NCBI RefSeq assembly: GCF_011046245.1
Contig: NZ_CP049245.1
Coordinates: 124,001-188,000 of the forward strand
Direction: 5' to 3'
Source of the DNA: Allorhizobium pseudoryzae
GTDB lineage: Bacteria; Pseudomonadota; Alphaproteobacteria; Rhizobiales; Rhizobiaceae
DNA: 64,000 nt
The notes beneath the pieces were generated by a model. That model did no database searches and was not told where the DNA came from. It saw nothing but the letters and a program-made list of their open reading frames with translations. The position numbers and the translations under genes were made by a program. Below are positions 1-64,000 of this stretch, piece by piece. Each line of letters opens with the position of its first letter. The first letter of the stretch is position 1.

Positions 1-14
1 GGTATGGAGGCAAG

Positions 15-1469
15 ATGCTACGGCTCAAAAACAGGAATTTATTACGCAACCTATGTCTCATCGACGGTGAATGGGTGGGCGCATCAAGCGGTCGCACGAT
101 GATGGTCACGGATCCGGCTGACGCGACGGGTTTGACATCCGTCTCCTGCCTCGACCCTCAAGAGATCGAAGTTGCCGTTGCCGCCGCGAGGCGGGCGTTT
201 GAAGCGTGGAGCAGATTGGCGGCGAAGGAGCGCTCTCAGATCTTGCGTCGTTGGTTTGATCTTGTGCTCGTCAATGCTGACGATCTCGCTGCAATCATCA
301 CGGCCGAACAGGGAAAACCCTTGGCGGAAGCCCGCGCTGAAGTCGTGTATGCAGCGTCATTTCTGGAATGGTTCGCAGAAGAGGGAAAACGGATTTACGG
401 AGATACCATCCCTGCTCCAACCGCTGACAAACGTCTGATCGTTCTCAAGCAGCCGATTGGAGTGTGCGCAGCGATCACCCCATGGAATTTCCCAGCCGCG
501 ATGATCACGCGAAAGGTGGCCCCAGCGCTTGCTGCCGGTTGCCCGATGATTGTCAAGCCCGCTGAGCAAACGCCACTTACAGCCCTGGCGCTTGGATATC
601 TGGCAGATCAGGCGGGTGTTCCCGCTGGCGTTCTCCAGATTGTAACCGGCGATGCAAGGCAGATCGGTGGGATCCTCACCTCAAGCGAGGTCATTCGCAA
701 ACTATCTTTCACCGGGTCCACGCAGGTCGGTCGCATTTTGATGTCTCAGTCGGCACCAACCATCAAGAAGCTCTCGCTGGAGCTGGGCGGAAACGCCCCT
801 TTCATCGTATTTGATGACGCGGATCTGGACGCCGCAGTCGAGGGTGCAATTGCCTCAAAGTACCGCAACGCCGGTCAAACATGCGTCTGCTCCAACCGTC
901 TTTATGTCCAGTCGGGCGTCTACATGACCTTCGCCCGAAAACTCGCCGACCGCGTGCGCCAGCTCCACGTTGGGCGTGGGTATGATGAAGGGATCTTGAT
1001 CGGACCGTTGATCGATATGGATGCGGTCGCCAAGGTCGAGGCCCATTTGGCTGACGCTGTATCCAAAGGTGGCAAAGTCATCGTTGGCGGACAACGCCAC
1101 GCTCTCGGTGGTGCGTTTTTCGAGCCGACAGTTCTCATCAATGCAAATCGGGACATGTTGCTGGCTCGCGAGGAAACCTTTGGCCCTGTCGCGCCTCTTT
1201 TTCGTTTCGAAACCGAGCAAGAGGCCATCACAATGGCAAACGACACCGAATTCGGATTGGCCGCCTATTTTTACACGGAAAACGCTCGCCGCACCTGGCG
1301 GGTCGCCGAAGCATTGGAGTACGGTATGGTGGGCCATAACACCGGACTTATTTCGAACGAGGTTGCTCCTTTCGGAGGGGTGAAGCAGTCCGGTCTTGGA
1401 CGAGAGGGCTCGCGTTATGGCATCGAAGAATATCTTGAACTCAAGTACATTTGCTCTGCAATTCAATAA
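15..1469 (+). CDS. gabD: NAD(P)-dependent succinate-semialdehyde dehydrogenase family protein
   Basis: This is an aldehyde dehydrogenase of 484 aa, the usual length for GabD, which oxidises succinate semialdehyde (or a related aldehyde) to the acid in GABA and polyamine breakdown. The opening residues (MLRLKNRNLL..., then LIDGEWV) match the GabD pattern. Visible motifs are the oxyanion-hole Asn in PWNFP (about residue 159), the cofactor motif FTGSTQVG (232-239), the general-base Glu in LELGGNAP (E256) and the nucleophile Cys in GQTCV (C290). A GGAGG Shine-Dalgarno lies 4 nt before the ATG. It is separated from the transport cluster at 10-19 kb by the insertion-sequence block, so any link to that pathway is an inference. 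The exact aldehyde cannot be read from sequence. Confidence 0.9.
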   Translation: MLRLKNRNLLRNLCLIDGEWVGASSGRTMMVTDPADATGLTSVSCLDPQEIEVAVAAARRAFEAWSRLAAKERSQILRRWFDLVLVNADDLAAIITAEQGKPLAEARAEVVYAASFLEWFAEEGKRIYGDTIPAPTADKRLIVLKQPIGVCAAITPWNFPAAMITRKVAPALAAGCPMIVKPAEQTPLTALALGYLADQAGVPAGVLQIVTGDARQIGGILTSSEVIRKLSFTGSTQVGRILMSQSAPTIKKLSLELGGNAPFIVFDDADLDAAVEGAIASKYRNAGQTCVCSNRLYVQSGVYMTFARKLADRVRQLHVGRGYDEGILIGPLIDMDAVAKVEAHLADAVSKGGKVIVGGQRHALGGAFFEPTVLINANRDMLLAREETFGPVAPLFRFETEQEAITMANDTEFGLAAYFYTENARRTWRVAEALEYGMVGHNTGLISNEVAPFGGVKQSGLGREGSRYGIEEYLELKYICSAIQ

Positions 1470-1484
1470 GGAGTTGAGCGGCCG

Positions 1485-1553
1485 ATGTCGGTTGCTGTTA
1501 AGGCCAAGCGCCCTCTTTTTCGTCGCGCAAGCAGAAAGCAGCTATGGCTCTAG
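1485..1553 (+). pseudogene. Truncated 22-codon ORF, possible start of an ABC permease
   Basis: An ATG preceded by AAGGAG opens 15 nt after gabD and reads 22 codons (MSVAVKAKRPLFRR then ASRKQLWL) before TAG. The basic stretch ending in a hydrophobic turn is what the cytoplasmic start of an ABC importer permease looks like, but it stops before any membrane helix. Together with the insertion-sequence debris directly downstream this suggests a gene cut off by insertion or recombination. The permease assignment is a guess from composition and position only. Confidence 0.3.
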
Positions 1554-1703
1554 AAGGTGCGCATGGTACTGTTGCATGTAACATAAGCATATCTGAACCC
1601 TTCTAATTGTAACCGTTTCGAACGCTCCACGGCCCATCTGTGTTGACGTTGTCGGATTGATGCTGCCGGTGGCGTTATTGCGAGGCTGAAGCCTTTTGGG
1701 TGC

Positions 1704-2306
1704 CTATGGATCGTTTGCCGGTGCTGCGGGATTGTAGCGCATCGGCTTGCAATGAGCATAAATCTGCTCGACCGCAAACGGGATTGCGCGCCATGCATCC
1801 TTGAGCAGGTCCGGCGAAGGCTTTGGGAATGCCATCGAGATCATTTCGGCCAAGTCGGGTCTTGTGGACTGAATGAGAAGGCTCATGAGGGGCTCGCCGG
1901 TCTGCTTCTCAGCAAACAGAGGTTCCCATTCCTGCGGGTTCAGGGTGATGGCACCGAGGAAGCCATCAGCCCAATGGCCGGCAAGCACGTCGTCTTCGTC
2001 TGTGCGCATCAGGACCGGCGCATAGCGACCCGGTGTCGTCAGTTGATGGGCGACCAGATTGTAATGATCGACGATCGTATCGATGACCGCCTGGGTCCTG
2101 GTTCCGATGAAGGCTCTTTTCTCGTGCTCGCCGATGACATGGAACATCCAGTCGTTCGGCAACAGGAAGACGGGGCCGACCGCCAGGCCGGTCAGGAAAC
2201 CGTTCAGCATGGACACACCGTTGCAAGGTGGTTCTGGTTCAGCCTTGTCGAACCAGACTTCCAACTGCTCAAGCGACATCGGTTTTGCACGCTTGGGCCG
2301 CTTCAC
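1704..2306 (-). CDS. UPF0149 (YecA-like) accessory protein carried by IS66
   Basis: About 200 aa. It is recognisable as the UPF0149-type passenger found at the tnpC-distal end of some IS66 elements, with the motif MLNGFLTGLAVGPVFLLPNDW near residue 30-50. The function in transposition is not known. I choose the GTG at 2306 because its GTGA overlaps the TGA that ends tnpC (2303-2305), a classic coupling arrangement; an internal ATG at 2279 is the alternative. It lacks the C-terminal SEC-type zinc motif seen in longer YecA proteins. It lies fully inside the IS ends, so it travels with the element. Confidence 0.7.
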   Translation of the reverse strand: MKRPKRAKPMSLEQLEVWFDKAEPEPPCNGVSMLNGFLTGLAVGPVFLLPNDWMFHVIGEHEKRAFIGTRTQAVIDTIVDHYNLVAHQLTTPGRYAPVLMRTDEDDVLAGHWADGFLGAITLNPQEWEPLFAEKQTGEPLMSLLIQSTRPDLAEMISMAFPKPSPDLLKDAWRAIPFAVEQIYAHCKPMRYNPAAPANDP

Positions 2307-3902
2307 GCTGCGATCGCCCTGTTCATATCGGCATGTTCCCGTTTCCAATTCCAAGGTAGGCAGCGCTCAAGGGACGTCGACTTTATCTCGCCGGATACCA
2401 GGCGCTCAAGCACGTCATTGAGCCACGTGTAGGGATCGACATCATTCAATTTGGCTGTGGTCAGCAAGGATCCAAGAATGGACCAGGTCTCAGCCCCACC
2501 ATCACTGCCGGCAAACAGACTGTTGACGCGCCCAAGTGCAATCCCACGCATGGTGCGCTCGACGGTATTGGAATCCACCTCCAGCCGACCATCGTCGAGA
2601 AAGAGCGTCAGCCCGGACCAGAGCCCAAGCGTGTACTTGATGGCAGATGCCACAGGATCCTTGGCTGATATGTCGTTCAGCGTATCCATCAACAGCGTCT
2701 TGAGACCCGCCATCAGGCCTTTGGTGGTCGCCTGGCGAACAGCTTGCCGATGCTCGGCGCTCGTGCCGCGGATCCTGGCCTCGATCGCATAGATCTCCGC
2801 AAGCCGCTCGATCACCGTCCTGGCCACATCCGACTTGTACTTCTTGTAGACATCGACAAACTTGCGACGCGCATGGGCCAGGCAATAGGCAAGCGTAATC
2901 GAACCCGCCTTGCGACCAGGTCGGGTCAGGCTCTTGTAAGCCTTGTAGGCATCGACCTGCAAAAGCCCATGGTAGTTCGCCAGTTGCGACTGGATCTCGC
3001 CCTTTCCGCGACCCTGCGCGAAGACATAGGCAACAGCCGGATAGGCCGGCCCGTTCCATGGGCGATCATCCACCGCATGGGCCCAGAACTGGCAGACTTT
3101 GGTGCGCCTTCTGTCCCGCCTGAGAACCGGCATTCGGGTTTCGTCCACAAACACCCGGCAATGGCTATGAATGTAGGCCAGCAATTTGTCATAGAGCGAT
3201 TTTAGCCACCAGGCCGAGCGCTTCACCCACCCGCAAAGGGTCGATGTGTCCAAACGGACCCCCTGTCCTTTGAGCATCTGGACCTGGCGATGAAGCGGCA
3301 GATACCAGGCATAGCGCCAAACCACGACATTGCTGATCATGGCGGTCGTTGCCAGTCCACCGTCAAACAGACGCGGCCTGGCTTTGGCCTGAACGATCCC
3401 GGCTTCACAGGCCCGGCAAGCATATTTTTGGCCGCACCGTGCGCAGGACATAAAGCGTGGCCGGGCGAGACGCGAGCGCCTCGCTCTCGTCTTCTCCAAT
3501 CCGATGCAGCCGCCCATGGCAGCAGGCGCAGTCCAGGGATGGAGGCTCGATGACCTCAACGACACGCTCGAGATGATCAGGCAGAGCGCCGATGTTGCGG
3601 CGCGGCTTTGACGAGGCGCTAGCCTTGCGTTGGGACCTGACAGGCTCCGGGTCCCCGTCGCATAAGCTGGCCTCGGCTATTAGCTCTTCGTCTCCGAGAT
3701 CGAGACGGGCCTGGCCGTCGAGAACGGCCAGTGATGTCTCGGATTTCTGCCTGTACGGCTGGGCGTTGGCGGCCTTCAACAGCGCGTGCAGACGCTCGAT
3801 TTCAGCGTCTCTTTCCAGGATCATGCCGACCAGAATGTCAGGATCCCGAGGCAGGTGTTGGCCACGATTGAGCATGACGAACACTAGCTGAGAAGGCCGC
3901 AT
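2303..3902 (-). pseudogene. tnpC: IS66 transposase TnpC, frameshifted
   Basis: The transposase of copy 1 is read in two frames. The N-terminal part (from 3902) has the leucine-rich start, the GALPDHL region and the zinc-finger-like CACCHGRLHRIGED, and runs to YVLRTVRPK. The rest (CRACEAGIVQAK to the C-terminus, including VFVDETRMPVL, HARRKFVDVY and the late D-G-R-L-E-V-D-S-N-T-V-E-R motif) is in another frame ending at 2303. The switch is at about 3424-3429, where a run of five A on the coding strand has one base more than CCA AAA TAT needs. Both halves are otherwise well preserved, so the lesion is recent, a sequencing error, or a slippery site. Confidence 0.8.
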
Positions 3903-3924
3903 TTGTCCATGAATTACAACAGGA

Positions 3925-4278
3925 TCAGGCTATCTTTGTCGGGCGTTTGACTGGTTTCTGATCCACCTTTGTCCAGTCGAGACCATCTAACAGAAGCGCC
4001 GTTTCGCTCGCACTGAGATGAACGGCGCCGTCGCGAACAGGAGGCCATGTGAAGTGACGATCTTCCAAGATCTTCGTTAGCAGGACCATGCCACTGCCAT
4101 CCCATACCACGATCTTCAATCGGTCGCTGCGCTTGCTGCGGAAGATGTAGATGTCGCCTGAGTACGGGTTGGCTCCCAGCGTCGTCGATACCAATGCCGC
4201 AAGGGAGTTGATGCCTTTTCTAAAATCAACCGGTCTGGACGCGATCAAAATCCGCAACCCCGATCGCAACGAGATCAA
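3925..4278 (-). CDS. tnpB: IS66 accessory protein TnpB (Orf2)
   Basis: 117 aa, the standard TnpB length. The family signature PVDFRKGINSLAALV near the N-terminus, YIFRSKRSDRLKIVVWDGSGM in the centre and the WPP motif are all present. The start overlaps the tnpA stop by 4 nt (ATGA), as usual for IS66. TnpB is required for transposition of IS66 elements, but its biochemical role is unclear. It is intact, unlike the tnpC that follows. Confidence 0.9.
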   Translation of the reverse strand: MISLRSGLRILIASRPVDFRKGINSLAALVSTTLGANPYSGDIYIFRSKRSDRLKIVVWDGSGMVLLTKILEDRHFTWPPVRDGAVHLSASETALLLDGLDWTKVDQKPVKRPTKIA

Positions 4279-4733
4279 GCCGAGCCCCGCAACGCGCTGA
4301 ACACCGTTCGCAGCGCTCGCTCGTCAACGCTGCATTCGATGAGAACACTGGCGCCACCGACGTCAACGCGCATCGTCAACCGCTCGTCTGTACGGGCCAC
4401 CGGCTCCTCGTCATCACGTGTTACGACCGGCACAAATCGCATCTCCTGCTCGTCCGAGACCCGCTCGCGGGCGCAGCGGCGCCAGTAGTGAAGCAAGCCC
4501 TGGCTGACACCATGCTCGCGCGCCACCGCGGCGATATTGGCGCCAGGCATAAAACTCGCCGCCGTGATCCTGGCCTTGTCTTCCACAGTCCATCGCCGCC
4601 GTTGGTTGCCGCCAATGATCACTTCGACACGACGGGCTGACCTTCCCGATCTGTCCGAACTATCTTGCGCATGATGCTGATGACCATCATCAGCATCATG
4701 CAAAACAAACCTCTCATCGTCCGACACCCGCAT
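4275..4733 (-). CDS. tnpA: IS66 accessory protein TnpA (Orf1), helix-turn-helix
   Basis: A TnpA-type protein with the helix-turn-helix region RRRWTVEDKARITAASF followed by ANIAAVAREHGVSQGLLHYWRR, typical of DNA-binding Orf1 of IS66. The ATG at 4733 has a GAGG-like ribosome site; a TTG at 4766 would add 11 residues. It is first in the tnpA-tnpB-tnpC order and overlaps tnpB by 4 nt. Confidence 0.85.
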   Translation of the reverse strand: MRVSDDERFVLHDADDGHQHHAQDSSDRSGRSARRVEVIIGGNQRRRWTVEDKARITAASFMPGANIAAVAREHGVSQGLLHYWRRCARERVSDEQEMRFVPVVTRDDEEPVARTDERLTMRVDVGGASVLIECSVDERALRTVFSALRGSA

Positions 4734-4817
4734 AACCTCAACATTGCAGTATTCAACAGACGGCAATTATGCGCGATCCGGAATCCGTGTTGAATGTGGG
4801 GCGCTCGAAACGGTTAC

Positions 4818-5148
4818 GAACAAATCGCATCGTTGGACGCGTCACTGCCTCGCAAATCGCTTCGGCATCAGCGGCATCATTCTTGTTCGTCTTGACGTAG
4901 GGGCGAACATATTGAGCTGGGATCAGACGGACGTCGTGGCCGATGTCACGCAGCAGCCTGGCCCAAAAATGTGAGCCGGGGCAGGCTTCCAGAGCGACGA
5001 GCGATTTTGGAAGCGCGCGGAAAAAGACCTCGACCTCTTCACGCTTAAGCCTCCTTCGAATGACCGCCTTCCCGGCAGAATCTGCGCCGTGAACTTGAAA
5101 GACGGACTTTGCAATATCGAGACCAACAACACTGACTTGAGCTTCCAT
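4818..5148 (-). pseudogene. IS110-family transposase, N-terminal fragment
   Basis: The first ~110 residues match the DEDD (RuvC-like) domain of IS110 transposases: VVGLDIAKSVFQVHG at the start, VALEACPGSHFWARLL, and the YVKTNKNDAADAEAICEA motif carrying conserved acidic residues. The frame is cut exactly at the right end of IS66 copy 1 (4817/4818), after which translation only reads IS66 terminal DNA. The catalytic C-terminal domain with its serine is missing. About 70 nt upstream of the start probably belong to the same element and then meet the next IS66 fragment. Confidence 0.85.
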
Positions 5149-5221
5149 GTGAACCTCCTGGTTGATACGCCTCCATCATCCTTCGAGGCGGGCTCCGGCG
5201 GAAGGGGGCGTCCATACCATC

Positions 5222-5777
5222 ATGTCAGGCGCAAGTTTTACGAACTGCATGTCGCGGGGATCAATCAGGCAGCGACTGCCTCGGTGAAGGCAATGAGCGA
5301 GCTGTGGAAGGTTGAGGACGAGATCCGCGGAAAGAGTGCCGACATCCGCGCGGCCCTCAGACAAGAGCGGTCTGCAGCCATTATCGCCAATCTTTTTGAT
5401 ATCTGGGAACGGGAACTGGCGAAGGTCTCTGGCAAGTCCAAGACTGCCGAAGCGATCCGCTATGCAATGACCCGCCGGCAATCTCTTGAGCTCTTTCTTC
5501 AAGACGGCCGCATTGAGATCGACTCCAACATCGTTGAGCGTGCAATCCGCCCACAAACCATCACGCGCAAAAACAGTCTGTTTGCCGGAAGCGAAGGCGG
5601 CGGCAACACGTGGGCTACGATCGCCACCCTTCTGCAGACAGCCAAAATGAATAACGTCGATCCGCTCGCCTGGCTGACACAGACGCTCATTCGGATGGCC
5701 AACGGATGGCCCGCGCACGATATCGAAGCTCTCATGCCCTGGAACTTCACGTCAGACGTGGCCGGCTGACCGCTTAC
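5222..5777 (+). pseudogene. tnpC: IS66 copy 2: C-terminal tnpC fragment and terminal repeat
   Basis: Reading rightward, this piece holds only the C-terminal ~180 residues of a TnpC (VRRKFYELHVAG onward, with LFLQDGRIEIDSNIVERAIRP and the closing LMPWNFTSDVAG). The stop at 5767-5769 lies inside what looks like an IS66 end (GGCTGACCGCTTAC, i.e. GTAAGCGG outward) finishing at 5777. The left side is cut where the IS110 upstream region begins (about 5220). It therefore looks like the right end of a rightward IS66 inserted into the tnpC of the leftward copy 3. Confidence 0.75.
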
Positions 5778-6666
5778 ACAACAGCTGCCCCTCGACCTCG
5801 CGAGCGCTACGGCTTTCGGCAAAAGTATAGGCCACCGCCGGCGGCGCCGGAACATTCCATGGGCAATCGTCGACCGCTTGCGCCCATAACTGGCAGACCT
5901 TGGTTCGTTTGCGCCCCGGATCGAGCTGCGGAAGCGGCGTCTCATCACAGAACACCCTCGGCTGCGAGCGGATGAAGGCGGTCAGCGCGTCGTAGAGAAG
6001 CTCAATCCACCAAGCGACCCGCGTGACCCAGGCGCCGAGCGTGCCGCGATCAATGATGACGCCGCAGGAGGCAAGCATCTGGGCTTGACGATGAGGCGGC
6101 AGATGCCAGGCAAACTTCGAAACAGCGACATGGGCAGCGAATGCCGTGGTCACCATGCCGCCATCCATCACGCGTGCCGGCGCTGGCGCTTGCACAACAC
6201 CACTCTCGCAGGCCCGGCATGCATAGCGTGGCCGGATCGTCCGTTTCACCCGGACAACCGCCGGCACGATGTCGAGCGCCTCGCTGACATCCGTGCCGAT
6301 GCAATGCAGTTCGAATGAGCAGCAGGGGCAGACCTTACTCTCCGGCTCGATGACCTCGTCATAACGCGGAAGGTGCTTGGGCAAGTGGCCGATGTTGCGC
6401 GCTGGCGATCGCCGTGCCGGTGCTGTCCGGTCAGCCACGGGGGCAACATCGTCATTGGCCGCAACGGGAATGTCGCTGAGCTCACCCAGGTCGAGCATCG
6501 CCTGTGTCGGATCGACCGCCGCCATCTTCTCCGACTTCGGACCAAAGAGCTGGCCTTCCAGGAAGGCAACACGCGCCTTGAGGTCGGCATTCTCTTCGTC
6601 GAGGAAGAGAATGATCCGGGTCAATTGCGCGGCATCCTGAGGTAAGGGATCGGGTCGAAGTGGCAT
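5778..6666 (-). pseudogene. tnpC: IS66 transposase TnpC, N-terminal part
   Basis: About 295 residues of a TnpC: N-terminal leucine-zipper-like segment (ENADLKARVAFLEGQLFG), zinc-finger-like C-P-C-C-S-F-E-L-H-C, YACRACESGVVQ, the AWHLPPHRQAQML region and the catalytic VFCDETPLPQLDPG. It breaks after EVEGQL, where the GTAAGCGG end of another IS66 begins, so the rest of the catalytic domain is absent. The ATG at 6666 fits IS66 TnpC starts; 6699 is an upstream alternative. Confidence 0.85.
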
Positions 6667-6714
6667 GAAAGACCCTACCATATAGGTGCGAATCTTCAAG
6701 CAAAACCAATAGGA

Positions 6715-7071
6715 TCAACCTACTTTTAAGGGCCTCTTCACTGTGTTTCGCTTCACCCTTGTCCAGTCAATACCGGCCAGCAAAAGCGAGAACTCTTCGC
6801 GCGTCATCTGCATGGAGCCATCGCGGATCGGGGGCCAAATGAACTTGCCAGCCTCAAGCCACTTCGTCGCCAGGATCATGCCGGATCCATCCCAATAAAT
6901 GCAGCGAAGTCGATCAAGACGCTTGGCGCGGAACACGAACACGTCGCCGCAATAGGGATCAGCCGCAAGTGCTGATGCCACCAATGCCACCAGGCCATTC
7001 ATGCCGCGCCGGAAGTCGACAGGTTGCGTCGCAACCATGATCTTCACTCCGCCAGGGGAAAGACCGATCAA
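6715..7071 (-). CDS. tnpB: IS66 accessory protein TnpB (Orf2), copy 3
   Basis: 118 aa with the TnpB signature (PVDFRRGMNGLVALVA, FVFRAKRLDRLR, YWDGSGMILATKWLE, WPPIRDG). It is clearly divergent from the TnpB at 3925, so these are two different IS66 elements, not one duplicated. The start overlaps the end of tnpA by 4 nt. Confidence 0.9.
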   Translation of the reverse strand: MIGLSPGGVKIMVATQPVDFRRGMNGLVALVASALAADPYCGDVFVFRAKRLDRLRCIYWDGSGMILATKWLEAGKFIWPPIRDGSMQMTREEFSLLLAGIDWTRVKRNTVKRPLKVG

Positions 7072-7568
7072 CAGCGACCCCGCAACGCCGTCACGACCGC
7101 TTGCGCCAACTCGGGCGCCACCGAGCCGATCATGGTCAGGCGTGCGCCGGCAATCTCGATTTCAATCCAACCTGCGGCGAAGTCGGCGGCATCCGACGGC
7201 AAGTGTTCGGGCGACGTTCGATCGCCAACCACGGTCACAGGCACGAACATCGGCTGCTGCGCGCAGACATTGGCCGAACGACGAGAGGTCAGCCCGGCAT
7301 CCCGACGCCAAACATTCAGCAATCCGCGATTGACGCCCCAGCGCCGAGCAACGGCCGAGATGTTCACATCAGGTTCTGCGCTTTCCGCAAGGATGCGCGC
7401 CTTCTCCTCGGCAGTCCAGTTCCGTCGCTGGCGACGACCGGTGATAACCTCGATCCGACGATATTTTCCCTCATGCCTGGCTTCATGCATGCCTTCATCC
7501 ATGACTTCAAGCATGGCATCAGCGCGGTCTCCAACCATCCCGTTCCGCTCCTGTAGATGAAGGAGCAT
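7068..7568 (-). CDS. tnpA: IS66 accessory protein TnpA (Orf1), copy 3
   Basis: 166 aa with the helix-turn-helix typical of IS66 Orf1 (RRNWTAEEKARILAES, then NISAVARRWGVNRGLLNVWRR). An internal ATG ten codons in (MVGDRADAM) could be the true start. Intact, but orphaned because its tnpC is cut. Confidence 0.85.
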   Translation of the reverse strand: MLLHLQERNGMVGDRADAMLEVMDEGMHEARHEGKYRRIEVITGRRQRRNWTAEEKARILAESAEPDVNISAVARRWGVNRGLLNVWRRDAGLTSRRSANVCAQQPMFVPVTVVGDRTSPEHLPSDAADFAAGWIEIEIAGARLTMIGSVAPELAQAVVTALRGRC

Positions 7569-7703
7569 ATCTCGCGGCCTTGGTCAGAAAAGCAAAGGTG
7601 GGATGTTCGTCGCGCTCACGACTGATCCAGTCGCTTGGTCATGAATGTATAGTTGTCGCCCCGTCATTGAAGCCGAGGTAGCTTGGCGACCGGGTCACTG
7701 TCG

Positions 7704-8624
7704 TTACGCAACTGCAGCCTGTGATTGTCGTAGTTGAACGATATACTCTTCACAAGTTTTTTGGACCTGCGCTAAAAGTACGTTGGTTCGCTCTCCCATC
7801 CATGTCAGCGCCTCTTCGCTGATCTCGAAGTGTTTCGAATAGCGAGCCTTAACATAGGCCTCGTTCAACGTGTTGAACCATGCGCGTTCCCGCTGCTGAT
7901 CCCGTGGGAAAGCGTCCGCCAGCAGTCGGTCTCGCTCCTCGGCCATTGAGCTAAGGAACTTGATGTTGTGAGACGGCGGGGCATAGTTGGTAAGGGTGAG
8001 GAGCACGCACGAGTAGGCCTGCTCCAGCGCTTGGTGGATAAGAAAAGCAGCTTCTTTGATGCGCGCGCGGCCAAGTGCGTATTTGGCTGTATCGAAGAAG
8101 CCGCACGCAGTCGAGTAGCGATCTTCAAAATGCTCCCGTGCCACCCTCAAGCGCTCCTCCGGTGTCAGTGGCACAGGCTCTGCCAATGGCTCGTCATCCA
8201 GTTCGTAAAGAACGATGCCTTCCTTGCGGATGTCTGAGAAGAAATACTGCCCTTCCTTCAGGTAGGTGTTCACCTCGCGGCGGGAATGCACGATGAAGCT
8301 GACAGGGGTCTCGATCTGCGGATCGCGGATCAACCGATCTGCCGCCTTGTATCAGTAGGTGGCGTATTCGCAGAGCTTGCGGTTGTTGACGATGATGAGC
8401 AGGTCAAAGTCCGAACGATATCCCTTCATGGTGAAGGGCTCGTCCACCCAGCCGCCCTTGGCATAAGAGCCGAACAGGATGATCTTCAGGATGCGCCCGC
8501 GCTTCTTGAACCCAGCGGTTCCATCCTTCAGAGCGTCCTCGAATTCCTCGTGCAGGATCTCGACGGTTCGTGCGAGCTCTCTCTGCTTTTTCGGGGGGAT
8601 GTGATCGAGTGATGATTTCATCAT
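7704..8624 (-). pseudogene. Nucleotidyltransferase-HEPN fusion (MNT/HEPN toxin-antitoxin type), split by in-frame TGA
   Basis: Two adjacent same-frame ORFs form one protein of about 305 aa. The first (8624 to 8352) is a minimal nucleotidyltransferase with ILFGSYAKGG and the S-D-F-D metal-binding motif. The second (to 7704) is a helical HEPN domain (AAFLIHQALEQAYSCVLL, ARYSKHFEIS). The only break is TGA at 8352-8354, in the context TAC TGA TAC AAG, where a Trp codon (TGG) would restore the continuous reading ATYWYKAADRLIRDP. MNT and HEPN pairs act as antitoxin and RNase-like toxin in known systems; single-chain versions exist, and their role is less clear. The stop codon at the 3' end comes from the adjoining IS66 end. 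A functional split gene or readthrough is possible but less likely than a nonsense mutation. Confidence 0.75.
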
Positions 8625-9057
8625 GAGCTATAAAAAATCGGCAATCCTGATGGTTGAAGGTGGCGGCTCAAGGCTGGCGAGGACGCCAAGGGGTTGGGTT
8701 CGGGTAATGATACATCAGTCGGCGCCGCGCCGGAACAACACTTTGCATTTTCTGCGGGTGAGAGGGGAGCCCCGTCCGGTGCGAGTGCAGTTTTGGACGT
8801 TTCAGCGCCTTTGCCATGTTGCCACAAAACGATCGCAGCATGAGCCGCAGATGCGGCCACCCTTTGGAGGTCGGTCATGACCGGGTTTTGTGACACCGCG
8901 CCAGTTTCGGGTTGAGCGGCTGAATTCGAGGCGCTATGATCTTTTCAGGTCAAGACCTACGCCAGGGACGGCTCGTCGTCTCTCCTTTGTGAGACGCGCT
9001 GCATCAACGTCCGGCGGTAAACCTCCTGATCTCTTCGCCGGACGCGAGGAGAGCACC
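8625..9057. other. Intergenic, 433 bp, no convincing gene
   Basis: Only short overlapping ORFs on both strands with no recognisable motif and no good ribosome site. The right third (from about 8900) is likely the promoter and leader of the 65-aa gene at 9058. I see no repeat or insertion-sequence end in it. Confidence 0.4.
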
Positions 9058-9255
9058 ATGGCGCATGACCTGAATTCAGCAGACATCGAACGCGGTTCGG
9101 ACGCCGAAGATGCGGTCGTCCTCAAACTGGCGCATGAAATATTCGGTGCGGATGCTGTGACCGCCATTGCCTATTTTGGCATCGACGCCTGGTTTGAGGG
9201 GCGCGACGAGGACGTGGCGCGATGTGCGAGATTGGTGAAAGCCTGTGCGAACTGA
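9058..9255 (+). CDS. Small hypothetical protein (65 aa)
   Basis: The ATG at 9058 follows GAGGAG with 5-6 nt spacing, which is why I prefer it over an upstream ATG in the same frame at 8938. The protein is acidic and probably helical (SDAEDAVVLKLAHEIFGADAVTAIAYFGIDAWFEGRDEDVARCARLVKACAN). No domain recognised. It converges on the regulator at 9263 with 7 nt between stops. Confidence 0.6.
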   Translation: MAHDLNSADIERGSDAEDAVVLKLAHEIFGADAVTAIAYFGIDAWFEGRDEDVARCARLVKACAN

Positions 9256-9262
9256 GCGGCCG

Positions 9263-9970
9263 TCAGGTGGCGGTTGAATTGCCGGCTTGATCAACAGGTC
9301 TATCGCCGGCAGAAACACAGTAACCCGCCCCGCGCACCGTTCGGATCAGATCAGGACCATGCGCGCAAAGGCGCCGCCTGATCTCACCGATGTGGATGTC
9401 CACTGTCCGCGGCTCAACCGGCTGTTTCGTCTTCCAGCAAGCCTCGATCAATTCATCGCGGCCGCACACTCTGTCTGCACGCGCCATCAGATGCGCCAAA
9501 AGGCGAAACTGCAGGCCCGTCAACTGAACGGCTTTCCCGGACCGGCGGGCTGTGTGAGTCGCAAGATCAACTTCAACATCTTCGAAAACCAGCAAGTGGT
9601 CCGAGACCTCTTTGGTTCGATCGTGTCTCAGCGTGCGGAGAAACTCGAGCAATTGGATTGGCTTGAACGGGCGACGAAGGACAAGGGCCGATTTGAGACG
9701 TGGGTCTGGAGAGAGGTGGTCGTCGCGCGTGATGATCACCAGCGGGATAGCTGCGTCCCGGTGAGCCGCAACGCTGGCTTCAAACCACCCCGTCCGATCA
9801 GGCACTTCAAGCAGGATCGCATCCAATCCGTTATAGTCGAGAAAAGGGATCTGGGCCGTTCGGTGTCGCGGTGAGGGTGGCGCAACGGCTGCAAATCCTT
9901 CCGCCGCCAGCACATGCTGCAGCAGGACAAACAGTTGCGCATCCAACAGGCAAACCAGAACACGTCGCAC
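9263..9970 (-). CDS. Winged-helix regulator with atypical receiver domain (orphan)
   Basis: 235 aa: receiver-like domain (about 1-115) and an OmpR/PhoB-type winged helix (about 125-222: LTGLQFRLLAHLMARADRVCGRDEL, TVDIHIGEIRRRL, IRTVRGAGYCV). The receiver is degenerate. The acidic pair near the N-terminus is missing (LVCLLDAQ), the phosphoacceptor Asp position reads ILLEVPDRTG (Glu), and the conserved Lys-Pro reads LRRPFKP (Arg). It probably does not take phosphate from a kinase, and no kinase gene is adjacent. It sits at the left edge of the catabolic/transport cluster; a second regulator of the same design sits at the right edge (18839). Confidence 0.8.
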   Translation of the reverse strand: MRRVLVCLLDAQLFVLLQHVLAAEGFAAVAPPSPRHRTAQIPFLDYNGLDAILLEVPDRTGWFEASVAAHRDAAIPLVIITRDDHLSPDPRLKSALVLRRPFKPIQLLEFLRTLRHDRTKEVSDHLLVFEDVEVDLATHTARRSGKAVQLTGLQFRLLAHLMARADRVCGRDELIEACWKTKQPVEPRTVDIHIGEIRRRLCAHGPDLIRTVRGAGYCVSAGDRPVDQAGNSTAT

Positions 9971-9983
9971 CGGTTAGGCCTCC

Positions 9984-10766
9984 TCAAAGCGGGGTGAATT
10001 CTCCGCCATTCACGTCGATCACCGCGCCATTGACGAACCCGGCGTTTTCGGACACCAAATACCTCACCATGGATGCCACGTCCTCAGGAAGGCCCAATCG
10101 TCCCACCGGAATTCGGCTTATTGCATCCGGATTGTGCTGGCCGGCCTGGCCGCCTGTCATCTCCGTCACAATATGGCCAGGCGCAATCGTATTGATGGTC
10201 ACCCCGGTGCCGGAGGCGGTGGCGATCAAGGATCTTGCAAGGCCGCTCAAACCGGCTTTCGATGCGGCATAGGCTGTCCCCGCAAGTCGCGGCACCGTGC
10301 GCGCCGCAATCGATCCAACGAAAACCACCCGGCCAAAGCGTCTTTCCATCATTTGTGGCAAAAGGGCCTGGCAGCACACCATCGCCCCCGTCAGGTTCGT
10401 TGCCAGCACCGCGTTCCATTCCTCAACCGAAAGCGCGTTGAAAGGCACAGCGGTCATCCCGTCTGCTATCTTCGGTGAAATGCCAGCCGAGTATACTAAG
10501 GTATCGATCGGGCCAAACCGCTCTGTAGTCTCTCCCACAATCTCGGCAATCTCTGCCTTGGAAGAAACGTCACCCGTCAAACCCAGGAATTTGGCGCCTG
10601 TCGTGTGCGTTCGCAGTTCTGCTTCCGCAGTGCGGATCTTCTCGCGACTGCGCCCGAAAAAGCCGACATGAAACCCGGCAGCGAGCAGCTGCTTGACGAT
10701 GGCAAGGCCAATTCCCGACCCGCCGCCGCTCACCAATGCCACGCGCTGCCGGATCTCCTTCGTCAT
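9984..10766 (-). CDS. Short-chain dehydrogenase/reductase (SDR)
   Basis: 260 aa classical SDR, a cytoplasmic NAD(P)H-dependent oxidoreductase. Rossmann motif GGGSGIG near residue 15, the structural NAG-like YSAG, catalytic Ser in VGSIAAR and the YAASK catalytic Tyr/Lys are all visible, with the C-terminal DVNGGEFTPL typical of FabG-like enzymes. It is the third gene of a leftward operon: its start overlaps the TPP-enzyme stop by 4 nt (ATGA). Substrate unknown; in this context it may reduce or oxidise a carbonyl product made by the TPP enzyme or aminotransferase. Confidence 0.85.
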   Translation of the reverse strand: MTKEIRQRVALVSGGGSGIGLAIVKQLLAAGFHVGFFGRSREKIRTAEAELRTHTTGAKFLGLTGDVSSKAEIAEIVGETTERFGPIDTLVYSAGISPKIADGMTAVPFNALSVEEWNAVLATNLTGAMVCCQALLPQMMERRFGRVVFVGSIAARTVPRLAGTAYAASKAGLSGLARSLIATASGTGVTINTIAPGHIVTEMTGGQAGQHNPDAISRIPVGRLGLPEDVASMVRYLVSENAGFVNGAVIDVNGGEFTPL

Positions 10767-12478
10767 GCGGCCGAGTCCATTCCGGCAAAAAGCGACAGAG
10801 GCGGATGCGCTGCCGGATCAGCGATAACCTCGATCAAGCACGGCGCCTGCGAACTGATGGCCCCGTCAATCGCCGTTTGCAGTTGATCCGCCTGATCCAC
10901 GCGAACTCCTTCGCATCCGCAGGCTTCCGCGATGCGCCAATGATCGACCGGCGCAAAATGGCAGGCGCTCGTATACCGCCCGAACTTCACCGTCTCGGCA
11001 TCCTTTTGAAATCCGAGGATGCCGTTGTTCAGGACAATCGTGGTGACCGCGATGCCGTGGCGGATCATTGTCTCGATCTCTGCCCAGCTATGGGCAAATC
11101 CACCATCACCGACGACAGCAACCACAGGTCTATCCGGCTTTGCAAGCTTCGCACCCATGGCCAATGGGACACCCCATCCCAGTCCAGCGAGGCCCCGCGG
11201 CGTGACAAATTGTGGCCCTGCCTGGCGCGCCCGTAATTGACCGAGGATCCACATCGATGAGTAACTGGCATCGGCGACAGTGATCAGGCCCTTCTCAAGC
11301 CAAGGCTGTAATGCCTGCATCACCCGCTCCGGTCGGATCGGTGCCGCCTCCGATTGATAAACGTCGAGACGATCGGCCTCAAAGGACTTCCATGAGGCTT
11401 CGATATCCTGTTCGAGTTTGGGGCGCCGGGCGGCAGATCGTGTCAAATCGCGCTGCTTGAGGCATGTCACAAGCACCTCAATCGTTTCGCGGGCATCTCC
11501 AACCAGGCGTAAGGCTTCGTAATTGCGGCCGATCTCGCAAGGATCTGTGTCGATGTGGATGACCTTTGCCTGTCGCCCGATCTGTTTCCAGCTGTCCGTG
11601 CCGTTCTGATTGGTTCGGGTCCCGATCAACAGCACGACGTCCGCCTCCTTCACGAACCGGCTTGTGTGTCGCCCGAGCGATCTTGGACCCGTCAGCGATC
11701 CGATCACACCGAGCGATAACGGATGATCCTCGCTGACCGCACCCTTGCCCATGTTGGTTGTGCACACGGGAAGAGACGCGATGTCCTGCAGCGCGGCAAG
11801 CGCCTCGTACGCGCGTGCGCCATGGACACCGCCGCCCGCCACGACAACGGGTGCCCGGGCATTGGCAATCAGGTCAGCCGCTTCCTCCAGTGCTGCGCGC
11901 TGTGGCACCTGGCGATCAAGCGGCCATGCACCCAGATTGTGACGGCGCGAAAGCGAATCCTCAGGCATGGGTGCACGCAGCAGATCAGCCGGCAAGAGCA
12001 GAGCAACCGGGCCCGGACGCCCGGAGGCCGCCGCTGTAAAGGCCGCATCGATATAATCCTCGATACGGTGTTCCACACCGACGCGACGAACCCATTTGGT
12101 GCAGGCCTGGAAGAGGCCGATCTGGTCGATATCCTGGAAGGCGTTCTTATCCGTCTGATCGCGCTCCACATCCTGAACCAGCGCGAGCACAGGAATGCTC
12201 GCCTTCAACGCCTCCGCCAAGGGTGCCACCAGCAAGGTGGCCGCAGGGCCGTTCTGGGCGGCGACGACGCCGACCTTGCCAGACAGCCGCGCATAGCCAT
12301 CCGCCATCGCACCGCCCATGTTTTCCTGCCGGTAGGAGATCTGCTGGATGCCTCCGGCCTCTGCCGCAAGAATGACGGCGGACGGCAGGCTCTGGGCAAA
12401 GATGAATTTCACCTCATGGCGCACCAGCGATTGGGCAACCCTTTCGGCAACTGTTTCCTGTCTTCCTTTAATGCTCAT
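10763..12478 (-). CDS. Thiamine-pyrophosphate-dependent enzyme, acetolactate-synthase-like
   Basis: About 571 aa with the three domains of the acetolactate synthase/benzoylformate decarboxylase superfamily. The catalytic Glu lies in ISYRQENMGGAMADGYAR (about residue 50), the central domain spans about 200-330, and the TPP/Mg site is GDGGFAHSWAEIETM...LNN (about 440-470). It should join or cleave 2-oxo acids or aldehydes. The ATG at 12478 overlaps the aminotransferase stop (ATGA), so I prefer it over 12499. It is probably not housekeeping IlvB: no IlvN partner follows and the operon is catabolic in style. Sulfoacetaldehyde- or glyoxylate-acting relatives are possible, but I see no diagnostic residue. 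Confidence 0.8.
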   Translation of the reverse strand: MSIKGRQETVAERVAQSLVRHEVKFIFAQSLPSAVILAAEAGGIQQISYRQENMGGAMADGYARLSGKVGVVAAQNGPAATLLVAPLAEALKASIPVLALVQDVERDQTDKNAFQDIDQIGLFQACTKWVRRVGVEHRIEDYIDAAFTAAASGRPGPVALLLPADLLRAPMPEDSLSRRHNLGAWPLDRQVPQRAALEEAADLIANARAPVVVAGGGVHGARAYEALAALQDIASLPVCTTNMGKGAVSEDHPLSLGVIGSLTGPRSLGRHTSRFVKEADVVLLIGTRTNQNGTDSWKQIGRQAKVIHIDTDPCEIGRNYEALRLVGDARETIEVLVTCLKQRDLTRSAARRPKLEQDIEASWKSFEADRLDVYQSEAAPIRPERVMQALQPWLEKGLITVADASYSSMWILGQLRARQAGPQFVTPRGLAGLGWGVPLAMGAKLAKPDRPVVAVVGDGGFAHSWAEIETMIRHGIAVTTIVLNNGILGFQKDAETVKFGRYTSACHFAPVDHWRIAEACGCEGVRVDQADQLQTAIDGAISSQAPCLIEVIADPAAHPPLSLFAGMDSAA

Positions 12479-13827
12479 TGAGATGCTGCCTCCTGCCATT
12501 CCGGGTGTTCATCCAGAAAGTCATCGAAAACCGAAACGATCAGATCAATCTCCTGATGTCCCATCGGTGTCGATAGGCACGCCGCCGCGCCCATCGGCAG
12601 CAAGATGCCGTGTTCTCGGAAATGCCGGACCAGCGAACGCGATATTTCCCCTTGCTGCGCAGTCTCGACTGCGTCGGCATATCGGGTTGGAATGTCCGCC
12701 CTGGCGTGAATCCGAAATAGCGAAGCGGCTCCATTGACGCAGAACCGTGCGCCGTGTTTTCGCGCTACCTGCGCAAGCCTGTGCCGCAAGTCGTCGCCCA
12801 ATGCCTCGAGACGCTGAAAGTCCGTCGCCTGAAGGGATTGCATGGCCGCAAGTCCCGCCACCATCGACAGGGGATTGGCAGAAAAAGTCCCACCTTGTGA
12901 GAGCCGGGTTGCTCCGTCGGAACTGCCGAACACCGACATGACATCCTGGCGTCCGCAAATGGCGCCGATGGGCAGGCCGCCGCCAATGATCTTCCCGGCC
13001 GTCACCAGGTCCGGGCAAAGCCCGTAGCGCGGCGATGCCCCCGAATATCCCTGGCGAAGATTTAGAACCTCGTCGGCGATAACGAGGATCCCGTGTTCAG
13101 CGGCCAGTCTAGACAGCCTCGCCAAAAAGCCAGGCTTAGGAGCCAGAAGGCCCGCCCGGCTGGGCATTGGATCAACCAGAATGGCGGCCAATCGCCCCGC
13201 ATTCGAAATGATGAGGTCTTCTGTGGTTTCACCGTCATTGAAGTCCAGCAGGATGACATCATCGGCAACGGCTTGCGGCTGCCCTCCATAGCCGGGACTT
13301 GCCGCGCTGCCATTCCCCGGGTGACCGACTCTTCCATTTTGCCCCATCTCCGCCCAGTCATAGGCGCCATGATAGGCGCCGACAAAGCGGGCAATGGCCG
13401 GCTTTCCCGTAAATGTTCGCGCAGCCTTGATTGCGAACATGACCGCTTCTGTCCCCGTATTGACGAAACGAATGCGTTCGGCAGCACAGATCCGCTCCAC
13501 CAGAAGTTCGGCTAGCGCGATCTCATGCGGTGTCGGATTGGCAAAGCAGGACCCCTCCCGCACTTGACGCAACACAGCATCGCTCACCGGTGCAAAGCAG
13601 TGGCCATGGATCAGCGTCGTGAAATTGTTGTTCAAGTCGAGGTAGCGCTTGCCATCGATGTCGGTCACATAGGCCCCCTCCCCCGAACGAATATAAATCG
13701 GATGGGGATCCCGTTCGATCGTTGCTCGCGTCACGCCAGCGGGAAATACCTTTTGGGCGCGCATATAATGTGGCGCCGAACGTAGGTTCGGTGGCGCCGC
13801 GGGGCGGCTTTGCATCGCGGTGGGCAT
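12475..13827 (-). CDS. Class III aminotransferase (glutamate-1-semialdehyde aminomutase-like)
   Basis: About 450 aa PLP-dependent class III aminotransferase. Visible features: YLDLNNNFTTLIHGHCFAP, the FVNTGTEAVMFAIKAAR phosphate-binding region (about 115-130), IADEVLNLRQG (cofactor Asp, about 255) and the Schiff-base Lys in DLVTAGKIIGGGLPIGA (about 285). This fold is shared by GSA aminomutases and many omega-amino-acid transaminases. The operon with a polyamine-type importer favours a catabolic transaminase. The ATG at 13827 has GAAGG 7 nt upstream; 13893 is a longer, less supported start. First gene of the leftward operon, behind a strong palindrome at 13880. Confidence 0.85.
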   Translation of the reverse strand: MPTAMQSRPAAPPNLRSAPHYMRAQKVFPAGVTRATIERDPHPIYIRSGEGAYVTDIDGKRYLDLNNNFTTLIHGHCFAPVSDAVLRQVREGSCFANPTPHEIALAELLVERICAAERIRFVNTGTEAVMFAIKAARTFTGKPAIARFVGAYHGAYDWAEMGQNGRVGHPGNGSAASPGYGGQPQAVADDVILLDFNDGETTEDLIISNAGRLAAILVDPMPSRAGLLAPKPGFLARLSRLAAEHGILVIADEVLNLRQGYSGASPRYGLCPDLVTAGKIIGGGLPIGAICGRQDVMSVFGSSDGATRLSQGGTFSANPLSMVAGLAAMQSLQATDFQRLEALGDDLRHRLAQVARKHGARFCVNGAASLFRIHARADIPTRYADAVETAQQGEISRSLVRHFREHGILLPMGAAACLSTPMGHQEIDLIVSVFDDFLDEHPEWQEAASQ

Positions 13828-13879
13828 GGCCTGACCTTCATCTGTTGCGGGGAAACCGGAACTTTGCACCGGCTTTGCA

Positions 13880-13895
13880 TTTTGTTGCAACAAAA
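13880..13895. promoter_or_regulatory. Perfect 16-bp palindrome, candidate GntR operator 1
   Basis: TTTTGTTGCAACAAAA is a perfect palindrome lying 53 bp upstream of the aminotransferase start and 30 bp after the GntR stop. Near-copies occur at 14647 and 14689 in front of GntR and the ABC operon. FadR-subfamily GntR regulators bind short palindromes of this kind, so autoregulation plus control of both operons is a reasonable inference. Confidence 0.6.
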
Positions 13896-13924
13896 ATTGG
13901 AATGGTCAACCCGGTGTGACAAAA

Positions 13925-14608
13925 TTATCTGTGTCGCTGTCGTCTTTCTCCGATGGCTTTGCGTAACCGCCGGCTCCCCTCGCGGATGTCATTTTCGAAC
14001 GCCGCGCGGAGCGCGTTGCCGTCGCGATCGGCGAGTGCTTCCATCGCCATTTCGTGATTTCTCACACCTTGTCGCTCCAGCGCGAACTCAGGATAAAGAT
14101 CGTGAAAAGACGGTCCGACCCGCAGCCACTGCGTCTCGATCATGGCAACCAGATTGCGAAAGCCCGACAGTCGATAGACCAGGAAGTGAAACTCCTTGTT
14201 GTGGCTAAGTGCGTCCTCATATCGGCTCGCATCGAGCGCTGAATTTATAAGCATTTGAATAGATACAAGTTTATCGACATCCGCCGAAGTCGCTGATTTC
14301 ACGGCCTGCTCCGCGGCAAGTCCTTCAAGCGCGATACGGACTGCTGTGATTTCGTGCAGATCCGCTTCCGTCAGAACCGGGACCACGACTGTCTTCGGTC
14401 CAGCGTAGGCGAGTGCCGCTTCAGCAGCCAGGCGGTTGATCGCGTCTCTGGCCGGTGTCGAACTCACGCCCAGCGTGTCGGCGACAAGGCGCACGGTCAA
14501 CTTTGTTCCTGGCCTGTAGGTGCCGCGCATTAAACGGTCTTTCATCTCGTCGTAGGCGGCACTGCCGAGATTGCTCGGCATGTCGCTGCGCTCACCGGTT
14601 GCTGTCAT
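13925..14608 (-). CDS. GntR-family transcriptional regulator, FadR/FCD type
   Basis: 227 aa. N-terminal winged helix (about 10-75: AAYDEMKDRLMRGTYRPGTKL, VRLVADTLGVSSTPARDAINRL) and a helical FCD ligand domain (about 85-215) with the R-x-x-LE motif (AVRIALEGLAAE) and the histidines HNKEFH and NHEMAMEAL that usually bind a metal. Such proteins respond to small organic acids or amino compounds. It lies between the leftward catabolic operon and the rightward ABC importer and is flanked by its likely operators, so it is probably a local repressor of both. Confidence 0.85.
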   Translation of the reverse strand: MTATGERSDMPSNLGSAAYDEMKDRLMRGTYRPGTKLTVRLVADTLGVSSTPARDAINRLAAEAALAYAGPKTVVVPVLTEADLHEITAVRIALEGLAAEQAVKSATSADVDKLVSIQMLINSALDASRYEDALSHNKEFHFLVYRLSGFRNLVAMIETQWLRVGPSFHDLYPEFALERQGVRNHEMAMEALADRDGNALRAAFENDIREGSRRLRKAIGERRQRHR

Positions 14609-14646
14609 TTGCTTTATCTGTCCTTAAGCGCGTTGACACATCCAAT

Positions 14647-14662
14647 TTTTGATGCAACAAAA
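14647..14662. promoter_or_regulatory. Near-palindrome, candidate GntR operator 2
   Basis: TTTTGATGCAACAAAA differs by one base from the palindrome at 13880. It lies in the 190-bp divergent gap between gntR and the ABC operon, 39 bp upstream of the gntR start. Function inferred from repetition and position. Confidence 0.55.
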
Positions 14663-14688
14663 ACTGAAGTGTGAAGTTTATGCAAAGA

Positions 14689-14702
14689 TTTGTCGCATCA
14701 AA
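14689..14702. promoter_or_regulatory. Weaker near-palindrome, candidate GntR operator 3
   Basis: TTTGTCGCATCAAA resembles the two stronger copies and sits nearer to the ABC operon, 42 bp from copy 2 (start to start, about four helix turns), which would allow cooperative binding. Less certain than the others. Confidence 0.4.
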
Positions 14703-14814
14703 CATAGCGCTTTGTACGACCACTGTCACCGCGGACCGCAAGGCTGCATCGCCCTTTGGGCCTTGCAGGCTGTCCGTTTGCGCGTGACCAACAAAACATG
14801 TGAGGGAACCAGAT

Positions 14815-15930
14815 TTGATTGGTCAAACATTGAGCCTTTTCGGCGTTCAGAAACGCTATGGCCCGACTTGGGCCGTCCAGGATGCCAGCATTGACATTGC
14901 CGCCGGCGAGTTCGTTTCGATCGTCGGCCCCTCCGGATCCGGCAAGACCACCTTGTTGTCGATGATTGCCGGCTTCGAGGTGCCATCTGCCGGGACACTG
15001 CATGTCGGTCATGTCGATGTCACTCATATACCCGCCAATCGCCGAAACATCGGCATGGTGTTTCAACGTTATGCGCTCTTCCCTCACATGACCGTCCAGG
15101 CAAACGTCGAATTTCCCTTGCGAATGCGCGGGCTCAAGAGACGCTCAGACGCGCGAAGCAAGGTTGAGGCTCTTCTCGACCTCGTCCAGCTGCGCGCCCT
15201 TGCCGGGCGTTATCCCCATCAATTGTCCGGCGGTCAGCAGCAGCGCGTGGCCCTTGCCCGCGCGCTGGTGTTCGATCCACCGGTCATCCTCATGGATGAA
15301 CCGCTCGGGGCACTGGACAAGAAGTTGCGTGGGGCCATGCAGATCGAGATCAAGCGCATGCAGGAGCGCTTGGGCGCCACTGTAATTTACGTCACTCATG
15401 ACCAGGAAGAGGCATTGACCATGTCCGATCGGGTTGTCGTCATGCGCGACGGTCTGATTGAACAGCAAGGCACGCCTGCTGAGCTTTACCGATCCCCCGA
15501 AACAGCCTTCGTCGCCGACTTCATCGGCACCGTCAACTTCGTCCCCGCCCGGATCTATGCGGTGAACGCTCACGCGGTCTCTCTGGACGTCGCCGGCTGC
15601 GCGGCGCTTGTCGTGCCTTTCAAGAATCTTCGCGCCAAAGGTCTAGCGACAGGCGCAACATGCCGGCTTGCCATCAGACCCGAACATTTAACGCTCATTC
15701 CCTTCGAGACGACGGCTGACGGCGACCTCACTGGACGCCTCGAAACGGTTATCTTCCTCGGGGCCCATACGACCGCTTTGGTGCGACTTGATGATGCCGC
15801 ATCGACCGTCGTCAGCGTGCAAATGAATGCCAGTGCGATCGATTTGCCCGCCAAAGGTGATCGGGTTGCGCTGCGATTTGCCGAACACATGCCACTTCTT
15901 TTTCCGCATGATGGCGAGGTGACGGCATGA
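14815..15930 (+). CDS. potA: ABC importer ATP-binding subunit, PotA-like
   Basis: About 371 aa cytoplasmic ATPase of the spermidine/putrescine (2-aminoethylphosphonate/iron) importer family. Walker A GPSGSGKTT (about 38-46), Q-loop FQRYALFPH, signature LSGGQQQRVALARAL, Walker B VILMDEPLGALD and H-loop VIYVTHDQEEA are all intact. The C-terminal ~120 residues form the TOBE domain. The TTG at 14815 has GAGGGA 7 nt upstream; a GTG at 14800 overlaps that site and is less likely. It is followed by two permeases and a binding protein with 4-nt overlaps. Substrate cannot be fixed; polyamine or another amine fits the enzymes next door. Confidence 0.88.
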   Translation: MIGQTLSLFGVQKRYGPTWAVQDASIDIAAGEFVSIVGPSGSGKTTLLSMIAGFEVPSAGTLHVGHVDVTHIPANRRNIGMVFQRYALFPHMTVQANVEFPLRMRGLKRRSDARSKVEALLDLVQLRALAGRYPHQLSGGQQQRVALARALVFDPPVILMDEPLGALDKKLRGAMQIEIKRMQERLGATVIYVTHDQEEALTMSDRVVVMRDGLIEQQGTPAELYRSPETAFVADFIGTVNFVPARIYAVNAHAVSLDVAGCAALVVPFKNLRAKGLATGATCRLAIRPEHLTLIPFETTADGDLTGRLETVIFLGAHTTALVRLDDAASTVVSVQMNASAIDLPAKGDRVALRFAEHMPLLFPHDGEVTA

Positions 15931-16820
15931 GCTATCCGGCAATCTCTATCTCCCGTGACGGGATGCGGCGCCTCTTGCGCGGCAACTCGGCACGCCGCTA
16001 CGCAATGTTGCCATCCATCATGCTGGTTGTCCCGCTTGCCGCGATCTTACTGGTCGCCTTCGTCTATCCGGTGGCGGGTCTGGTGAACATGAGCTTCAAC
16101 AACGGGGCCGAAGCCTATCACCGCCTGATCAGCGAAAGCCTCTATCTGGACGTGTTGTGGACCACAGTCTCCTTGTCCTTTGCGGTGGCCGCTCTGTGCC
16201 TGCTCATCGGCTATCCGGTCGCCTATGCCATGGCGCAGGCAAGGCCGACAATTGCCACCGTTATTGCCGGCTGCGTGCTGGTTCCCCTTTGGACGTCGGT
16301 TTTGATCCGCTCTTACGCCTGGATCGTTCTCCTCCAGAGAAACGGTATTGCCAACGACATTATCCAGGCATTGGGGCTGTCGGACCAGCCGCTCAAGCTG
16401 CTCTACACGCAAGGCGCCGTGATCGTGGCCATGACGCATGTTCTCCTGCCCTTCGCAATTTTGCCAATCTACTCGACACTGAAGACTTTGCCTGTCGAGC
16501 TTCGCCGCGCGGCAGCATCCTTGGGTGCCAGTCCGATCCGTGCCTTTATCTTTGTCACACTTCCCTTGAGTTTGCCCGGGGTGTTTGCCGCAACAATCCT
16601 CACCTTCGTGCTGGCACTCGGTTTCTACATCACACCCGCCCTCGTTGGCGGACCCGGGTCAATGCTCATGGCAACGCTGATCGGTCAGCAGACAACTGTC
16701 TTGCTGGATTGGCCCTTCGCCGCAGCACTGTCCACCGTGCTTCTCGCACTGACCATCGCCATCGTTACGGTGTTTCGCCGTGCACTCATGTTCAGCAAAG
16801 GATTCAGCGGTGTATTTTGA
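15927..16820 (+). CDS. potB: ABC importer permease, PotB-like
   Basis: 297 aa integral membrane permease with six predicted helices (for example SIMLVVPLAAILLVAFVYPV near 30-50) and the cytoplasmic EAA loop ELRRAAASLGASPIRAF (about 190-206) that docks onto the ATPase. Overlaps the ATPase stop by 4 nt. It pairs with the permease at 16828 to form the heterodimeric channel. Confidence 0.88.
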   Translation: MSYPAISISRDGMRRLLRGNSARRYAMLPSIMLVVPLAAILLVAFVYPVAGLVNMSFNNGAEAYHRLISESLYLDVLWTTVSLSFAVAALCLLIGYPVAYAMAQARPTIATVIAGCVLVPLWTSVLIRSYAWIVLLQRNGIANDIIQALGLSDQPLKLLYTQGAVIVAMTHVLLPFAILPIYSTLKTLPVELRRAAASLGASPIRAFIFVTLPLSLPGVFAATILTFVLALGFYITPALVGGPGSMLMATLIGQQTTVLLDWPFAAALSTVLLALTIAIVTVFRRALMFSKGFSGVF

Positions 16821-16827
16821 TCGATCC

Positions 16828-17691
16828 ATGTCATCTTCGATGTCAGTCCAACAGCGCAGTCTCTGGAAAGCGAGACTGAACGCCTTGTCAACGCAACAAT
16901 TCCTGGCCGGCGCGGTGCTCACGCTGATCCTCGTGTTTCTCTTGCTTCCAACCCTGATCATTCTTCCGATGTCCGTGAGCACGACATCATACCTGCAGTT
17001 TCCGCCCGAAGGGCTGACCTTACATTGGTATGAACAATACTTCTCTGATCCGGATTGGATGGCCGCGACCTGGTTTAGCCTTCGTGTTGCTCTGGCCACC
17101 TCTGTCCTGGCAACATTTATCGGAACGTTGACGGCTCTGGCGCTGTCGAAAGGCGATCTCCCCTTTGCCGGCGTTGTCCAGGCCATTTCGATCAGCCCCT
17201 TGATCGTGCCGCATGTCGTTTTGGGCGTTGCGCTTTATCTCGTCTTCTCGCCATTGCATCTGACGGGCACGTTCTTCGGCTTTCTCATCAGCCATACGGT
17301 CTTGTCCGTCCCGTTCGTCGTCATGTCGGTCACCTCTTCGCTCCAGCGTCTCGATCCTGCTCTGGAACTGGCTGCGCTCAACTGCGGCGCCAATCGCTTT
17401 CAGACATTCTGGCATGTCACCTTGCCGAACATCACCACCGGTATCGCGTCCGGTGCTGTGTTTGCATTCCTGGCATCCTTCGATGAGGCAACGGTGGCCT
17501 TCTTCATCTCGGACATCGGTGGGAAACCGATCGGTCGCAAGATGTTCGAAGACATCGACTTCAACCTGAGCCCGGTCATTGCCGCCGCATCCAGCGTTAT
17601 CGTCATCGCCTCGCTTTGCCTCATCGGCCTCATGCATCTCGTCTCAACCGCCCGCATCAACAAAAAGCGCAAAGGAGAACAGCCGTCATGA
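16828..17691 (+). CDS. potC: ABC importer permease, PotC-like
   Basis: About 287 aa second permease with six helices and the EAA motif ELAALNCGANRFQTFW (about 190-205). The ATG at 16828 lies 7 nt after the PotB-like stop; in-frame codons further upstream would overlap that gene, and 16840 is also possible. Its stop overlaps the ATG of the binding protein (ATGA). Confidence 0.87.
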   Translation: MSSSMSVQQRSLWKARLNALSTQQFLAGAVLTLILVFLLLPTLIILPMSVSTTSYLQFPPEGLTLHWYEQYFSDPDWMAATWFSLRVALATSVLATFIGTLTALALSKGDLPFAGVVQAISISPLIVPHVVLGVALYLVFSPLHLTGTFFGFLISHTVLSVPFVVMSVTSSLQRLDPALELAALNCGANRFQTFWHVTLPNITTGIASGAVFAFLASFDEATVAFFISDIGGKPIGRKMFEDIDFNLSPVIAAASSVIVIASLCLIGLMHLVSTARINKKRKGEQPS

Positions 17692-18746
17692 TCAACCTTT
17701 CAAAATTCTGGATCCGCGGACCCATCATTGCCTCGGTCATGTTCCTTGGCTCCAGTCTCTGCGCAAGTGCCAACGAACGCGTGGTGATTGCATCAACGGG
17801 CGGTGCCTATGATCGCGCCCTTCAAGAGGCATGGTTCGGGCCATTTTCTCAAGCAACCGGCATTGATGTCGTGGTGGTGTCAGCCACCAATGCGGAGATG
17901 CGAGCCAAGGCATCGGCGATGGTCAAATCCGGCAATGTCAGCTGGGACCTGTACCTCGATGGTGAAATTCAGGCTGCATCCGATGCCCATCGGCAGGTGA
18001 CTGAAGACCTGAGCGAATTCTGCGCCCGCTTCAAGACCAATACCGATCTTGTCTCCAACGCCTGCGAGCCCGGCGGCGCGCTTTTGCAATCAACCGCAAC
18101 CCTGCTGGCTTATCGCAAGAACGGGAAGCCTGAACCTCAATCATGGGCCGACATGTGGGACACCGAACGCTTTCCGGGCGGGCGGGCCTTTCCAAACTTC
18201 GACGATCCGTGGCGAGTCCTCGCCGCAGCGCTGTTGGCAGACGGCGTATCGCGCGACAACCTGTTTCCCCTGGACGTCGATCGCGCATTCCGGAAGCTCG
18301 ACACAATCCGAGACCAGGTCACCGTCTGGTGGAAAACCGGGGACCAAAGCGTCCAGGGCTTTCGCAGCGGAGACTACGATCTCGGCCAGATCTGGCTGAC
18401 ACGAGCCAAAGCAATGCGCTCAGAAGGCCTGGATATCGGCTGGTCCTATAAAAATGCCTTCCTTGTGGGAGATCGCATCGCCCTCATCAAAAACGCGCCA
18501 AATCGGAAAAACGCTCTCAAGCTCATCGAATTTTGGCTGAGCAATCCGGAGGTTCAGGCAAGGGCCTGCGACATCCTATCGTGCACACCGCCCAGTACCG
18601 CGGCGATTGCGTTGATGTCTGATGAAGCCCGTCGCTCCATGCCTACCACGGATGACCTTCGCGACAGCATCATCGTCCCGGATGCCCAATGGATCAACGC
18701 CAACGCAGCCGACCTCTTGCAACGTTGGAATAGCTGGGTTCGCTAA
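17688..18746 (+). CDS. potD: ABC importer periplasmic solute-binding protein, PotD-like
   Basis: About 352 aa. An N-terminal Sec signal (basic IRG, hydrophobic IIASVMFLGSSL, cleavage near ASA-NE) precedes a type II binding-protein fold: VVIASTGGAYDRALQEAWFGPF at the N-lobe and WKTGDQSVQGFRSGDYDLGQIW in the hinge region. It captures the substrate in the periplasm and delivers it to the two permeases. AAGGAG lies 11 nt before the ATG at 17688, which also overlaps the permease stop. Only two cysteine pairs stand out, so it is a soluble protein, not a lipoprotein. Confidence 0.88.
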   Translation: MINLSKFWIRGPIIASVMFLGSSLCASANERVVIASTGGAYDRALQEAWFGPFSQATGIDVVVVSATNAEMRAKASAMVKSGNVSWDLYLDGEIQAASDAHRQVTEDLSEFCARFKTNTDLVSNACEPGGALLQSTATLLAYRKNGKPEPQSWADMWDTERFPGGRAFPNFDDPWRVLAAALLADGVSRDNLFPLDVDRAFRKLDTIRDQVTVWWKTGDQSVQGFRSGDYDLGQIWLTRAKAMRSEGLDIGWSYKNAFLVGDRIALIKNAPNRKNALKLIEFWLSNPEVQARACDILSCTPPSTAAIALMSDEARRSMPTTDDLRDSIIVPDAQWINANAADLLQRWNSWVR

Positions 18747-18761
18747 AGACTGTCCGACTTG

Positions 18762-18787
18762 CCGCGACCGGGCCTGACCGGTTGCGG
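18762..18787 (+). terminator. Stem-loop after the ABC operon
   Basis: CCGCGACCGG and CCGGTTGCGG can pair over 10 bp (one G-U) with a 6-nt loop, 15 bp after the binding-protein stop. No T-run follows, so it may be a weak terminator or a 3'-stabilising hairpin. Confidence 0.4.
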
Positions 18788-18838
18788 TGCCTCCTGGCCT
18801 TGAGGCCCGTCCCTGGACGACTTTCGAAGGAGCGGCGT

Positions 18839-19531
18839 ATGTCCCAAAACGTCTTTCTCGTATCACAGGATGCCGAAATTTCCATTCTGCTTGCGCATGT
18901 GCTCACTGCGCATGGCTATGTGATGACCCCCTTGAGCATCACCGGAGAGCATAGCGAATTGTCCTGGACCGGCGCCGATGCCATCCTGCTTGATAGCCAC
19001 AACACACTGGACGCCGCACTTGCCCTTTGCCGCACCATAAAAACCACGCAGACGTCGAAGGATATACCGATCATCGCGCTGATCCGTGCTTGCAACGAGC
19101 ATCATTTTCTTGAATTCAAGCAGGCAGGCGTCAGCGAATGCCTCGTTCGACCGGTATCCCCCGAGGTCATTATCGCATGCCTTCGTCGCGTTCTTGATGC
19201 CGATACCCCTAAACTGACGGTTTCCCGCAAGAACGATGTCCTTGCGATCGGTGATATCAAACTCCACCGAAGCTCTCGTGCTCTTCTATCTGCCGGCTCC
19301 GTTTTCTACCTCAGTCCGACCGAATACCGCATTCTGACGCACCTGATGGCCAATGCGGGAAGGGTATCATCGCGGTCCGAACTTATTTCCGCTGCCTGGC
19401 CCAGCGGAATCCATGTCGAAGGACGCACAGTCGATGTACATGTCGGGCGGCTCAGGCGCCTGCTCGAACAAGCCTCCGGAGAAAAGATGATCCGGACGAT
19501 CCGTTCAGCTGGCTTTATATTTGATGTTTGA
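18839..19531 (+). CDS. Winged-helix regulator with receiver-like domain (orphan)
   Basis: 230 aa: receiver-like domain (about 1-120) and OmpR-type winged helix (about 130-228: LSPTEYRILTHLMANAGRVSSRSEL, TVDVHVGRLRRLLEQ, IRTIRSAGFIF). It keeps the phosphoacceptor-like Asp (ADAILLDSHN) but the conserved Lys reads LVRPVSPE and the acidic pair is weak (FLVSQDAE). AAGGAG precedes the ATG at 18839, favouring it over 18782. No kinase is adjacent. It mirrors the regulator at 9263 in design, so the two may be distant paralogues bracketing the same cluster. It could equally control the enzyme/LuxR genes that follow at 19651. Confidence 0.8.
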   Translation: MSQNVFLVSQDAEISILLAHVLTAHGYVMTPLSITGEHSELSWTGADAILLDSHNTLDAALALCRTIKTTQTSKDIPIIALIRACNEHHFLEFKQAGVSECLVRPVSPEVIIACLRRVLDADTPKLTVSRKNDVLAIGDIKLHRSSRALLSAGSVFYLSPTEYRILTHLMANAGRVSSRSELISAAWPSGIHVEGRTVDVHVGRLRRLLEQASGEKMIRTIRSAGFIFDV

Positions 19532-19534
19532 ACC

Positions 19535-19562
19535 TTGTCATTGATCGCGCAATATATGACAA
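19535..19562. promoter_or_regulatory. Inverted repeat TTGTCAT-N14-ATGACAA
   Basis: Seven-base arms separated by 14 nt, beginning 4 bp after the regulator stop and ending 88 bp before the alpha-oxoamine synthase start. A further TTGTCAT follows at about 19596. It could be an operator for the signalling genes or a weak terminator. It does not resemble a lux box. Confidence 0.35.
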
Positions 19563-19650
19563 AGATTCACAAAACCTTCTCAGCTGCTTCGTTGTCATAA
19601 TCTGCCGTCTGGCGTGTCATCGCATTATTCCGAAGTGATGGAGTGGTGTG

Positions 19651-20910
19651 ATGATAAACGCGTCCGACAGGCAGTTTCACGAGCAATCTCTTCAGTCTTT
19701 CCGCAATACCGGCACGATGATCGATGTCGCAGGCACCAGCTTCGATGCGGCTCATTTCCGGGGCATCATGGCGCTATATGCGGCGCCGGGTGTCGGTCGG
19801 TCCGTTCGTCTGGCCCATAATGGTCAAGACGCGATCGACTTTGTCCGGTGCTCGTATCTCGGTCTTGATAATCATCCGGCAATCGTTGAGGGCGCTGCAA
19901 AGGCGGTGTTGGACGACGGGACGCTTCATTGGTCGTGCGCGCGCACGCGTCTCAACTTTCGTCGTCTAGGGGACGTTGAGGATAAACTTTCCGATCTGTT
20001 CGGGGCCCGGGCCTTGACATTCACCACCGTGCTGGCCGCCAACATGAGCGCACTCCCCCTGATTGCGTCGGGGCATCTGACCGGTGGACAAAGGCCAGTC
20101 ATGGTTTTTGATCGCCTCGCTCATGCAACCCTCGCCCATCATAAGGGGGTTGTCGCGCAGGAGACGCGCGTGGAAACAATCGCACATAACGATTTGGCTC
20201 GCCTCAAGGAGATCTGCCGCGACAATGCCCGGGTGGCTTATGTTTGCGATGGCATCTATTCCATGGGCGGCCAGGCTCCGATCGCAGCTTTGCGGGACCT
20301 GCAGAACCGTTACGGTCTGTTTTTGTATATTGATGATGCCCATGGTGTCTCTCTATTCGGACCTCAAGGCGAGGGGTACGCACGCAGCCAGATCAATGAC
20401 ATCGGTGACCGCACGATAATCGCCTCGTCTCTGGGAAAGGGTTTCGGCGCTTCGGGCGGCGTCCTGTTACTCGGGTCTGCCGGGCAGGAGCTTTTGTTCC
20501 GGCGCTTTGCGATTGCGCATGCGTTTTCCGCATCTTTGAACACCGCTGCACTTGGCGCTGTGGCTGCGTCCGCAAATATTCATCGTTCACCAGAGCTTGC
20601 CCTGCGGCAGAACCGTCTGGCGGCAAATGTCGCGCTCCTCGACGAACTCATTCCGAGCGACTTTGCGGGACAACCCTTCCCCATCCGAATGTTTCCGATC
20701 GGCGACGAACTGCTCACGATCAATACGGCGCGGGAGCTTCTCCAACGCGGCTTTTACGTTTCCGCCGTCTTTTTCCCGACCGTTGCCCGCGGCAAGGCGG
20801 GTCTGCGCGTCTGCCTAACCGCCGACCATACCGAAGAGCAGCTGCGTGGATTGGCCGGCGCCTTTGCTGACATCAATGCAGGTCTCATCGGAACCGACCC
20901 GTCGATATGA
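19651..20910 (+). CDS. PLP-dependent alpha-oxoamine synthase (KBL/BioF/CqsA-like)
   Basis: 419 aa fold-type I aminotransferase of the alpha-oxoamine synthase group, which condenses an acyl-CoA with an amino acid (glycine, alanine, serine) or SAM. Diagnostic features: CSYLGLDNHPAIVEGAAKAV (about 70-90), the cofactor Asp/His in LYIDDAHGVSLFG (about 230) and the PLP Lys in IASSLGKGFGASGG (about 265). CqsA, the Vibrio CAI-1 autoinducer synthase, belongs to this group, as do KBL and BioF. The translated stop overlaps the LuxR start by 4 nt, so enzyme and regulator are co-translated, which suggests the product is a signal. GGAG precedes the ATG at 19651. Family membership is firm; the signalling role is inference. 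Confidence 0.85.
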   Translation: MINASDRQFHEQSLQSFRNTGTMIDVAGTSFDAAHFRGIMALYAAPGVGRSVRLAHNGQDAIDFVRCSYLGLDNHPAIVEGAAKAVLDDGTLHWSCARTRLNFRRLGDVEDKLSDLFGARALTFTTVLAANMSALPLIASGHLTGGQRPVMVFDRLAHATLAHHKGVVAQETRVETIAHNDLARLKEICRDNARVAYVCDGIYSMGGQAPIAALRDLQNRYGLFLYIDDAHGVSLFGPQGEGYARSQINDIGDRTIIASSLGKGFGASGGVLLLGSAGQELLFRRFAIAHAFSASLNTAALGAVAASANIHRSPELALRQNRLAANVALLDELIPSDFAGQPFPIRMFPIGDELLTINTARELLQRGFYVSAVFFPTVARGKAGLRVCLTADHTEEQLRGLAGAFADINAGLIGTDPSI

Positions 20911-21638
20911 CGATGACCTTGGGGAAAGATATGCTTGATGCCTTGCGCCTGCTCATCGATATGATCGACGCATCCGCTGACGAAACAATGATCCGGTATG
21001 CACTGCGGTCTTTCGTGCGCGCAAACGGCTTCAGCTACTTCGCCTATCTGCAGGCGGATGATGCTTCCTGCCAGTACATCACCAATTTTCCCGAGGACTG
21101 GTTGCGCATCTATCGATCAGATCGCTATGCGGTCATCGATCCGGTTCGGCGCCTCGCAAAGCTCAAGAAATCTCCCTTCCCCTGGCAAACATCCGATTGG
21201 GACGTTTCGGGGAAACCTTCCGAGCTTCGGAAATTTGCCGGTGATGCGAAACGCCACGGCGTACTTTTCGGCGTCACAATTCCGGCTGAGGGAAGCTTCG
21301 GCGCGCATCTGCAGCTTTCGTTCGTCGGCGGAGACAAGGATAAGGTCAGCGCAATTATCCAGGAGCAAGGCAAGGCACTGCAGGCCGTCTTGTCGATCCA
21401 TTACCGTCTGCAACTCGTTCAGACGGCCGCCCGGTCCAAATCAATCCGTCGGCTTTCGCCTCGAGAGCTTTCGTGTCTGCGGTGGTCGATGAAGGGGAAA
21501 TATGCCCACGAGATCGCCATCCTCGCTCACCTTACACCGCGCACGGTCCAGGCCTACCTCGACAGCGCGCGGCAAAAGCTCGGTGCTGCGAACATCCCGC
21601 ACCTGATCTCACTCGCAAAAGATGCGGGTCTCATCTAG
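20907..21638 (+). CDS. LuxR-type quorum-sensing regulator with autoinducer-binding domain
   Basis: 243 aa, the size of TraR/LuxR. The N-terminal autoinducer-binding domain keeps W65, Y69, D78, P79 and W93, matching TraR W57, Y61, D70, P71 and W85 at a constant offset of 8, and the G-x3-G-x-T-I-P stretch (HGVLFGVTIP) for G113. The C-terminal LuxR helix-turn-helix (about 178-243: LSPRELSCLRWSMKGKYAHEIA, LTPRTVQAYLDSARQKLG) is intact. No luxI/traI homologue lies in this window. The start overlaps the oxoamine-synthase stop (ATGA). The likely target is the lux box at 33256 in front of trb and rep. Confidence 0.88.
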   Translation: MTMTLGKDMLDALRLLIDMIDASADETMIRYALRSFVRANGFSYFAYLQADDASCQYITNFPEDWLRIYRSDRYAVIDPVRRLAKLKKSPFPWQTSDWDVSGKPSELRKFAGDAKRHGVLFGVTIPAEGSFGAHLQLSFVGGDKDKVSAIIQEQGKALQAVLSIHYRLQLVQTAARSKSIRRLSPRELSCLRWSMKGKYAHEIAILAHLTPRTVQAYLDSARQKLGAANIPHLISLAKDAGLI

Positions 21639-21773
21639 CGACCGAGCGGGGTAGAGCAACATCGAACCAGCCATGATGCCGGCCGCACGTTGCGATAGGC
21701 GCCAGGGTGGTCAGCATACGCAATCATTGATCATCCCCCGCCTTGACGACCGCGTCTGAAGCGAGAGATATCT

Positions 21774-21793
21774 GACAACAAGTTAGCGTTGTC
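21774..21793. promoter_or_regulatory. 20-bp dyad GACAAC-N8-GTTGTC
   Basis: Perfect 6-bp arms with an 8-nt spacer, the same 6-8-6 geometry as the lux box at 33256 but a different sequence. It lies 71 bp upstream of the acyltransferase start, where an activator site would be expected. May bind the LuxR-type protein or another dimeric regulator. Confidence 0.4.
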
Positions 21794-21864
21794 GTGGAAA
21801 CGCCTGCCAAATTCAGTGTAATCGCCCGTGTTCTATCGCCGGTGCAGTTCATAAAGTGGTCAGT

Positions 21865-23097
21865 ATGCCAGAGTCACGGTTTGAAGCGTTGTGCCACGAT
21901 GATCTGAACACGGTGACCGGTGTTTGGTCGGATTTGGAACGCTCCGGATTTGTGACGCCGTTTCAAAGCCTTCAGTGGATTGAAGTCCTTCTTCGAACTC
22001 TGGCAGGTCTTCCAAATACTAGGTTCTTCGTTGTGGAGGTGCGGGATCGTCATTCGCAGTCACCTTTGATGCTGCTGCCGATGTGCCTCGTTCAGCATCG
22101 GGGCTATCGTGTTGTGGAATTTGCGTCCTTCGACGTTTGTGATCTCAGCATGCCGGTTCTCGCCGGGAATGATGCTCTGGTTGATCCTAAGGATGCAGAA
22201 TATCTGTGGCAGGCCGTTGTTTCGGTGCTGCCGCCTGCCGATCTCATTGAAATTACACAGATTCCCAAGCAGTATCGCGGTCGGGTCAATCCGCTTGCCT
22301 GCGTTCCGGGAACCGTGCCTGCATCTGTGTCGCGCTATGAAGCCAGCATAGAGGGCGACCCGGCCAAGATCGTAGAAGGGCTTGCCAACAGTCAGACCCG
22401 TCGCATCCTCAAGACGTCAAACCGTCGGCTGAGTGAACGTGGCACCGTTCGCTTTGCCGTTGCCGAGACGCGCGAAGATCTCGACCAATTGTTTCCCGTC
22501 ATGTTGGCCCAGCGTCAAGAGCGTTTCCTCGAGCTGGGTCGTTATGACCTTTTGACGCGCTCTGATATCCAAACCTTCTACGACAGTGCAGTGCGCTCCA
22601 GTCTCTCCACCGATGGTCTCGCAAGAATGTGGGCGCTGTTCGTCAATGACGAACCCATTGCCACATGCCTCGGCCTGGTGCACAAGCAGAGCTTTACCTT
22701 ACTTATCATCACAATGGCCGGCGGATCTTGGGCGTCCTGTTCGCCCGGCATCGCACTTCTGTCGAGGATCATTCAATGGTCTGCAGAGCAGGGGCTGACA
22801 CGCATCGACTTTTCCGTCAGCGACGCCTCGTACAAGACCGGACTTGGCGGCCGTCCAGAAGCGATGCTGGAACTGAAACTGCCGGTGACAACGGTAGGAC
22901 GAACTGTGCATGCCGTTGGACGTTCACTTGATGACCTGAAAGCTCGACTAAAGGCGCACCCCGTCTTATTCGCGTTCGCCCGAAAACTCGTACGGTCCGC
23001 CAGGCGTAGTGGGCGACGGATCGGCACTCTTCGGCTCCAATATAAAGGACCAACCCATGTCATTTGGTTCAATATATTGATGCCGTTCTGCCTCTAG
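21865..23097 (+). CDS. GNAT-fold acyltransferase (FemAB/BioF2-like)
   Basis: About 410 aa protein of the double-GNAT type found in FemAB-like and CelD/BcsL-like acyltransferases: ARMWALFVNDEPIATCLGLVHKQSFTLLI and the segment LLSRIIQWSAEQGLTRIDFSVSDASYKTGLGG (about 300-335) are characteristic. These proteins move acyl groups or amino-acyl groups onto small molecules or polymers in the cytoplasm. The gene is 226 bp downstream of luxR in the same direction. In this setting it might modify or make the signal; alternatively it is a polysaccharide-modifying enzyme. A GTG at 21856 is an alternative start. Confidence 0.7.
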   Translation: MPESRFEALCHDDLNTVTGVWSDLERSGFVTPFQSLQWIEVLLRTLAGLPNTRFFVVEVRDRHSQSPLMLLPMCLVQHRGYRVVEFASFDVCDLSMPVLAGNDALVDPKDAEYLWQAVVSVLPPADLIEITQIPKQYRGRVNPLACVPGTVPASVSRYEASIEGDPAKIVEGLANSQTRRILKTSNRRLSERGTVRFAVAETREDLDQLFPVMLAQRQERFLELGRYDLLTRSDIQTFYDSAVRSSLSTDGLARMWALFVNDEPIATCLGLVHKQSFTLLIITMAGGSWASCSPGIALLSRIIQWSAEQGLTRIDFSVSDASYKTGLGGRPEAMLELKLPVTTVGRTVHAVGRSLDDLKARLKAHPVLFAFARKLVRSARRSGRRIGTLRLQYKGPTHVIWFNILMPFCL

Positions 23098-23531
23098 TGG
23101 AGGCATAAAGGCCAAGCCCGCACTCTCGTGTGAAACCCGCCGACGTTGGTAACAAGGGTGAACTGACGAAAGTCGGTGGCCATAAGTGGCACCGTTCAGG
23201 ACTGGACGCTTTCACATTCGATACGGACGGCCATCTTAGATAGGACGTCTATACGGTCTCGTCGCTGCGTCCCGGGTGATGCAAGGTCGACATTCCTTTT
23301 GACTCGAAAGTGTTTCCTCCTGTGAAGGAAGCTTGCCCAATATCCGGTGTAGTTTTGTTATTCGGACCTTGACAGGCGGGGAAGGCTGCTTTTGCGCGGA
23401 TGTCTGCCAGCAGGCATGGACCATATGTATGGGCGCTGCAGGTACCTTGATTGCAGCCTTGGACGGTCCCACGGGATCTGTGGCGGGGCTCAATCACCCG
23501 TCAAGAACCCTCTCGGCGCGTGAGTGACTTT
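23098..23531. other. Intergenic region between acyltransferase and trbI (434 bp)
   Basis: Two operons converge here. I see no gene: short ORFs are mutually overlapping and without motifs. A short hairpin (TTCCT...AGGAA, about 23309-23328) may help to end one of the transcripts. No insertion-sequence end seen. Confidence 0.4.
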
Positions 23532-24830
23532 CTAGTTTCGATACGCAGCTGGGAAGATAATATCCTGATCAACCAACACGTTGAACTGGAAGCCTGGCCG
23601 GATCCTGATCGTTGGCTGCACATTGAGATTTTTTGAAATTGTCTGCTCGGCCACCCGACCAAAGCTCTCGGCAAAATTTCGCCGCGCGGCATCAGATGCT
23701 GTATCCTGCGTGGCCAAGGTCGAACTCCCGGGCAAGGACATGTCAATCCCCGTGCCGATTATCGCCACGAGAGCGGCAGACCCGAATGTCCGCCAGAGAT
23801 GGCGATCGACCTTGTCTCTGAACCCGCCATAGCCTTCGGCATCCGTGCCGGACATGCCGCCGATCTGAAGCGTCGAGCCATTTGGGAAGATCAGGTCGGT
23901 CCAGACGACCAACACGCGCTCCTGTCCAAAAGAGAGCTTGGAATCGTAGCGACCAAACAGCTTGGCGCCCTGAGGGATAAGCAGCCGGTAGCCGGTTGCG
24001 CTGTCGTAAACGTTCTGGCTGACCTGCGCCGAAATCCTGCCGGGAAGATCGGAGTTCAGGCCCGTGATCATCGTGGCAGGAATGACGGATCCACGCTTCA
24101 ACTCATAGCGCGAGAATTGCCGCACCACTTGGTTCGGTAAGTAGCCAAGCTCCTTGATGTCCTGGTTGAAAAACTCCTCCTTTGAGCTCTGGTCATTTTG
24201 ATCGACACTCTCGCCGAGCAAGCCGGATTTCATTGCCGCGCTATAGAGATCGGATGCACTGTGCGTTGTGGCGTTTGGCAATGGGCGGGCGTCGCCTCTC
24301 GTTTCAGAGGTGCTCCTTTGGATCTCGGAGACGTCTACCTTGAGCGGAGAATCAAGGGCCGTCGCGCGCGCCTGCAGGCGCGCCATCCTCTGACGCTGCG
24401 CTTCGCGGAGAATCTGCTCGTCCTGTTCCCGTTTCAGCCGCGCCTTCCACTCGGCTTCCGGTTCGAGTCGAGATCGCCTTTCCCTGTGGACCTCATTCTG
24501 TCGCTCCACGGCGGTCTCTCTTACCGGCTCGCGCTCGACAAGGGTCGGCGTCGGTTGAAACACCTCACGACTCTCCGGCTCGCCGATGATCCCGTCCGAC
24601 ACACCTCGCTTCAGCTGATCGCCAAATGTTGTCGCCGGTGACGCGGAGGTGCTGTCGCGCTCGTTTCCACGGTTGAAGGAAAGACCGCGCCACGACAGGC
24701 CGACGATCACGATGCCGAAGAACAATACGATGATGACGATCACGACAACAATCGGCAGGCGATTGAGGCGTCGCATGCTTTGTTGATCGTCAGCATTACC
24801 CGCTGTCCCGAGCTGGAGCGATTGAACCAT
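23532..24830 (-). CDS. trbI: Conjugal transfer protein TrbI (VirB10-like)
   Basis: 432 aa, equal in length to TrbI of Ti plasmids. It has a short cytoplasmic N-terminus, one inner-membrane helix (LPIVVVIVIIVLFFGIVIVGL, about 30-50), a proline- and Arg/Glu-rich periplasmic arm and the C-terminal beta-barrel domain (LIPQGAKLFGRYDSKLSFGQERVLVVWTDLIFPNG). It spans the envelope and links the inner and outer membrane parts of the type IV secretion channel. The ATG at 24830 has GGGGAG upstream; the frame continues further back but only into trbH. Last gene of the trb operon. Confidence 0.93.
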   Translation of the reverse strand: MVQSLQLGTAGNADDQQSMRRLNRLPIVVVIVIIVLFFGIVIVGLSWRGLSFNRGNERDSTSASPATTFGDQLKRGVSDGIIGEPESREVFQPTPTLVEREPVRETAVERQNEVHRERRSRLEPEAEWKARLKREQDEQILREAQRQRMARLQARATALDSPLKVDVSEIQRSTSETRGDARPLPNATTHSASDLYSAAMKSGLLGESVDQNDQSSKEEFFNQDIKELGYLPNQVVRQFSRYELKRGSVIPATMITGLNSDLPGRISAQVSQNVYDSATGYRLLIPQGAKLFGRYDSKLSFGQERVLVVWTDLIFPNGSTLQIGGMSGTDAEGYGGFRDKVDRHLWRTFGSAALVAIIGTGIDMSLPGSSTLATQDTASDAARRNFAESFGRVAEQTISKNLNVQPTIRIRPGFQFNVLVDQDIIFPAAYRN

Positions 24831-24844
24831 GGTCTCCCCTCCCC

Positions 24845-25282
24845 TCAGTTTCGCTGCATGATCGAAAGTGGACTGGCCGGCGTTGCGCCCGTGGATGTTG
24901 CGGTATAGGCACGCCCGAGCGCGAAGGCCGGTGTGCTGACACGCGCCAGGACATGTCCGTCGAAGCTGTCGATCGACCACTCGATTTGCACCGGTTTGTG
25001 ATCCTTGGGCACCTTGCCGTCGACGATGACCGTGTATCCCCATCCCTTCAGCGCGGCCTCAAGGGCAGCGGCATACTCGGATGTATCCTTGGCCATTTTC
25101 AGTGTTGTTGTGCCAGTCTGCCCGACCTGTTCGGCAAGCCGGCCAGCCATGTCGCCAGCGATCGCACTTGCGCTGGCACCCGTGACCGCAATCGGTGTGG
25201 AACTTGTCATCAGCGTCTCATCTGCAGTCTGGCAACCGGAAAGGATGGCAGTGATTATGACGGTGGCGATGGTCTTCTTCAT
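24845..25282 (-). CDS. trbH: Conjugal transfer lipoprotein TrbH
   Basis: 145 aa with a lipoprotein signal peptide (MKKTIATVIITAILSGC; lipobox L-S-G-C, Cys 17). The mature part is a small alpha/beta domain. TrbH sits in the outer-membrane part of the mating apparatus; it is conserved in position between trbG and trbI. Four bp separate it from trbG. Confidence 0.9.
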   Translation of the reverse strand: MKKTIATVIITAILSGCQTADETLMTSSTPIAVTGASASAIAGDMAGRLAEQVGQTGTTTLKMAKDTSEYAAALEAALKGWGYTVIVDGKVPKDHKPVQIEWSIDSFDGHVLARVSTPAFALGRAYTATSTGATPASPLSIMQRN

Positions 25283-25285
25283 CAG

Positions 25286-26098
25286 TCAACCTCCCCGCCG
25301 GATCGTGATTTTCTGCTGACGCCAACCAGTCCCGGACACAAGCACGCCCTTGTCGATGGCGTAGTCGACAATCATCATGTCGTTCTTCATGCGGTAGTTG
25401 ACGATACGATTCCGGCCGCCGCTGACCACGAACAGCACTGGAGCGTCCTGCCCGGAAATAGATCGGGGAAACTGGATGTAGGTTTTGGTTCCGTCGGAAT
25501 AGACGCGCTTCGGCCGCCACGAGGCGTGACCACTGACCGAATAGGAGAAGTTCAGTTTGTCCGGAGCAGTTCCGGGAATTCCTCCGGTCTCGAGCCGGGC
25601 ATTGATGTCGGCCAGCTTGGTAGACACATCTTCCGGGTACTCAAACCCGATCCTCGCCATGTACTGACTGGGGTGGGATTTGAGCTGAATGTGGTAAGTC
25701 CGCCTTGACGTCGTAACGACCATGGACGTGACGAGACCTGCCTCGGACGGTTTCACGATCAGGTGGATCGCCTGCCCACCGGTTGCTCCCGACGTTGCCG
25801 GTTCGACTTTCCAACGGACGGTGTCACCGACAAGCACATCGCGGACGATCTCGCCGCCTTGCAGCTCGATGTCGCAGACCTGAAGCGGCGAGCACACTAC
25901 GGAGGGCTGGGTCTCGCCGAAGAGAAAGATCACTTTCCCGTCTGGTCCGGTCGTCACCAGACCTGGCGTTCCCCGCCACTTCCGCGAGATGTTGGTCCCC
26001 TTCACCTCGTTCGACGTCATGCTCTGTGCGACTGCGCAATCCGCAAGGACGAGTCCTGCCATGCAGCCGACGGCCGCGATCAATCCTGTTCTGTGCAT
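25286..26098 (-). CDS. trbG: Conjugal transfer protein TrbG (VirB9-like)
   Basis: 270 aa periplasmic/outer-membrane component. A signal peptide ([26 protein letters not shown]) is followed by the VirB9/CagX fold, with VFDDGTKT-like [14 protein letters not shown] and [15 protein letters not shown] near 190-215. It forms the outer ring of the type IV secretion core complex with TrbI and TrbH. AGGGGAA lies before the ATG at 26098; the longer reading to 26149 would run into trbF. Confidence 0.92.
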
Positions 26099-26114
26099 GT
26101 GAATTCCCCTGCCC

Positions 26115-26777
26115 TTAAAGCTGCGCGGTCCAGTCGAAGTCCTGGACATAAAGACCGATCGGATTGAGACGGATGATCGCCTCGTCCTGTGGCGCGGTCA
26201 GCGCGACCGTCGCGATGCCACGAAACCGCCTTGTGCCGGTCTCCTTGCCCTTGCGGTCGCGTTCATACTCGGTCCAGTCGATCTGATAGGTCTGGTTGGA
26301 GAGCGCGACGATGTTGTTGACCTCGATGGCGACGGTCGATGTCTTGGCCTTTTCGAACGGCGAGTTGCCGCGGAACCAGGCATTAATCTTCTGGGTCGCG
26401 GGATCGGATGTCCTGAGAAGCGCATAGGTCCGGTCGATATATTGCTTCTGCACGACAGCGTCGGGCGTGATCGACTTCAGGCTGGTGATGAAGTTGCCGA
26501 GGCTCGCGCGGACAACGCGGGCGTCGGCATACTCGATTTGCTGGGGGAAGCCGGCCGTTGCCGACGTCCCAAGCTTGTCGACCTCGACGATGTAGGGCAC
26601 GAGCTTGACCTGCGTGCTGAGATACAGGGCATAGGTGAAGCCGATCACGGCCATGGAAAGTCCGAGAATGCCGACGATCCGCCACGCGCGCGCGGCCTGG
26701 ACGTAGGATCCATATCGTTCCGTCCATTCCTGCCGCGCGGCAAGGTAGGGACTGTCGGGCGGCCGGTTTGCTGCCAT
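26115..26777 (-). CDS. trbF: Conjugal transfer protein TrbF (VirB8-like)
   Basis: 220 aa bitopic inner-membrane protein: one helix near residues 33-53 ([20 protein letters not shown]) and a periplasmic VirB8-type NTF2-like domain ([41 protein letters not shown]). It acts as an assembly factor of the mating bridge. The N-terminal [14 protein letters not shown] signature appears as [11 protein letters not shown]. Confidence 0.93.
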
Positions 26778-26798
26778 CGCGTGTCGCCTTTCTGATGA

Positions 26799-27977
26799 TT
26801 ACTTGTCGTTTCGTTCTGGCGGCGTCCTGGGGCCGCTTTGTCCGGTTCGGCTCTGATCGAGCTTGGCGTTGGCAAGCCCCATGATCGAACCGGCATAGGC
26901 TCCGGGCGAACCGATTGCCTTTTCCTTGGCAGCCGAACCCGCAGCCTTTCCAGCCGACCCGATCCCGGCGCCCATGCCGCGAAGCGCTGCCGCGGCGAAT
27001 GAGGATCCTGCTGCGCGCGCGGATTGAGCTGCTGCTGCGCCGGCTCCGACAGCACCTGCGGCCAGCGACACCGCGCCAAGTGCAAAGGATGCGGCCTGCC
27101 CACTGTGGCGGATGCTTTCCATGCCGCCCGTGACCGATGCCCCTTGCACAACACCTTGAATGATATTGGGGACGTACATGGCGACAATGAAGACCACGAC
27201 CGCGATCCCGGCGATCGCCAATGCGGTCTGAAACTGGTCCCCGACGTCGGGCCGGTTAGCTAGGCCCGTCAAGACTTCGGAACCGATCCGGGAAATCATG
27301 ACCAACGCCATCAGTTTCATGCCAACCGAGAAAGCATAGATCAGGTACCGGATGGCAAAGTCCTTGGTGAAGGACGAGCCTCCCAATCCGAGCATGATCA
27401 TGCCGGCGAGCAGACCGAGATACATCTCGACCATCACGGATACGAAGATCGCGGCAACGAGCGAGAATGCGATCACCGTTACGACCATCGCAAAGGCCGC
27501 CGAAATTGCGAGCGCGTTGTCCTCGAACAGCCCGAATTGCACCTTCTCTGACATCTTGGTCGCGACGGTTAGACCTGCGTTGAACACATCGGCTGGCGAA
27601 GCCGTGCCTCCACCAGCGCCGATCTGAAACAGGCTATCGACGACCGCCTTCGCGAAGGTCGGACCCTGCGCGAGAACGAAAGCGAAGAAGCCCACGAACA
27701 TGATGCGCCGGACCAGTTCAGCGAACCAGCTGTCAAGGGATGCGGCCTGAAGCGCCAGCCAGACGGCGGCAATACCGATTTCGATCCCTGCGAGAATCCA
27801 GAATAGAGATCTCGCCGCATCCATGACGGTGCTCTCCCAACCCTTCGCGGCAGTGGTGATCTCGTTCTGGAGGGCTGTCAGGACCGACCCCTCCTGCGCA
27901 ATTGCGGGCTGGACCGACACGGCGATGAATGCGACGAGCATCGCAAGGCCCTTGATCGTTTTGAGCTCAGAGGTCAT
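26799..27977 (-). CDS. trbL: Conjugal transfer protein TrbL (VirB6-like)
   Basis: About 392 aa polytopic inner-membrane protein with a signal-like start, at least five helices between about 60 and 270, and an Ala/Gly-rich C-terminal tail (SFAAAALRGMGAGIGSAGKAAGS), all typical of TrbL. It forms part of the substrate path across the inner membrane. The start at 27977 overlaps the trbK stop; 27983 (two residues longer) is close and possible. Confidence 0.92.
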   Translation of the reverse strand: MTSELKTIKGLAMLVAFIAVSVQPAIAQEGSVLTALQNEITTAAKGWESTVMDAARSLFWILAGIEIGIAAVWLALQAASLDSWFAELVRRIMFVGFFAFVLAQGPTFAKAVVDSLFQIGAGGGTASPADVFNAGLTVATKMSEKVQFGLFEDNALAISAAFAMVVTVIAFSLVAAIFVSVMVEMYLGLLAGMIMLGLGGSSFTKDFAIRYLIYAFSVGMKLMALVMISRIGSEVLTGLANRPDVGDQFQTALAIAGIAVVVFIVAMYVPNIIQGVVQGASVTGGMESIRHSGQAASFALGAVSLAAGAVGAGAAAAQSARAAGSSFAAAALRGMGAGIGSAGKAAGSAAKEKAIGSPGAYAGSIMGLANAKLDQSRTGQSGPRTPPERNDK

Positions 27978-28158
27978 TCGCATACCACTCGATCTTCATC
28001 TTCTCGCCGCCCGACGTCGGATACTCCTTCGTCGACCCAAAGAATTTTTCGTGCCGTTCATGCGCCACCTGTCTCTGGGAGATCAGGAACCACAGGCCTG
28101 TTGCACCGAATGAGATGATTACGGCGGTCATGGCCAGGATCAGCTTTGTTCTCACCAT
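27967..28158 (-). CDS. trbK: Entry-exclusion protein TrbK
   Basis: 63 aa with one N-terminal hydrophobic segment (LILAMTAVIISFGATGLWFLI) and a short polar tail, in the place of trbK between trbJ and trbL. TrbK proteins block redundant conjugation between cells already holding the plasmid. The tail (R-x-E-x-FF-x-ST ... TSGGEKMKIEW) is nearly the same as the C-terminus of the preceding TrbJ. It overlaps trbJ by 7 nt and trbL by about 11 nt. Confidence 0.82.
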   Translation of the reverse strand: MVRTKLILAMTAVIISFGATGLWFLISQRQVAHERHEKFFGSTKEYPTSGGEKMKIEWYANDL

Positions 28159-28955
28159 TCCACTTTCATTTTCTCGCCGCCGGATGTTGAGGGCGCAGTT
28201 GATTTGAAGAATGCCTCACGGCGGGCCTGCGTGAGGTCCTTGTCCGTCTGCTCGGTCTGCAGCCAGGTTCCCATCATCGTCATCTGCTGGGAGACAAGAC
28301 CGCGCAGCTTCTGCATCTGAGACACCTGTTGAGCGGCGATCTGGTGTCCGACCTGGAGAGCCTTCATCTGGCCGTCGGCAGACTCCGACATCGATCGCAG
28401 CGAACGCATCGTGCCCTCCTCGGTATCGAACTGATCCGCTGTCAGGCTTGCTGCCTTCAGCGTGCTGCCGATCGTGTCCCGGTTCGTATCCGACCAGGAC
28501 TGGTAGGTGCTCGAGAAGGATTCGGCATTGGGCAGATTGGTCTTCAGGTCCGCATAGCTCTTGAAACGCTGCTGAAGGACGTCGTCGGCATTGCCCATCG
28601 AAAACGAGATGCTCTGCCCTTGATCAACGATGTTGCGCAGACGGTTGAGATCGCTCTCGACCTGGCCCCAGATATGATCAGGAAGCTGCGTCGTGTTCTG
28701 TAGCATGTTCTCGTAAATCTTCAGCTGGTTCTGGATCTGCTCGGCGAGTTGCGTGATCTGCGTCAGCTGGTTATCGACCTGCAGGCCAGAGCTTTTCAGA
28801 AGGTCAATGAGCTGCGCATTGTTGGCAAGCTGCGTCCATTCGGTGGCAGCGCCCGTTACAGATCCCGCATGGGCGGAAGCAATCGGCAACAGCGCGATGA
28901 CCGCAGTCATCGTTGCAACGATCCAATTAGTGGACGTTGAGGTGCGACCTGGCAT
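28152..28955 (-). CDS. trbJ: Conjugal transfer protein TrbJ (VirB5-like)
   Basis: 267 aa secreted protein with a signal peptide (IVATMTAVIALLPIASAHA-GS) and a long helical body (LTQITQLAEQIQNQLKIYENML), as in VirB5/TrbJ minor pilins. The ATG at 28955 lies inside the end of trbE, the usual arrangement; a longer reading to 28997 is less likely. Its last residues, TSGGEKMKVEW, match the tail of TrbK. Confidence 0.9.
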   Translation of the reverse strand: MPGRTSTSTNWIVATMTAVIALLPIASAHAGSVTGAATEWTQLANNAQLIDLLKSSGLQVDNQLTQITQLAEQIQNQLKIYENMLQNTTQLPDHIWGQVESDLNRLRNIVDQGQSISFSMGNADDVLQQRFKSYADLKTNLPNAESFSSTYQSWSDTNRDTIGSTLKAASLTADQFDTEEGTMRSLRSMSESADGQMKALQVGHQIAAQQVSQMQKLRGLVSQQMTMMGTWLQTEQTDKDLTQARREAFFKSTAPSTSGGEKMKVEW

Positions 28956-31383
28956 CGCGAACTCCTCTCGATTGAAGCCAATGGGCAGGCCATTCATGGC
29001 CGTATTCCGCCTTCAGCGCGCGGATCCGCTTCAGATCCTCCTTTCCAGAAGCGCCCACGAAGCTCAGCGTCACCGGCCCGAGCGACATGTCAAAGAGCCG
29101 CCGTCCGTCTGGCGTGGCGACGTAGTATTCGCGTTTCGGGATGGCGCCCGAGACAATCTCAATCTGGCGCTCGTTGAACCCGATCCGCTCATAAAACTCG
29201 CGCGTCCCCGGCTCGCGCGCGGCACCATTCGGGAGGCAGATCTTGGTCGGGCAGGATTCCTTGAGCACGTCGATAATGCCGGAGCGTTCGGCGTCGGAGA
29301 TGGATTGTGTCGCCAGGACAACGGCGCAATTGGCCTTGCGGAGCACCTTCAGCCATTCCCTGATCTTGTCGCGAAACACCGCATGCCCGAGCATCAGCCA
29401 GGCCTCGTCGAGGAGGATGAGGCTAGGCGAGCCGTCCAGCCGTTTCTCGATCCGGTGGAAGAGATAGGTAAGGACGGGCACCAGATTACGCTCGCCCATG
29501 TTCATGAGCTGCTCGATCTCGAAGCACTGAAACGCCCGAAGCGTCAGGCCGTCCTCTTCCGCGTCAAGAAGCTGACCCATAGGGCCGTCGACTGTGTAGT
29601 GATGGAGCGCATCCTTGATTTCGCGCATCTGCACGCCGCTGACAAAGTCCGACAGCGACTTTCCAGGCGCCGTCGCCATCAGCCCGATCTGGCGGGAGAT
29701 CGCATTACGGTGATCAGGCGTGATGATGACGCCTTGAAGCGCGACGAGCATTTCGATCCACTCGGTTGCCCAAGCTCGATCTCCGTCTGTCGAAAGATCG
29801 AACAGCGGGCAGAACGCCAGTGCTCTGCCCTCCCCGTTTTGGTCATCGCCGATCTCATAATGATCGCCGCCGGCAGCGAGCGTCAGAGGAAGGAGCGAAT
29901 TGCCCTTGTCGAAGGCAAAGATTTGCGCGAACTCGTAACGACGGAATTGCGCTGCGATCAAAGCGAGAAGGGTCGACTTCCCCGAGCCCGTCGGTCCGAA
30001 GATCAAGGTGTGGCCAACGTCGTCGACATGCAGGTTCAGGCGGAACGGCGTTGAACCCGACGCGACCTGCATCAGCGGCGGCGCGTTCGGCGGATAGAAC
30101 GGGCACGGCGCCACCGGGTTGCCCGACCATACCGTGTTCAGCGGGACGAGGTCCGCCAGATTGCTGGTATTGATCAGCGGCTCGCGGATATTGGCGTACC
30201 AGTTACCCGGTAGGCTTCCGAGAAACGCATCTGTTGCGTTCAGGGTCTCGATGCGAGCTCCGAAGCCTTCGGCCTGGACCAGCCGGCGTATGGCTTCGGC
30301 CTTTTCCTGTAACGCTTCTCTGTGGTGGTCGAAGAGGATGACCACAGGCGTGTAATAGCCATAGGCGACAAGCTGGGACGATGCCTGAGCGATCGCATCC
30401 TCGGTTTCGACGACCATGGTCATGGCATCCTGATCGACCGATCCATTTTGCGTCTGGAAGAGTTGATCGAAGAAGGGACGGACCTTCTGCTGCCACTTCT
30501 TTCGTGTGCGCTCGAGCTTCTGGCGTGCCTCTTCTGCGTCTAGGAAGATGAAGCGCGACGACCAGCGATAGGTCAGTGGCATCAGATCGAGATTGTTGAG
30601 GATACCGGGCCAGCTCTCGGCCGGCAGGCCATCGATGGAAACGACCGCTAGAAACCGGTTCTCAACCTTTGGCGTCAGGCCATGCTCCAGCTCCGCCGTC
30701 GCGAGCCAGTCGAGGTACATCGGGACCTCCGGCAAGCGGACTGGATGGCTCTCCCCCGTAATGCAAAATCGAACAAACTGCAGGAGATCGTCATAGCGCG
30801 CGAGCCGCTCCCTTCCCCTCTCGCGGACTTCGCGGGTCTGCATGCGGGCGATCGACAGGGTATTGGCAAGGTATTGTTCGATTTCCCGGATGGCGTTGCG
30901 GAACATGAACAGGACGGTGTCGGCATAGGATTTTTTCCGGCTCTCCTCGTCCGAATAGATGTACTTGGTGAGCGCCGTCTTCTTCGACTCAATCGGTCGG
31001 TAGGTCAGGATAATGGCATGTTTGCTTTCGAAATGCCCCTGCTCCCGCTGGAAATGAGTTCTGCGCTCGATATCGATGGCACGGGTGACAGGGTCCGGAA
31101 AATGGCACTGGTCTGGGGACGGATAGTCAACCGTCGGCACCCGGACCGCTTCGACCTGGATCATCCACCCCGTGCCCAAGCGCGACAGGATTGCATTGAT
31201 CTGCCGCGACAACTCGTTGCGCTCGTAATCGGTGGCGCTTTCGGAGTCCGGGCCTGCGAAGTACCAGCCAGCCATCAGGCTTCCGTCCTTCAAGAGCAGG
31301 ACGCCGTTGTCGACCAGGCCGGCATAGGGAACGAGATCGGCGAATGAGGGACCGGTCACGCGGAAACGTTTGAGGGCAACCAT
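28927..31383 (-). CDS. trbE: Conjugal transfer ATPase TrbE (VirB4-like)
   Basis: 818 aa, the usual TrbE length. It starts MVALKRFR-x-GPSFADLVPYAG, as in Ti-plasmid TrbE. N-terminal VirB4 domain to about 400, then the ATPase domain with Walker A GPTGSGKSTLLA (about 470) and Walker B SLILLDEAWLMLG (about 660), followed by VLATQSISDAERSG. It powers pilus assembly and DNA transfer at the inner membrane. The ATG at 31383 has an AAAGGTG site and leaves 10 nt after trbD; the 25 extra upstream residues would overlap trbD. Confidence 0.95.
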   Translation of the reverse strand: MVALKRFRVTGPSFADLVPYAGLVDNGVLLLKDGSLMAGWYFAGPDSESATDYERNELSRQINAILSRLGTGWMIQVEAVRVPTVDYPSPDQCHFPDPVTRAIDIERRTHFQREQGHFESKHAIILTYRPIESKKTALTKYIYSDEESRKKSYADTVLFMFRNAIREIEQYLANTLSIARMQTREVRERGRERLARYDDLLQFVRFCITGESHPVRLPEVPMYLDWLATAELEHGLTPKVENRFLAVVSIDGLPAESWPGILNNLDLMPLTYRWSSRFIFLDAEEARQKLERTRKKWQQKVRPFFDQLFQTQNGSVDQDAMTMVVETEDAIAQASSQLVAYGYYTPVVILFDHHREALQEKAEAIRRLVQAEGFGARIETLNATDAFLGSLPGNWYANIREPLINTSNLADLVPLNTVWSGNPVAPCPFYPPNAPPLMQVASGSTPFRLNLHVDDVGHTLIFGPTGSGKSTLLALIAAQFRRYEFAQIFAFDKGNSLLPLTLAAGGDHYEIGDDQNGEGRALAFCPLFDLSTDGDRAWATEWIEMLVALQGVIITPDHRNAISRQIGLMATAPGKSLSDFVSGVQMREIKDALHHYTVDGPMGQLLDAEEDGLTLRAFQCFEIEQLMNMGERNLVPVLTYLFHRIEKRLDGSPSLILLDEAWLMLGHAVFRDKIREWLKVLRKANCAVVLATQSISDAERSGIIDVLKESCPTKICLPNGAAREPGTREFYERIGFNERQIEIVSGAIPKREYYVATPDGRRLFDMSLGPVTLSFVGASGKEDLKRIRALKAEYGHEWPAHWLQSRGVRDARSHLNVH

Positions 31384-31393
31384 CGGGACACCT

Positions 31394-31678
31394 TTAGTAT
31401 CTTCGCCACGGCGCGGCTGTTGGCCGGTAGTGGGGTTTGTAGGAAATGTGTCGGGCATAGACCTGCCGCATCAACGGATCGGACTTGGCCATCATGCGAA
31501 GGAGACCGACGATGACGATCCAGACCGCAACACCAAAGAGAGCGGAATACACCGTCAGCACGACGAAGATCAGGATCACGGCCGCAAGCCCGGTGATCAG
31601 CACCAGTTCGCGGTCGGCGCCGATCAAGAGGTTCGGACGCGACAGCGCACGATGGATACGATTGCGGTGGAGGCTCAC
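31394..31678 (-). CDS. trbD: Conjugal transfer protein TrbD (VirB3-like)
   Basis: 94 aa inner-membrane protein. N-terminal [20 protein letters not shown] signature, then hydrophobic segments ([30 protein letters not shown]). It accompanies the pilin and TrbE. The start overlaps the trbC stop by 4 nt. Confidence 0.92.
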
Positions 31679-32052
31679 GATGCCCCCTCCCCTTCCCCGT
31701 CCGAGTTGAGCAACGTGACCTGCTCCGGTGGCAAGCCGATAGACGCTCCGGTGGCGCCAAAGAGACCAACGATCGTTGTCGCACCGAGCAGGATGCCGGC
31801 GACCAGGACGACGTACATGAGCCTGCGAGCGAAATCGTTGAGCTCACCGCCAAAGATCAGCATACCGCCGGCGATCGCAACGGCCGCCAGTGCGATATAG
31901 CCTGCGACCGGACCAGTGATGGATTCCTGGATCTGTTCAAGCGGCCCTTCCCAGGGAAGACTTCCGCCCGAACTGGCGAGAGCTGGCGTCGCAGCGGCGA
32001 ACGCTGCAATCGCGAATGCGGTCATCGTTAAGACTAGCCTTTTAAGCTGCAT
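31675..32052 (-). CDS. trbC: Conjugal transfer pilin TrbC (VirB2-like)
   Basis: About 125 aa prepilin: a signal peptide ([21 protein letters not shown]) and two hydrophobic helices ([20 protein letters not shown] and [22 protein letters not shown]) joined by ELNDFARR. TrbC-type pilins are processed and may be circularised. The ATG at 32052 lies within the end of trbB; the longer frame to 32100 is not needed. Confidence 0.92.
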
Positions 32053-33007
32053 TTCGGCTCTCCTCGGCATAAGATTCCGTCTGGTATCGGCCCCCCGCAA
32101 AGCCGGTGACGTGGACGATGTCGCTGATCCGGCGGCCCTTGGCAGTTCGTTCGATCGAGATGATCACATCGACAGCATCAGCGATGATGGCCTGAATCGG
32201 CTGGTGACTGGCCTCGGCGGTCAGCTGCTCGAGGCGCTGAAGCGCGGAGCGTGCGCTGTTGGCGTGGATTGTTGCCACACCTCCGGGATGACCCGTGTTC
32301 CAGGCTTTTAGCATGGTCAGCGCGGCGCCATCACGCACTTCGCCAACGATGATCCTGTCTGGTCGAAGGCGCATGGTGCTTTTCAAGAGACGTGAAATGT
32401 CCACGCCGTCGCTTGTGTGCAGGCTGACAACGTTGTCGGCACTGCATTGGATTTCTGCGGTGTCCTCGAGGATAATAAGCCGCTCGCGTGGTGAGCGCGC
32501 CGAAATCTCGCTGACGATCGCATTGACGAGCGTCGTCTTGCCCGTACCCGTTCCGCCGCACACGATGATGTTCTTTCGTGCCTGGACTGCATTCCGGATG
32601 GTCTCCGCCTGCGCGTGCGTCATCAATGCGCTGGAAACGTATTCGTCCAAGGCAATGACGCGCGACGCCCTTCTGCGAATGGCAAAGGTCGGCCCGGTCA
32701 CCACAGGAGGCAACAGACCTTCAAAACGATGCCCGCTGATCGGCAATTCGCCCGAAACAATCGGCTGATTTGTATTGACGTCGAAACGAAGCGCGTGTGC
32801 GACCGCTCCGATAATTGTCTCTGCTGCCGTCAACGACAAACATCCGGCATCCTCTATGGCCTTGCCGACACGCTCGATGAATAGCTGGCCGTCGGGATTA
32901 AGCATGATTTCAACGACCTCATCGTCGACAAGTGCGTTGCAAAGCTTTTCTCCAAGCGCCTCATGAAGTTTGCGAACCAACCTGATCTGCGAAAGCCCCC
33001 CAGTCAC
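32042..33007 (-). CDS. trbB: Conjugal transfer ATPase TrbB (VirB11-like)
   Basis: About 321 aa hexameric traffic ATPase. Visible: [29 protein letters not shown], Walker [15 protein letters not shown] (about 160), the Asp box [11 protein letters not shown], Walker B-like [16 protein letters not shown] and the His box [12 protein letters not shown]. The GTG at 33007 has AAGGGGG upstream and gives the length of Ti-plasmid TrbB (323 aa); an in-frame ATG at 33097 would add 30 residues unlike the family. It is first in the trb operon here; on Ti-type plasmids traI precedes it. Confidence 0.93.
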
Positions 33008-33570
33008 ACGAGACCCCCTTTGATGTTGGCGAGCAAAACAGGCGTGGATAGCGAGCCCCCTGAACCCCATGTCGTGAAAATGGCCTCGCATGGACATTCA
33101 AGGCTGGCTCGCTGCGCCAAAGCGGGATGCATGGGCGTTCCTTCCTTTTGTGCCAACACATCCGGTCTTTGAGTGGACGCCATTGCGTGCTGGCCTACTT
33201 GGTGATCGTCAGTTCGGATGCGCAGTCACTTCAACACGGCGTGAAAGCGAGCGGTACCTGTTGAATTCTACAGGTTCGATTCGGGGAAGAATCGGCGAAC
33301 AAAGCGGAACTGGCTCTCTTGCCACCAATCAGGTGGGATAGACCTCTGGGGATTCACAGGAGAACAGGACGGCAACCAGTCCGACGTAGTAGCCTGGTAA
33401 ATATCTGATTCAACGAAGGGAATCGTAAAACGTGCAGGATCACTGGCTCCAACGGCGCGACGGTTGAACCATCCGTTAACGCTAAAGTCCTTGCTGAGGC
33501 TCGAGAATCGGGAATAATAACGGTTAGAGCGTGAAAACAGCCCGAAAATCGTTATCTGAGAGTTTGACCG
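33008..33570. promoter_or_regulatory. Divergent trb/rep control region (563 bp)
   Basis: No gene of traI type or any other convincing ORF is present. The region holds the lux box at 33256-33275, roughly midway (about 250 bp from trbB and 295 bp from repA). On Ti plasmids the same gap contains traI promoter and tra boxes that let TraR raise both conjugation and copy number. The repA-proximal 100 bp is A+T-richer and likely holds the repABC promoter. Confidence 0.6.
33256..33275. promoter_or_regulatory. Lux box (ACCTGT-N8-ACAGGT)
   Basis: A 20-bp dyad with 18 of 20 positions symmetric: arms ACCTGT and ACAGGT around TGAATTCT. The arms are identical to those of the classical Vibrio fischeri lux box. 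It lies between the trb and rep operons and nowhere else that I could find in the window. The natural ligand-bound binder would be the LuxR-type protein at 20907, or another such protein elsewhere in the cell. Confidence 0.75.
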
Positions 33571-34782
33571 ATGACTGCCACAGCAAGTGCGACTGCGAGA
33601 GAGTTGCAAATGCACTTCGAAGATCAGATTCTTGAGCAAGGCGATCTGATCTCAAAAAAGCTGCATCTTCTCAGCATGCAACGATTCCCGCCGAATGCGA
33701 AAAAGAACCTTCGCGCCTTTTCTCTTGCTGAAGTTGCCAATTATGTTGGCGTCTCGCAAAGTACCCTGAAGAAGCTCCATCTTGATGGCAGGGGCCCCGC
33801 TCCTCAAACCTCTGCTTCGGGCAGGCGCAGCTATACGGCTGCGCAGATGCTCGAACTGCGGCAGTATCTCGATACCCATGGTCGTTCTGACAGCCGCATG
33901 TATGTCCCACATCGGCGAAACGGTGAGAAGCTCCAGGTTGTTGCCGTCGTCAACTTCAAGGGAGGCTCAGGCAAGACGACGACCGCGGCCCATCTTGCAC
34001 AATATCTGGCGCTGACCGGTCACAGGGTCCTCGCAATCGATCTCGACCCACAGGCGTCACTTTCGTCTCTTCATGGGTTTCAGCCGGAGCTTGATCAGGT
34101 TCCGTCTCTTTATGATGCTATTCGATACGATAACAACCGTGCACACATCGCCGATATTATTCGCCCGACAAATTTTCCTGGACTGGACATTATTCCTGCC
34201 AACCTCGACCTGCAGGAATACGAATACGACACCCCCCTTGCCATGGCCGACAAGACCACAAATGAGGGTAAAACGTTCTTCACTCGGATGTCGCGTGCCT
34301 TGAAAGATGTCGACGAGCGGTATGATGTGGTCGTGATCGACTGCCCGCCTCAGCTCGGATACCTCACATTGACCGCACTCACCGCAGCGACCAGCGTCTT
34401 GATTACCATCCATCCTCAGATGCTGGATGTCATGTCCATGGGGCAGTTTCTGCTCATGCTCGGCGGCATTTTGAAGCCAATTCGTGCGGCCGGCGCCGAA
34501 GTAAACCTGTCGTGGTACCGTTACTTGATCACGCGTTACGAGCCGACTGATGTCCCCCAAACCCAGATGATGGGTTTCATGACGACGATGTTTCACGAGT
34601 TCATGCTGAAGAACCAAATGTTGAAGTCAACCGCCATATCCGACGCCGGCATAACCAAGCAGACGTTATATGAGGTCGAACGTAGCGCCATGAACCGCGG
34701 AACCTATGACAGAGCCATCGAGTCGCTTGACGCGGTGAACTCAGAAATCGCCGACTTGATCCATCAATCATGGGGCCGATGA
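33571..34782 (+). CDS. repA: Plasmid partition ATPase RepA (ParA-like)
   Basis: 403 aa. N-terminal helix-turn-helix (about 48-100: FSLAEVANYVGVSQSTLKKLHLDGRG) and a ParA-type ATPase with deviant Walker A KGGSGKTTT (130-138), IDLDPQASLSSLHG, and VVVIDCPPQLGYLT. It partitions the plasmid with RepB and represses its own operon. First gene of repABC, with the standard length for the family. Confidence 0.96.
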   Translation: MTATASATARELQMHFEDQILEQGDLISKKLHLLSMQRFPPNAKKNLRAFSLAEVANYVGVSQSTLKKLHLDGRGPAPQTSASGRRSYTAAQMLELRQYLDTHGRSDSRMYVPHRRNGEKLQVVAVVNFKGGSGKTTTAAHLAQYLALTGHRVLAIDLDPQASLSSLHGFQPELDQVPSLYDAIRYDNNRAHIADIIRPTNFPGLDIIPANLDLQEYEYDTPLAMADKTTNEGKTFFTRMSRALKDVDERYDVVVIDCPPQLGYLTLTALTAATSVLITIHPQMLDVMSMGQFLLMLGGILKPIRAAGAEVNLSWYRYLITRYEPTDVPQTQMMGFMTTMFHEFMLKNQMLKSTAISDAGITKQTLYEVERSAMNRGTYDRAIESLDAVNSEIADLIHQSWGR

Positions 34783-34783
34783 G

Positions 34784-34797
34784 TTGTCAGCTGACAA
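34784..34797. repeat. parS-like palindrome in the repA-repB gap
   Basis: TTGTCAGCTGACAA is a perfect 14-bp palindrome starting 1 bp after the repA stop. With flanking bases it fits GTT-N4-GC-N4-AA, one base from the repABC parS consensus (GTT-N4-GC-N4-AAC). RepB is the expected binder. Placement between repA and repB is known for some Ti-type plasmids. Confidence 0.7.
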
Positions 34798-34851
34798 ATT
34801 CGACCTTTTTTTCCATAAAAACAATGCATTGATACGGAACGGAGTGAAGCG

Positions 34852-35826
34852 ATGGCTCGGAAGAATCTGCTCGACGGACTGAATGACCTCAGCAGCGATC
34901 ACGGCCCGGCAACGATGTACCCCATGCGCGGTGCGGGCAAATCTCTCGTTCGCTCCCTCGATGAACTGGCAAAACAGGCCGATAAATATCTGGAAGGCGA
35001 AGTCGTGCTCGAAATCGATCCCGATCTTGTTGATGATTCGTTCGTCCAAGATCGGCTGGTCAAAGAAAACGACGATTTTCGAGAGCTTGTGGAGGCAATA
35101 AGAGTTCGCGGACAAGATACGCCGATCCTAGTGCGTCCACATGGGTCAGAGACTGGGCGATACCAAGTGGTCTTTGGTCATCGGCGACTGCGCGCGGCAC
35201 GCGAACTTGGGCGAAAGGTCCGCGCGGTCGTCAAAGCCATTGATGACAAAAGCCATGTGATCGCGCAGGGGCAGGAAAATTCTGCGCGTGCCAATCTCAC
35301 ATTCATAGAGCGCGCGCTTTTTGCCAAGCGGCTGTGCGATCTTGGTTATGAGCGTGACGTCGTCACGGTCGCACTTGCGTCAAACGCAGCTGCCGTCTCA
35401 AAGATGCTGTCGGTCACCGAGCGAATTCCACAAGCCGTCATCGCAGCGGTTGGTGATGCCCCATCCGTAGGGCGGGAGCGATGGGTCGAACTCTCATTGC
35501 TGGTTGGAAAAGCCGGTAACGCACAAAGGGTGGATGCCGTGCTGACTGACGCCGAATTCGAACGGCTGACGTCGGATGAGCGGTTCTTGTTCCTGTACAA
35601 TACGCTGAATAAGTCATCGCGACCGGTGAAGAAGCAGGATCGGATTGGGTCAGCAACGACGTGGCAGACCCACGAGCGGGACGTTGTCGCCGACTTGAAG
35701 AAGACTGGGAGAGGGTATTCGATCTCTCTGAAAGCCAAGAACGCGACGCGGTTCGGAGATTATCTGGCGCGTAACCTCGACGTCATCTACCAGCAGTTTT
35801 TGGATGAACTAAAGAAAGAAGGATAG
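34852..35826 (+). CDS. repB: Plasmid partition protein RepB (ParB-like)
   Basis: 324 aa. It has the N-terminal MARKNLL motif, the ParB/RepB nuclease-like fold with GRYQVVFGHRRLRAARELG (about 103-121), the helix-turn-helix after ENSARANLTFIERALFAKRL (about 142-200), and a C-terminal dimerisation part. It binds parS and works with RepA in segregation. Lies 69 bp after repA. Confidence 0.95.
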   Translation: MARKNLLDGLNDLSSDHGPATMYPMRGAGKSLVRSLDELAKQADKYLEGEVVLEIDPDLVDDSFVQDRLVKENDDFRELVEAIRVRGQDTPILVRPHGSETGRYQVVFGHRRLRAARELGRKVRAVVKAIDDKSHVIAQGQENSARANLTFIERALFAKRLCDLGYERDVVTVALASNAAAVSKMLSVTERIPQAVIAAVGDAPSVGRERWVELSLLVGKAGNAQRVDAVLTDAEFERLTSDERFLFLYNTLNKSSRPVKKQDRIGSATTWQTHERDVVADLKKTGRGYSISLKAKNATRFGDYLARNLDVIYQQFLDELKKEG

Positions 35827-35836
35827 GAACCAAAAG

Positions 35837-35884
35837 AAAAAGGCCCCCAATCGGTCGCCCGTGGAAGCCCTTCTCGTGTCTAGC
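35837..35884 (-). ncRNA. Antisense ctRNA of repABC (inc-alpha)
   Basis: On the minus strand a promoter is visible: TTGACT (35919-35914), 17-nt spacer, GATTCT (35896-35891). The predicted RNA, about 48 nt, ends in a GC-rich stem-loop followed by TTTTTC (A-run at 35837-35841 on the plus strand). This matches the counter-transcribed RNA in the repB-repC gap that lowers RepC synthesis and gives incompatibility. Ends are approximate. Confidence 0.8.
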
Positions 35885-35954
35885 AGCTAGAGAATCGCAT
35901 TTCCCGGAATCATAGTCAAGTGCATTTGGCACCGATTTGGTGAGCAGATTTCTT

Positions 35955-35972
35955 TTGCCTAGAGAAAGGCAA
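35955..35972 (+). promoter_or_regulatory. Hairpin in the repC leader
   Basis: TTGCCT and AGGCAA pair around a 6-nt loop, 7 nt before the repC ATG, covering the likely ribosome site. It fits the usual model in which ctRNA binding to the leader favours a structure that hides the repC start region. Confidence 0.55.
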
Positions 35973-35979
35973 TGAAAGA

Positions 35980-37218
35980 ATGCAAACGGGAAATGTAACC
36001 ACGCCCTTCGGGCGGCGGGCGGTTACGCTCGCGCTCGTGAAAAGACAGCTCCAGACATGCGAGACGAAGCCGACCCGCCCTGTCGAAAAGTGGAAGGTGT
36101 TTCGCGACGCCTGTGAGGCGCGCGAACGCCTGGGTCTCCAGGACAGGGCACTGACTGTGCTCGACGCGCTTTTGACGTTTTATCCTGAGAGCGAACTCAA
36201 CTGCGATAATGGATTGGTGGTCTTCCCTTCCAATGTGCAGCTCTCGGTCAGAGCGCATGGCATCACTGGAACGACCTTGCGGCGTCATTTGGCTGCCTTG
36301 GTCGAAGCCGGCCTCATCCAACGCAAAGATAGTCCCAACGGCAAGCGCTACGCTCATCGTGACAAGAGTGGCGACATCGAGCAGGCGTTTGGATTCGACC
36401 TCTCGCCACTTTTGACCCGCGCTGCCGAACTTGCAAACCTCGCACAGGAAGTCGCTGCCGAACGCCTACAGTTCAGACGAGCCAAAGAGGCACTGACCAT
36501 CTGCCGGCGCGACGTCCGCAAGCTGATATCCGCAGCAATGGAAGAGGGAGCTAACGGGAACTGGGACGCCATCGAAGACATCTATGTCGGCATTGTCAGC
36601 CGACTTCCACGCAATCCCAACATTCACCAGGTTAAGGCAATCCTCGACGAGATGCAGCTTTTGCGCACGGAAATCCTCAAGGCTTTGCAAACGCAGCTAA
36701 ATCCACAAAATATGGACGGCAATGCTGTTCAAAATGGTTGCCACATACAGAATTCAAAACCAGAATCCATCAATGAACTTGAACCTCGCTCTGACAAAGA
36801 GCAGGGCGCAGCCGTCGAGCTGGAAGTAGCTCCCAAAGTGGTTGCTCAGCCGTTGGCAAAGCCTGAACAGGTGAAGGCGTTCCCGCTGTCGATGGTCCTG
36901 AAAGCCTGCCCGCAGATTTCGGACTACGGGCCCGGGGGCATAATCTCCCATTGGCGCGAGCTGATGGGCGCCGCGGTGGTGGTACGATCAATGCTTGGCG
37001 TCAGCCCGTCGGCTTACGAAGAAGCTTGCGAGGTGATGGGGCCGGAGAACGCGGCAGTCGCTGTGGCGGCGATTCTGGAGAGGGCAGGGCATATCAACTC
37101 GGCAGGTGGATATCTCCGCGATCTCACGCGCCGAGCGCGGGCAGGGGAGTTCGGGCTTGGACCGATGCTGATGTCACTGATGCGTGCCAATGTGGACGGC
37201 GATCGGAAAACGGGGTGA
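35980..37218 (+). CDS. repC: Replication initiator RepC
   Basis: 412 aa. Starts MQTGNVTTPFGRRAVTLALVKRQ, the RepC signature. The N-terminal half has a winged helix (FPSNVQLSVRAHGITGTTLRRHLAALVEAGLIQRKDSPNGKRYAHRD), a middle linker is rich in Asn/Gln, and the C-terminal domain ends in LMRANVDG. RepC is the limiting initiator, acting at an origin within its own gene, and its supply is set by the ctRNA just upstream. Confidence 0.96.
   Translation: MQTGNVTTPFGRRAVTLALVKRQLQTCETKPTRPVEKWKVFRDACEARERLGLQDRALTVLDALLTFYPESELNCDNGLVVFPSNVQLSVRAHGITGTTLRRHLAALVEAGLIQRKDSPNGKRYAHRDKSGDIEQAFGFDLSPLLTRAAELANLAQEVAAERLQFRRAKEALTICRRDVRKLISAAMEEGANGNWDAIEDIYVGIVSRLPRNPNIHQVKAILDEMQLLRTEILKALQTQLNPQNMDGNAVQNGCHIQNSKPESINELEPRSDKEQGAAVELEVAPKVVAQPLAKPEQVKAFPLSMVLKACPQISDYGPGGIISHWRELMGAAVVVRSMLGVSPSAYEEACEVMGPENAAVAVAAILERAGHINSAGGYLRDLTRRARAGEFGLGPMLMSLMRANVDGDRKTG
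36690..36790. other. A+T-rich stretch within repC, probable oriV
   Basis: This ~100 bp of repC is clearly richer in A and T than the rest (for example CCACAAAATATGGACGG and ATTCAAAACCAGAATCC). In repABC plasmids the origin lies in such a stretch inside repC. Assigned from family knowledge and composition only. Confidence 0.55.
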
Positions 37219-37727
37219 GGGGTTGTGACGGCGTACCGGGAAGGCAGCATAGTCGTAGCACATTTCATGCAGCATTTGTTCCACGGTTTCTTGATTTGCT
37301 AGGAGTCCGTGCGCACCAAGAACGTCTCAATAGCGTCTAGACCTGCCCCGGATGCTGTCCCAAAAATCGAAAACCGACGCAAATGATACACTGATTTGCG
37401 TCTCACGGAGACTGTCTCAGTAGGTATACCCCAATGGGCATAGCAAAGCACGGGCCGGAGGATTATCTTGGATGAACTGCTGTCAAAGCGGGCGTTTATG
37501 CACGTTCAAACGCAACATCAACCGACCGATGAAATATTAAAGTCCCGATTCTATGTACGGAAAACAATGATTAGCAAGAAGAGCGATATCTAAATTCAAT
37601 GACGGGAGCCAACCTGACATGGAACATTTTACGGATTTGTTGGGCGCGATATGGTTCAAATTCAGGAGATGGTCTTCGCCCAGAATTTGTAGCACGCCAT
37701 TGACGATGATCAGTGTGTAAGAGAATG
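37219..37727. other. Non-coding region after repC (509 bp)
   Basis: No gene seen. It contains a perfect inverted repeat GACGCAAAT-N9-ATTTGCGTC at 37376-37402, followed by GAGACTGTCTC at 37408-37418. These might be a terminator, or a resolvase-type recombination site left by a Tn3-like element. The right part, up to 37690, is A+T-rich. Confidence 0.4.
37376..37402. repeat. Perfect 9-bp inverted repeat
   Basis: Arms GACGCAAAT and ATTTGCGTC with a 9-nt spacer, 157 bp after repC. No T-run, so a recombination site or protein-binding site is as likely as a terminator. Confidence 0.45.
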
Positions 37728-39911
37728 CTACTTTACGATAAGGATCTTGGCGTTGCCATTTCGTCCCAGAACATTTGTGGCAACGTCAGTGCCGTAGCGA
37801 TGCATCCGGAAATCGGCATACGATGAGCCGAGCTTGATATTGCGCAACACAATCTCATCCAGGAATGCGGGCATGATCGGATCGCGGAAACGGATCTCAT
37901 TTTTAGTATGAGCCTGCTCAAGGCCGAGGCAGGCACCCAGAACGCCGAACAGCGCAGAGGCGGCCCAGGCCTGTGGTGAACACGCGACCGGATAAGGGGT
38001 TGGTCCTCGACCGGGCCGCCGGATGAAACCGCAGAACAACTCGGGCAGACGTCGCATCTCCTGCTCCTTTGCCGCATCAAACAGACCTGTGAACACCCGC
38101 GCCGCCTCTTGTTTAAGGTTGTAGCGCGCAAGCCCGATCGCAATCGCGGCGTTGTCGTGCGGCCATATCGAGCCGTTGTGGTAAGACATGGGATTGTAGC
38201 GTGCTTCGCCCTGGGCAAGGGTCCGGATGCCCCAGCCGCTGTAGCCTTCCTTGCTCAACAGGGTTGCCGCGACGCGTGCCGCCCTTTCGGGCGACGTAAC
38301 GCCTGCAAACAGGGCATGGCCTGCGTTGGAACTTCGCACGCGACACGGGCGCTTCATGCCGTCGAGCGCCAGAACGTAGGTTCCGAGGCCCTCATCCCAG
38401 AATTCGGATTCGAAGCGAAGGCGCAGGTGTTGGGCGGCGGCTATCAGATCGGCGGCCCGCTGGTGATGCCCGAGTCGTTCGGCCATTCGGGCGGCTGCAC
38501 GCTTGGCTGCAAAGACATAAGCTTGCACCTCGCACAGGGCGATGGATCCTGTCGCGTCCGTTCCGTCTTCGTGGAAGATGGAGTCGTGGGAATCCTTCCA
38601 GCCCTGGTTTTTCAGGCTGCCATTGCTTTCCGCCTGGTACTCGACAAAGCCGTCTCCGTCTCGATCGCCATACTCATCGATCCAGCGCAACGCTGCGTCG
38701 ATGTTCGGCCAGATCTCGGCAATGGTCCCAAGGTCACCGGTGGCGTCCAGATACATTCCTGCCAGCATCACGAAGAGCGGCGTTGAATCGACGCTGCCAT
38801 AGTAGCGGCCGAATGGCACTTGACCAAGATTGGCCATTTCGCCATGGCGCACCTCGTGAAGGATCTTGCCCGGCTGCGCGTCAGCGCGGGGATCTGTTTC
38901 GCGGGATTGCATCGCCGCCAAGGTGCGCAGAACGCCGCGTGCGATCGACGGGTCCATCCACAGCATGAACATGGCCGTAAAAATCCCATCGCGTCCGAAA
39001 ATCGTGCTGAACCAGGGAATGCCCGCATAAGGATAGGGGCCGGAGTCAGTCGGCGTGACCAGCATATAGACGTCGGAGGTGGCACGGCAGGCAACTTCAT
39101 TGAAAAGGTCGCTCGAGCTTTGCACCGTGGCGATGCTCCGCGTCTGGACGCGTCTGGCGCGGCGGCTTTCACGGTAGGCGCTGAAGAACTCCAGCAATGG
39201 CGTGGACTCGCCCTCCTCACAGGCGACGGTCAGGAAGATCGACTTCTTTTCGCCCGGCGCAAGTGTCAGCTCCAGCGTCGACCGGTCTGTCTCCAGACGT
39301 TCGGGAACAGGCGTGAAAGCAATCCGCGTGCGGCGCTCCACCTCATCCAGACCCAGATAGCGAAATTCGACCGTGTTGGCGGTTACCACATCGGACGTTC
39401 CGTGCCCCCGTTTTGCCCGCGTCATCCCGCGAACCTCGAACAGGTCGCGAAAATCCGCACCGAAGGTGTAATCGATGGTCAAGCGGCGGTCGATCGGCGT
39501 GAAGTTCCGCACGCTAAGACGCTCGTAAAACACTCCCTTGTAGAGAAACTTCGTGCGTTCGAAGAAGATGGTCTCCCGGGGCAGTGCCGCGGCACCATCT
39601 TCGATATCAGGATTTGTGAGATCGACGGACAGTGCAGCCTTGTCGTCGTGATTGGAGGAATTCAGCAGCAGGAGCTTGCGCCCCTGAAACCGAAGCTCCA
39701 ACTGAGACAGAAATCTCGTATCGCGATGAAACAAGCCCTCCACGGTATTGTGGCCGGCAATATCTCCATGGCTGTTCAGGACTGCGAAAGTATCCCCATC
39801 CTTCAGTTTCTGTAGCGACCAGCCGACCAGGGAGGTCTCAACTTCAAGATCGTAGCGAATGGCGTCCAGGTTTTCCGATACTTCGAACGGGGGATCAACA
39901 GGGGATCCCAT
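37728..39911 (-). CDS. Amylo-alpha-1,6-glucosidase-like protein (glycogen debranching type)
   Basis: 727 aa. An N-terminal beta-sandwich domain (about 25-240: VGWSLQKLKDGDTFAVLNSHGDI, HNTVEGLFHRDTRFLSQLELRF) is followed by an (alpha/alpha)6 glucosidase-like domain with PYAGIPWFSTIFGRDGIFTAM (about 295), NQGWKDSHDSIFHEDG (about 450), WGIRTLAQGEARYNPMSYHNGSIWPHDNA (about 570). This is the GDE-like layout common in rhizobia. It may process glycogen, trehalose-type or surface glucans. Its ATG shares one base with the stop of the upstream glycosyltransferase, so the two are co-expressed. Confidence 0.85.
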   Translation of the reverse strand: MGSPVDPPFEVSENLDAIRYDLEVETSLVGWSLQKLKDGDTFAVLNSHGDIAGHNTVEGLFHRDTRFLSQLELRFQGRKLLLLNSSNHDDKAALSVDLTNPDIEDGAAALPRETIFFERTKFLYKGVFYERLSVRNFTPIDRRLTIDYTFGADFRDLFEVRGMTRAKRGHGTSDVVTANTVEFRYLGLDEVERRTRIAFTPVPERLETDRSTLELTLAPGEKKSIFLTVACEEGESTPLLEFFSAYRESRRARRVQTRSIATVQSSSDLFNEVACRATSDVYMLVTPTDSGPYPYAGIPWFSTIFGRDGIFTAMFMLWMDPSIARGVLRTLAAMQSRETDPRADAQPGKILHEVRHGEMANLGQVPFGRYYGSVDSTPLFVMLAGMYLDATGDLGTIAEIWPNIDAALRWIDEYGDRDGDGFVEYQAESNGSLKNQGWKDSHDSIFHEDGTDATGSIALCEVQAYVFAAKRAAARMAERLGHHQRAADLIAAAQHLRLRFESEFWDEGLGTYVLALDGMKRPCRVRSSNAGHALFAGVTSPERAARVAATLLSKEGYSGWGIRTLAQGEARYNPMSYHNGSIWPHDNAAIAIGLARYNLKQEAARVFTGLFDAAKEQEMRRLPELFCGFIRRPGRGPTPYPVACSPQAWAASALFGVLGACLGLEQAHTKNEIRFRDPIMPAFLDEIVLRNIKLGSSYADFRMHRYGTDVATNVLGRNGNAKILIVK

Positions 39912-41062
39912 CAGACCGGCCCGTGAACGGGGGATGCAAAGCCAGGGCGGTCGCCGGAAAGGTTTGTCGCTGCCACGACCTGCATCAAGGGTGCCGGAGC
40001 AATATCGGCAAGCTGACGACGTTGAGGTCCCATCCTCACCGGCACATCCGATAGACCTGTGTACTCCGCGACATAGTCCGATGCCATCCGTGCGGCGGTG
40101 AAGCGCTCCTCGAAGCGCTGCCGGACCGCCGTCCGGTCCAGATCGGCGGCCATTCGGACCGCCGCGACGGCCCCTTCGAGCGAGTCGACGATAAAGCCTG
40201 TCACGCCCTCGTCCATAACCTCCGGAACCGAGCCCCGGCGCCAGGCAATCGTCGGCGTTCCTTCTCGCATGGCCTCGATCATCACCAGTCCGAACGGCTC
40301 CGGCCAGTCGATGGGAAACAGCAGAGCGATGGCGTTTCCGAGAAAGTCGCGCTTCTCGTGGTCACCGATCTCGCCGATGAAGTCGATCAGGGGGTGATCA
40401 AGTTGCGGGCGGATGACATGGTCGAAGTAGTCCTGGTCGGCTGGATCGACTTTCGCCGCGATTCTAAGGGGTATCCCTGTCCGCTTTGCAATTTCGATCG
40501 CCCGATCCGGGCGTTTTTCCGGGGCAACGCGCCCCAAGAAGGCGAGATAATCGCGCTTCGGGGCACTGAAGGGCGTTGGACCGGCAGGAAGGCCATGGTG
40601 AATGTTGGCCAGCCAGTTGGCGCTGGGAAGCGGCAGACGCTGATTTTGCGAAATCGAAATGAGCGGCATTTCCGGGAACGCACGATAGACGGGATGAAAA
40701 TCCGGCAGATCCAATCTGCCATGCAGCGTGGTCAGACAAGGAACGGAGGAGGCTCGAAACGCTGGAAACTGGAGCAGATCGACGTGGAAGTGGATGACGT
40801 CGAAGGATGAAGCCTGGCGGCGAACCTCCTCCAGCATGACCAGGAGGCTTGCCGTGTGATCCCGGATACCTCCCAATCTCAACCCCTGAGGAACCGCCTG
40901 CACGAGTTCAGCAGACGTCTCAGAATCTCCGCTGGCAAAGAGCGTGACATCGTGGCCCTGCTCGACGAGCTCTTCCGTCAACCAGGAGACGACACGTTCC
41001 GTGCCGCCATAAAGCTTCGGCGGAACGGATTCCGCCAGGGGTGCGACTTGTGCGATACGCAT
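39911..41062 (-). CDS. Glycosyltransferase family 4 protein
   Basis: 383 aa GT-B fold enzyme. MRIAQVAPLAESVPPKLYGGTERVVSWLTEEL is the typical N-terminus. FLGRVAPEKRPDRAIEIAKRTG (about 190-210) and the EX7E-like donor site PEPFGLVMIEAMREGTPTIAWRRGSVPEVMDEG (about 275-310) are present. It transfers a sugar from a nucleotide donor in the cytoplasm. The ATG at 41062 is preferred because the family begins there. The gene runs directly into the debranching-type gene, suggesting a shared glucan pathway. Confidence 0.88.
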   Translation of the reverse strand: MRIAQVAPLAESVPPKLYGGTERVVSWLTEELVEQGHDVTLFASGDSETSAELVQAVPQGLRLGGIRDHTASLLVMLEEVRRQASSFDVIHFHVDLLQFPAFRASSVPCLTTLHGRLDLPDFHPVYRAFPEMPLISISQNQRLPLPSANWLANIHHGLPAGPTPFSAPKRDYLAFLGRVAPEKRPDRAIEIAKRTGIPLRIAAKVDPADQDYFDHVIRPQLDHPLIDFIGEIGDHEKRDFLGNAIALLFPIDWPEPFGLVMIEAMREGTPTIAWRRGSVPEVMDEGVTGFIVDSLEGAVAAVRMAADLDRTAVRQRFEERFTAARMASDYVAEYTGLSDVPVRMGPQRRQLADIAPAPLMQVVAATNLSGDRPGFASPVHGPV

Positions 41063-41355
41063 TTGAAGTTTCTCTGTTGTGCCAAGCGTCTGTCCAGCAC
41101 GAGGCTTCGTAGGGACCGCCGGCATCCGCTCACGAGGGCGTTGCTAAGGCACAAGAACAGCGAAGGATTGTATATGGAGTGCCATACGGATTTGGCTAGT
41201 GCTGCGCGGCATTTACTCGACTTTCGGTTGCTTTGTGGGGTGGTCTCCCCGGCTTTGCGATCACGTCCGCCGCATCAGCGAAACCATCGCAACTGAACAC
41301 GTGAACGTGAAAAACCAAAAGTTGATTGTTGTAAAATCATCTCCATCTAAAGTAG

Positions 41356-41673
41356 ATGGAAAACGATCAAATCACCGACATTCACAAACAGATTCTCAGG
41401 CTTCGTGAAGCACTTCCCGTATGGGGGGCCGAGGCGAATGACCTTGTCGAGCTTGCACGAAATGCAGAGCGCGCAGCGACCGCGGTCGATGAGCGCGTTC
41501 TGCAGCGCGCGCGGGGCTTGTTGGAAACTACCAAAGGCTGGCACGACACGCTTTTGTATTGGGAGAAGCAAGAGGCCCCTGCTGCCCTCAGTGCCGACAT
41601 TCGCGTGATCAGAGGCTCTCTCAATGCCATGCGCCTGGAGGTCGATTCCGCGACCAGCAAGTTCAGGTTGTAG
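41356..41673 (+). CDS. Hypothetical helical protein (105 aa)
   Basis: Not recognised. The sequence is almost entirely amphipathic helix (ITDIHKQILRLREALPVW, NDLVELARNAERAATAV, SLNAMRLEVDSATSKFRL) with no signal peptide, so probably a small cytoplasmic coiled-coil protein. The coding pattern is steady over its length. It stands alone between the glycosyltransferase promoter and a secreted small protein. Confidence 0.65.
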   Translation: MENDQITDIHKQILRLREALPVWGAEANDLVELARNAERAATAVDERVLQRARGLLETTKGWHDTLLYWEKQEAPAALSADIRVIRGSLNAMRLEVDSATSKFRL

Positions 41674-41804
41674 TCTCGATCTTTCGCCCTGCCGCTGCGT
41701 GGCGGTCCTTTGCTGACCGCTGACGCAAGCCGGATCTGGAATAATCCAGCTCCCGGGGGAACTTCGTCCGCCCCGCAGCCTGTCAACGTCCTTGGAAGAG
41801 TTCG

Positions 41805-42113
41805 ATGATCAAATTCTTGTTCGTCACCCTGGCGATTGTGATATCCGCGCAGACTGTCTTTGCGGGAACGGCCGCCGATGTGGTGCCAACGCCACGGCCA
41901 CCGACCGATCTGGCCGTTGCCTATGTCGCCAATCAGCCTGCGCCGCCAAACCCGGTTCAAATGACGGAGACCCTCAAGGTCGGTCATACGATTCCGGAGA
42001 ACCTCTTGCTCTTGCCGATACCAGACAGCCCTGACCACGCCTTTGTGTTCGTAAACCAGATACGCCTGATCGGCGATGCGAGAACGCGTGTCGTCATCCA
42101 GGTGGTCGACTGA
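41805..42113 (+). CDS. Secreted DUF1236-like protein
   Basis: 102 aa. Signal peptide MIKFLFVTLAIVISAQTVFA, then a Pro-rich linker and a domain with VGHTIPENLLLLPIPDSPDHAFVFVNQIRLIGDARTRVVIQVV, the form of DUF1236 proteins in rhizobia (a V-P-E...Y-x-x-V-N...V-D-x-x-T-R-x-V-V-x-V pattern). Periplasmic; function unknown. Confidence 0.72.
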   Translation: MIKFLFVTLAIVISAQTVFAGTAADVVPTPRPPTDLAVAYVANQPAPPNPVQMTETLKVGHTIPENLLLLPIPDSPDHAFVFVNQIRLIGDARTRVVIQVVD

Positions 42114-42281
42114 TCAAAGACACCTGAGGCTTCGCATCTACCATAACTCGGCCTTGCCACCACTTATAGGGACGAAGCGTTGCGGCGACCGCGACATTTT
42201 TCCGGCAGAGGTGGCGGTGGCAGGCCTGCACATTGACTGGAATTGCTGTCGCGCGCGCGCCCCAGGCGCCCATCCTCTGCT

Positions 42282-42671
42282 TCATGCCGAAAGGGCTGTG
42301 CTGCACCCTTCTGCCACGCCACCATCCGCTGAGGTCTGGCCCGGCATTGTTGCCCAGCCGCCGGCTTCAATGAACTGTCGCTTCTTGTACCGGTCCGGGA
42401 GAGCGTTGAATTCGATCAGCCGTTTTGCCGAATCCGGTGCAGCGTTGAACCGCTCGACACAAACAGCGGATGCAAGCTGCAGGTTCGCCGCTTCGCTTGC
42501 AGCCGTCGCCGCTCTCACGGCGCTGCCTCCCGTCATCCACCCTCCCCAGCCAAATCCGGCGACCATTGTCGCTACGGCCGTCATGCCGCAAGCCCAGACA
42601 AGGATGGTCTTCGAGGGCCGGTAGTTGTCCAGACGCTCGAACATCGTGGCTTTTCCTTTTTCCATGACCAT
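42282..42671 (-). CDS. Hypothetical single-pass membrane protein (129 aa)
   Basis: One membrane helix near the N-terminus (TILVWACGMTAVATMVAGFGWGGWMTGG), then a periplasmic domain with two cysteines and WATMPGQTSADGGVAEGCSTAL at the end. AGGAG lies 8 nt before the ATG at 42671. Similar small proteins of unknown role occur on many rhizobial replicons. Confidence 0.65.
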   Translation of the reverse strand: MVMEKGKATMFERLDNYRPSKTILVWACGMTAVATMVAGFGWGGWMTGGSAVRAATAASEAANLQLASAVCVERFNAAPDSAKRLIEFNALPDRYKKRQFIEAGGWATMPGQTSADGGVAEGCSTALSA

Positions 42672-42737
42672 GCGAATTCTCCTGTTCTCGTTCATTCTCG
42701 GCTGCGCCTCCTGGCGGAGCGTCTTGCGCGTCACACG

Positions 42738-43004
42738 TCACTTGAAGTGTTCGAGAGCCAATGTGATGGTTCTGTTTGGGCGGGATTTGTAGGCGCTTTT
42801 GGCTGCATCGAGAATTTTTGAACGCAGCGCGTCGAACGAGGCGAGATATTCGCTTTCGCTCGCCGTCCAGTGCGAGAGCCCGGCCGTAAGCACTTCAGCG
42901 GGCACGTAAAACCTCACCTCGAACATACCGTCATAGCCGAGAAATCGGATGCGGGAATGCGTTTCATCGTAGCTTCGGCTGGAGTTGGGAAAGGAAAGCG
43001 CCAT
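42738..43004 (-). CDS. DUF1488 family protein
   Basis: 88 aa, matching DUF1488: ALSFPNSSRSYDETHSRIRF then GYDGMFEVRFYV and a C-terminal RTITLALEHF. Function unknown. The ATG at 43004 shares a base with the stop of the upstream gene (TGATG), so the two are translated together. Confidence 0.8.
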   Translation of the reverse strand: MALSFPNSSRSYDETHSRIRFLGYDGMFEVRFYVPAEVLTAGLSHWTASESEYLASFDALRSKILDAAKSAYKSRPNRTITLALEHFK

Positions 43005-43291
43005 CACTGGCCTCCTTCGTCCTGCCATCTGTCGATGGCTTCGCTCTTGCGTGAGATGGCGACGGCCAAACCCTTGTGAAGGTCGACGCGCTTGCTCTGG
43101 AGGGCTAGGAGCAGTGTTTCCCGGGTTCTCTTCCCGTTACGGAACTCGGTCTTCAGAAAGACCGATGCCGCCTTTTTTGCATCGGAGTTTGCCGTAGCTT
43201 CAACGCCTCTGAAACCACCGGCTCTCAGGACATCCCTGATCATCGCAAAATCGGAGGGATTGAGGTGCTCTTGTAGGGGAGTGGAAGACAT
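43004..43291 (-). CDS. Hypothetical protein (95 aa) co-translated with DUF1488 gene
   Basis: Small basic helical protein (FAMIRDVLRAGGF, DAKKAASVFLKTEFRNGKRTRETLLLALQSK, AISRKSEAIDRWQDEGGQ). GAGG lies before the ATG at 43291. I recognise the type from rhizobial genomes, where it accompanies stress-related genes, but no function is known. Confidence 0.65.
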   Translation of the reverse strand: MSSTPLQEHLNPSDFAMIRDVLRAGGFRGVEATANSDAKKAASVFLKTEFRNGKRTRETLLLALQSKRVDLHKGLAVAISRKSEAIDRWQDEGGQ

Positions 43292-43363
43292 GTCGTCCTC
43301 CTTCGTTGGGGCGAGGAACGTCAATCCTCAATCGCAGCGCCCGTAAAACGAGCTGCTATCCCC

Positions 43364-44437
43364 CTACATGTCGTGCAGTCCAGCACCGTTTACAAGTGGG
43401 CTCGTCGATCCCGCCTGTGTAATTGACACGCTCATGCCCGCAGCGCTTGAGATGGTGGAGACGGATGCGTCCAGTCGTTTGGCCAGGGCATCAATGATCA
43501 GGGAGCCAAGACCCGCACCGGAAATGTCTCCAGGGGGCTTGGCAATCTGTCCAACGCCATTATCGCTGACCGTCAAATGCCATTCGGTCAGATGCGCTCT
43601 GTAGTTGATGATAACCTTCGCATCAGGCTTGGGGACAGGGAAGGCATATTTGATCGCGTTGATGACCAGTTCGGTGACGATCAGGCCGAGGCTGACGGCC
43701 TCCTGCGAGGATATCCGGGTTTCACTCGCCGAGACTTCCAATGTGACCGGCGCACTGTCGAGCACGATCGAACTTGCCAGTCCCTTGCACAGCTTTGTCA
43801 GGTACGAAGACACATCAATCTCGTCCATCCCCGCATCGAGGTGCAGATAGTTCTGCACAGTCGCGACCGACACCACGCGCTGACGGGCGTCTTCAAGTAC
43901 CCGGCGTGTCTCGTCCGAGCTGACGGCACGCGCTTTCAGCATCAGGATACTGGCGATGATCTGCAGGCTGTTGCCGATCCGATGTTGCATTTCCTGCAAA
44001 AGCACACGTTGATGAGCCAGAAGCTTCTCAGCCTTTTCAAGGAGTTGTTGCTTGTCGACTGCGATCTGCCGGATCTCCGTCACATCGGCAAATGCCAGCA
44101 GGGTGTTGGGCTTATTGGCAGAGCGGATATTGAGAAGCCTGGACGTAATCGAAAAGATCCGCTTGCCGAACCGTCCAAGATCCTGCTCAAACTCCACGCC
44201 CTCCATCATGATGCGCTGGGACACGGCTGCCGCGAGGGCCTGGCGTATGGCAGGCCTGTTCCAATCGCCGTTTCCCAGATCCAGCAGGGATTTGGGATAG
44301 GGATGAGCGGAATTGATGTCGAAAGTCTCATAAAAACTGCTGTTGGCAGCGACGACGCAAAGGTCTTCGTCCAGAACGACGAAGGGTTGGGGCATGGTCT
44401 CCACGATCGCCCGCGCGAGCATGTTTGAATCGCGCAT
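43364..44437 (-). CDS. Sensor histidine kinase, HWE/HisKA_2 type with PAS domain
   Basis: About 357 aa soluble kinase. A PAS-like domain (about 1-125: VETMPQPFVVLDEDLCVVAANSSFYETF) precedes the phospho-accepting His box LLQEMQHRIGNSLQIIASIL (about 155) and a HATPase domain with N-box IVTELVINAIKYAF and SDNGVGQ / SGAGLGSLIIDALA. The HRIGNSLQ box is the HisKA_2 form used by general-stress-response kinases feeding PhyR in Alphaproteobacteria. No membrane helix, so it senses inside the cell. A longer start at 44503 is possible. Confidence 0.88.
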   Translation of the reverse strand: MRDSNMLARAIVETMPQPFVVLDEDLCVVAANSSFYETFDINSAHPYPKSLLDLGNGDWNRPAIRQALAAAVSQRIMMEGVEFEQDLGRFGKRIFSITSRLLNIRSANKPNTLLAFADVTEIRQIAVDKQQLLEKAEKLLAHQRVLLQEMQHRIGNSLQIIASILMLKARAVSSDETRRVLEDARQRVVSVATVQNYLHLDAGMDEIDVSSYLTKLCKGLASSIVLDSAPVTLEVSASETRISSQEAVSLGLIVTELVINAIKYAFPVPKPDAKVIINYRAHLTEWHLTVSDNGVGQIAKPPGDISGAGLGSLIIDALAKRLDASVSTISSAAGMSVSITQAGSTSPLVNGAGLHDM

Positions 44438-44542
44438 AGTCCCAAATTGCTTCACGGTCGCCGCTCCTGCCGTTATTCCGAGCTGTCCCGGCTCTCTCAG
44501 CAATCCAGACGTGCCGACTGTATAAGGGATTTGTTGCTCCGC

Positions 44543-45664
44543 CTAACGGAAAGGCGCGGCCTTCTCCTGCGCATATGCCGCATGCTGCGGCTTCACACCC
44601 TCGTCCTGCTGCTGTTGCGTGAAGAGTGACCAGGCCGAGACAAAGAGAGCTGCAATGAGGGGGCCGATCACGAAGCCACTCAACCCGAACAGGGAAATGC
44701 CGCCCAGAGTTGAAATCAGAATGATGTAATCGGGCAGGCGGGTGCCTTTCCCGACGAGGGGCGGGCGCAGCAGGTTGTCGACCAGACCGATGAACACGAC
44801 ACCAACGAAGACGAGGACGCCTCCCTTCATCCACGCGCCGATGAGAAACATCCAGATCGCCGCCGGTCCCCAGACCAGCGCTGCACCGATGGCAGGCAAC
44901 ATCGATAGCAACGTCATGATGACGGCCCAAAGCAGTGCTGCCTCCATCCCGATTATCCAGAATGTCAGCCCTCCGATGGTCCCCTGGATAATGGCTATGA
45001 TAACGTTGCCTTTGACCGTTGCGCGCGCCACTTCCGCAAATTTGTCCAGGAATTTCCGCGTATAGGTGTCACTCAGGGGCGTTGTCTGACGAAGCGTCCC
45101 GGCAAGGCTTGCTCCATCCCTGAACAGGAAGAACAGCAGGTAGAGCATGAGCCCGATGCTGACAAACACATGAGCGGTATTCTGGCCAAAGCTCAGGACG
45201 CTGCCGGCGATGGATTGTCCTGCTTGCATTATGCCAGAGGAAATCTTTTCCCGCATTTGCGCGGCGCCTCCGAGCTTGACGGAGGCCAGCCAGTCTTCGA
45301 GCGATGGTGGCACGGCCTGCTCGATCTGATTGAGATAACTGTTGAGATCAATCTCGTTGTTGCTCATGCGCTGGTAAAGATTGGTCCCCTCCTGGATCAG
45401 TGAGGCCAAGACAATCATGGCAGGCAAAATGACCAGGAGCACGCATAACAGAACTGTCAGGAAGGCCGCGATGTTTTTGCGGCCTTTCATCCGCCTCTCA
45501 AGCCGGACGTGGATGGGGAAAAAGATGATGGCCAAGATGACCGCCCAGAGGATGGCGGTGTAATAGGGCAAAATAAGCCATACAAAGGAAATCGTCACGA
45601 GCGTCAAAAGGACGTAAAAACTTGTTCTTTGGATGGACATGGAGGCCGTTGCTTGTTCAGTCAT
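44543..45664 (-). CDS. AI-2E family transporter
   Basis: 373 aa with about eight helices in the paired pattern of the AI-2E/PerM family: FVWLILPYYTAILWAVILAIIFFPIH near the start, GTIGGLTFWIIGMEAALLWAVIMTLLSMLPAIGAALVWGPAA in the middle and LVDNLLRPPLVGKGTRLPDYIILISTLGGISLFGLSGFVIGPL near the end. Members export various small molecules or act as Na+/H+ antiporters; the name alone does not mean AI-2 is moved. The ATG at 45664 overlaps the stop of the upstream gene by 8 nt. Confidence 0.87.
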   Translation of the reverse strand: MTEQATASMSIQRTSFYVLLTLVTISFVWLILPYYTAILWAVILAIIFFPIHVRLERRMKGRKNIAAFLTVLLCVLLVILPAMIVLASLIQEGTNLYQRMSNNEIDLNSYLNQIEQAVPPSLEDWLASVKLGGAAQMREKISSGIMQAGQSIAGSVLSFGQNTAHVFVSIGLMLYLLFFLFRDGASLAGTLRQTTPLSDTYTRKFLDKFAEVARATVKGNVIIAIIQGTIGGLTFWIIGMEAALLWAVIMTLLSMLPAIGAALVWGPAAIWMFLIGAWMKGGVLVFVGVVFIGLVDNLLRPPLVGKGTRLPDYIILISTLGGISLFGLSGFVIGPLIAALFVSAWSLFTQQQQDEGVKPQHAAYAQEKAAPFR

Positions 45665-46100
45665 CGCTGATGGATGGCAACTCGATTTCGACATATCGTC
45701 GCTGTCGGTCGTCCATGGGCTCGATGTGCTTCATCCAGAAGTCGTTTGCGGCAGACGGCTCGTTCTCCCACTTGCGGGTATTGACGATGTTGTCGTCGAT
45801 CTTGGCCCGTCGCGTTCCGCCAAGCCGCAGATACTCTGCCGCGAGCTTCGCGGACGGTGTTTTCGCGTCTAAAGGGTTCGCCTCTGCCGCCTCATCCTTG
45901 CCGAGCATGCCCAGCAGGGCATCGCGCTCGGGCGTTCCGATATGCTGCGCCAGAAAAGCGTCAAGCGGCGTGCGCGTTTCGTATCCACCGGAAGACGGGT
46001 TGGCCCGGTGAAGCACCAGAGGATTGTCCGTTGCCGGATCTCGTCCCAACAGCCATCGATCCCCATTGGAACTGGCTGCAAATTCACGCCATTCGCTCAT
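45657..46100 (-). CDS. Hypothetical protein (147 aa)
   Basis: Acidic soluble protein with MSEWREFAASSNGDRWLLGRDPATDNPLVLHRANPSSGG at the start and FLAQHIGTPERDALLGMLG in the middle. Not recognised by domain. GGAGG sits 8 nt before the ATG at 46100 (46106 is an in-frame alternative). Overlaps the transporter start, so co-expressed with it. Confidence 0.65.
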   Translation of the reverse strand: MSEWREFAASSNGDRWLLGRDPATDNPLVLHRANPSSGGYETRTPLDAFLAQHIGTPERDALLGMLGKDEAAEANPLDAKTPSAKLAAEYLRLGGTRRAKIDDNIVNTRKWENEPSAANDFWMKHIEPMDDRQRRYVEIELPSISDD

Positions 46101-46156
46101 CGGCATATCCTCCCTGGATAGGGGTTTGGGGTCCTGGTTGGTTTTGGAAATGCATC

Positions 46157-46318
46157 TCAGTACCCCGCAGGCACCGGTTGCTCGGGGGGATCGGTATCTG
46201 GTTTCTTCGCCTTGATTTGCGTGGGGGGCAGTTCGATCACATTCAACCGGTTGCCAAGCGCCGGCTCCCGCATTTTTCTGACTACCGCCAGAATCACCAC
46301 GTTATCTGTCTTTGACAT
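46157..46318 (-). CDS. Small hypothetical protein (53 aa)
   Basis: Begins MSKTDNVVILAVVRKMREP, then GNRLNVIELPPTQIKAKKPD and ends PVPAGY. A GGAG/GAGG site precedes the ATG at 46318. Pro-rich C-terminal half. It lies in line with the leftward genes on both sides, with 26 bp to the upstream gene. No known family. Confidence 0.5.
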   Translation of the reverse strand: MSKTDNVVILAVVRKMREPALGNRLNVIELPPTQIKAKKPDTDPPEQPVPAGY

Positions 46319-46344
46319 GCCTCGTCTCCATCGATTGCGATGCC

Positions 46345-46617
46345 TTATTGCTCGCCTTCATCCATGCTGCCGCCCTCGTTCTCCCATCGTCGGAGCGCCA
46401 CTTTGTCGGAATGCACTTTGTGCCGTTCCGAGACCGGATAGATCTCGCTCATGATCATGCCGGTTTGGATGCGTTCAATGATTGCGAGTTCATCGCGGTG
46501 ATCGGGACCTGCAACAGCGCCAAGGTCGGCCGTCGAGTAGTTGCTGCGCTTTAACACGCGCCGGGTGATTTTTTCGGTCGCGCCGATGTCGTCGACTGGT
46601 CGCTTGTCTGTCGGCAT
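46345..46617 (-). CDS. Hypothetical protein (90 aa)
   Basis: Soluble charged protein: KITRRVLKRSNYSTADLGAVAGPDHRDELAIIERIQTGMIMSEIYPV, ending in an acidic tail SMDEGEQ. First gene of the leftward run down to the AI-2E transporter. Not recognised. Confidence 0.55.
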   Translation of the reverse strand: MPTDKRPVDDIGATEKITRRVLKRSNYSTADLGAVAGPDHRDELAIIERIQTGMIMSEIYPVSERHKVHSDKVALRRWENEGGSMDEGEQ

Positions 46618-47250
46618 GAAGAAGCATCCTCTAAGCGAATGAGCGCTAGTGTGTGATCCCGATGGAATGCGCTAGCCGGCGTCTTTCGCTGGCATGGTCT
46701 GTCCGTCTATCGAGATGGTTGACAATCGAAAGCCTGCGTCTCGATCAGAGTCAGATCCGGCAAACTGTGCCGGCACGCTGTAAATGTGGCCGAGCGATGT
46801 ATGTCGAGAGAGTAAAGGGCAAAACCTGCAATGAGAGCATCAACTGGGCCGGGGCGTCAGATCGTAGCCGGTTACGTTTTGGCCGCCTGCTGCATGCCTT
46901 GCTCCGTCAGTACGGATATGGCGCCCGGCTCCAGACTTTCAAGTGCCGCGCGATGCCGTCGACAGGGTGGACCCATGCGCAGCCGACAACAGGCCGTGTC
47001 TCATGGATTCGCTCGTCGAAACACCGCTGTCCGGATCGGAAGAGAAAGCTCTTATCCAGCGCCCTGCGTGTATGGACGGTAATGTTTTCCCGATAGAAAA
47101 ATATTAATATGTTAAAACGGTTGTAATTATTAAAACATCTCCCATATATTGGATAGATAAAATCGGAAATTCAGAATTTCCCGTATTATATCCTTCGATG
47201 AAGGCGAAATTTTTATGGGAAGTCAGTTCAGCACGATGTAAGGATGTTTC
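46618..47250. other. Non-coding region (633 bp)
   Basis: It separates a leftward run of small genes from a rightward one, so it should contain both promoters. ORFs inside it are short, Arg/Ser-rich and overlapping in several frames, which looks like chance. The stretch 47095-47215 is strongly A+T-rich. No repeat or mobile element end seen. Confidence 0.45.
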
Positions 47251-47454
47251 ATGTCGACGTCGAAGGGGCCTCACGCCGCACCGGTAAAACTTTCGGCCGG
47301 GGAGAAGGCTGCCGTGACCGATCAGACCGCTCGACACATCATATCCTCCGAGAACGCGCTCAGAGTGAGCAAGACGTCTCGTCTGCGCCAATTGCGTCTG
47401 GAAAAGGAAGCTCTGGCGAATTCCGAACCGGTGACTCGTTCCAAAAAGAAATAG
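47251..47454 (+). CDS. Small basic hypothetical protein (67 aa)
   Basis: Lys/Arg-rich helical protein: PVKLSAGEKAAVTDQTARHIISSE then KTSRLRQLRLEKEALANSE and a KKK tail. Proteins of this pattern (S-x-x-EKAAVTDxTAR) are common in rhizobia and are unstudied. A TAAGGATG ribosome site precedes the ATG. Confidence 0.65.
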   Translation: MSTSKGPHAAPVKLSAGEKAAVTDQTARHIISSENALRVSKTSRLRQLRLEKEALANSEPVTRSKKK

Positions 47455-47612
47455 TGGCCGGAACGCGTTCTGCCCCGTGTGATGCCGGATCGTACCGCCC
47501 AACCGTCCCGAAACGCGTCGACTGCGCGCGTCCTACCCGCAGTTCCTCTCGTCGCTCTTGTCTCGCACAGTTGCATTCATGGCCGGCGCCTCGATGAAGA
47601 AGGAGCAAGGCA

Positions 47613-47843
47613 ATGCGTGCAGAATTCTATCCCGCCTCCATGTCGCGTAATCTCGTGAGGATCGGCCGACGTGAGTATGGCGACAACCTTCCTGCCGTTT
47701 CGGCGGATATTTCCGAGCGTTGCGGACGGCTGCGCATCATTGGCCTTACGAGCTTTTCCGCTCTCGACCGCCATGAGAGCGCAACCTGCCCGATTGGCCA
47801 GCCCGGAGCCGGCATTGCCGGCCTTGATCCCGCACGCCTTTGA
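47613..47843 (+). CDS. Small hypothetical protein (76 aa)
   Basis: AAGGAG lies 8 nt before the ATG. The protein starts MRAEFYPASMSRNLVRIGRREYGDNLP and is loop-rich after residue 50. No family recognised; its reality rests on the ribosome site and its place in a row of small rightward genes. Confidence 0.45.
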   Translation: MRAEFYPASMSRNLVRIGRREYGDNLPAVSADISERCGRLRIIGLTSFSALDRHESATCPIGQPGAGIAGLDPARL

Positions 47844-47854
47844 GAGGATGAACC

Positions 47855-48103
47855 ATGATACAGATCGACTATTCGTCGCCTGCAGGCTTTTTCGCGGGCA
47901 GGCGCGTGGGCGGGAGCATTAGCGGCCCTCGTTACAAGCGGTTCGACAATACCGCAGAGGCCCTTCGGTTCGCTATTGAAGAACTGCCCTGTTCCCAGCT
48001 TCGGGGAGCGGTCCTCGAAATCGGCGACACGCGTTTCGAAAGCAACGAAATTCGTTCTCTGTATGATGCGGTCGATTATCCTTTTCCCCGAAAAGAAACG
48101 TAA
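47855..48103 (+). CDS. Small hypothetical protein (82 aa)
   Basis: Contains YKRFDNTAEALRFAIEELP followed by LRGAVLEIGDTRFESNEIRSLYD, a compact alpha/beta protein of a type common in rhizobia and unstudied. GAGGATG precedes the ATG. Just upstream of the transglutaminase gene. Confidence 0.65.
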   Translation: MIQIDYSSPAGFFAGRRVGGSISGPRYKRFDNTAEALRFAIEELPCSQLRGAVLEIGDTRFESNEIRSLYDAVDYPFPRKET

Positions 48104-48160
48104 CGTCGATCGTGACGCCCCGCCGACGGATCTCCTTGCGACAACGAAGGCGCAGACGTC

Positions 48161-49036
48161 ATGACGCTTTATTCGGTGAAGCACCGCACGCAGTACCAGT
48201 ACACGCATCCCGTGACGTTCGGACGTCACCGTCTCATGTTCCGTCCGCGGGACAGCTTTGACCAAACTCTCCTCGCCTGTTCTCTTCAGACAAGTCCTCC
48301 CCCGTCGTCCGTCAGGTGGATCTACGATGTCTTCGGCAATTGTATCGCCTTGGTCGACATTGAAGCGTCCTCGTCCGAATTGGTGATCGAAACTCGGATA
48401 AAGCTCGATCATACGGTCCATGTCCCACTTGACCTGGAAATGCACACGGATGTGCGTGGCTATCCGTTCAGCTATGATGATGACGAAATCATCGATCTGG
48501 GACGAACCGTCAAGCGCCATTATCCCGACCCTGATAACGCTGTCGCTGCCTGGGCTCGGCAGTTTGTTCCCGTCGCGGGCCCGGCCCGAACCGGCCATGT
48601 GCTGATGACATTGTGCTACGCAATTCGGGAAATCTTTTCTTATTCTCGCCGCGAAAAACATGGGATTCAGACTCCTGCAGAGACCTTGCGGCTCCGCAGC
48701 GGCACTTGTCGGGACTTCGCGCTGTTGATGATGGAAGCGGTTCGTTCTCTGGGCCTGGCGGCACGCTTCGTCACAGGATACATCTATGTGCCTGACCGCG
48801 ATGGGGACCATAATCTGGGCGGCGGAGCAACCCACGCCTGGTGCCAGGTCTATCTCCCTGGCGCGGGCTGGGTGGAGTTCGATCCGACCAATGGCATCGT
48901 GGGAAACCGGGAGTTGATACGGGTTGGCGTTGCCCGTGACCCGAAGCAGGCCATCCCGCTGTCCGGCAGTTTCGAAGGCAAGGCAGGCAGGTTGATTGAC
49001 ATGACTGTTCAGGTGAACGTGACGACCACCGAATAA
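48161..49036 (+). CDS. Transglutaminase-like protein 1
   Basis: 291 aa with the bacterial transglutaminase-like N-terminal domain (LYSVKHRTQYQYTHPVTFGRHRLMFRPRD) and a papain-like core: Cys in RSGTCRDFALLMMEA (about 180), His in GGGATHAWCQVYLPG (about 225) and Asp in WVEFDPTNG (about 240). The triad is complete, so it is probably an active cysteine peptidase or crosslinking enzyme; it has no signal peptide. It is followed 98 bp later by a related gene. Confidence 0.85.
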   Translation: MTLYSVKHRTQYQYTHPVTFGRHRLMFRPRDSFDQTLLACSLQTSPPPSSVRWIYDVFGNCIALVDIEASSSELVIETRIKLDHTVHVPLDLEMHTDVRGYPFSYDDDEIIDLGRTVKRHYPDPDNAVAAWARQFVPVAGPARTGHVLMTLCYAIREIFSYSRREKHGIQTPAETLRLRSGTCRDFALLMMEAVRSLGLAARFVTGYIYVPDRDGDHNLGGGATHAWCQVYLPGAGWVEFDPTNGIVGNRELIRVGVARDPKQAIPLSGSFEGKAGRLIDMTVQVNVTTTE

Positions 49037-49060
49037 ATGAGATGAGGGTTCCGTACAGAT

Positions 49061-49085
49061 GGAACACTCCGCATTCAGGACCGTT
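49061..49085 (+). promoter_or_regulatory. Candidate EcfG promoter (GGAAC-N16-CGTT)
   Basis: GGAAC at 49061-49065 and CGTT at 49082-49085, spacing 16, match the general-stress sigma factor EcfG consensus. It lies 50 bp upstream of the second transglutaminase start, so that gene is probably stress-induced separately from the first. Confidence 0.55.
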
Positions 49086-49134
49086 GGCACTAGAACCGTT
49101 GGCGGTTGATATCCCCCCGATAAAGGACTTTTCC

Positions 49135-49956
49135 ATGCGAATACGTGCCGGCTTCCGGATTGGCTATGAATGCAAGCAGGAAACACCCATGTTGCTGGTG
49201 CTTAACCTTCATCCAAGCCGGCGCGGCGACCTGCTGGGGGAGCAGACGATTTCCTTCGACCGTGCCATCAGGGCGTGGGACTATATGGACGGCTTCGGCA
49301 ATGCCTGCAGTCGTGTCGTTGCGCCGCAGGGCGTCACGATGATCAGCACCGAGTTTCAGATCTACGACGATGGACAGCCGGATCCGGTCCCCGTCGACGT
49401 CGTTCAACACGACATCAATGATCTTCCTGATCATGTTCTCGTTTATCTTCTGGGGAGCCGTTACTGTGACACGGATCGTCTGGCGGATTTCGCCTGGGAG
49501 ACGTTCGCCCATACGAGGCCGGGCTGGGATCGCGTGAAATCGATCCTCGATTATACGCATGAGCGGATCGCCTTCGACTATTCCAAGGCCGACCCGACGA
49601 GAACCGCCTTCGGAGGCTGGCACGACCGGACGGGCGTGTGTCGAGATTTTGCTCACCTCGCCATAACCTTGTGTCGGTGCATGAACGTTCCGGCCCGGTA
49701 TTGTACCGGTTACCTCGGTGACATCGGGGTGCCGGCAGATCCGAACCCGATGGACTTCAGCGCATGGTTCGAGGTCTTTTTGAGCGGCCGCTGGTACACA
49801 GTCGATGCGCGCCACAACGCGCCGCGCATTGGGCGGATATTGATGGCAACGGGCCGGGATGCAACGGATGTGGCCATGTCCACCGCGTTTGGTCCGGCAA
49901 AACTTGTGCACTTCGAGGTAACGACCACCGAAATTGACACCGCACTCGCAACTTGA
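49135..49956 (+). CDS. Transglutaminase-like protein 2 (catalytic His replaced)
   Basis: 273 aa of the same superfamily: FRIGYECKQETPMLLVLNLHPSR at the N-terminus and the Cys motif RTGVCRDFAHLAITLCRCMNVPARYCTGYLGD (about 170-200). At the place of the catalytic His the sequence reads DFSAWFEVF (Ser) where DFHAWFE would carry it; VDARHN supplies the Asp position. It may be inactive, use another His, or belong to a subfamily with this change. The ATG at 49135 is chosen because the family begins there. Confidence 0.8.
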   Translation: MRIRAGFRIGYECKQETPMLLVLNLHPSRRGDLLGEQTISFDRAIRAWDYMDGFGNACSRVVAPQGVTMISTEFQIYDDGQPDPVPVDVVQHDINDLPDHVLVYLLGSRYCDTDRLADFAWETFAHTRPGWDRVKSILDYTHERIAFDYSKADPTRTAFGGWHDRTGVCRDFAHLAITLCRCMNVPARYCTGYLGDIGVPADPNPMDFSAWFEVFLSGRWYTVDARHNAPRIGRILMATGRDATDVAMSTAFGPAKLVHFEVTTTEIDTALAT

Positions 49957-50255
49957 ACGCGATGCCGCCATAATGATGTGATAGAAGCAATGATGTCCGA
50001 GCTTGTTGCCTGGACCTAGGTGAGCATTCCGTTCGGATCGCCGACATGCTTACAGTCCTTTCAGCGATTCCTGATTGCCGCAGTCGAGCCTCTCCTGCGC
50101 ATGGATACCGATGCCGACCATTTTGAACCAAACCACCTTCGTGGCCTCAAGCGCCCAGGCTGCACCATCGCAGACGGCGGTCACGCCGACCCTTTCGGGC
50201 CTCAGCCGCAAGGAACTGCGCGAGATCGTCGCCCAGCAGATTGATTGAGACGACC

Positions 50256-50495
50256 ATGTCAGACGCCGGGAGCGGGCTCGAAGCCCGAACAAACATGAAC
50301 AGAAGAGTGAACCGGTCCGGGAGCCTCGGCGCCGACACCTTGCGCGAACGCCTGCTCGACAAGTACAGGCAGCACCTGCATTTCGCCGGGTTGAAGCAGT
50401 CTGCCGGCGACCGGATCGGCGCCGAAAATGACCTTCAGCATGCCGAGCATTTTTTTCGAAGCGCCGCCGAGCAGACTGGCGGCGGCCAGCCATGA
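50256..50495 (+). CDS. Small DUF4167-like protein
   Basis: About 79 aa. The core LRERLLDKYRQHLHFAGLKQSAGDRIGAENDLQHAEHFFRSAAEQ matches the helical pair of DUF4167 (usual form A-x-x-KYERYLALA-x-GDRVAAENYYQHAEHYFR). Full DUF4167 proteins are longer with an RG-rich start and a disordered tail, so this is a short plasmid version. Its stop overlaps the desaturase start by 4 nt. Confidence 0.7.
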   Translation: MSDAGSGLEARTNMNRRVNRSGSLGADTLRERLLDKYRQHLHFAGLKQSAGDRIGAENDLQHAEHFFRSAAEQTGGGQP

Positions 50496-51831
50496 GCGCA
50501 TCATTGACGGTCGCACCGCCTGACGCGAGCGAAAAGGCCTTGCTGAAAATTCTCGCGGGATACCACAAACCGAAGGTCCGGCGCAGCGTGTACGAACTGA
50601 TCGTGACGCTGGGACCTTTCGTATTTTTCTGGACGGCAGCCTGGGCCTCGCTGCATTTCGGCTATTGGATCGGGTTCTTCTGGTCATTCCGGCGGCCGGC
50701 TTTCTCCTGCGGCTGTTCATGCTGCAGCACGATTGCGGGCATGGGTCCTTCTTCGGGCACCGCCGTTGGGATGACTGGACCGGGCGTGTTCTCGGTATTT
50801 TCACGCTGACGCCGTATGACTATTGGCGCCGGGCGCATGCCGAGCACCATGCATCGGCCGGCAATCTGGATGAGCGTGGCGTCGGCGACATCACGACGCT
50901 CACCGTCGCCGAATACAGAGCGCTGACTGCCCGCGGCAGGCTGGGCTACCGCCTCTATCGGCATCCCCTGGTGATGTTCGGTATCGGCCCGGCCTTCCTG
51001 TTTCTCTTCAAGCAGAGGCTGCCATTCGGCATGATGCGGTCCGGTGCCCTGCCTTGGGTGTCGACCATGGCAACCAATGCGGCCGTGGCGGCCATTGCAT
51101 GTGTCCTCATGTGGGCGATCGGGATTGTGCCCTTCCTGCTGGTTCATCTGCCGATCGTGCTTTTGGCGGGCTCGGCCGGCGTTTGGCTGTTTTACGTGCA
51201 GCACCAGTTCGAGGATACTCACTGGTCCAAGCCTCCGGAGTGGAACTTTCCCTACGCAGCGATGCACGGCGCATCGCATTACGACCTGCCGGCTCCCCTG
51301 CGCTGGATGACTGGAAATATTGGCATGCACCACATTCACCATCTCTCCAGCAAGGTGCCGTTCTACCGTCTGCCAGAGGTTCTCCGTGATTATCCCGACC
51401 TCGCCGAGATAGGATGCATCAGCCTGCGCGACAGCCTCGGCTGCGTTAAGCTCATTCTCTGGGATGAGAATTACACGAAAACTGGTCTCGCTGAACGCGA
51501 CCAAAGGCCTTCGTTAAAGCATGCCGAAAACGCCACCCGCACTGAAGAGGGCATTGCCATGGACAATCCAATGAATGATGCAGCCAGTTCGAGCGAAGGC
51601 GAGAAGTTGTTCCAAAGAACGATGACCCCGTATAGAGCCTGCATTCCTTACGGGAGCAACCGTGCGCCAGATGGGTATGGAGCCCCCCTTGCAGTGCCTA
51701 TCTTTCTCGCGCAACGCCCGTCCACTCTGCTTCACGACGCCTTGGCGGCAATGCTTGCAACTTGGGAGCACCTATCGGTCCCGGCAGCTTCCTGCCTTGC
51801 GGCGAAAGCAGCCATGCACCTGAAAACCTGA
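50492..51831 (+). pseudogene. Fatty acid desaturase, frameshifted
   Basis: The N-terminal ~60 residues (LLKILAGYHKPKVRRSVYELIVTLGPFVFFWTAAWASLHFGYWIG) are in one frame. The rest is in another, starting near 50670 (LLVIPAAGFLLRLFMLQHDCGHGSFFGH). A single missing base around 50672-50676 explains it. All three His boxes survive in the second frame: HDCGH, HAEHH and HHIHH, plus FYVQHQFEDTHW. The reading frame then runs ~100 residues past the expected end (about ENYTKTGLAERD), over low-complexity, Pro/Ala-rich sequence, suggesting a second lesion or a fused neighbour. Confidence 0.75.
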
Positions 51832-51857
51832 GCGTTAAACCTGAAGGGAGCAGTGTC

Positions 51858-52103
51858 ATGACCATTGGCACACGCGTTGAAATGGTAACCTTTCGCAACA
51901 GCTTTCTGCTGCCAGGAATGGAGCGTGAGCACCCGCCGGGTGCCTTCGAAGTCCACATCACCGAAGAACCGTTGAACGTGATGTGGGAAGCCTACCACCG
52001 AACGATGAATTTGATGCTCACACGCGGCGGCGTCACGGAAGCGATTAAGGTGACCCGTGACGATCTGGAAGCCGCTCTCGCCAAAGATGGGGGAGACGGC
52101 TGA
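51858..52103 (+). CDS. Small hypothetical protein (81 aa)
   Basis: AAGGGAG lies 8 nt before the ATG at 51858. The sequence (MTIGTRVEMVTFRNSFLLPGMEREHPPGAFEVHITEEPLN then WEAYHRTMNLMLTRGG) has the form of a short beta domain plus helix, a type frequent in rhizobia and unstudied. Confidence 0.65.
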   Translation: MTIGTRVEMVTFRNSFLLPGMEREHPPGAFEVHITEEPLNVMWEAYHRTMNLMLTRGGVTEAIKVTRDDLEAALAKDGGDG

Positions 52104-53095
52104 GGAGGAGGGGTCGTCAATCATCACCCAACAACCAACGCGCTGTGCCCATCCGCAAGATAGCTGCTAACCCTTAGAATACGGTCTTTCATTTTTCAGG
52201 CGACTTGATCGAGCAGACAAGCCAACCACGATATTTGTGCGGCGCAGCAACACTGGCCAAGATGACGAGTTAGGGACTGCGGCGCGTTAAGGCGGTGACG
52301 TACGCAAAGGACCGCAATAATGCGGGCATCTGAAATTCGTTAGACATTTAATCTGAAAATGTCGTCAAACGCCGTCGCAAATTTGTTACCGGTTTCAGGC
52401 TAACCTGGTTTGTCTGCGCTGGCTGTTAAACGATAGATTAAAAAGGATAATATTGATTTCTGTGTACGCCGCAGCGATCAAAGAATTATAAGGGTCTGTC
52501 ATATATATCGTGGGCGGCTGATCTCACGTTAAGTGCCAAGATCCGCCCAATATTCTCAATTTAACTGCAGAGTCTCAAATTAGGTGCCGCGCTATCTGAT
52601 TGAAATTGTTGGGGACAGATTCATGCGGTTAACTGCAAAGCGACACTATACCCGCAACGCTTAAGCCAAGTCACCTCGGATGAGCTTTCGACCTCGCAGT
52701 GGATGTAGCCGCCGACCATGCGAAATCGTCGGCGAACAAAACCAACAGCTCGTCGATTTCGGATAGCTCGAATCCGTCAACATTCTTGCCGTTGTTGATG
52801 TAATGGGGAGGCGCCAACCACGATCAGTGTATCGAAGTTCTCAAGTGCTTTGGGTGGAGCGTGCACTCCGATCATCGCCCTCACCAAGGGTCCGATGACG
52901 ATTCCGTTTCGGATTCCGGGATCACGACTTTGGTGGATGCCTTCAGCGTTGCCCTCCAGAAGCGCCTATTCCTCAAAGTCACATGCTCGAGGTTCGAATG
53001 GAAGGTCTCTTCAGACTATTGGGCCGCTCGTCCAAATAAACAATGGGCGATTGCTAGGCAAACGCCGGCCCTACGCGAAATAGCTAGCTAGATCG
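52104..53095. other. Largely non-coding, A+T-rich region (about 1 kb)
   Basis: Noticeably richer in A and T than its surroundings, with no gene I can support. On the minus strand 52670-52800 a frame reads NGKNVDGFELSEIDELLVLFADDF, protein-like but short and without a start, so perhaps a gene remnant. A 77-codon ORF at 52850 (plus) has no motif or ribosome site. Confidence 0.45.
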
Positions 53096-53120
53096 GGAAC
53101 GATGTGTCTCCCCGCGGGTT
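53096..53120 (+). promoter_or_regulatory. Candidate EcfG promoter (GGAAC-N16-GGTT)
   Basis: GGAAC at 53096-53100, then 16 nt and GGTT at 53117-53120, close to GGAAC-N16/17-CGTT. It lies about 107 bp before the csbD-like start. CsbD genes are typical members of the general stress regulon in Alphaproteobacteria. Confidence 0.5.
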
Positions 53121-53226
53121 CTCTCATTGAGCGGATCGTTGAACGGTCTGACAATGGACTTCCCCGGCAGATGACCGGATAGCGACTTGGAAGACCGTGC
53201 GTCCCCGCTAGATAAGGAGATCCATC

Positions 53227-53418
53227 ATGGGTTCCACAGCTGATAAAGTTTCCGGCAAGGCGAATGAAATGACCGGCAAGGCAAAGCAGGCCGTCGGCGA
53301 CGCTACCGATAACAATAAGCTCCAGGCAAAGGGTGCCGCCCAGGAAACAAAGGGTGATGCGCAGCAGGCCAAGGGCGACGCCAAGGATGCGGTGAAGAAG
53401 GTCGTCGACAACACCTGA
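53227..53418 (+). CDS. csbD: CsbD family stress protein
   Basis: 63 aa, almost entirely Ala, Lys, Asp, Gly and Gln. Repeats of the form [16 protein letters not shown] identify the CsbD family. Natively unfolded, abundant under stress; exact role unknown. AAGGAGA lies before the ATG. Followed by two hairpins. Confidence 0.9.
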
Positions 53419-53442
53419 TCGCTTCCCTCATTAAATAGAGAT

Positions 53443-53464
53443 ATGGCCCGCAAATGCGGGCCAT
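53443..53464 (+). terminator. Stem-loop after csbD
   Basis: ATGGCCCGCA and TGCGGGCCAT pair perfectly around AA, 24 bp after the stop. No T-run follows. Confidence 0.6.
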
Positions 53465-53476
53465 CAGACTGCTGAC

Positions 53477-53502
53477 AAACCCCTGGTCACATCCAGGGGT
53501 TT
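53477..53502. terminator. Second stem-loop, bidirectional terminator
   Basis: AAACCCCTGG and CCAGGGGTTT pair perfectly over 10 bp with a 6-nt loop; the TTT on the 3' side and the AAA on the 5' side would serve transcripts from either direction. Confidence 0.65.
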
Positions 53503-53610
53503 ATGATTCACTGGGACATGTTGAAGAGAGCTGGCTCGGGAAATTTGAACAGCGGGGATAATTGGAATTTCTGCCTGACTTTGGCTTAGATGCCGGAAAC
53601 AGGAGAGACC

Positions 53611-53922
53611 ATGACGAGACGACCACGCCGGAACCATAGCCCGGCTTTCAAGGCGAAGGTGGCTCTTGCCGCCATCAGGGGCGAACAGACGCTGGTGGAA
53701 TTATCCCAGCAGTTCGACGTCCATGCCAATCAGATCAAGCAGTGGAAAGACCAGCTCCTTGAAGGAGCAACGGGCATTTTCGGCGATGACACCAAGGCGG
53801 AACCGACCGTTCCGACCGTCGATGTGAAGACACTTCATGCCAAGATCGGCGAACTGACGCTGGAGAATGATTTTTTGTCCGGTGCGCTCGGCAAGGCGGG
53901 ATTGCTGAGCGGAAAGAAATGA
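53611..53922 (+). CDS. IS3-family OrfA (helix-turn-helix)
   Basis: 103 aa: RRPRRNHSPAFKAKVALAAIRGEQTLVELSQQFDVHANQIKQWKDQL is the standard IS3 OrfA helix-turn-helix, followed by a leucine-zipper part (LHAKIGELTLENDFLSGAL). AGGAGA lies before the ATG at 53611. The end overlaps orfB by 4 nt. Confidence 0.9.
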   Translation: MTRRPRRNHSPAFKAKVALAAIRGEQTLVELSQQFDVHANQIKQWKDQLLEGATGIFGDDTKAEPTVPTVDVKTLHAKIGELTLENDFLSGALGKAGLLSGKK

Positions 53923-54748
53923 TCAATCGCAAGCACAAACTGTCGATTGCCCGCCAGGCGAAGCTTCTCGGGTTCAGTCGTGGCAGCCTCTACTATTCTC
54001 CGCGTCCAGTGTCCGACAGCGACCTGGCTTTGATGCGCCGAATCGACGAGTTGCATCTCCAATACCCGTTTGCGGGCAGTCGCATGTTGCAAGGGCTTTT
54101 GAGAGGAGAAGGGTTGGAAACTGGGCGGCTTCACGTCGCCACACTGATGAAGAAGATGGGCATCGAGGCGATCTATCGCCGCCCAATCACCTCGAAGCCA
54201 GCGCCTGGACACAAGGTCTATCCCTATCTCCTGCGCAAGCTGGCAGTCACCCGGCCCAATCAGGTCTGGGCGATGGACATCAGCTATATTCCGATGGCGC
54301 GGGGCTTCATTTATCTTTGTGCCGTCGTAGATTGGTTCAGCCGCCGAGTTCTGTCGTGGCGGCTGTCGATCACGATGGAGGCGGACTTCTGCATCGCAGC
54401 GGTTGAAGAAGCGCTTGCCCGTTATGCCAAACCCAATATCTTCAATACCAACCAGGGTTCGCAGTTTACCTCGGTGGACTCACTGCCGTGCTGAAGAAAG
54501 CTGAGATCGCCATCTCGATGGATGGTAGGGGTGCATGGCGAGACAACGTGTTCGTCGAGCGGCTCTGGCGGTCGATCAAATACGAGGAAGTCTACCTACA
54601 CGCCTACAAGACCGTGTCCGAGGCTCGCGCTGGCATCGGTCGATATCTGACCTTCTACAATACCAGACGCCCACATTCATCCCTTGACCGGCAGACGCCG
54701 GATCAGGCTTACTTCAACGCGCTCACGCCAATGACAGCGGCAGCATAA
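53919..54748 (+). pseudogene. IS3-family OrfB transposase, frameshifted and with altered catalytic residue
   Basis: The first frame (191 aa) has the HTH_21 region (YPFAGSRMLQGLL) and the first catalytic Asp in VWAMDISYIPM. At the second, NTDQGSQF, it reads NTNQGSQF, so that Asp is Asn. One base is then missing near 54478 (GAC TTC ACT became GACTCACT). The remainder, with the catalytic Glu in NVFVERLWRSIKYEEVYL, continues in the next frame to 54748. Two independent lesions make the enzyme inactive. Confidence 0.85.
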
Positions 54749-54821
54749 TCGAGGCGGAAATCCACTTAACGAAACGCCACGGAATGTTCAGACAAACCGA
54801 ACCACCTCTCTGGTTCGCTTC

Positions 54822-55985
54822 TCAGTCCATGAGTCTCGCTGCTCTACCGCTGCGCCTAGTCGCACTGTTGTAGTATTCCGACGCCTGCTGGACGGATCGA
54901 TGCCGGGATTGCTCCATAGCCTCAGGCAGGGGAATGCCGCGATTGGCTGCTTCGGTGAGATAACCTGAACGCAAGCCATGGGCGGAAAACTCCGCCGGGT
55001 CCAGCCCTGCCATGAAGGCGCGCTGCTTGACGATATCGTTGATGGCTTTCGGATCCAGCGGGCGCTTTGAGACATTGCCCCAGCGATCGATCGCCCGGAA
55101 CACACTGCCGCTTTCGATCCTGCTGGCCTCGAGCCAGGCATTCAGCGCATCGACGGGCCGGCCGGTGAGATAGACGACCTCCTCATTGCTGGCACCACTG
55201 GTCTTGGTGCGACCGAGATGGATGGACAGCGAGGGCAGGGGAGGTGATCCTTCAACAGGGATCGGCGCTTCCATCACCAGTTGCTCTTTGCGCAGCCCCG
55301 CCACTTCACTGCGACGCCGACCACCGGATGCAAAAGCGACCATCAGGATGGCCTTGTCCCGGACATCGCGCAGGCTGTCGGTCCGGCAGGTACCAATCAG
55401 CTTTGAGAGCACATCACCTGTGACGGCCTTGGCGCTCTTGCGCCGCTTCGGACGTGGCGTTGCACGCACCGCCAGCCGGATGGCCGACTTGAGGGCAGGG
55501 GAGGTGAATGAAGCCTGCAGCCCACGCCATTTGGTCAGCGTAGACCAAGTTGCCAGCCGACGGCGCACGGTATCGGGTGCATGGGGACCGGATGCACGGA
55601 GAAACCCCTGGAGGCGAAGCTTGTTCTCGACGTCCGCCGGCATGCCATGCTCCAGATCCGTCAGGCGCTTTTCCGGATCCCATAGGTGATGGGCAATAAA
55701 CTTCAGCAGCAGAGCCTCCGGCGCGGGCCAGGGGAGTGACCGGCCCGTGGCCGCCAGCGACCAAGCCTGTAGATAGGCAAGATCAGAAGTGACCGCACGC
55801 AGTGTATTGGCGCCCATTCCCTCGTTGACGAGGTGGCGAAGGGTCTCGATATCCTGATCGGTCAGAAGCTCGGCCAGTTCGTCACGCCGCTCCATTGGCA
55901 GGACGGCGGCGATCGTGTCCAGTTCTTGAACGCGCCGCGACACTAACTCGTTAGTCGACAGTGATACCGGCGGCTTTCCCATCAT
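54822..55985 (-). CDS. Tyrosine recombinase (phage-integrase family)
   Basis: 387 aa. An N-terminal SAM-like core-binding domain (about 20-160) precedes the catalytic domain. Catalytic residues: Arg in ASGGRRRSEVAGL (about 225), Lys in GRTKTSG, H-x-x-R in SAHGLRSGYLTEAA (about 335), the later His in EQSRHRSVQQA and the nucleophile Tyr in SEYYNSATR (about 370). It could resolve plasmid multimers or move an integrated segment. It points leftward and is separated from the toxin-antitoxin pair by a short divergent promoter. Confidence 0.88.
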   Translation of the reverse strand: MMGKPPVSLSTNELVSRRVQELDTIAAVLPMERRDELAELLTDQDIETLRHLVNEGMGANTLRAVTSDLAYLQAWSLAATGRSLPWPAPEALLLKFIAHHLWDPEKRLTDLEHGMPADVENKLRLQGFLRASGPHAPDTVRRRLATWSTLTKWRGLQASFTSPALKSAIRLAVRATPRPKRRKSAKAVTGDVLSKLIGTCRTDSLRDVRDKAILMVAFASGGRRRSEVAGLRKEQLVMEAPIPVEGSPPLPSLSIHLGRTKTSGASNEEVVYLTGRPVDALNAWLEASRIESGSVFRAIDRWGNVSKRPLDPKAINDIVKQRAFMAGLDPAEFSAHGLRSGYLTEAANRGIPLPEAMEQSRHRSVQQASEYYNSATRRSGRAARLMD

Positions 55986-56062
55986 GGCATGACCCTCGGG
56001 GTATGACTAGGTTTGCAAAAACTCCGGAAAGCCCGTATATTCCGGAACAAAGGAGATCTGCC

Positions 56063-56341
56063 ATGACGTCGATTGTGACAGCAGCCGCGGTTTCGAAGAA
56101 TTTCGGTGCCTACCAGGATGCGGCCGTGCGAGAGCCAGTGATCATCACCAAGAACGGCCGGCCGCGCACGGTGCTGATTGCCTATGAAGATTACCTCCGC
56201 CTGGCCAAGCGCGATCGGAGGGTCGATCTGACGGCTGCGATCAGTGACGACGAGCTTGCCACGATCGAGGCTTCGACGATGGAAACGGGCCTTGATCATC
56301 TCAATGCCGAACTGCTGATGGACAAGAATGCTGCCGATTGA
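56063..56341 (+). CDS. Antitoxin, Phd/YefM family
   Basis: 92 aa. N-terminal Phd/YefM DNA-binding domain: TAAAVSKNFGAYQDAAVREPVIITKNGRPRTVLIAYEDYLRL. The C-terminal tail should wrap around the toxin. AGGAG lies 7 nt before the ATG at 56063. It overlaps the next gene by 14 nt, the standard antitoxin-first order. Confidence 0.85.
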   Translation: MTSIVTAAAVSKNFGAYQDAAVREPVIITKNGRPRTVLIAYEDYLRLAKRDRRVDLTAAISDDELATIEASTMETGLDHLNAELLMDKNAAD

Positions 56342-56759
56342 ACCTAAGGTCGGCTGGGTCTTTCGCTATTCCTATCTCTGGCATTGGCAGCATCTGGACG
56401 GACGGGAAGAGGGTGACAAGGACCGCCCCGCTCTGGTGCTGGCGATTGTTGCGACGCTTGAGGACGGGACGCCGGCAGTCCGTGTCCTGCCAATCACGCA
56501 TTCCCCACCGTCCAATCCCAGCGAAGCAATCGAAATCCCGCCTGCCACCAAGCGTCGCCTCGGTCTCGATGACGAGCGATCCTGGATCGTGCTGACCGAA
56601 AGCAATCGTTTCGTCTGGCCGGGGCCTGATGTTCGCCCTGTTGACAGCGAGAACGGATATCATGGGCCACTGCCTCCGGCACTCTTCGAAGAGGTAAAGC
56701 GCCGGTTTGTCGATCTTGCGAGAAGCCAGCGTCACAAGGCGACCATCCGAACCGACTGA
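56328..56759 (+). CDS. PemK/MazF-like toxin, plasmid maintenance
   Basis: 143 aa. GWVFRYSYLWHWQHLDGREEGDKDRPALVLAIV at the start has the G-x-V-x-x-x-Y...K-x-R-P-A-L-V-L form of PemK/MazF-fold ribonucleases, and VRVLPITHSPP follows. Co-translated with the antitoxin. Assignment to PemK-like is by pattern; the fold match is moderate. Confidence 0.7.
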   Translation: MLPIEPKVGWVFRYSYLWHWQHLDGREEGDKDRPALVLAIVATLEDGTPAVRVLPITHSPPSNPSEAIEIPPATKRRLGLDDERSWIVLTESNRFVWPGPDVRPVDSENGYHGPLPPALFEEVKRRFVDLARSQRHKATIRTD

Positions 56760-56967
56760 GCTGCTCTGCATCCTGTTGTTCGTCATCAAGATCTACGCAT
56801 CCCGCTGTGATCTTCGCCGTGATTTGCCATGACTTTAGGCTTTCAGAGCCGTCAGATCAATCACCTCCGATAAGGGTTACTTATCGATGGTGAGACCGCC
56901 AACCTACGATCATACCGTGTGGAGAACTTTAATATTCAGATAGAGTTCTTTTAAGAAATCATTTACC

Positions 56968-58107
56968 ATGATTTCAATGGTTTACGATCTCGCGAAAATC
57001 AGCATATCCACCTTGATGCGGCCGGCTTTCGACGCGGCAATCGCGCTCACACGTCTCGACGAGCGCATCGCCCGCTCACCGGTCGGTCAGGGATGGATTG
57101 AGCGCTCCCACTTTACCGATGCCTGCGCCTCCTTGTGGATCGACGGCGAACTCGTCCATCTCGAAGACCTCGTCCTTCACGACGCCACGAAGGATATTCG
57201 CACACCGACCCATGAGCTGACAATCGCCCGCGACGTCCTGCGCACTCGTCGGCGGATCGCCGGCCAATCTCCGGATTGGGCGTTCTCTACCGACGGCATC
57301 CGCTCGCTGCGGAAAACCTCAGAGATCGGGTCGGGCGGCGGGGACGAGGCGACGACGGCCAAAGTTATTTGGCCGGCGGCCGCGATCCACGCGGAAGGGG
57401 AGGGGGAGGAAGGTGACGACGTCGAATATCTCCCGGGCGTCGACTATGCCGCCATCGATGCGGTGCTGGCCCGATCAGAGGCGGCGATCGAGAATGCAAC
57501 ACGGCCTGGCCGCGCAAGCTCGGCAGACAGAGACGCAATGGTCTATGATCTCGACTGGGACGAGGATGCCCGGCTGGAGGAATGGCGCGGCGTGCTGCGC
57601 CAGGCCGGAAATTTGCCGGCGGTGCTGCAGGCGATCGTCGCCCTTGATGCCTGGAACGAGCTTTCCGTCCTGCAGCATGCGCCCTGGCTCGGCCGGCTGC
57701 TGGCCGCTACGATCCTGCGCCAGGCCGGCATCACCACTGGTGCCCACCTTACCGCCCTCAATCTCGGTCTGAAAACCATTCCCGTCGACCGGCGCCGACA
57801 TCGCGATCGCGAAACCCGGCTGCTCGCCATTGCTCACGGCCTGATCGCAGCCGGCGAAATTGGCTTGAAAGAGCATGATCGGTTGACGCTGGCGAAGACA
57901 ATGATGGACCGAAAGCTGGACGGGCGGCGGACGTCGTCAAGATTACCGGAGCTCGTCGAGCTGGTGATGGCGAAGCCATTGGTGTCGGCCGTGATGGTGG
58001 CCAAAACGCTCGACGTCACGCCGCAGGCGGCGCGGCGGATCGTTTTGGAACTCGGCCTCCGGGAGATGACGGGGAGGGGGAGGTTTCGCGCTTGGGGAGT
58101 ATTATAG
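56968..58107 (+). CDS. RHE_PE00001-type protein (DUF1612 with helix-turn-helix)
   Basis: 379 aa. It has the layout of a family common on rhizobial plasmids. The N-terminal part ([57 protein letters not shown]) resembles a Fic-like N-terminal region, DUF1612 is in the middle, and a C-terminal helix-turn-helix ([39 protein letters not shown]) ends the protein. Probably a DNA-binding regulator; role unknown. No upstream gene is coupled to it. Confidence 0.78.
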
Positions 58108-58531
58108 TTCGCCATGCAAGGTGGCTTGCAGCTCATTCGAAATAGCCTTGCCGTCCAAGCGCTCCGCGGGAGCGAGATCGACGCGGTTGCCGTATTTTAT
58201 GAACTGGCACAACGGAGTAGCTCAAAACCATCCATGCAAGATAGTTCGCTTTATAGACTGGTATCGACGACAGACGAGACGACTCTCTGATGCTCGCTAA
58301 TGAGCCCACGCTCTTGTTGGCTGAAATCCTGCCGCTTGGTTCGCAATCGTGTTTTGTCTGGACCCAAAGGGCCCGAACCACGCCGTGTTCCCCACATAGC
58401 CTCGTAGCGAACCGTTCAAACGATTCAAGTACCAACTCGCAAAGCTCAGACCCCACTGCGGTCGCCGATCTGCGTCTGAAGGAGGATGTCTGTCTATGGG
58501 AGCGGAAACGCTCGCACCGCAAGCTTCAGAT
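58108..58531. other. Intergenic region with possible gene remnant (424 bp)
   Basis: On the minus strand just after the DUF1612 gene (58204-58105) one frame reads [36 protein letters not shown] and stops, which looks like the tail of a lost gene. It has no start. The rest shows nothing convincing and should include the terminator of the leftward operon at 58532. Confidence 0.35.
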
Positions 58532-59329
58532 TCATTCCTTCGCAAAAAACAAACCCAAACCAAACTGATTTACACCGCCACAACCTCGGCATCGCCATGC
58601 AGTTCCAATCTTGATATCTCGCCGGAGCATGAATGCCTGCTCAGAACATTCTGCATTGCTGCAGGTGAAATCCTGACCGTCAATTCTCCACTGGACATTG
58701 CCATTTCCAACGTCGCGGACCTTGTATGTGGCGTCACATCCTGGGCAACGCGCACTTAGTTCTTCTGCTCCGTGCGGCATGCGTTTGCGGATCGTCGAGC
58801 CACAATTCTCACATTGTACGTCGGCAAATATAGCGAAGTTTGAGTTGAAAACTGTCGAAGCCAATACCTTTTCCAAGAACGCGATAATATCGTTAGACCG
58901 GGCGCGAAGCTTCACGTAGTCGACCGCCTTCGCCGAGCCGAGCTGCTTGAGTGTAGGCATGTGAAGAAAACTGCCCAGTGCGTCGTAGCGCTTTTTGAGC
59001 ATGGTGAAGGAAAGGACGGTTTCGCTTCCGAGCTCCTGCATCGCCTTTGCCGGCACACCTGGTTCGTCCTCGATCCCAATGGATATGGTGCTGTCTTTGT
59101 CAGCCGTCGGGTCTATGTCTAACAACTGCTCCATGAGCTTTCGAGGCTGCCAGGTTTCGTACTCGGTCTTCGGCAATTCCTCAGCGTATTTCGATGCGCG
59201 CTCATACGTTAGAGCCTCCATCGCATATCTGAGTTCGAGAGCAGCATATTTTATCCGATGGTCCTCAAGAGCGGCCAATTCCCGCTTCGCATTAGCAACA
59301 CAAAGTCGAGCTTGATAGCGAAAGTCCAA
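58532..59329 (-). CDS. Zinc-ribbon protein, last gene of the methyltransferase/kinase operon
   Basis: 265 aa. A helical N-terminal half (about 1-165) is followed by two zinc ribbons: C-E-N-C...C-P-G-C (about 175-205) and C-S-N-A-E-C...C-R-G-C (about 225-255). Not recognised as a known family. The TTG at 59329 has AGAAGGGTG about 9 nt upstream; no ATG fits better. It is 65 bp downstream of the receiver-domain gene in the same direction, so it is probably in that operon and may bind nucleic acid or a partner protein. Confidence 0.7.
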   Translation of the reverse strand: MDFRYQARLCVANAKRELAALEDHRIKYAALELRYAMEALTYERASKYAEELPKTEYETWQPRKLMEQLLDIDPTADKDSTISIGIEDEPGVPAKAMQELGSETVLSFTMLKKRYDALGSFLHMPTLKQLGSAKAVDYVKLRARSNDIIAFLEKVLASTVFNSNFAIFADVQCENCGSTIRKRMPHGAEELSARCPGCDATYKVRDVGNGNVQWRIDGQDFTCSNAECSEQAFMLRRDIKIGTAWRCRGCGGVNQFGLGLFFAKE

Positions 59330-59394
59330 TCTGTGGTCACCCTTCTGTTCGCTGGAATTAGATCCCAGGCTCGTCGTCTCATGTGGCGCACCGT

Positions 59395-60624
59395 TTAAGC
59401 AGTTTCGTAGAGAGCCGGTGGAATCCTTGGCATTCCCGGGCGTTGCATGTACGCGGCATAACGCTGCTGAACCCGAGTAATAAATGGCGGCAGCATTCGC
59501 CCGACGCGAGTATAGTCCTTTTTGATCTGTTTCAGGGTCTTAATCTTCATGTCCCTAAACATCACGCTGAACGTTTGCCCATCGATCATCGCGAAGACGA
59601 TCGCCTCGTTGTCCTTCTCGTTGCTGAAATTGCCGAAGGTCTTATCGATCCGCTCCTCGACATTCTCCACTGCCTTTGCTTGCAAGAGATAGAGTTGGTG
59701 GTCATCTCCTCCGCGAAGGCAATCACATTCGGCTCGAACGTTAATCCAATAGGTCTTGCGATCTTCCCCTGGAACAGGGAAGGCGAACACGTCCCCCGGG
59801 GCGTACAGATCCTCCCTAAGGCGTTCGTTCCTAAGAAAGCGCTCGCCCTCAAGCACTTGATACATTGCTTTGCGGTACGCTGGCGCGTCCTTCTCGCTCT
59901 GTTCCTCGACTGCTTCCATGAAGGGTCCGAGATCTAGTTCCAGCAGGCCCATGCGCGACTCGACAAGGCGGTTAAGCAGTTTGTTCATTTCGACCTCGGG
60001 GGGAATTTCGTCGGCCCCGAATGTCTGCCACAGCAACACGGGCCAATACGGTGTCCGGTTGTGCAGGTCGATGAACAGGTCGTTTGCTGCGCGGACGTAG
60101 TTGCGTTCCCAGGTTTTCAGCGTAAGCACAGAGGGGGTGCTGTTTGCCCAGTCCTCAAGGACCTCATACAGCTTATCGGTCACCTCTACCTTGCGTTTCA
60201 CCAGGATGTGAGACTCTTCAACGCTCTTATGCAGTTCGGCATCTGCCGACAGCTCGTCAATGACCGTCTGCGGCTCCTCGTTGGTAAAGATGAACACGGG
60301 AGCGTGGCGATTCTGACTGAGGCGTTTCAAGAAGGCGATGTTCTGCGCGATCATTGCCTTGTTCAGGGTGTCCGGCAGTCTGACGCCGGCATCGAGTGGT
60401 ATGCCTTCGGCGTTATTGGCCAAGTTCCAGTCCATAATGAAAAACGAGACCCTCGAAAAGTGTTCGAGATCGTAATCTGCGCTGGGCAGGGCAGGCAGGG
60501 GAATGGCGTGACCGCCGCCGTCGCGTATGTTCTGGAGGATTCTGTCTATCGCTTCCCCCGAGCCGATGCCGTTGTCTATGACCACTGCAATGCCCTTAAA
60601 CAAGTTCGGACCAACCATGTTCAT
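59395..60624 (-). CDS. Receiver-domain protein with unknown effector region
   Basis: 409 aa. The N-terminal ~150 residues have a receiver layout: acidic VVIDNG (D17), phosphoacceptor FFIMDWNL (D65), switch VFIFTNEE (T114) and Lys in ILVKRKV (143-145). The C-terminal ~250 residues carry no helix-turn-helix I can see; they include a helical middle and YWINVRAECDCLRGGDDHQLYLLQAK. The start overlaps the kinase-like stop by 4 nt, so the two are co-translated and most likely form a kinase/receiver pair. The output is not transcriptional on present evidence. Confidence 0.75.
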   Translation of the reverse strand: MNMVGPNLFKGIAVVIDNGIGSGEAIDRILQNIRDGGGHAIPLPALPSADYDLEHFSRVSFFIMDWNLANNAEGIPLDAGVRLPDTLNKAMIAQNIAFLKRLSQNRHAPVFIFTNEEPQTVIDELSADAELHKSVEESHILVKRKVEVTDKLYEVLEDWANSTPSVLTLKTWERNYVRAANDLFIDLHNRTPYWPVLLWQTFGADEIPPEVEMNKLLNRLVESRMGLLELDLGPFMEAVEEQSEKDAPAYRKAMYQVLEGERFLRNERLREDLYAPGDVFAFPVPGEDRKTYWINVRAECDCLRGGDDHQLYLLQAKAVENVEERIDKTFGNFSNEKDNEAIVFAMIDGQTFSVMFRDMKIKTLKQIKKDYTRVGRMLPPFITRVQQRYAAYMQRPGMPRIPPALYETA

Positions 60625-62891
60625 GCTTGCTCCTTGACGAATGAGACCACCAAATTGGCTCCCTTAAGTACACGTTGATCCTTGCTGGCGATGTCGATCG
60701 AGTACTCGTGGCGCTCAAGCAACTGCCGCGCGATGTAGAGCCCCAATCCGCGTCCGTCCTCGCCCTTCCCAGAGAAGAACGGCTCGAACAGGTAGGGTAA
60801 GTCCTCTTCCCGGAAACCGGGACCGCTATCTGCGAAAGTCATTGTACCGGCATTGCCATCAAGCAAGATTTCGATTTCCCGAGGCTGTGGAGCGCCCTGA
60901 AGCCAATACGCAGCATTGTCAAAAAGGTTGAGGAGCAGTTGGAGCAGCACGGCATCGGTCGTCTTGGCAACAAGAGGGGAGCCGATAGTTTCGACCCTGA
61001 CTTCGATCGCGTTGCGCTCCATCAAACTCTTGAAGATTTTGGCGACCTTCTCGACCAGATCGACGACGCGTATATCCTTCCGGCGTTGCTTGGTCGACCG
61101 GAAGAGGAGCTGCATGTCGGTCATCTGCGACTGGACGAAGCTGAGCAGACCACGCATCGCAAGAAGTTCGGCACTGAGCGCCTCCTTGTCGATCTTGGCA
61201 TCGCTTTCGCTATGGGCGATCAGCTTATCTATGGCCGCCATGACGCGCTGCATTGCTAGCATAAGGTCGTGAGACGCCGCTTCGACCGACAGGCCAACGC
61301 CCGCCAGATGCTCGGTGTTCTCAGCGCGCTGCACTAGATAGCGCCGCTCTGCTTTGTACTGTTGGTTCGCCTCGGAGATTTTCTCCCGTACCGACAACGG
61401 GACGTTAGCCGCTGCGGCTGCAGCTACCACCTCCTCCATCAGGGAGGGCACTTTACCCGTTCGGAAGACGTCAACATCTTGAGATTGTTTCGTGCGCTGC
61501 TTGTAGAGGCTATAGGGTCTTTTGCGCACCCACGCCAAAAAGGTCTGAAGCAACGCTCGGAAGTCGTCGACGGCCTGTCCTGTGTCTACGAGACCTTCTC
61601 TGCTGGTTTTATCACGCAGGTTGTGGTTTTCGGACTGAGAGATGTTAACGAAGCCGACAACCTGGTCGTTGCTGAGGAACTCGCTGGCACGGACGGTACC
61701 TCGACGAACGTCGATAAGCAGCCAGTCGTCGTCCGGGTCGCCATACGGGTAGACCCTGATTCCATCTCGGTAGAGATAGATCCGATGACCCTTTATTAGA
61801 TCTTTGTCGCTCTTATCCAGCTGCAACTTGCCTTTAGCGTCGTTGCTGAAATCGAATACGTAGAACGAAAAGTCGAACGATCCACATTCGGTGCGCAAAT
61901 TCTGCGCTTCCGCAGGCTTTAGCCCTCGCCGACCCAGATACTCGCGAAAGACTGCGAGCCCAGTGAGGTCGGAATCGGCGAGCTGCAGCTGCTCCAGCCT
62001 GCCGTCGATTTCGAACTCGAACGTCGTGGCCTCTTCGTTGTATCGGCCCTGGATCTCGAAGACCGAGTGCTCCTTCAGCAGTACATCTAGCCGGTCACGC
62101 AGGTCTGAGCCGAGCGGTTCGTAGGTCTCACCGCGATATATGAAGACCGAAAAGTCCTTATCGATAGGGACGCTTCCGCCAGTCCCTTCGGCATCATCCC
62201 CGTTTTCGAGGCCTGCGAAAGATGATTGGAGTCTACTTAGATCCTCGAACACCTTTTCGATCTTAAAGCGCGTCCACATTCCGACGGGAGGTGAGATCTC
62301 GATACGGGTGCCTTGGGGACGACGCATTTTCTTGCGACCGCCGAGGTCAATCTCCTCCTCCAGAATGGTTGCGGCTGGCGAGACGACTTCGAATTGAAGT
62401 TCAAGTTCATCCAGGAACATTGGCTGGTTGCCTTCGATGAAGTCCTCATCAAAACCTGCCAGCTTGAGCTCAAGAACATTCTCGGATGACGAACGTGCGG
62501 GGCGTGTAACCATCCGGATATCCCGCCCCAGTTTTAACAGGGCGAAGCGGCCGATGCCCTTTTCACCTTGGATGATGCGTCCGCTTTCAGTCCTTCGCTT
62601 CTCACCTTTCTTGCCCATGAGCTTCATGGGCGTGGCAGGATTGACCCAATGGTTTTCGATAACATCGGCCGCCATTCCGTGACCGTCATCCTCTACGACG
62701 ATCATGGCGTTTGGCCCTGCACGGAAATTCTCGTCGAAATCCTCAAAGGTGACCTTCACCCAGGTCGCATCGGCGTCGTACGAATTCTTGATCAATTCAG
62801 CCAGCGCGACCTGCTCGTTACGGATCAACTGGTCGCCAAGCATCGTCAGAAGCCGAGCGTAGGGTTTGAATTTCAAGGATTTGGCGGTCAT
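60621..62891 (-). CDS. Double-GHKL ATPase: Hsp90/MORC-like N-domain with histidine-kinase C-domain
   Basis: 756 aa. Residues 1-200 form an Hsp90/MutL-type GHKL ATPase: N-box ALAELIKNSYDADA (N36), EDDGHGM (67-73), GEKGIGRFALLKLG (109-122). Residues 200-500 are a linker of unknown fold. Residues 500-620 are helical, with an H-box-like EAASHDLMLAMQRV (H541). Residues 620-756 are a second GHKL domain of histidine-kinase type: N-box LLNLFDNAAYWL, G1 DSGPGF, F-box LFEPFFSGKG, G2 GRGLGLYIARQLLE. Overlaps the methyltransferase stop and receiver start by 4 nt each. Hsp90/MORC-type ATPases linked to restriction-modification genes are known; this fused kinase form is what is notable. Confidence 0.85.
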   Translation of the reverse strand: MTAKSLKFKPYARLLTMLGDQLIRNEQVALAELIKNSYDADATWVKVTFEDFDENFRAGPNAMIVVEDDGHGMAADVIENHWVNPATPMKLMGKKGEKRRTESGRIIQGEKGIGRFALLKLGRDIRMVTRPARSSSENVLELKLAGFDEDFIEGNQPMFLDELELQFEVVSPAATILEEEIDLGGRKKMRRPQGTRIEISPPVGMWTRFKIEKVFEDLSRLQSSFAGLENGDDAEGTGGSVPIDKDFSVFIYRGETYEPLGSDLRDRLDVLLKEHSVFEIQGRYNEEATTFEFEIDGRLEQLQLADSDLTGLAVFREYLGRRGLKPAEAQNLRTECGSFDFSFYVFDFSNDAKGKLQLDKSDKDLIKGHRIYLYRDGIRVYPYGDPDDDWLLIDVRRGTVRASEFLSNDQVVGFVNISQSENHNLRDKTSREGLVDTGQAVDDFRALLQTFLAWVRKRPYSLYKQRTKQSQDVDVFRTGKVPSLMEEVVAAAAAANVPLSVREKISEANQQYKAERRYLVQRAENTEHLAGVGLSVEAASHDLMLAMQRVMAAIDKLIAHSESDAKIDKEALSAELLAMRGLLSFVQSQMTDMQLLFRSTKQRRKDIRVVDLVEKVAKIFKSLMERNAIEVRVETIGSPLVAKTTDAVLLQLLLNLFDNAAYWLQGAPQPREIEILLDGNAGTMTFADSGPGFREEDLPYLFEPFFSGKGEDGRGLGLYIARQLLERHEYSIDIASKDQRVLKGANLVVSFVKEQA

Positions 62892-64000
62892 CGGCGCTGC
62901 GCCATCACAATGTATTCCTCTGCGTAAATTTCCATGCTCGTTCTGGACGACGAGAGCCGACCATTCGGTAGCCTGTAAGGCGTATTCGGCTTATTCGATA
63001 GGTGCCGTTTGACGACACGCACGTCTATAAAGCCTGCCTCGAGTAAACTCTCGACCAAATGATTCGCATTATCGATGCGAACACCATTAAGTTGAGTATT
63101 TCCGATCACGAAAACAGAAATACCGCCCGAGCGCAAGAAGTCATGGCAACGCTTGGCCACCTTCTGCATATCGAGAAAATATCTGGCTACTGCCTCGGCC
63201 AGGCATCGGTCTTTATCGAAAAGGCTGAACACTATCTGCAACCCGACAGAATTGAGATCCCGGATAGCTGTGGCGAGGTTTGCACGCCTGCTGCTTGTCC
63301 CGATTACGCCCGGGCGAAGATCTCGGTGATCGTCAACGAAGCCCAGCCACAGCGCCGAAAGCTGGTGTAGGTCCGCGTACTCATAGGACGTAGCGTATGG
63401 CGGACTAGTGACGATGAGGTCGATCGCCGAGCCGGGCCGCTCCACCTCGATTACATTGCCACAGACGATCTCGGATTCAGGACGGGGAATGTGCGCAATC
63501 TCTGACCAAGCCGATGCCATCAATCGGCACTGCCGGCGAAAGGCCTCAAGCACAGGCAAGGGGCGCTTGCTGTGATCTTTGGACGGCTTGGTTGACCGCA
63601 GTCGCCATTGGGAAGCCGGTTTGAGTATAGCCGAAAAGGCGCACTGAAAAGCCATGGCCTCTTCGCTTTCGCAACCTACTTCGGAAGCGATCGCGTTGCT
63701 GAGCCTGGCGAGATCATCGAATTGACTCGCTTCGTACCATGGCACTAGTTTTTGAATCGCTCCTGCCGAGAGCGTCGGCAACCTAGAGGCGATCTCGAAT
63801 TGCTTAGCAATCCTGTCCGCGCGTTCTTCGAACCCTGACGGCTCGAATCTACTGCCTTTGACGCGAGCAATCAGCGTGGCGACGGGATTTATATCGCAGC
63901 CCCAGAACTCGATATTACGGGCCGCCGCCTCGTAAGCGACTGTACCGCTACCACAGAAGACATCGGCTACCCTTTTGACCTCGACGCCCTGTTGCTCGGC
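62888..64000 (-). CDS. DNA methyltransferase (N4/N6 type), N-terminus beyond the window
   Basis: The frame is open to the window edge, so at least 370 residues are present and the start is missing. Motif I reads VADVFCGSGTVAYEA followed by FWGCDINPVATLIA (SAM binding). Motif IV reads DLIVTSPPYATSYEYAD, the catalytic S/T-P-P-Y of N4-cytosine or N6-adenine methyltransferases. The order is I before IV. GGISVFVIGNTQLNG fits a later core strand. Its stop overlaps the ATPase start by 4 nt (ATGA). The target base and site cannot be read. A TTG at 63781 is internal, not the start. Confidence 0.85.
   Translation of the reverse strand, partial: AEQQGVEVKRVADVFCGSGTVAYEAAARNIEFWGCDINPVATLIARVKGSRFEPSGFEERADRIAKQFEIASRLPTLSAGAIQKLVPWYEASQFDDLARLSNAIASEVGCESEEAMAFQCAFSAILKPASQWRLRSTKPSKDHSKRPLPVLEAFRRQCRLMASAWSEIAHIPRPESEIVCGNVIEVERPGSAIDLIVTSPPYATSYEYADLHQLSALWLGFVDDHRDLRPGVIGTSSRRANLATAIRDLNSVGLQIVFSLFDKDRCLAEAVARYFLDMQKVAKRCHDFLRSGGISVFVIGNTQLNGVRIDNANHLVESLLEAGFIDVRVVKRHLSNKPNTPYRLPNGRLSSSRTSMEIYAEEYIVMAQRR

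Follow-up and report, generated by a model that had tools for sequence, protein, structure and literature searches.

Transfer of symbiotic plasmids under rctA/rctB control has an environmental trigger that is described as unknown in the accessible portions of two accounts (PMC13055273; PMC13274422), the second of which presents RctR, in the part available, as a repressor of an adjacent enzyme operon and RctC as an activator of rctB. The available text of published papers also places rctB on pAtC58, giving no locus number. pSymA and pAtC58 are type II plasmids. Group I-C plasmids cannot transfer without their TraR, which does not respond to AHL, as stated in the accessible part of PMC13055273; pLPU83a, of this group, lacks traI, keeps traM, and has a traR that adjoins rcgA/rcgR between its Dtr and Mpf regions. 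The opine operons of Ti plasmids, among them occ of pTiR10 and arc of pTiC58, have traR as their end gene. A further point of reference is the alpha-hydroxyketone quorum sensing of CqsA/LqsA, whose receptors, CqsS/LqsS, are histidine kinases. Here we describe a plasmid locus that touches on each of these, and for which we favour, with somewhat more confidence than doubt, a reading in which a metabolic-regulatory cluster captured traR, which now stands last in line, in the slot of RctB, so that conjugation and copy number follow a nutrient.

The stretch analysed (the window) comprises 64,000 nt of the forward strand of Allorhizobium pseudoryzae GCF_011046245.1 (NZ_CP049245.1, positions 124,001–188,000) and belongs to a plasmid of 216,696 bp (C5) in a genome of 5.38 Mb.

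Table 1. Features of the locus, in coordinates of the 64,000-nt window.
Feature	Position	Strand	Evidence
OmpR-type response-regulator-like gene, 3' of SDR	9263..9970	-	ORF; tblastn with the other response-regulator-like gene, 31% identity
SDR oxidoreductase	9984..10766	-	PF00106; conserved cluster member
Acetolactate-synthase-like TPP enzyme, NF004772	10763..12499	-	930.8 bits, cutoff 673
Class III aminotransferase, related to glutamate-1-semialdehyde aminomutase	12475..13893	-	PF00202; NF000818 311.8 bits, below its cutoff of 398
GntR/FCD regulator (putatively RctR-like, by position)	13925..14608	-	PF00392 + PF07729; PMC13274422 (accessible part)
ABC importer: ATPase, two permeases, periplasmic binding protein	14800..18746	+	Conserved alongside the enzyme
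OmpR/PhoB-type response-regulator-like gene	18782..19531	+	PF00486 above cutoff
Alpha-oxoamine synthase, NF005697 (PRK07505) family, Alb29-like	19648..20910	+	514.6 bits, cutoff 342
TraR-type LuxR regulator	20907 (or 20931)..21638	+	PF03472 + PF00196; PDB 2q0o TraR, 179 bits; tree
PF13480 acetyltransferase (GNAT)	21856..23097	+	Profile match; cluster neighbour
trb mating-pair operon (trbB to trbI) without traI	23532..33097	-	Profile and ORF evidence
lux/tra box ACCTGTTGAATTCTACAGGT	33256..33275	.	ACCTGT-N8-ACAGGT pattern search
repABC	33571..37218	+	Profile evidence

The LuxR-type gene directly follows the oxoamine synthase gene, as the sequence-only reading had noted; the translational coupling also claimed there is uncertain, as is the ATGA overlap, because alignment to TraR favours an ATG at 20931, 20 bp behind the enzyme. 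Both LuxR domains score above cutoff (PF03472 at 78.6 bits, PF00196 at 45 bits), TraR is the best PDB match, and the tree places the protein, on a long branch, in a clade with the TraR proteins of pRiA4b, R. etli 8C-3 and pRLa12 (support 100/99). Its score against the TraR model NF010444 is 99.7 bits, under the cutoff of 250, as is that of the pRiA4b TraR (176.5), and no close relative above 48% identity was found. Judged by domains, structure match and tree, it is the plasmid's TraR, of the pRi-type clade. No second LuxR above 45 bits was found by tblastn with six LuxR/TraR queries on six whole contigs of the comparison, C5 included, on 240.0 of the 240.3 kb of the G353 contig C6, or, barring a 44-residue fragment, on 196 of the 352 kb of SL42, a search in which G351 was not included.

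The sequence-only reading had every acyl-HSL-pocket residue that it could check as kept; at the positions that we take to be the AHL contacts of TraR (Y53, W57, Y61, D70, W85, T129), four of six are identical, while Y53 is replaced by F and T129 by S; G113 is also kept. It is possible, though we would put it well short of even, that this TraR still senses AHLs made by other plasmids or by neighbours, with the cluster setting its level, an eavesdropping role that is compatible with the captured-activator reading. The four identical contacts and G113, the match to TraR and the occurrence of LuxI in much of the genus (below) are consistent with such a role, whereas the two substitutions, the lack of LuxI in the host genome and the behaviour of group I-C TraR argue against it.

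The enzyme itself sits in a cluster conserved in Rhizobiales that includes an importer, a GntR regulator, a class III aminotransferase, a TPP enzyme, an SDR and two response-regulator-like genes. We compared 80 loci carrying the enzyme, with SL42, the window, pAtC58 and Sinorhizobium meliloti ml46 counted additionally where named. The cluster families were found in 36–61 of the 80, counts that may include paralogues, and the entire set, oxoamine synthase included, is present on pAtC58, where a HEPN gene lies between the synthase and an RctB-like gene; ml46 has the same order except for an unannotated gap at the place expected for the TPP gene, a family that is seen in S. meliloti 4H41. Judged by this synteny, the conserved partners of the enzyme are an importer and catabolic-type enzymes. 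Since 55 of the 80 loci, some of them cut short where a contig stops, show no transfer gene within 10 kb, the role of the cluster in metabolism may be a broader one.

Gene order fits the description of the rct circuit in the accessible part of PMC13274422, in which a repressor gene adjoins an enzyme operon and another gene encodes an activator; from this order we infer the rct names and that the cluster corresponds to the rctR/rctC circuit by which plasmids of the pSymA type (pSymA, pAtC58) activate conjugation. The response-regulator-like gene next to the SDR occupies the position expected for RctC, and the equivalent position is occupied in S. meliloti and pAtC58; in its counterpart upstream of the synthase the Pfam receiver domain PF00072 was not recognised at E<=0.001. 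Where pSymA and pAtC58 have an RctB-like activator and type II transfer genes, C5 has TraR and type I tra/trb genes. No gene like that of the antirepressor RctB was found on C5, nor in its own genome with one query and no positive control, and nothing resembling the repressor RctA was found on C5 or on any of the further contigs with TraR. In L008, L009, L039 and L041 the enzyme has RctA nearby, an assignment that rests on homology and on adjacency to virB1, the latter as in Table 1 of PMC4053727 (accessible part).

The gene behind the enzyme is often RctB-like, and elsewhere TraR, LysR or others. An RctB-like gene, of a small family (DUF2218 in pAtC58) that matched 155 plasmid records and is named RctB in none of the 60 listed, follows the enzyme in 19 of the 80 loci as well as in pAtC58, where we take Atu5116 to be rctB, and ml46. 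A TraR-type LuxR follows it in six of the 80 and in SL42 and the window; the enzyme–LuxR neighbourhood thus recurs on trb plasmids: seven of these eight cases share their contig with trbB, whereas in the eighth (G350) trbB is on a different one. None of the eight contigs carries an RctB-like gene. Where tra genes lie within 10 kb of the enzyme, TraR goes with type I in 3/3 and the RctB-like gene with type II in 8/8, and seven further loci have type II genes with neither an RctB-like gene nor LuxR behind the enzyme (L021, L022, L023, L025, L030, L034, L085). Fisher tests, which ignore the relatedness of rows, gave p 0.006 and 0.010, the second setting 7/8 LuxR cases against 0/4 controls (L014, L016, L027, L063) in a comparison affected by contig breaks. 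On the enzyme tree, a quick build with SH-aLRT support only, in which L023 was entered by match coordinates and L041 is labelled 'other' though an RctB-like gene is present there, the LuxR state requires five changes, at least four of them forced; pAtC58 nests among the TraR cases, and a long branch (0.65) leads to the enzyme of the window. Gene order and tree together show one slot behind the oxoamine synthase that swaps occupants, RctB-like with type II plasmids and TraR with type I.

The trb operon without traI, and the positions of trb and repABC, are as the sequence-only reading had them. A traI/luxI homologue elsewhere, which could have controlled the locus, was sought in the whole genome and none was found: PF00765 had no match in 5.38 Mb, against matches to the same model in 39 of the 57 genus genomes searched (the host's own among the 57). 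On C5, tblastn with six traI proteins returned nothing at E<=1, and traM was likewise not found. The search for a traI remnant at 32900–33600 (tblastn and blastn, six traI regions) gave short matches only, the best listed being, for tblastn, 24 residues on the wrong strand (E 0.004) and, for blastn, a stretch within the trbB start; we read traI as lost without a recognisable pseudogene. A clade of traI-less trb relatives, suggested by feature names, was rejected, since traI is present in all six annotated close-relative records inspected.

The canonical lux box reported between trb and rep is indeed there, and is the sole exact ACCTGT-N8-ACAGGT in the genome; about 3e-5 exact boxes are expected by chance in the 575-bp trb–repA gap, assuming uniform bases. 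With up to two mismatches the window holds two sites against 1.07 expected, and we therefore give weight to the exact, well-placed site alone. pRLa12 and pRiA4b have similar boxes, of the type ACTTGTAGGATCCTACAACT, upstream of traI; no traI-upstream box passed the filter in R. etli 8C-3, and no box at all passed it in L119, L123, L141, G349 or G350. One could view the locus as a decaying system that lost traI and, had it ever possessed them, traM and a canonical traR, with transfer dead or constitutive and the adjacency of cluster and LuxR due to chance. Neither traI nor traM being found on C5 would suit this, as would the 'degraded QS systems' of rhizobial plasmids mentioned in the available part of PMC13133039. 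We nevertheless find it unlikely: the reading frame of traA stays open over 1113 codons and those of the trb genes are open as well, box-like palindromes lie upstream of trb/repA in all three traI-less plasmids with the enzyme–TraR pair, and the trees of the enzyme and of LuxR show that this arrangement recurs with several TraR lineages.

The sequence-only reading had proposed that an oxoamine synthase of the CqsA class was swapped in for the AHL synthase. The enzyme is instead a member of NF005697, scores 72.6 bits against the CqsA/LqsA model PRK07179 (cutoff 428), and has Alb29 (PDB 8i7u, 8xhk, 8xhd, 8xha) as its nearest solved structure, with CqsA far lower in the list; nor is it an ordinary KBL or BioF, its scores against the curated KBL, BioF, ALAS and SPT families all falling far under the cutoffs. 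With the CqsA/LqsA systems the locus has an enzyme superfamily in common, at large family distance, and its receptor is TraR, not a histidine kinase. Among the eight enzyme–TraR cases traI is present in four (SL42, L015, L045, L069), split in one and absent in three; since four keep traI, the enzyme did not replace it. That the enzyme makes an aminoketone or hydroxyketone ligand of the adjacent LuxR, in a non-LuxI quorum system, is very improbable in our estimate. Such a role would draw on the repeated adjacency, on traI being absent or split in half of the cases, on a cluster SDR that could reduce a ketone, and on the drift of AHL residues in two traI-less plasmids (Y61F in L052 and L053, D70A in L053); it sits poorly with the traI-carrying cases, the RctB-like, LysR or unrelated genes behind the same enzyme elsewhere, the distance to CqsA, the four AHL contacts kept in the window protein and the presence of an importer. 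A narrower version, in which synthase and SDR would make a non-AHL ligand from an imported amino compound on traI-less plasmids only, TraR having drifted from AHL binding, strikes us as more doubtful still.

The plasmid has lost its own signal gene, and its activator closes a nutrient-type cluster with which other rhizobial plasmids seem to trigger transfer in another manner. We therefore think that a metabolite, and not some novel cell-density signal, probably turns this activator on. Under the captured-activator reading, the importer would take up a compound, the GntR (RctR-like) repressor would be relieved, and the response-regulator-like genes would turn on a co-transcribed synthase–traR unit; TraR would then bind the box between trb and repA, raising mating-pair formation and copy number. 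traI would have become dispensable and then been lost, and any AHL for TraR would now come from other cells. The C5 traR ends a cluster much as it does in Ti opine operons, a likeness of gene order; the cluster is a different one, with no known opine gene assigned, and neither traI nor traM was found. C5 likewise has TraR without traI as pLPU83a does, but its traR lies behind the oxoamine synthase, traM was not found, and its layout differs (Dtr at C5:64–72 kb, Mpf at C5:147–157 kb).

The TraR-for-RctB arrangement joins two known control systems, and no description of it was found in the literature searched, outside which most subscription papers lie. It also bears on a second question, that of TraR control without TraI on group I-C plasmids: if RctB, in one plasmid class, and TraR, in the other, both take their input from this cluster, the two questions become one, namely what the importer and enzymes sense. 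A single compound should then trigger transfer in either class, and the activator of conjugation would be marked by its place behind the oxoamine synthase.

The acetyltransferase gene reported after luxR is present, but as a conserved partner it was rejected, since none of the 80 enzyme loci holds a relative (E<=1e-3), and it is probably not part of the system; a GNAT of another family is present in 12 of these loci.

The enzyme of the window, an alpha-oxoamine synthase of the NF005697 family, stands in a conserved metabolic cluster. A GTDB genome scan returned 127 relatives, and among the best 80 of these 127 loci we found families of response-regulator-like proteins (61/80), aminotransferases (60/80), GntR regulators (48/80), SDRs (46/80) and TPP enzymes (41/80), together with an importer comprising an ATPase (47/80), two permeases (40/80 and 36/80) and a binding protein (38/80), counts that reach only 10 kb and may include paralogues. 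All are present in the window; pAtC58 has the full set in identical gene order, and S. meliloti ml46 is complete except for an annotated TPP gene. On pSymA, according to PMC13274422, RctR represses an adjacent operon of enzymes, RctC turns on transcription of the antirepressor gene rctB, and the genes for mating-pair formation are under RctA repression, in a circuit whose environmental signal the paper leaves unnamed. Our cluster matches this RctR/RctC/RctB description, the rct names being ones that we infer for its genes. In many Bradyrhizobium loci (within L062-L076) the genes behind the enzyme encode an SDR and a family III CoA-transferase, and no match to the importer was found there; this is the same enzyme in a different metabolic setting.

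Behind the enzyme, in a position we call the slot, a small DUF2218-related family, the probable RctB, occurs in 19 of the best 80 of 127 loci as well as in S. meliloti ml46 and pAtC58, in the last with a nucleotidyltransferase/HEPN gene in between. RctA, recognised by its position beside virB1 on pSymA, is a near neighbour of the enzyme in L008, L009, L039 and L041. A TraR-type LuxR fills the slot in six of the same 80 loci, in Rhizobium sp. SL42 and in the window (eight cases), and the enzyme-LuxR neighbourhood singled out by the sequence-only reading thus recurs elsewhere. The gap is 15-61 bp in L015, SL42, L018, L052 and L053, a single HEPN gene intervenes in L045 and L069, and the window LuxR overlaps the enzyme or starts 20 bp behind it. 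Eight TraR-type contigs, covering seven of the eight cases and 196 of 352 kb in SL42, yielded no RctB-like gene (0/8) and no RctA match, and traM on one only (G354 C30). LuxR, enzyme and trbB share a contig in 7/8 cases; L018 (genome G350) has type I tra genes on the enzyme contig and trbB on another. Any transfer gene lay within 10 kb in 25 of the 80 loci (best 80 of 127), six with only weak VirB4-like matches and one with only a trbI-like match. Within that distance, type I tra genes went with LuxR in the slot (3/3 such LuxR loci), the RctB-like loci with tra genes that near had type II (8/8), and seven further type II loci had neither gene behind the enzyme. A LysR regulator occupies the slot in three Mesorhizobium loci and one of Rhizobium rhizogenes (L006, L007, L010, L026), and could represent a third cluster output.

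Our reading of these arrangements is that a metabolic circuit controlling conjugation would have acquired TraR as its output in RctB's place. Such cross-wiring has a precedent in PMC4231840, where pAtC58 rctB is also under the opine regulator AccR; strain 15955, according to PMC6778807, is without rctB, and its pAt has traR, traM and traI instead. No description of traR behind the conserved cluster was found in the literature searched.

The sequence-only reading had proposed that an oxoamine-type signal synthase replaced the AHL synthase. Its observation of a trb operon without traI held: C5, a plasmid of 216,696 bp in a 5.38-Mb genome of five contigs and with the window at 124001-188000, carries repABC and trb in the window and further tra genes outside it (see table; traA frame open), neither traI nor traM was found on C5, and a PF00765 model detected no LuxI-family gene in the whole genome, an absence made credible because the model was positive in 39 of 57 searched genomes of the genus, this one counted. 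The window LuxR is the only one of the genome's five PF03472 genes on C5. Among the nine closest DNA relatives of trb (83-86% identity), in all six records examined the gene immediately upstream of trbB encodes an AHL synthase, and therefore the window plasmid has probably lost its traI, of which no recognisable remnant was found; in five of the six, traR and traM also follow as a pair past the trbI end of trb, and the sixth, SL42, has none there. The proposed swap itself is not supported: traI coexists with enzyme-LuxR in four of the eight cases (SL42, L015, L045, L069), and therefore the enzyme is no substitute for it. L018 has beside trbB a traI matched as two separate pieces, an apparent intermediate in traI loss, and the genomes of L052, L053 (metagenome-assembled) and the window lack traI.

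Coordinates of the features discussed
Feature	Sequence	Position
traG/D/C/A/F/B/H	C5 (NZ_CP049245.1)	64164-72495
HEPN and nucleotidyltransferase ORFs	window	7704-8333 and 8352-8624
Conserved cluster	window	9263-20910
Enzyme (+)	window	19648-20910
lux/tra box	window	33256-33275
TraR-type regulator	L052	11271-11963
TraR-type regulator	L053	11222-11956
Two-piece traI	L207 (G350 C20)	17696-18275
Fused HEPN/nucleotidyltransferase gene	L227 (pAtC58)	33962-34903
LuxR fragment	L125 (SL42 plasmid)	26587-26718

The claim that the window LuxR keeps every checkable acyl-HSL-pocket residue stands for W57, Y61, D70 and W85 and falls for F53 and S129, which are changed positions. With the former four residues kept the window protein may still bind AHL, whereas F61 (Y61F) in the TraR-type regulators of L052 and L053, both on traI-less trb contigs, and A70 (D70A) in that of L053, make binding by the L053 protein doubtful; both regulators are candidates for natural AHL-independent TraR. 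In group I-C plasmids, according to PMC13055273, a traI-less TraR can be essential without an AHL response.

The lux box noted between trb and rep was confirmed as the genome's only exact match to ACCTGT-N8-ACAGGT. Box-like palindromes lie upstream of trb/repA on all three traI-less plasmids (window, L052, L053), with ACTAGCACATTTGCTAGT in both L052 and L053, which are close relatives. When the gap sequence was shuffled 2000 times, 30 of the shuffled versions reached the palindrome score of the window box, and therefore it is the lux/tra-box match that counts, not symmetry alone. Nothing passed the box filter in loci L119, L123 and L141 or genomes G349 and G350. The pRLa12 box, ACTTGTAGGATCCTACAACT, resembles that of the window, and the recognition helices of pRLa12 TraR and the window LuxR are very similar.

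An enzyme tree of 84 rows (quick method) needs five changes of LuxR state, at least four forced by starred branches, and nests pAtC58 between two TraR pairs. A LuxR tree of 38 rows places the window protein in a pRi-type TraR clade (support 100/99) and the other seven enzyme-linked LuxRs in a separate clade with further TraRs (98/95); some branches are long, the window's among them, and exact placement is unsure. The 12 nearest LuxR relatives, from 297 family genomes, have both trbI and traM in the short locus in seven cases, one of them in four and neither in one. TraR was therefore probably captured behind the enzyme more than once.

The window HEPN and nucleotidyltransferase ORFs correspond to one fused gene in pAtC58, a relative of which occurs in 29 of the best 80 of 127 enzyme loci, sometimes between the enzyme and the TraR or RctB-like gene. 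On the SL42 plasmid, a 44-residue fragment identical to the enzyme-linked LuxR lies beside a second nucleotidyltransferase/HEPN gene and is a partial duplication.
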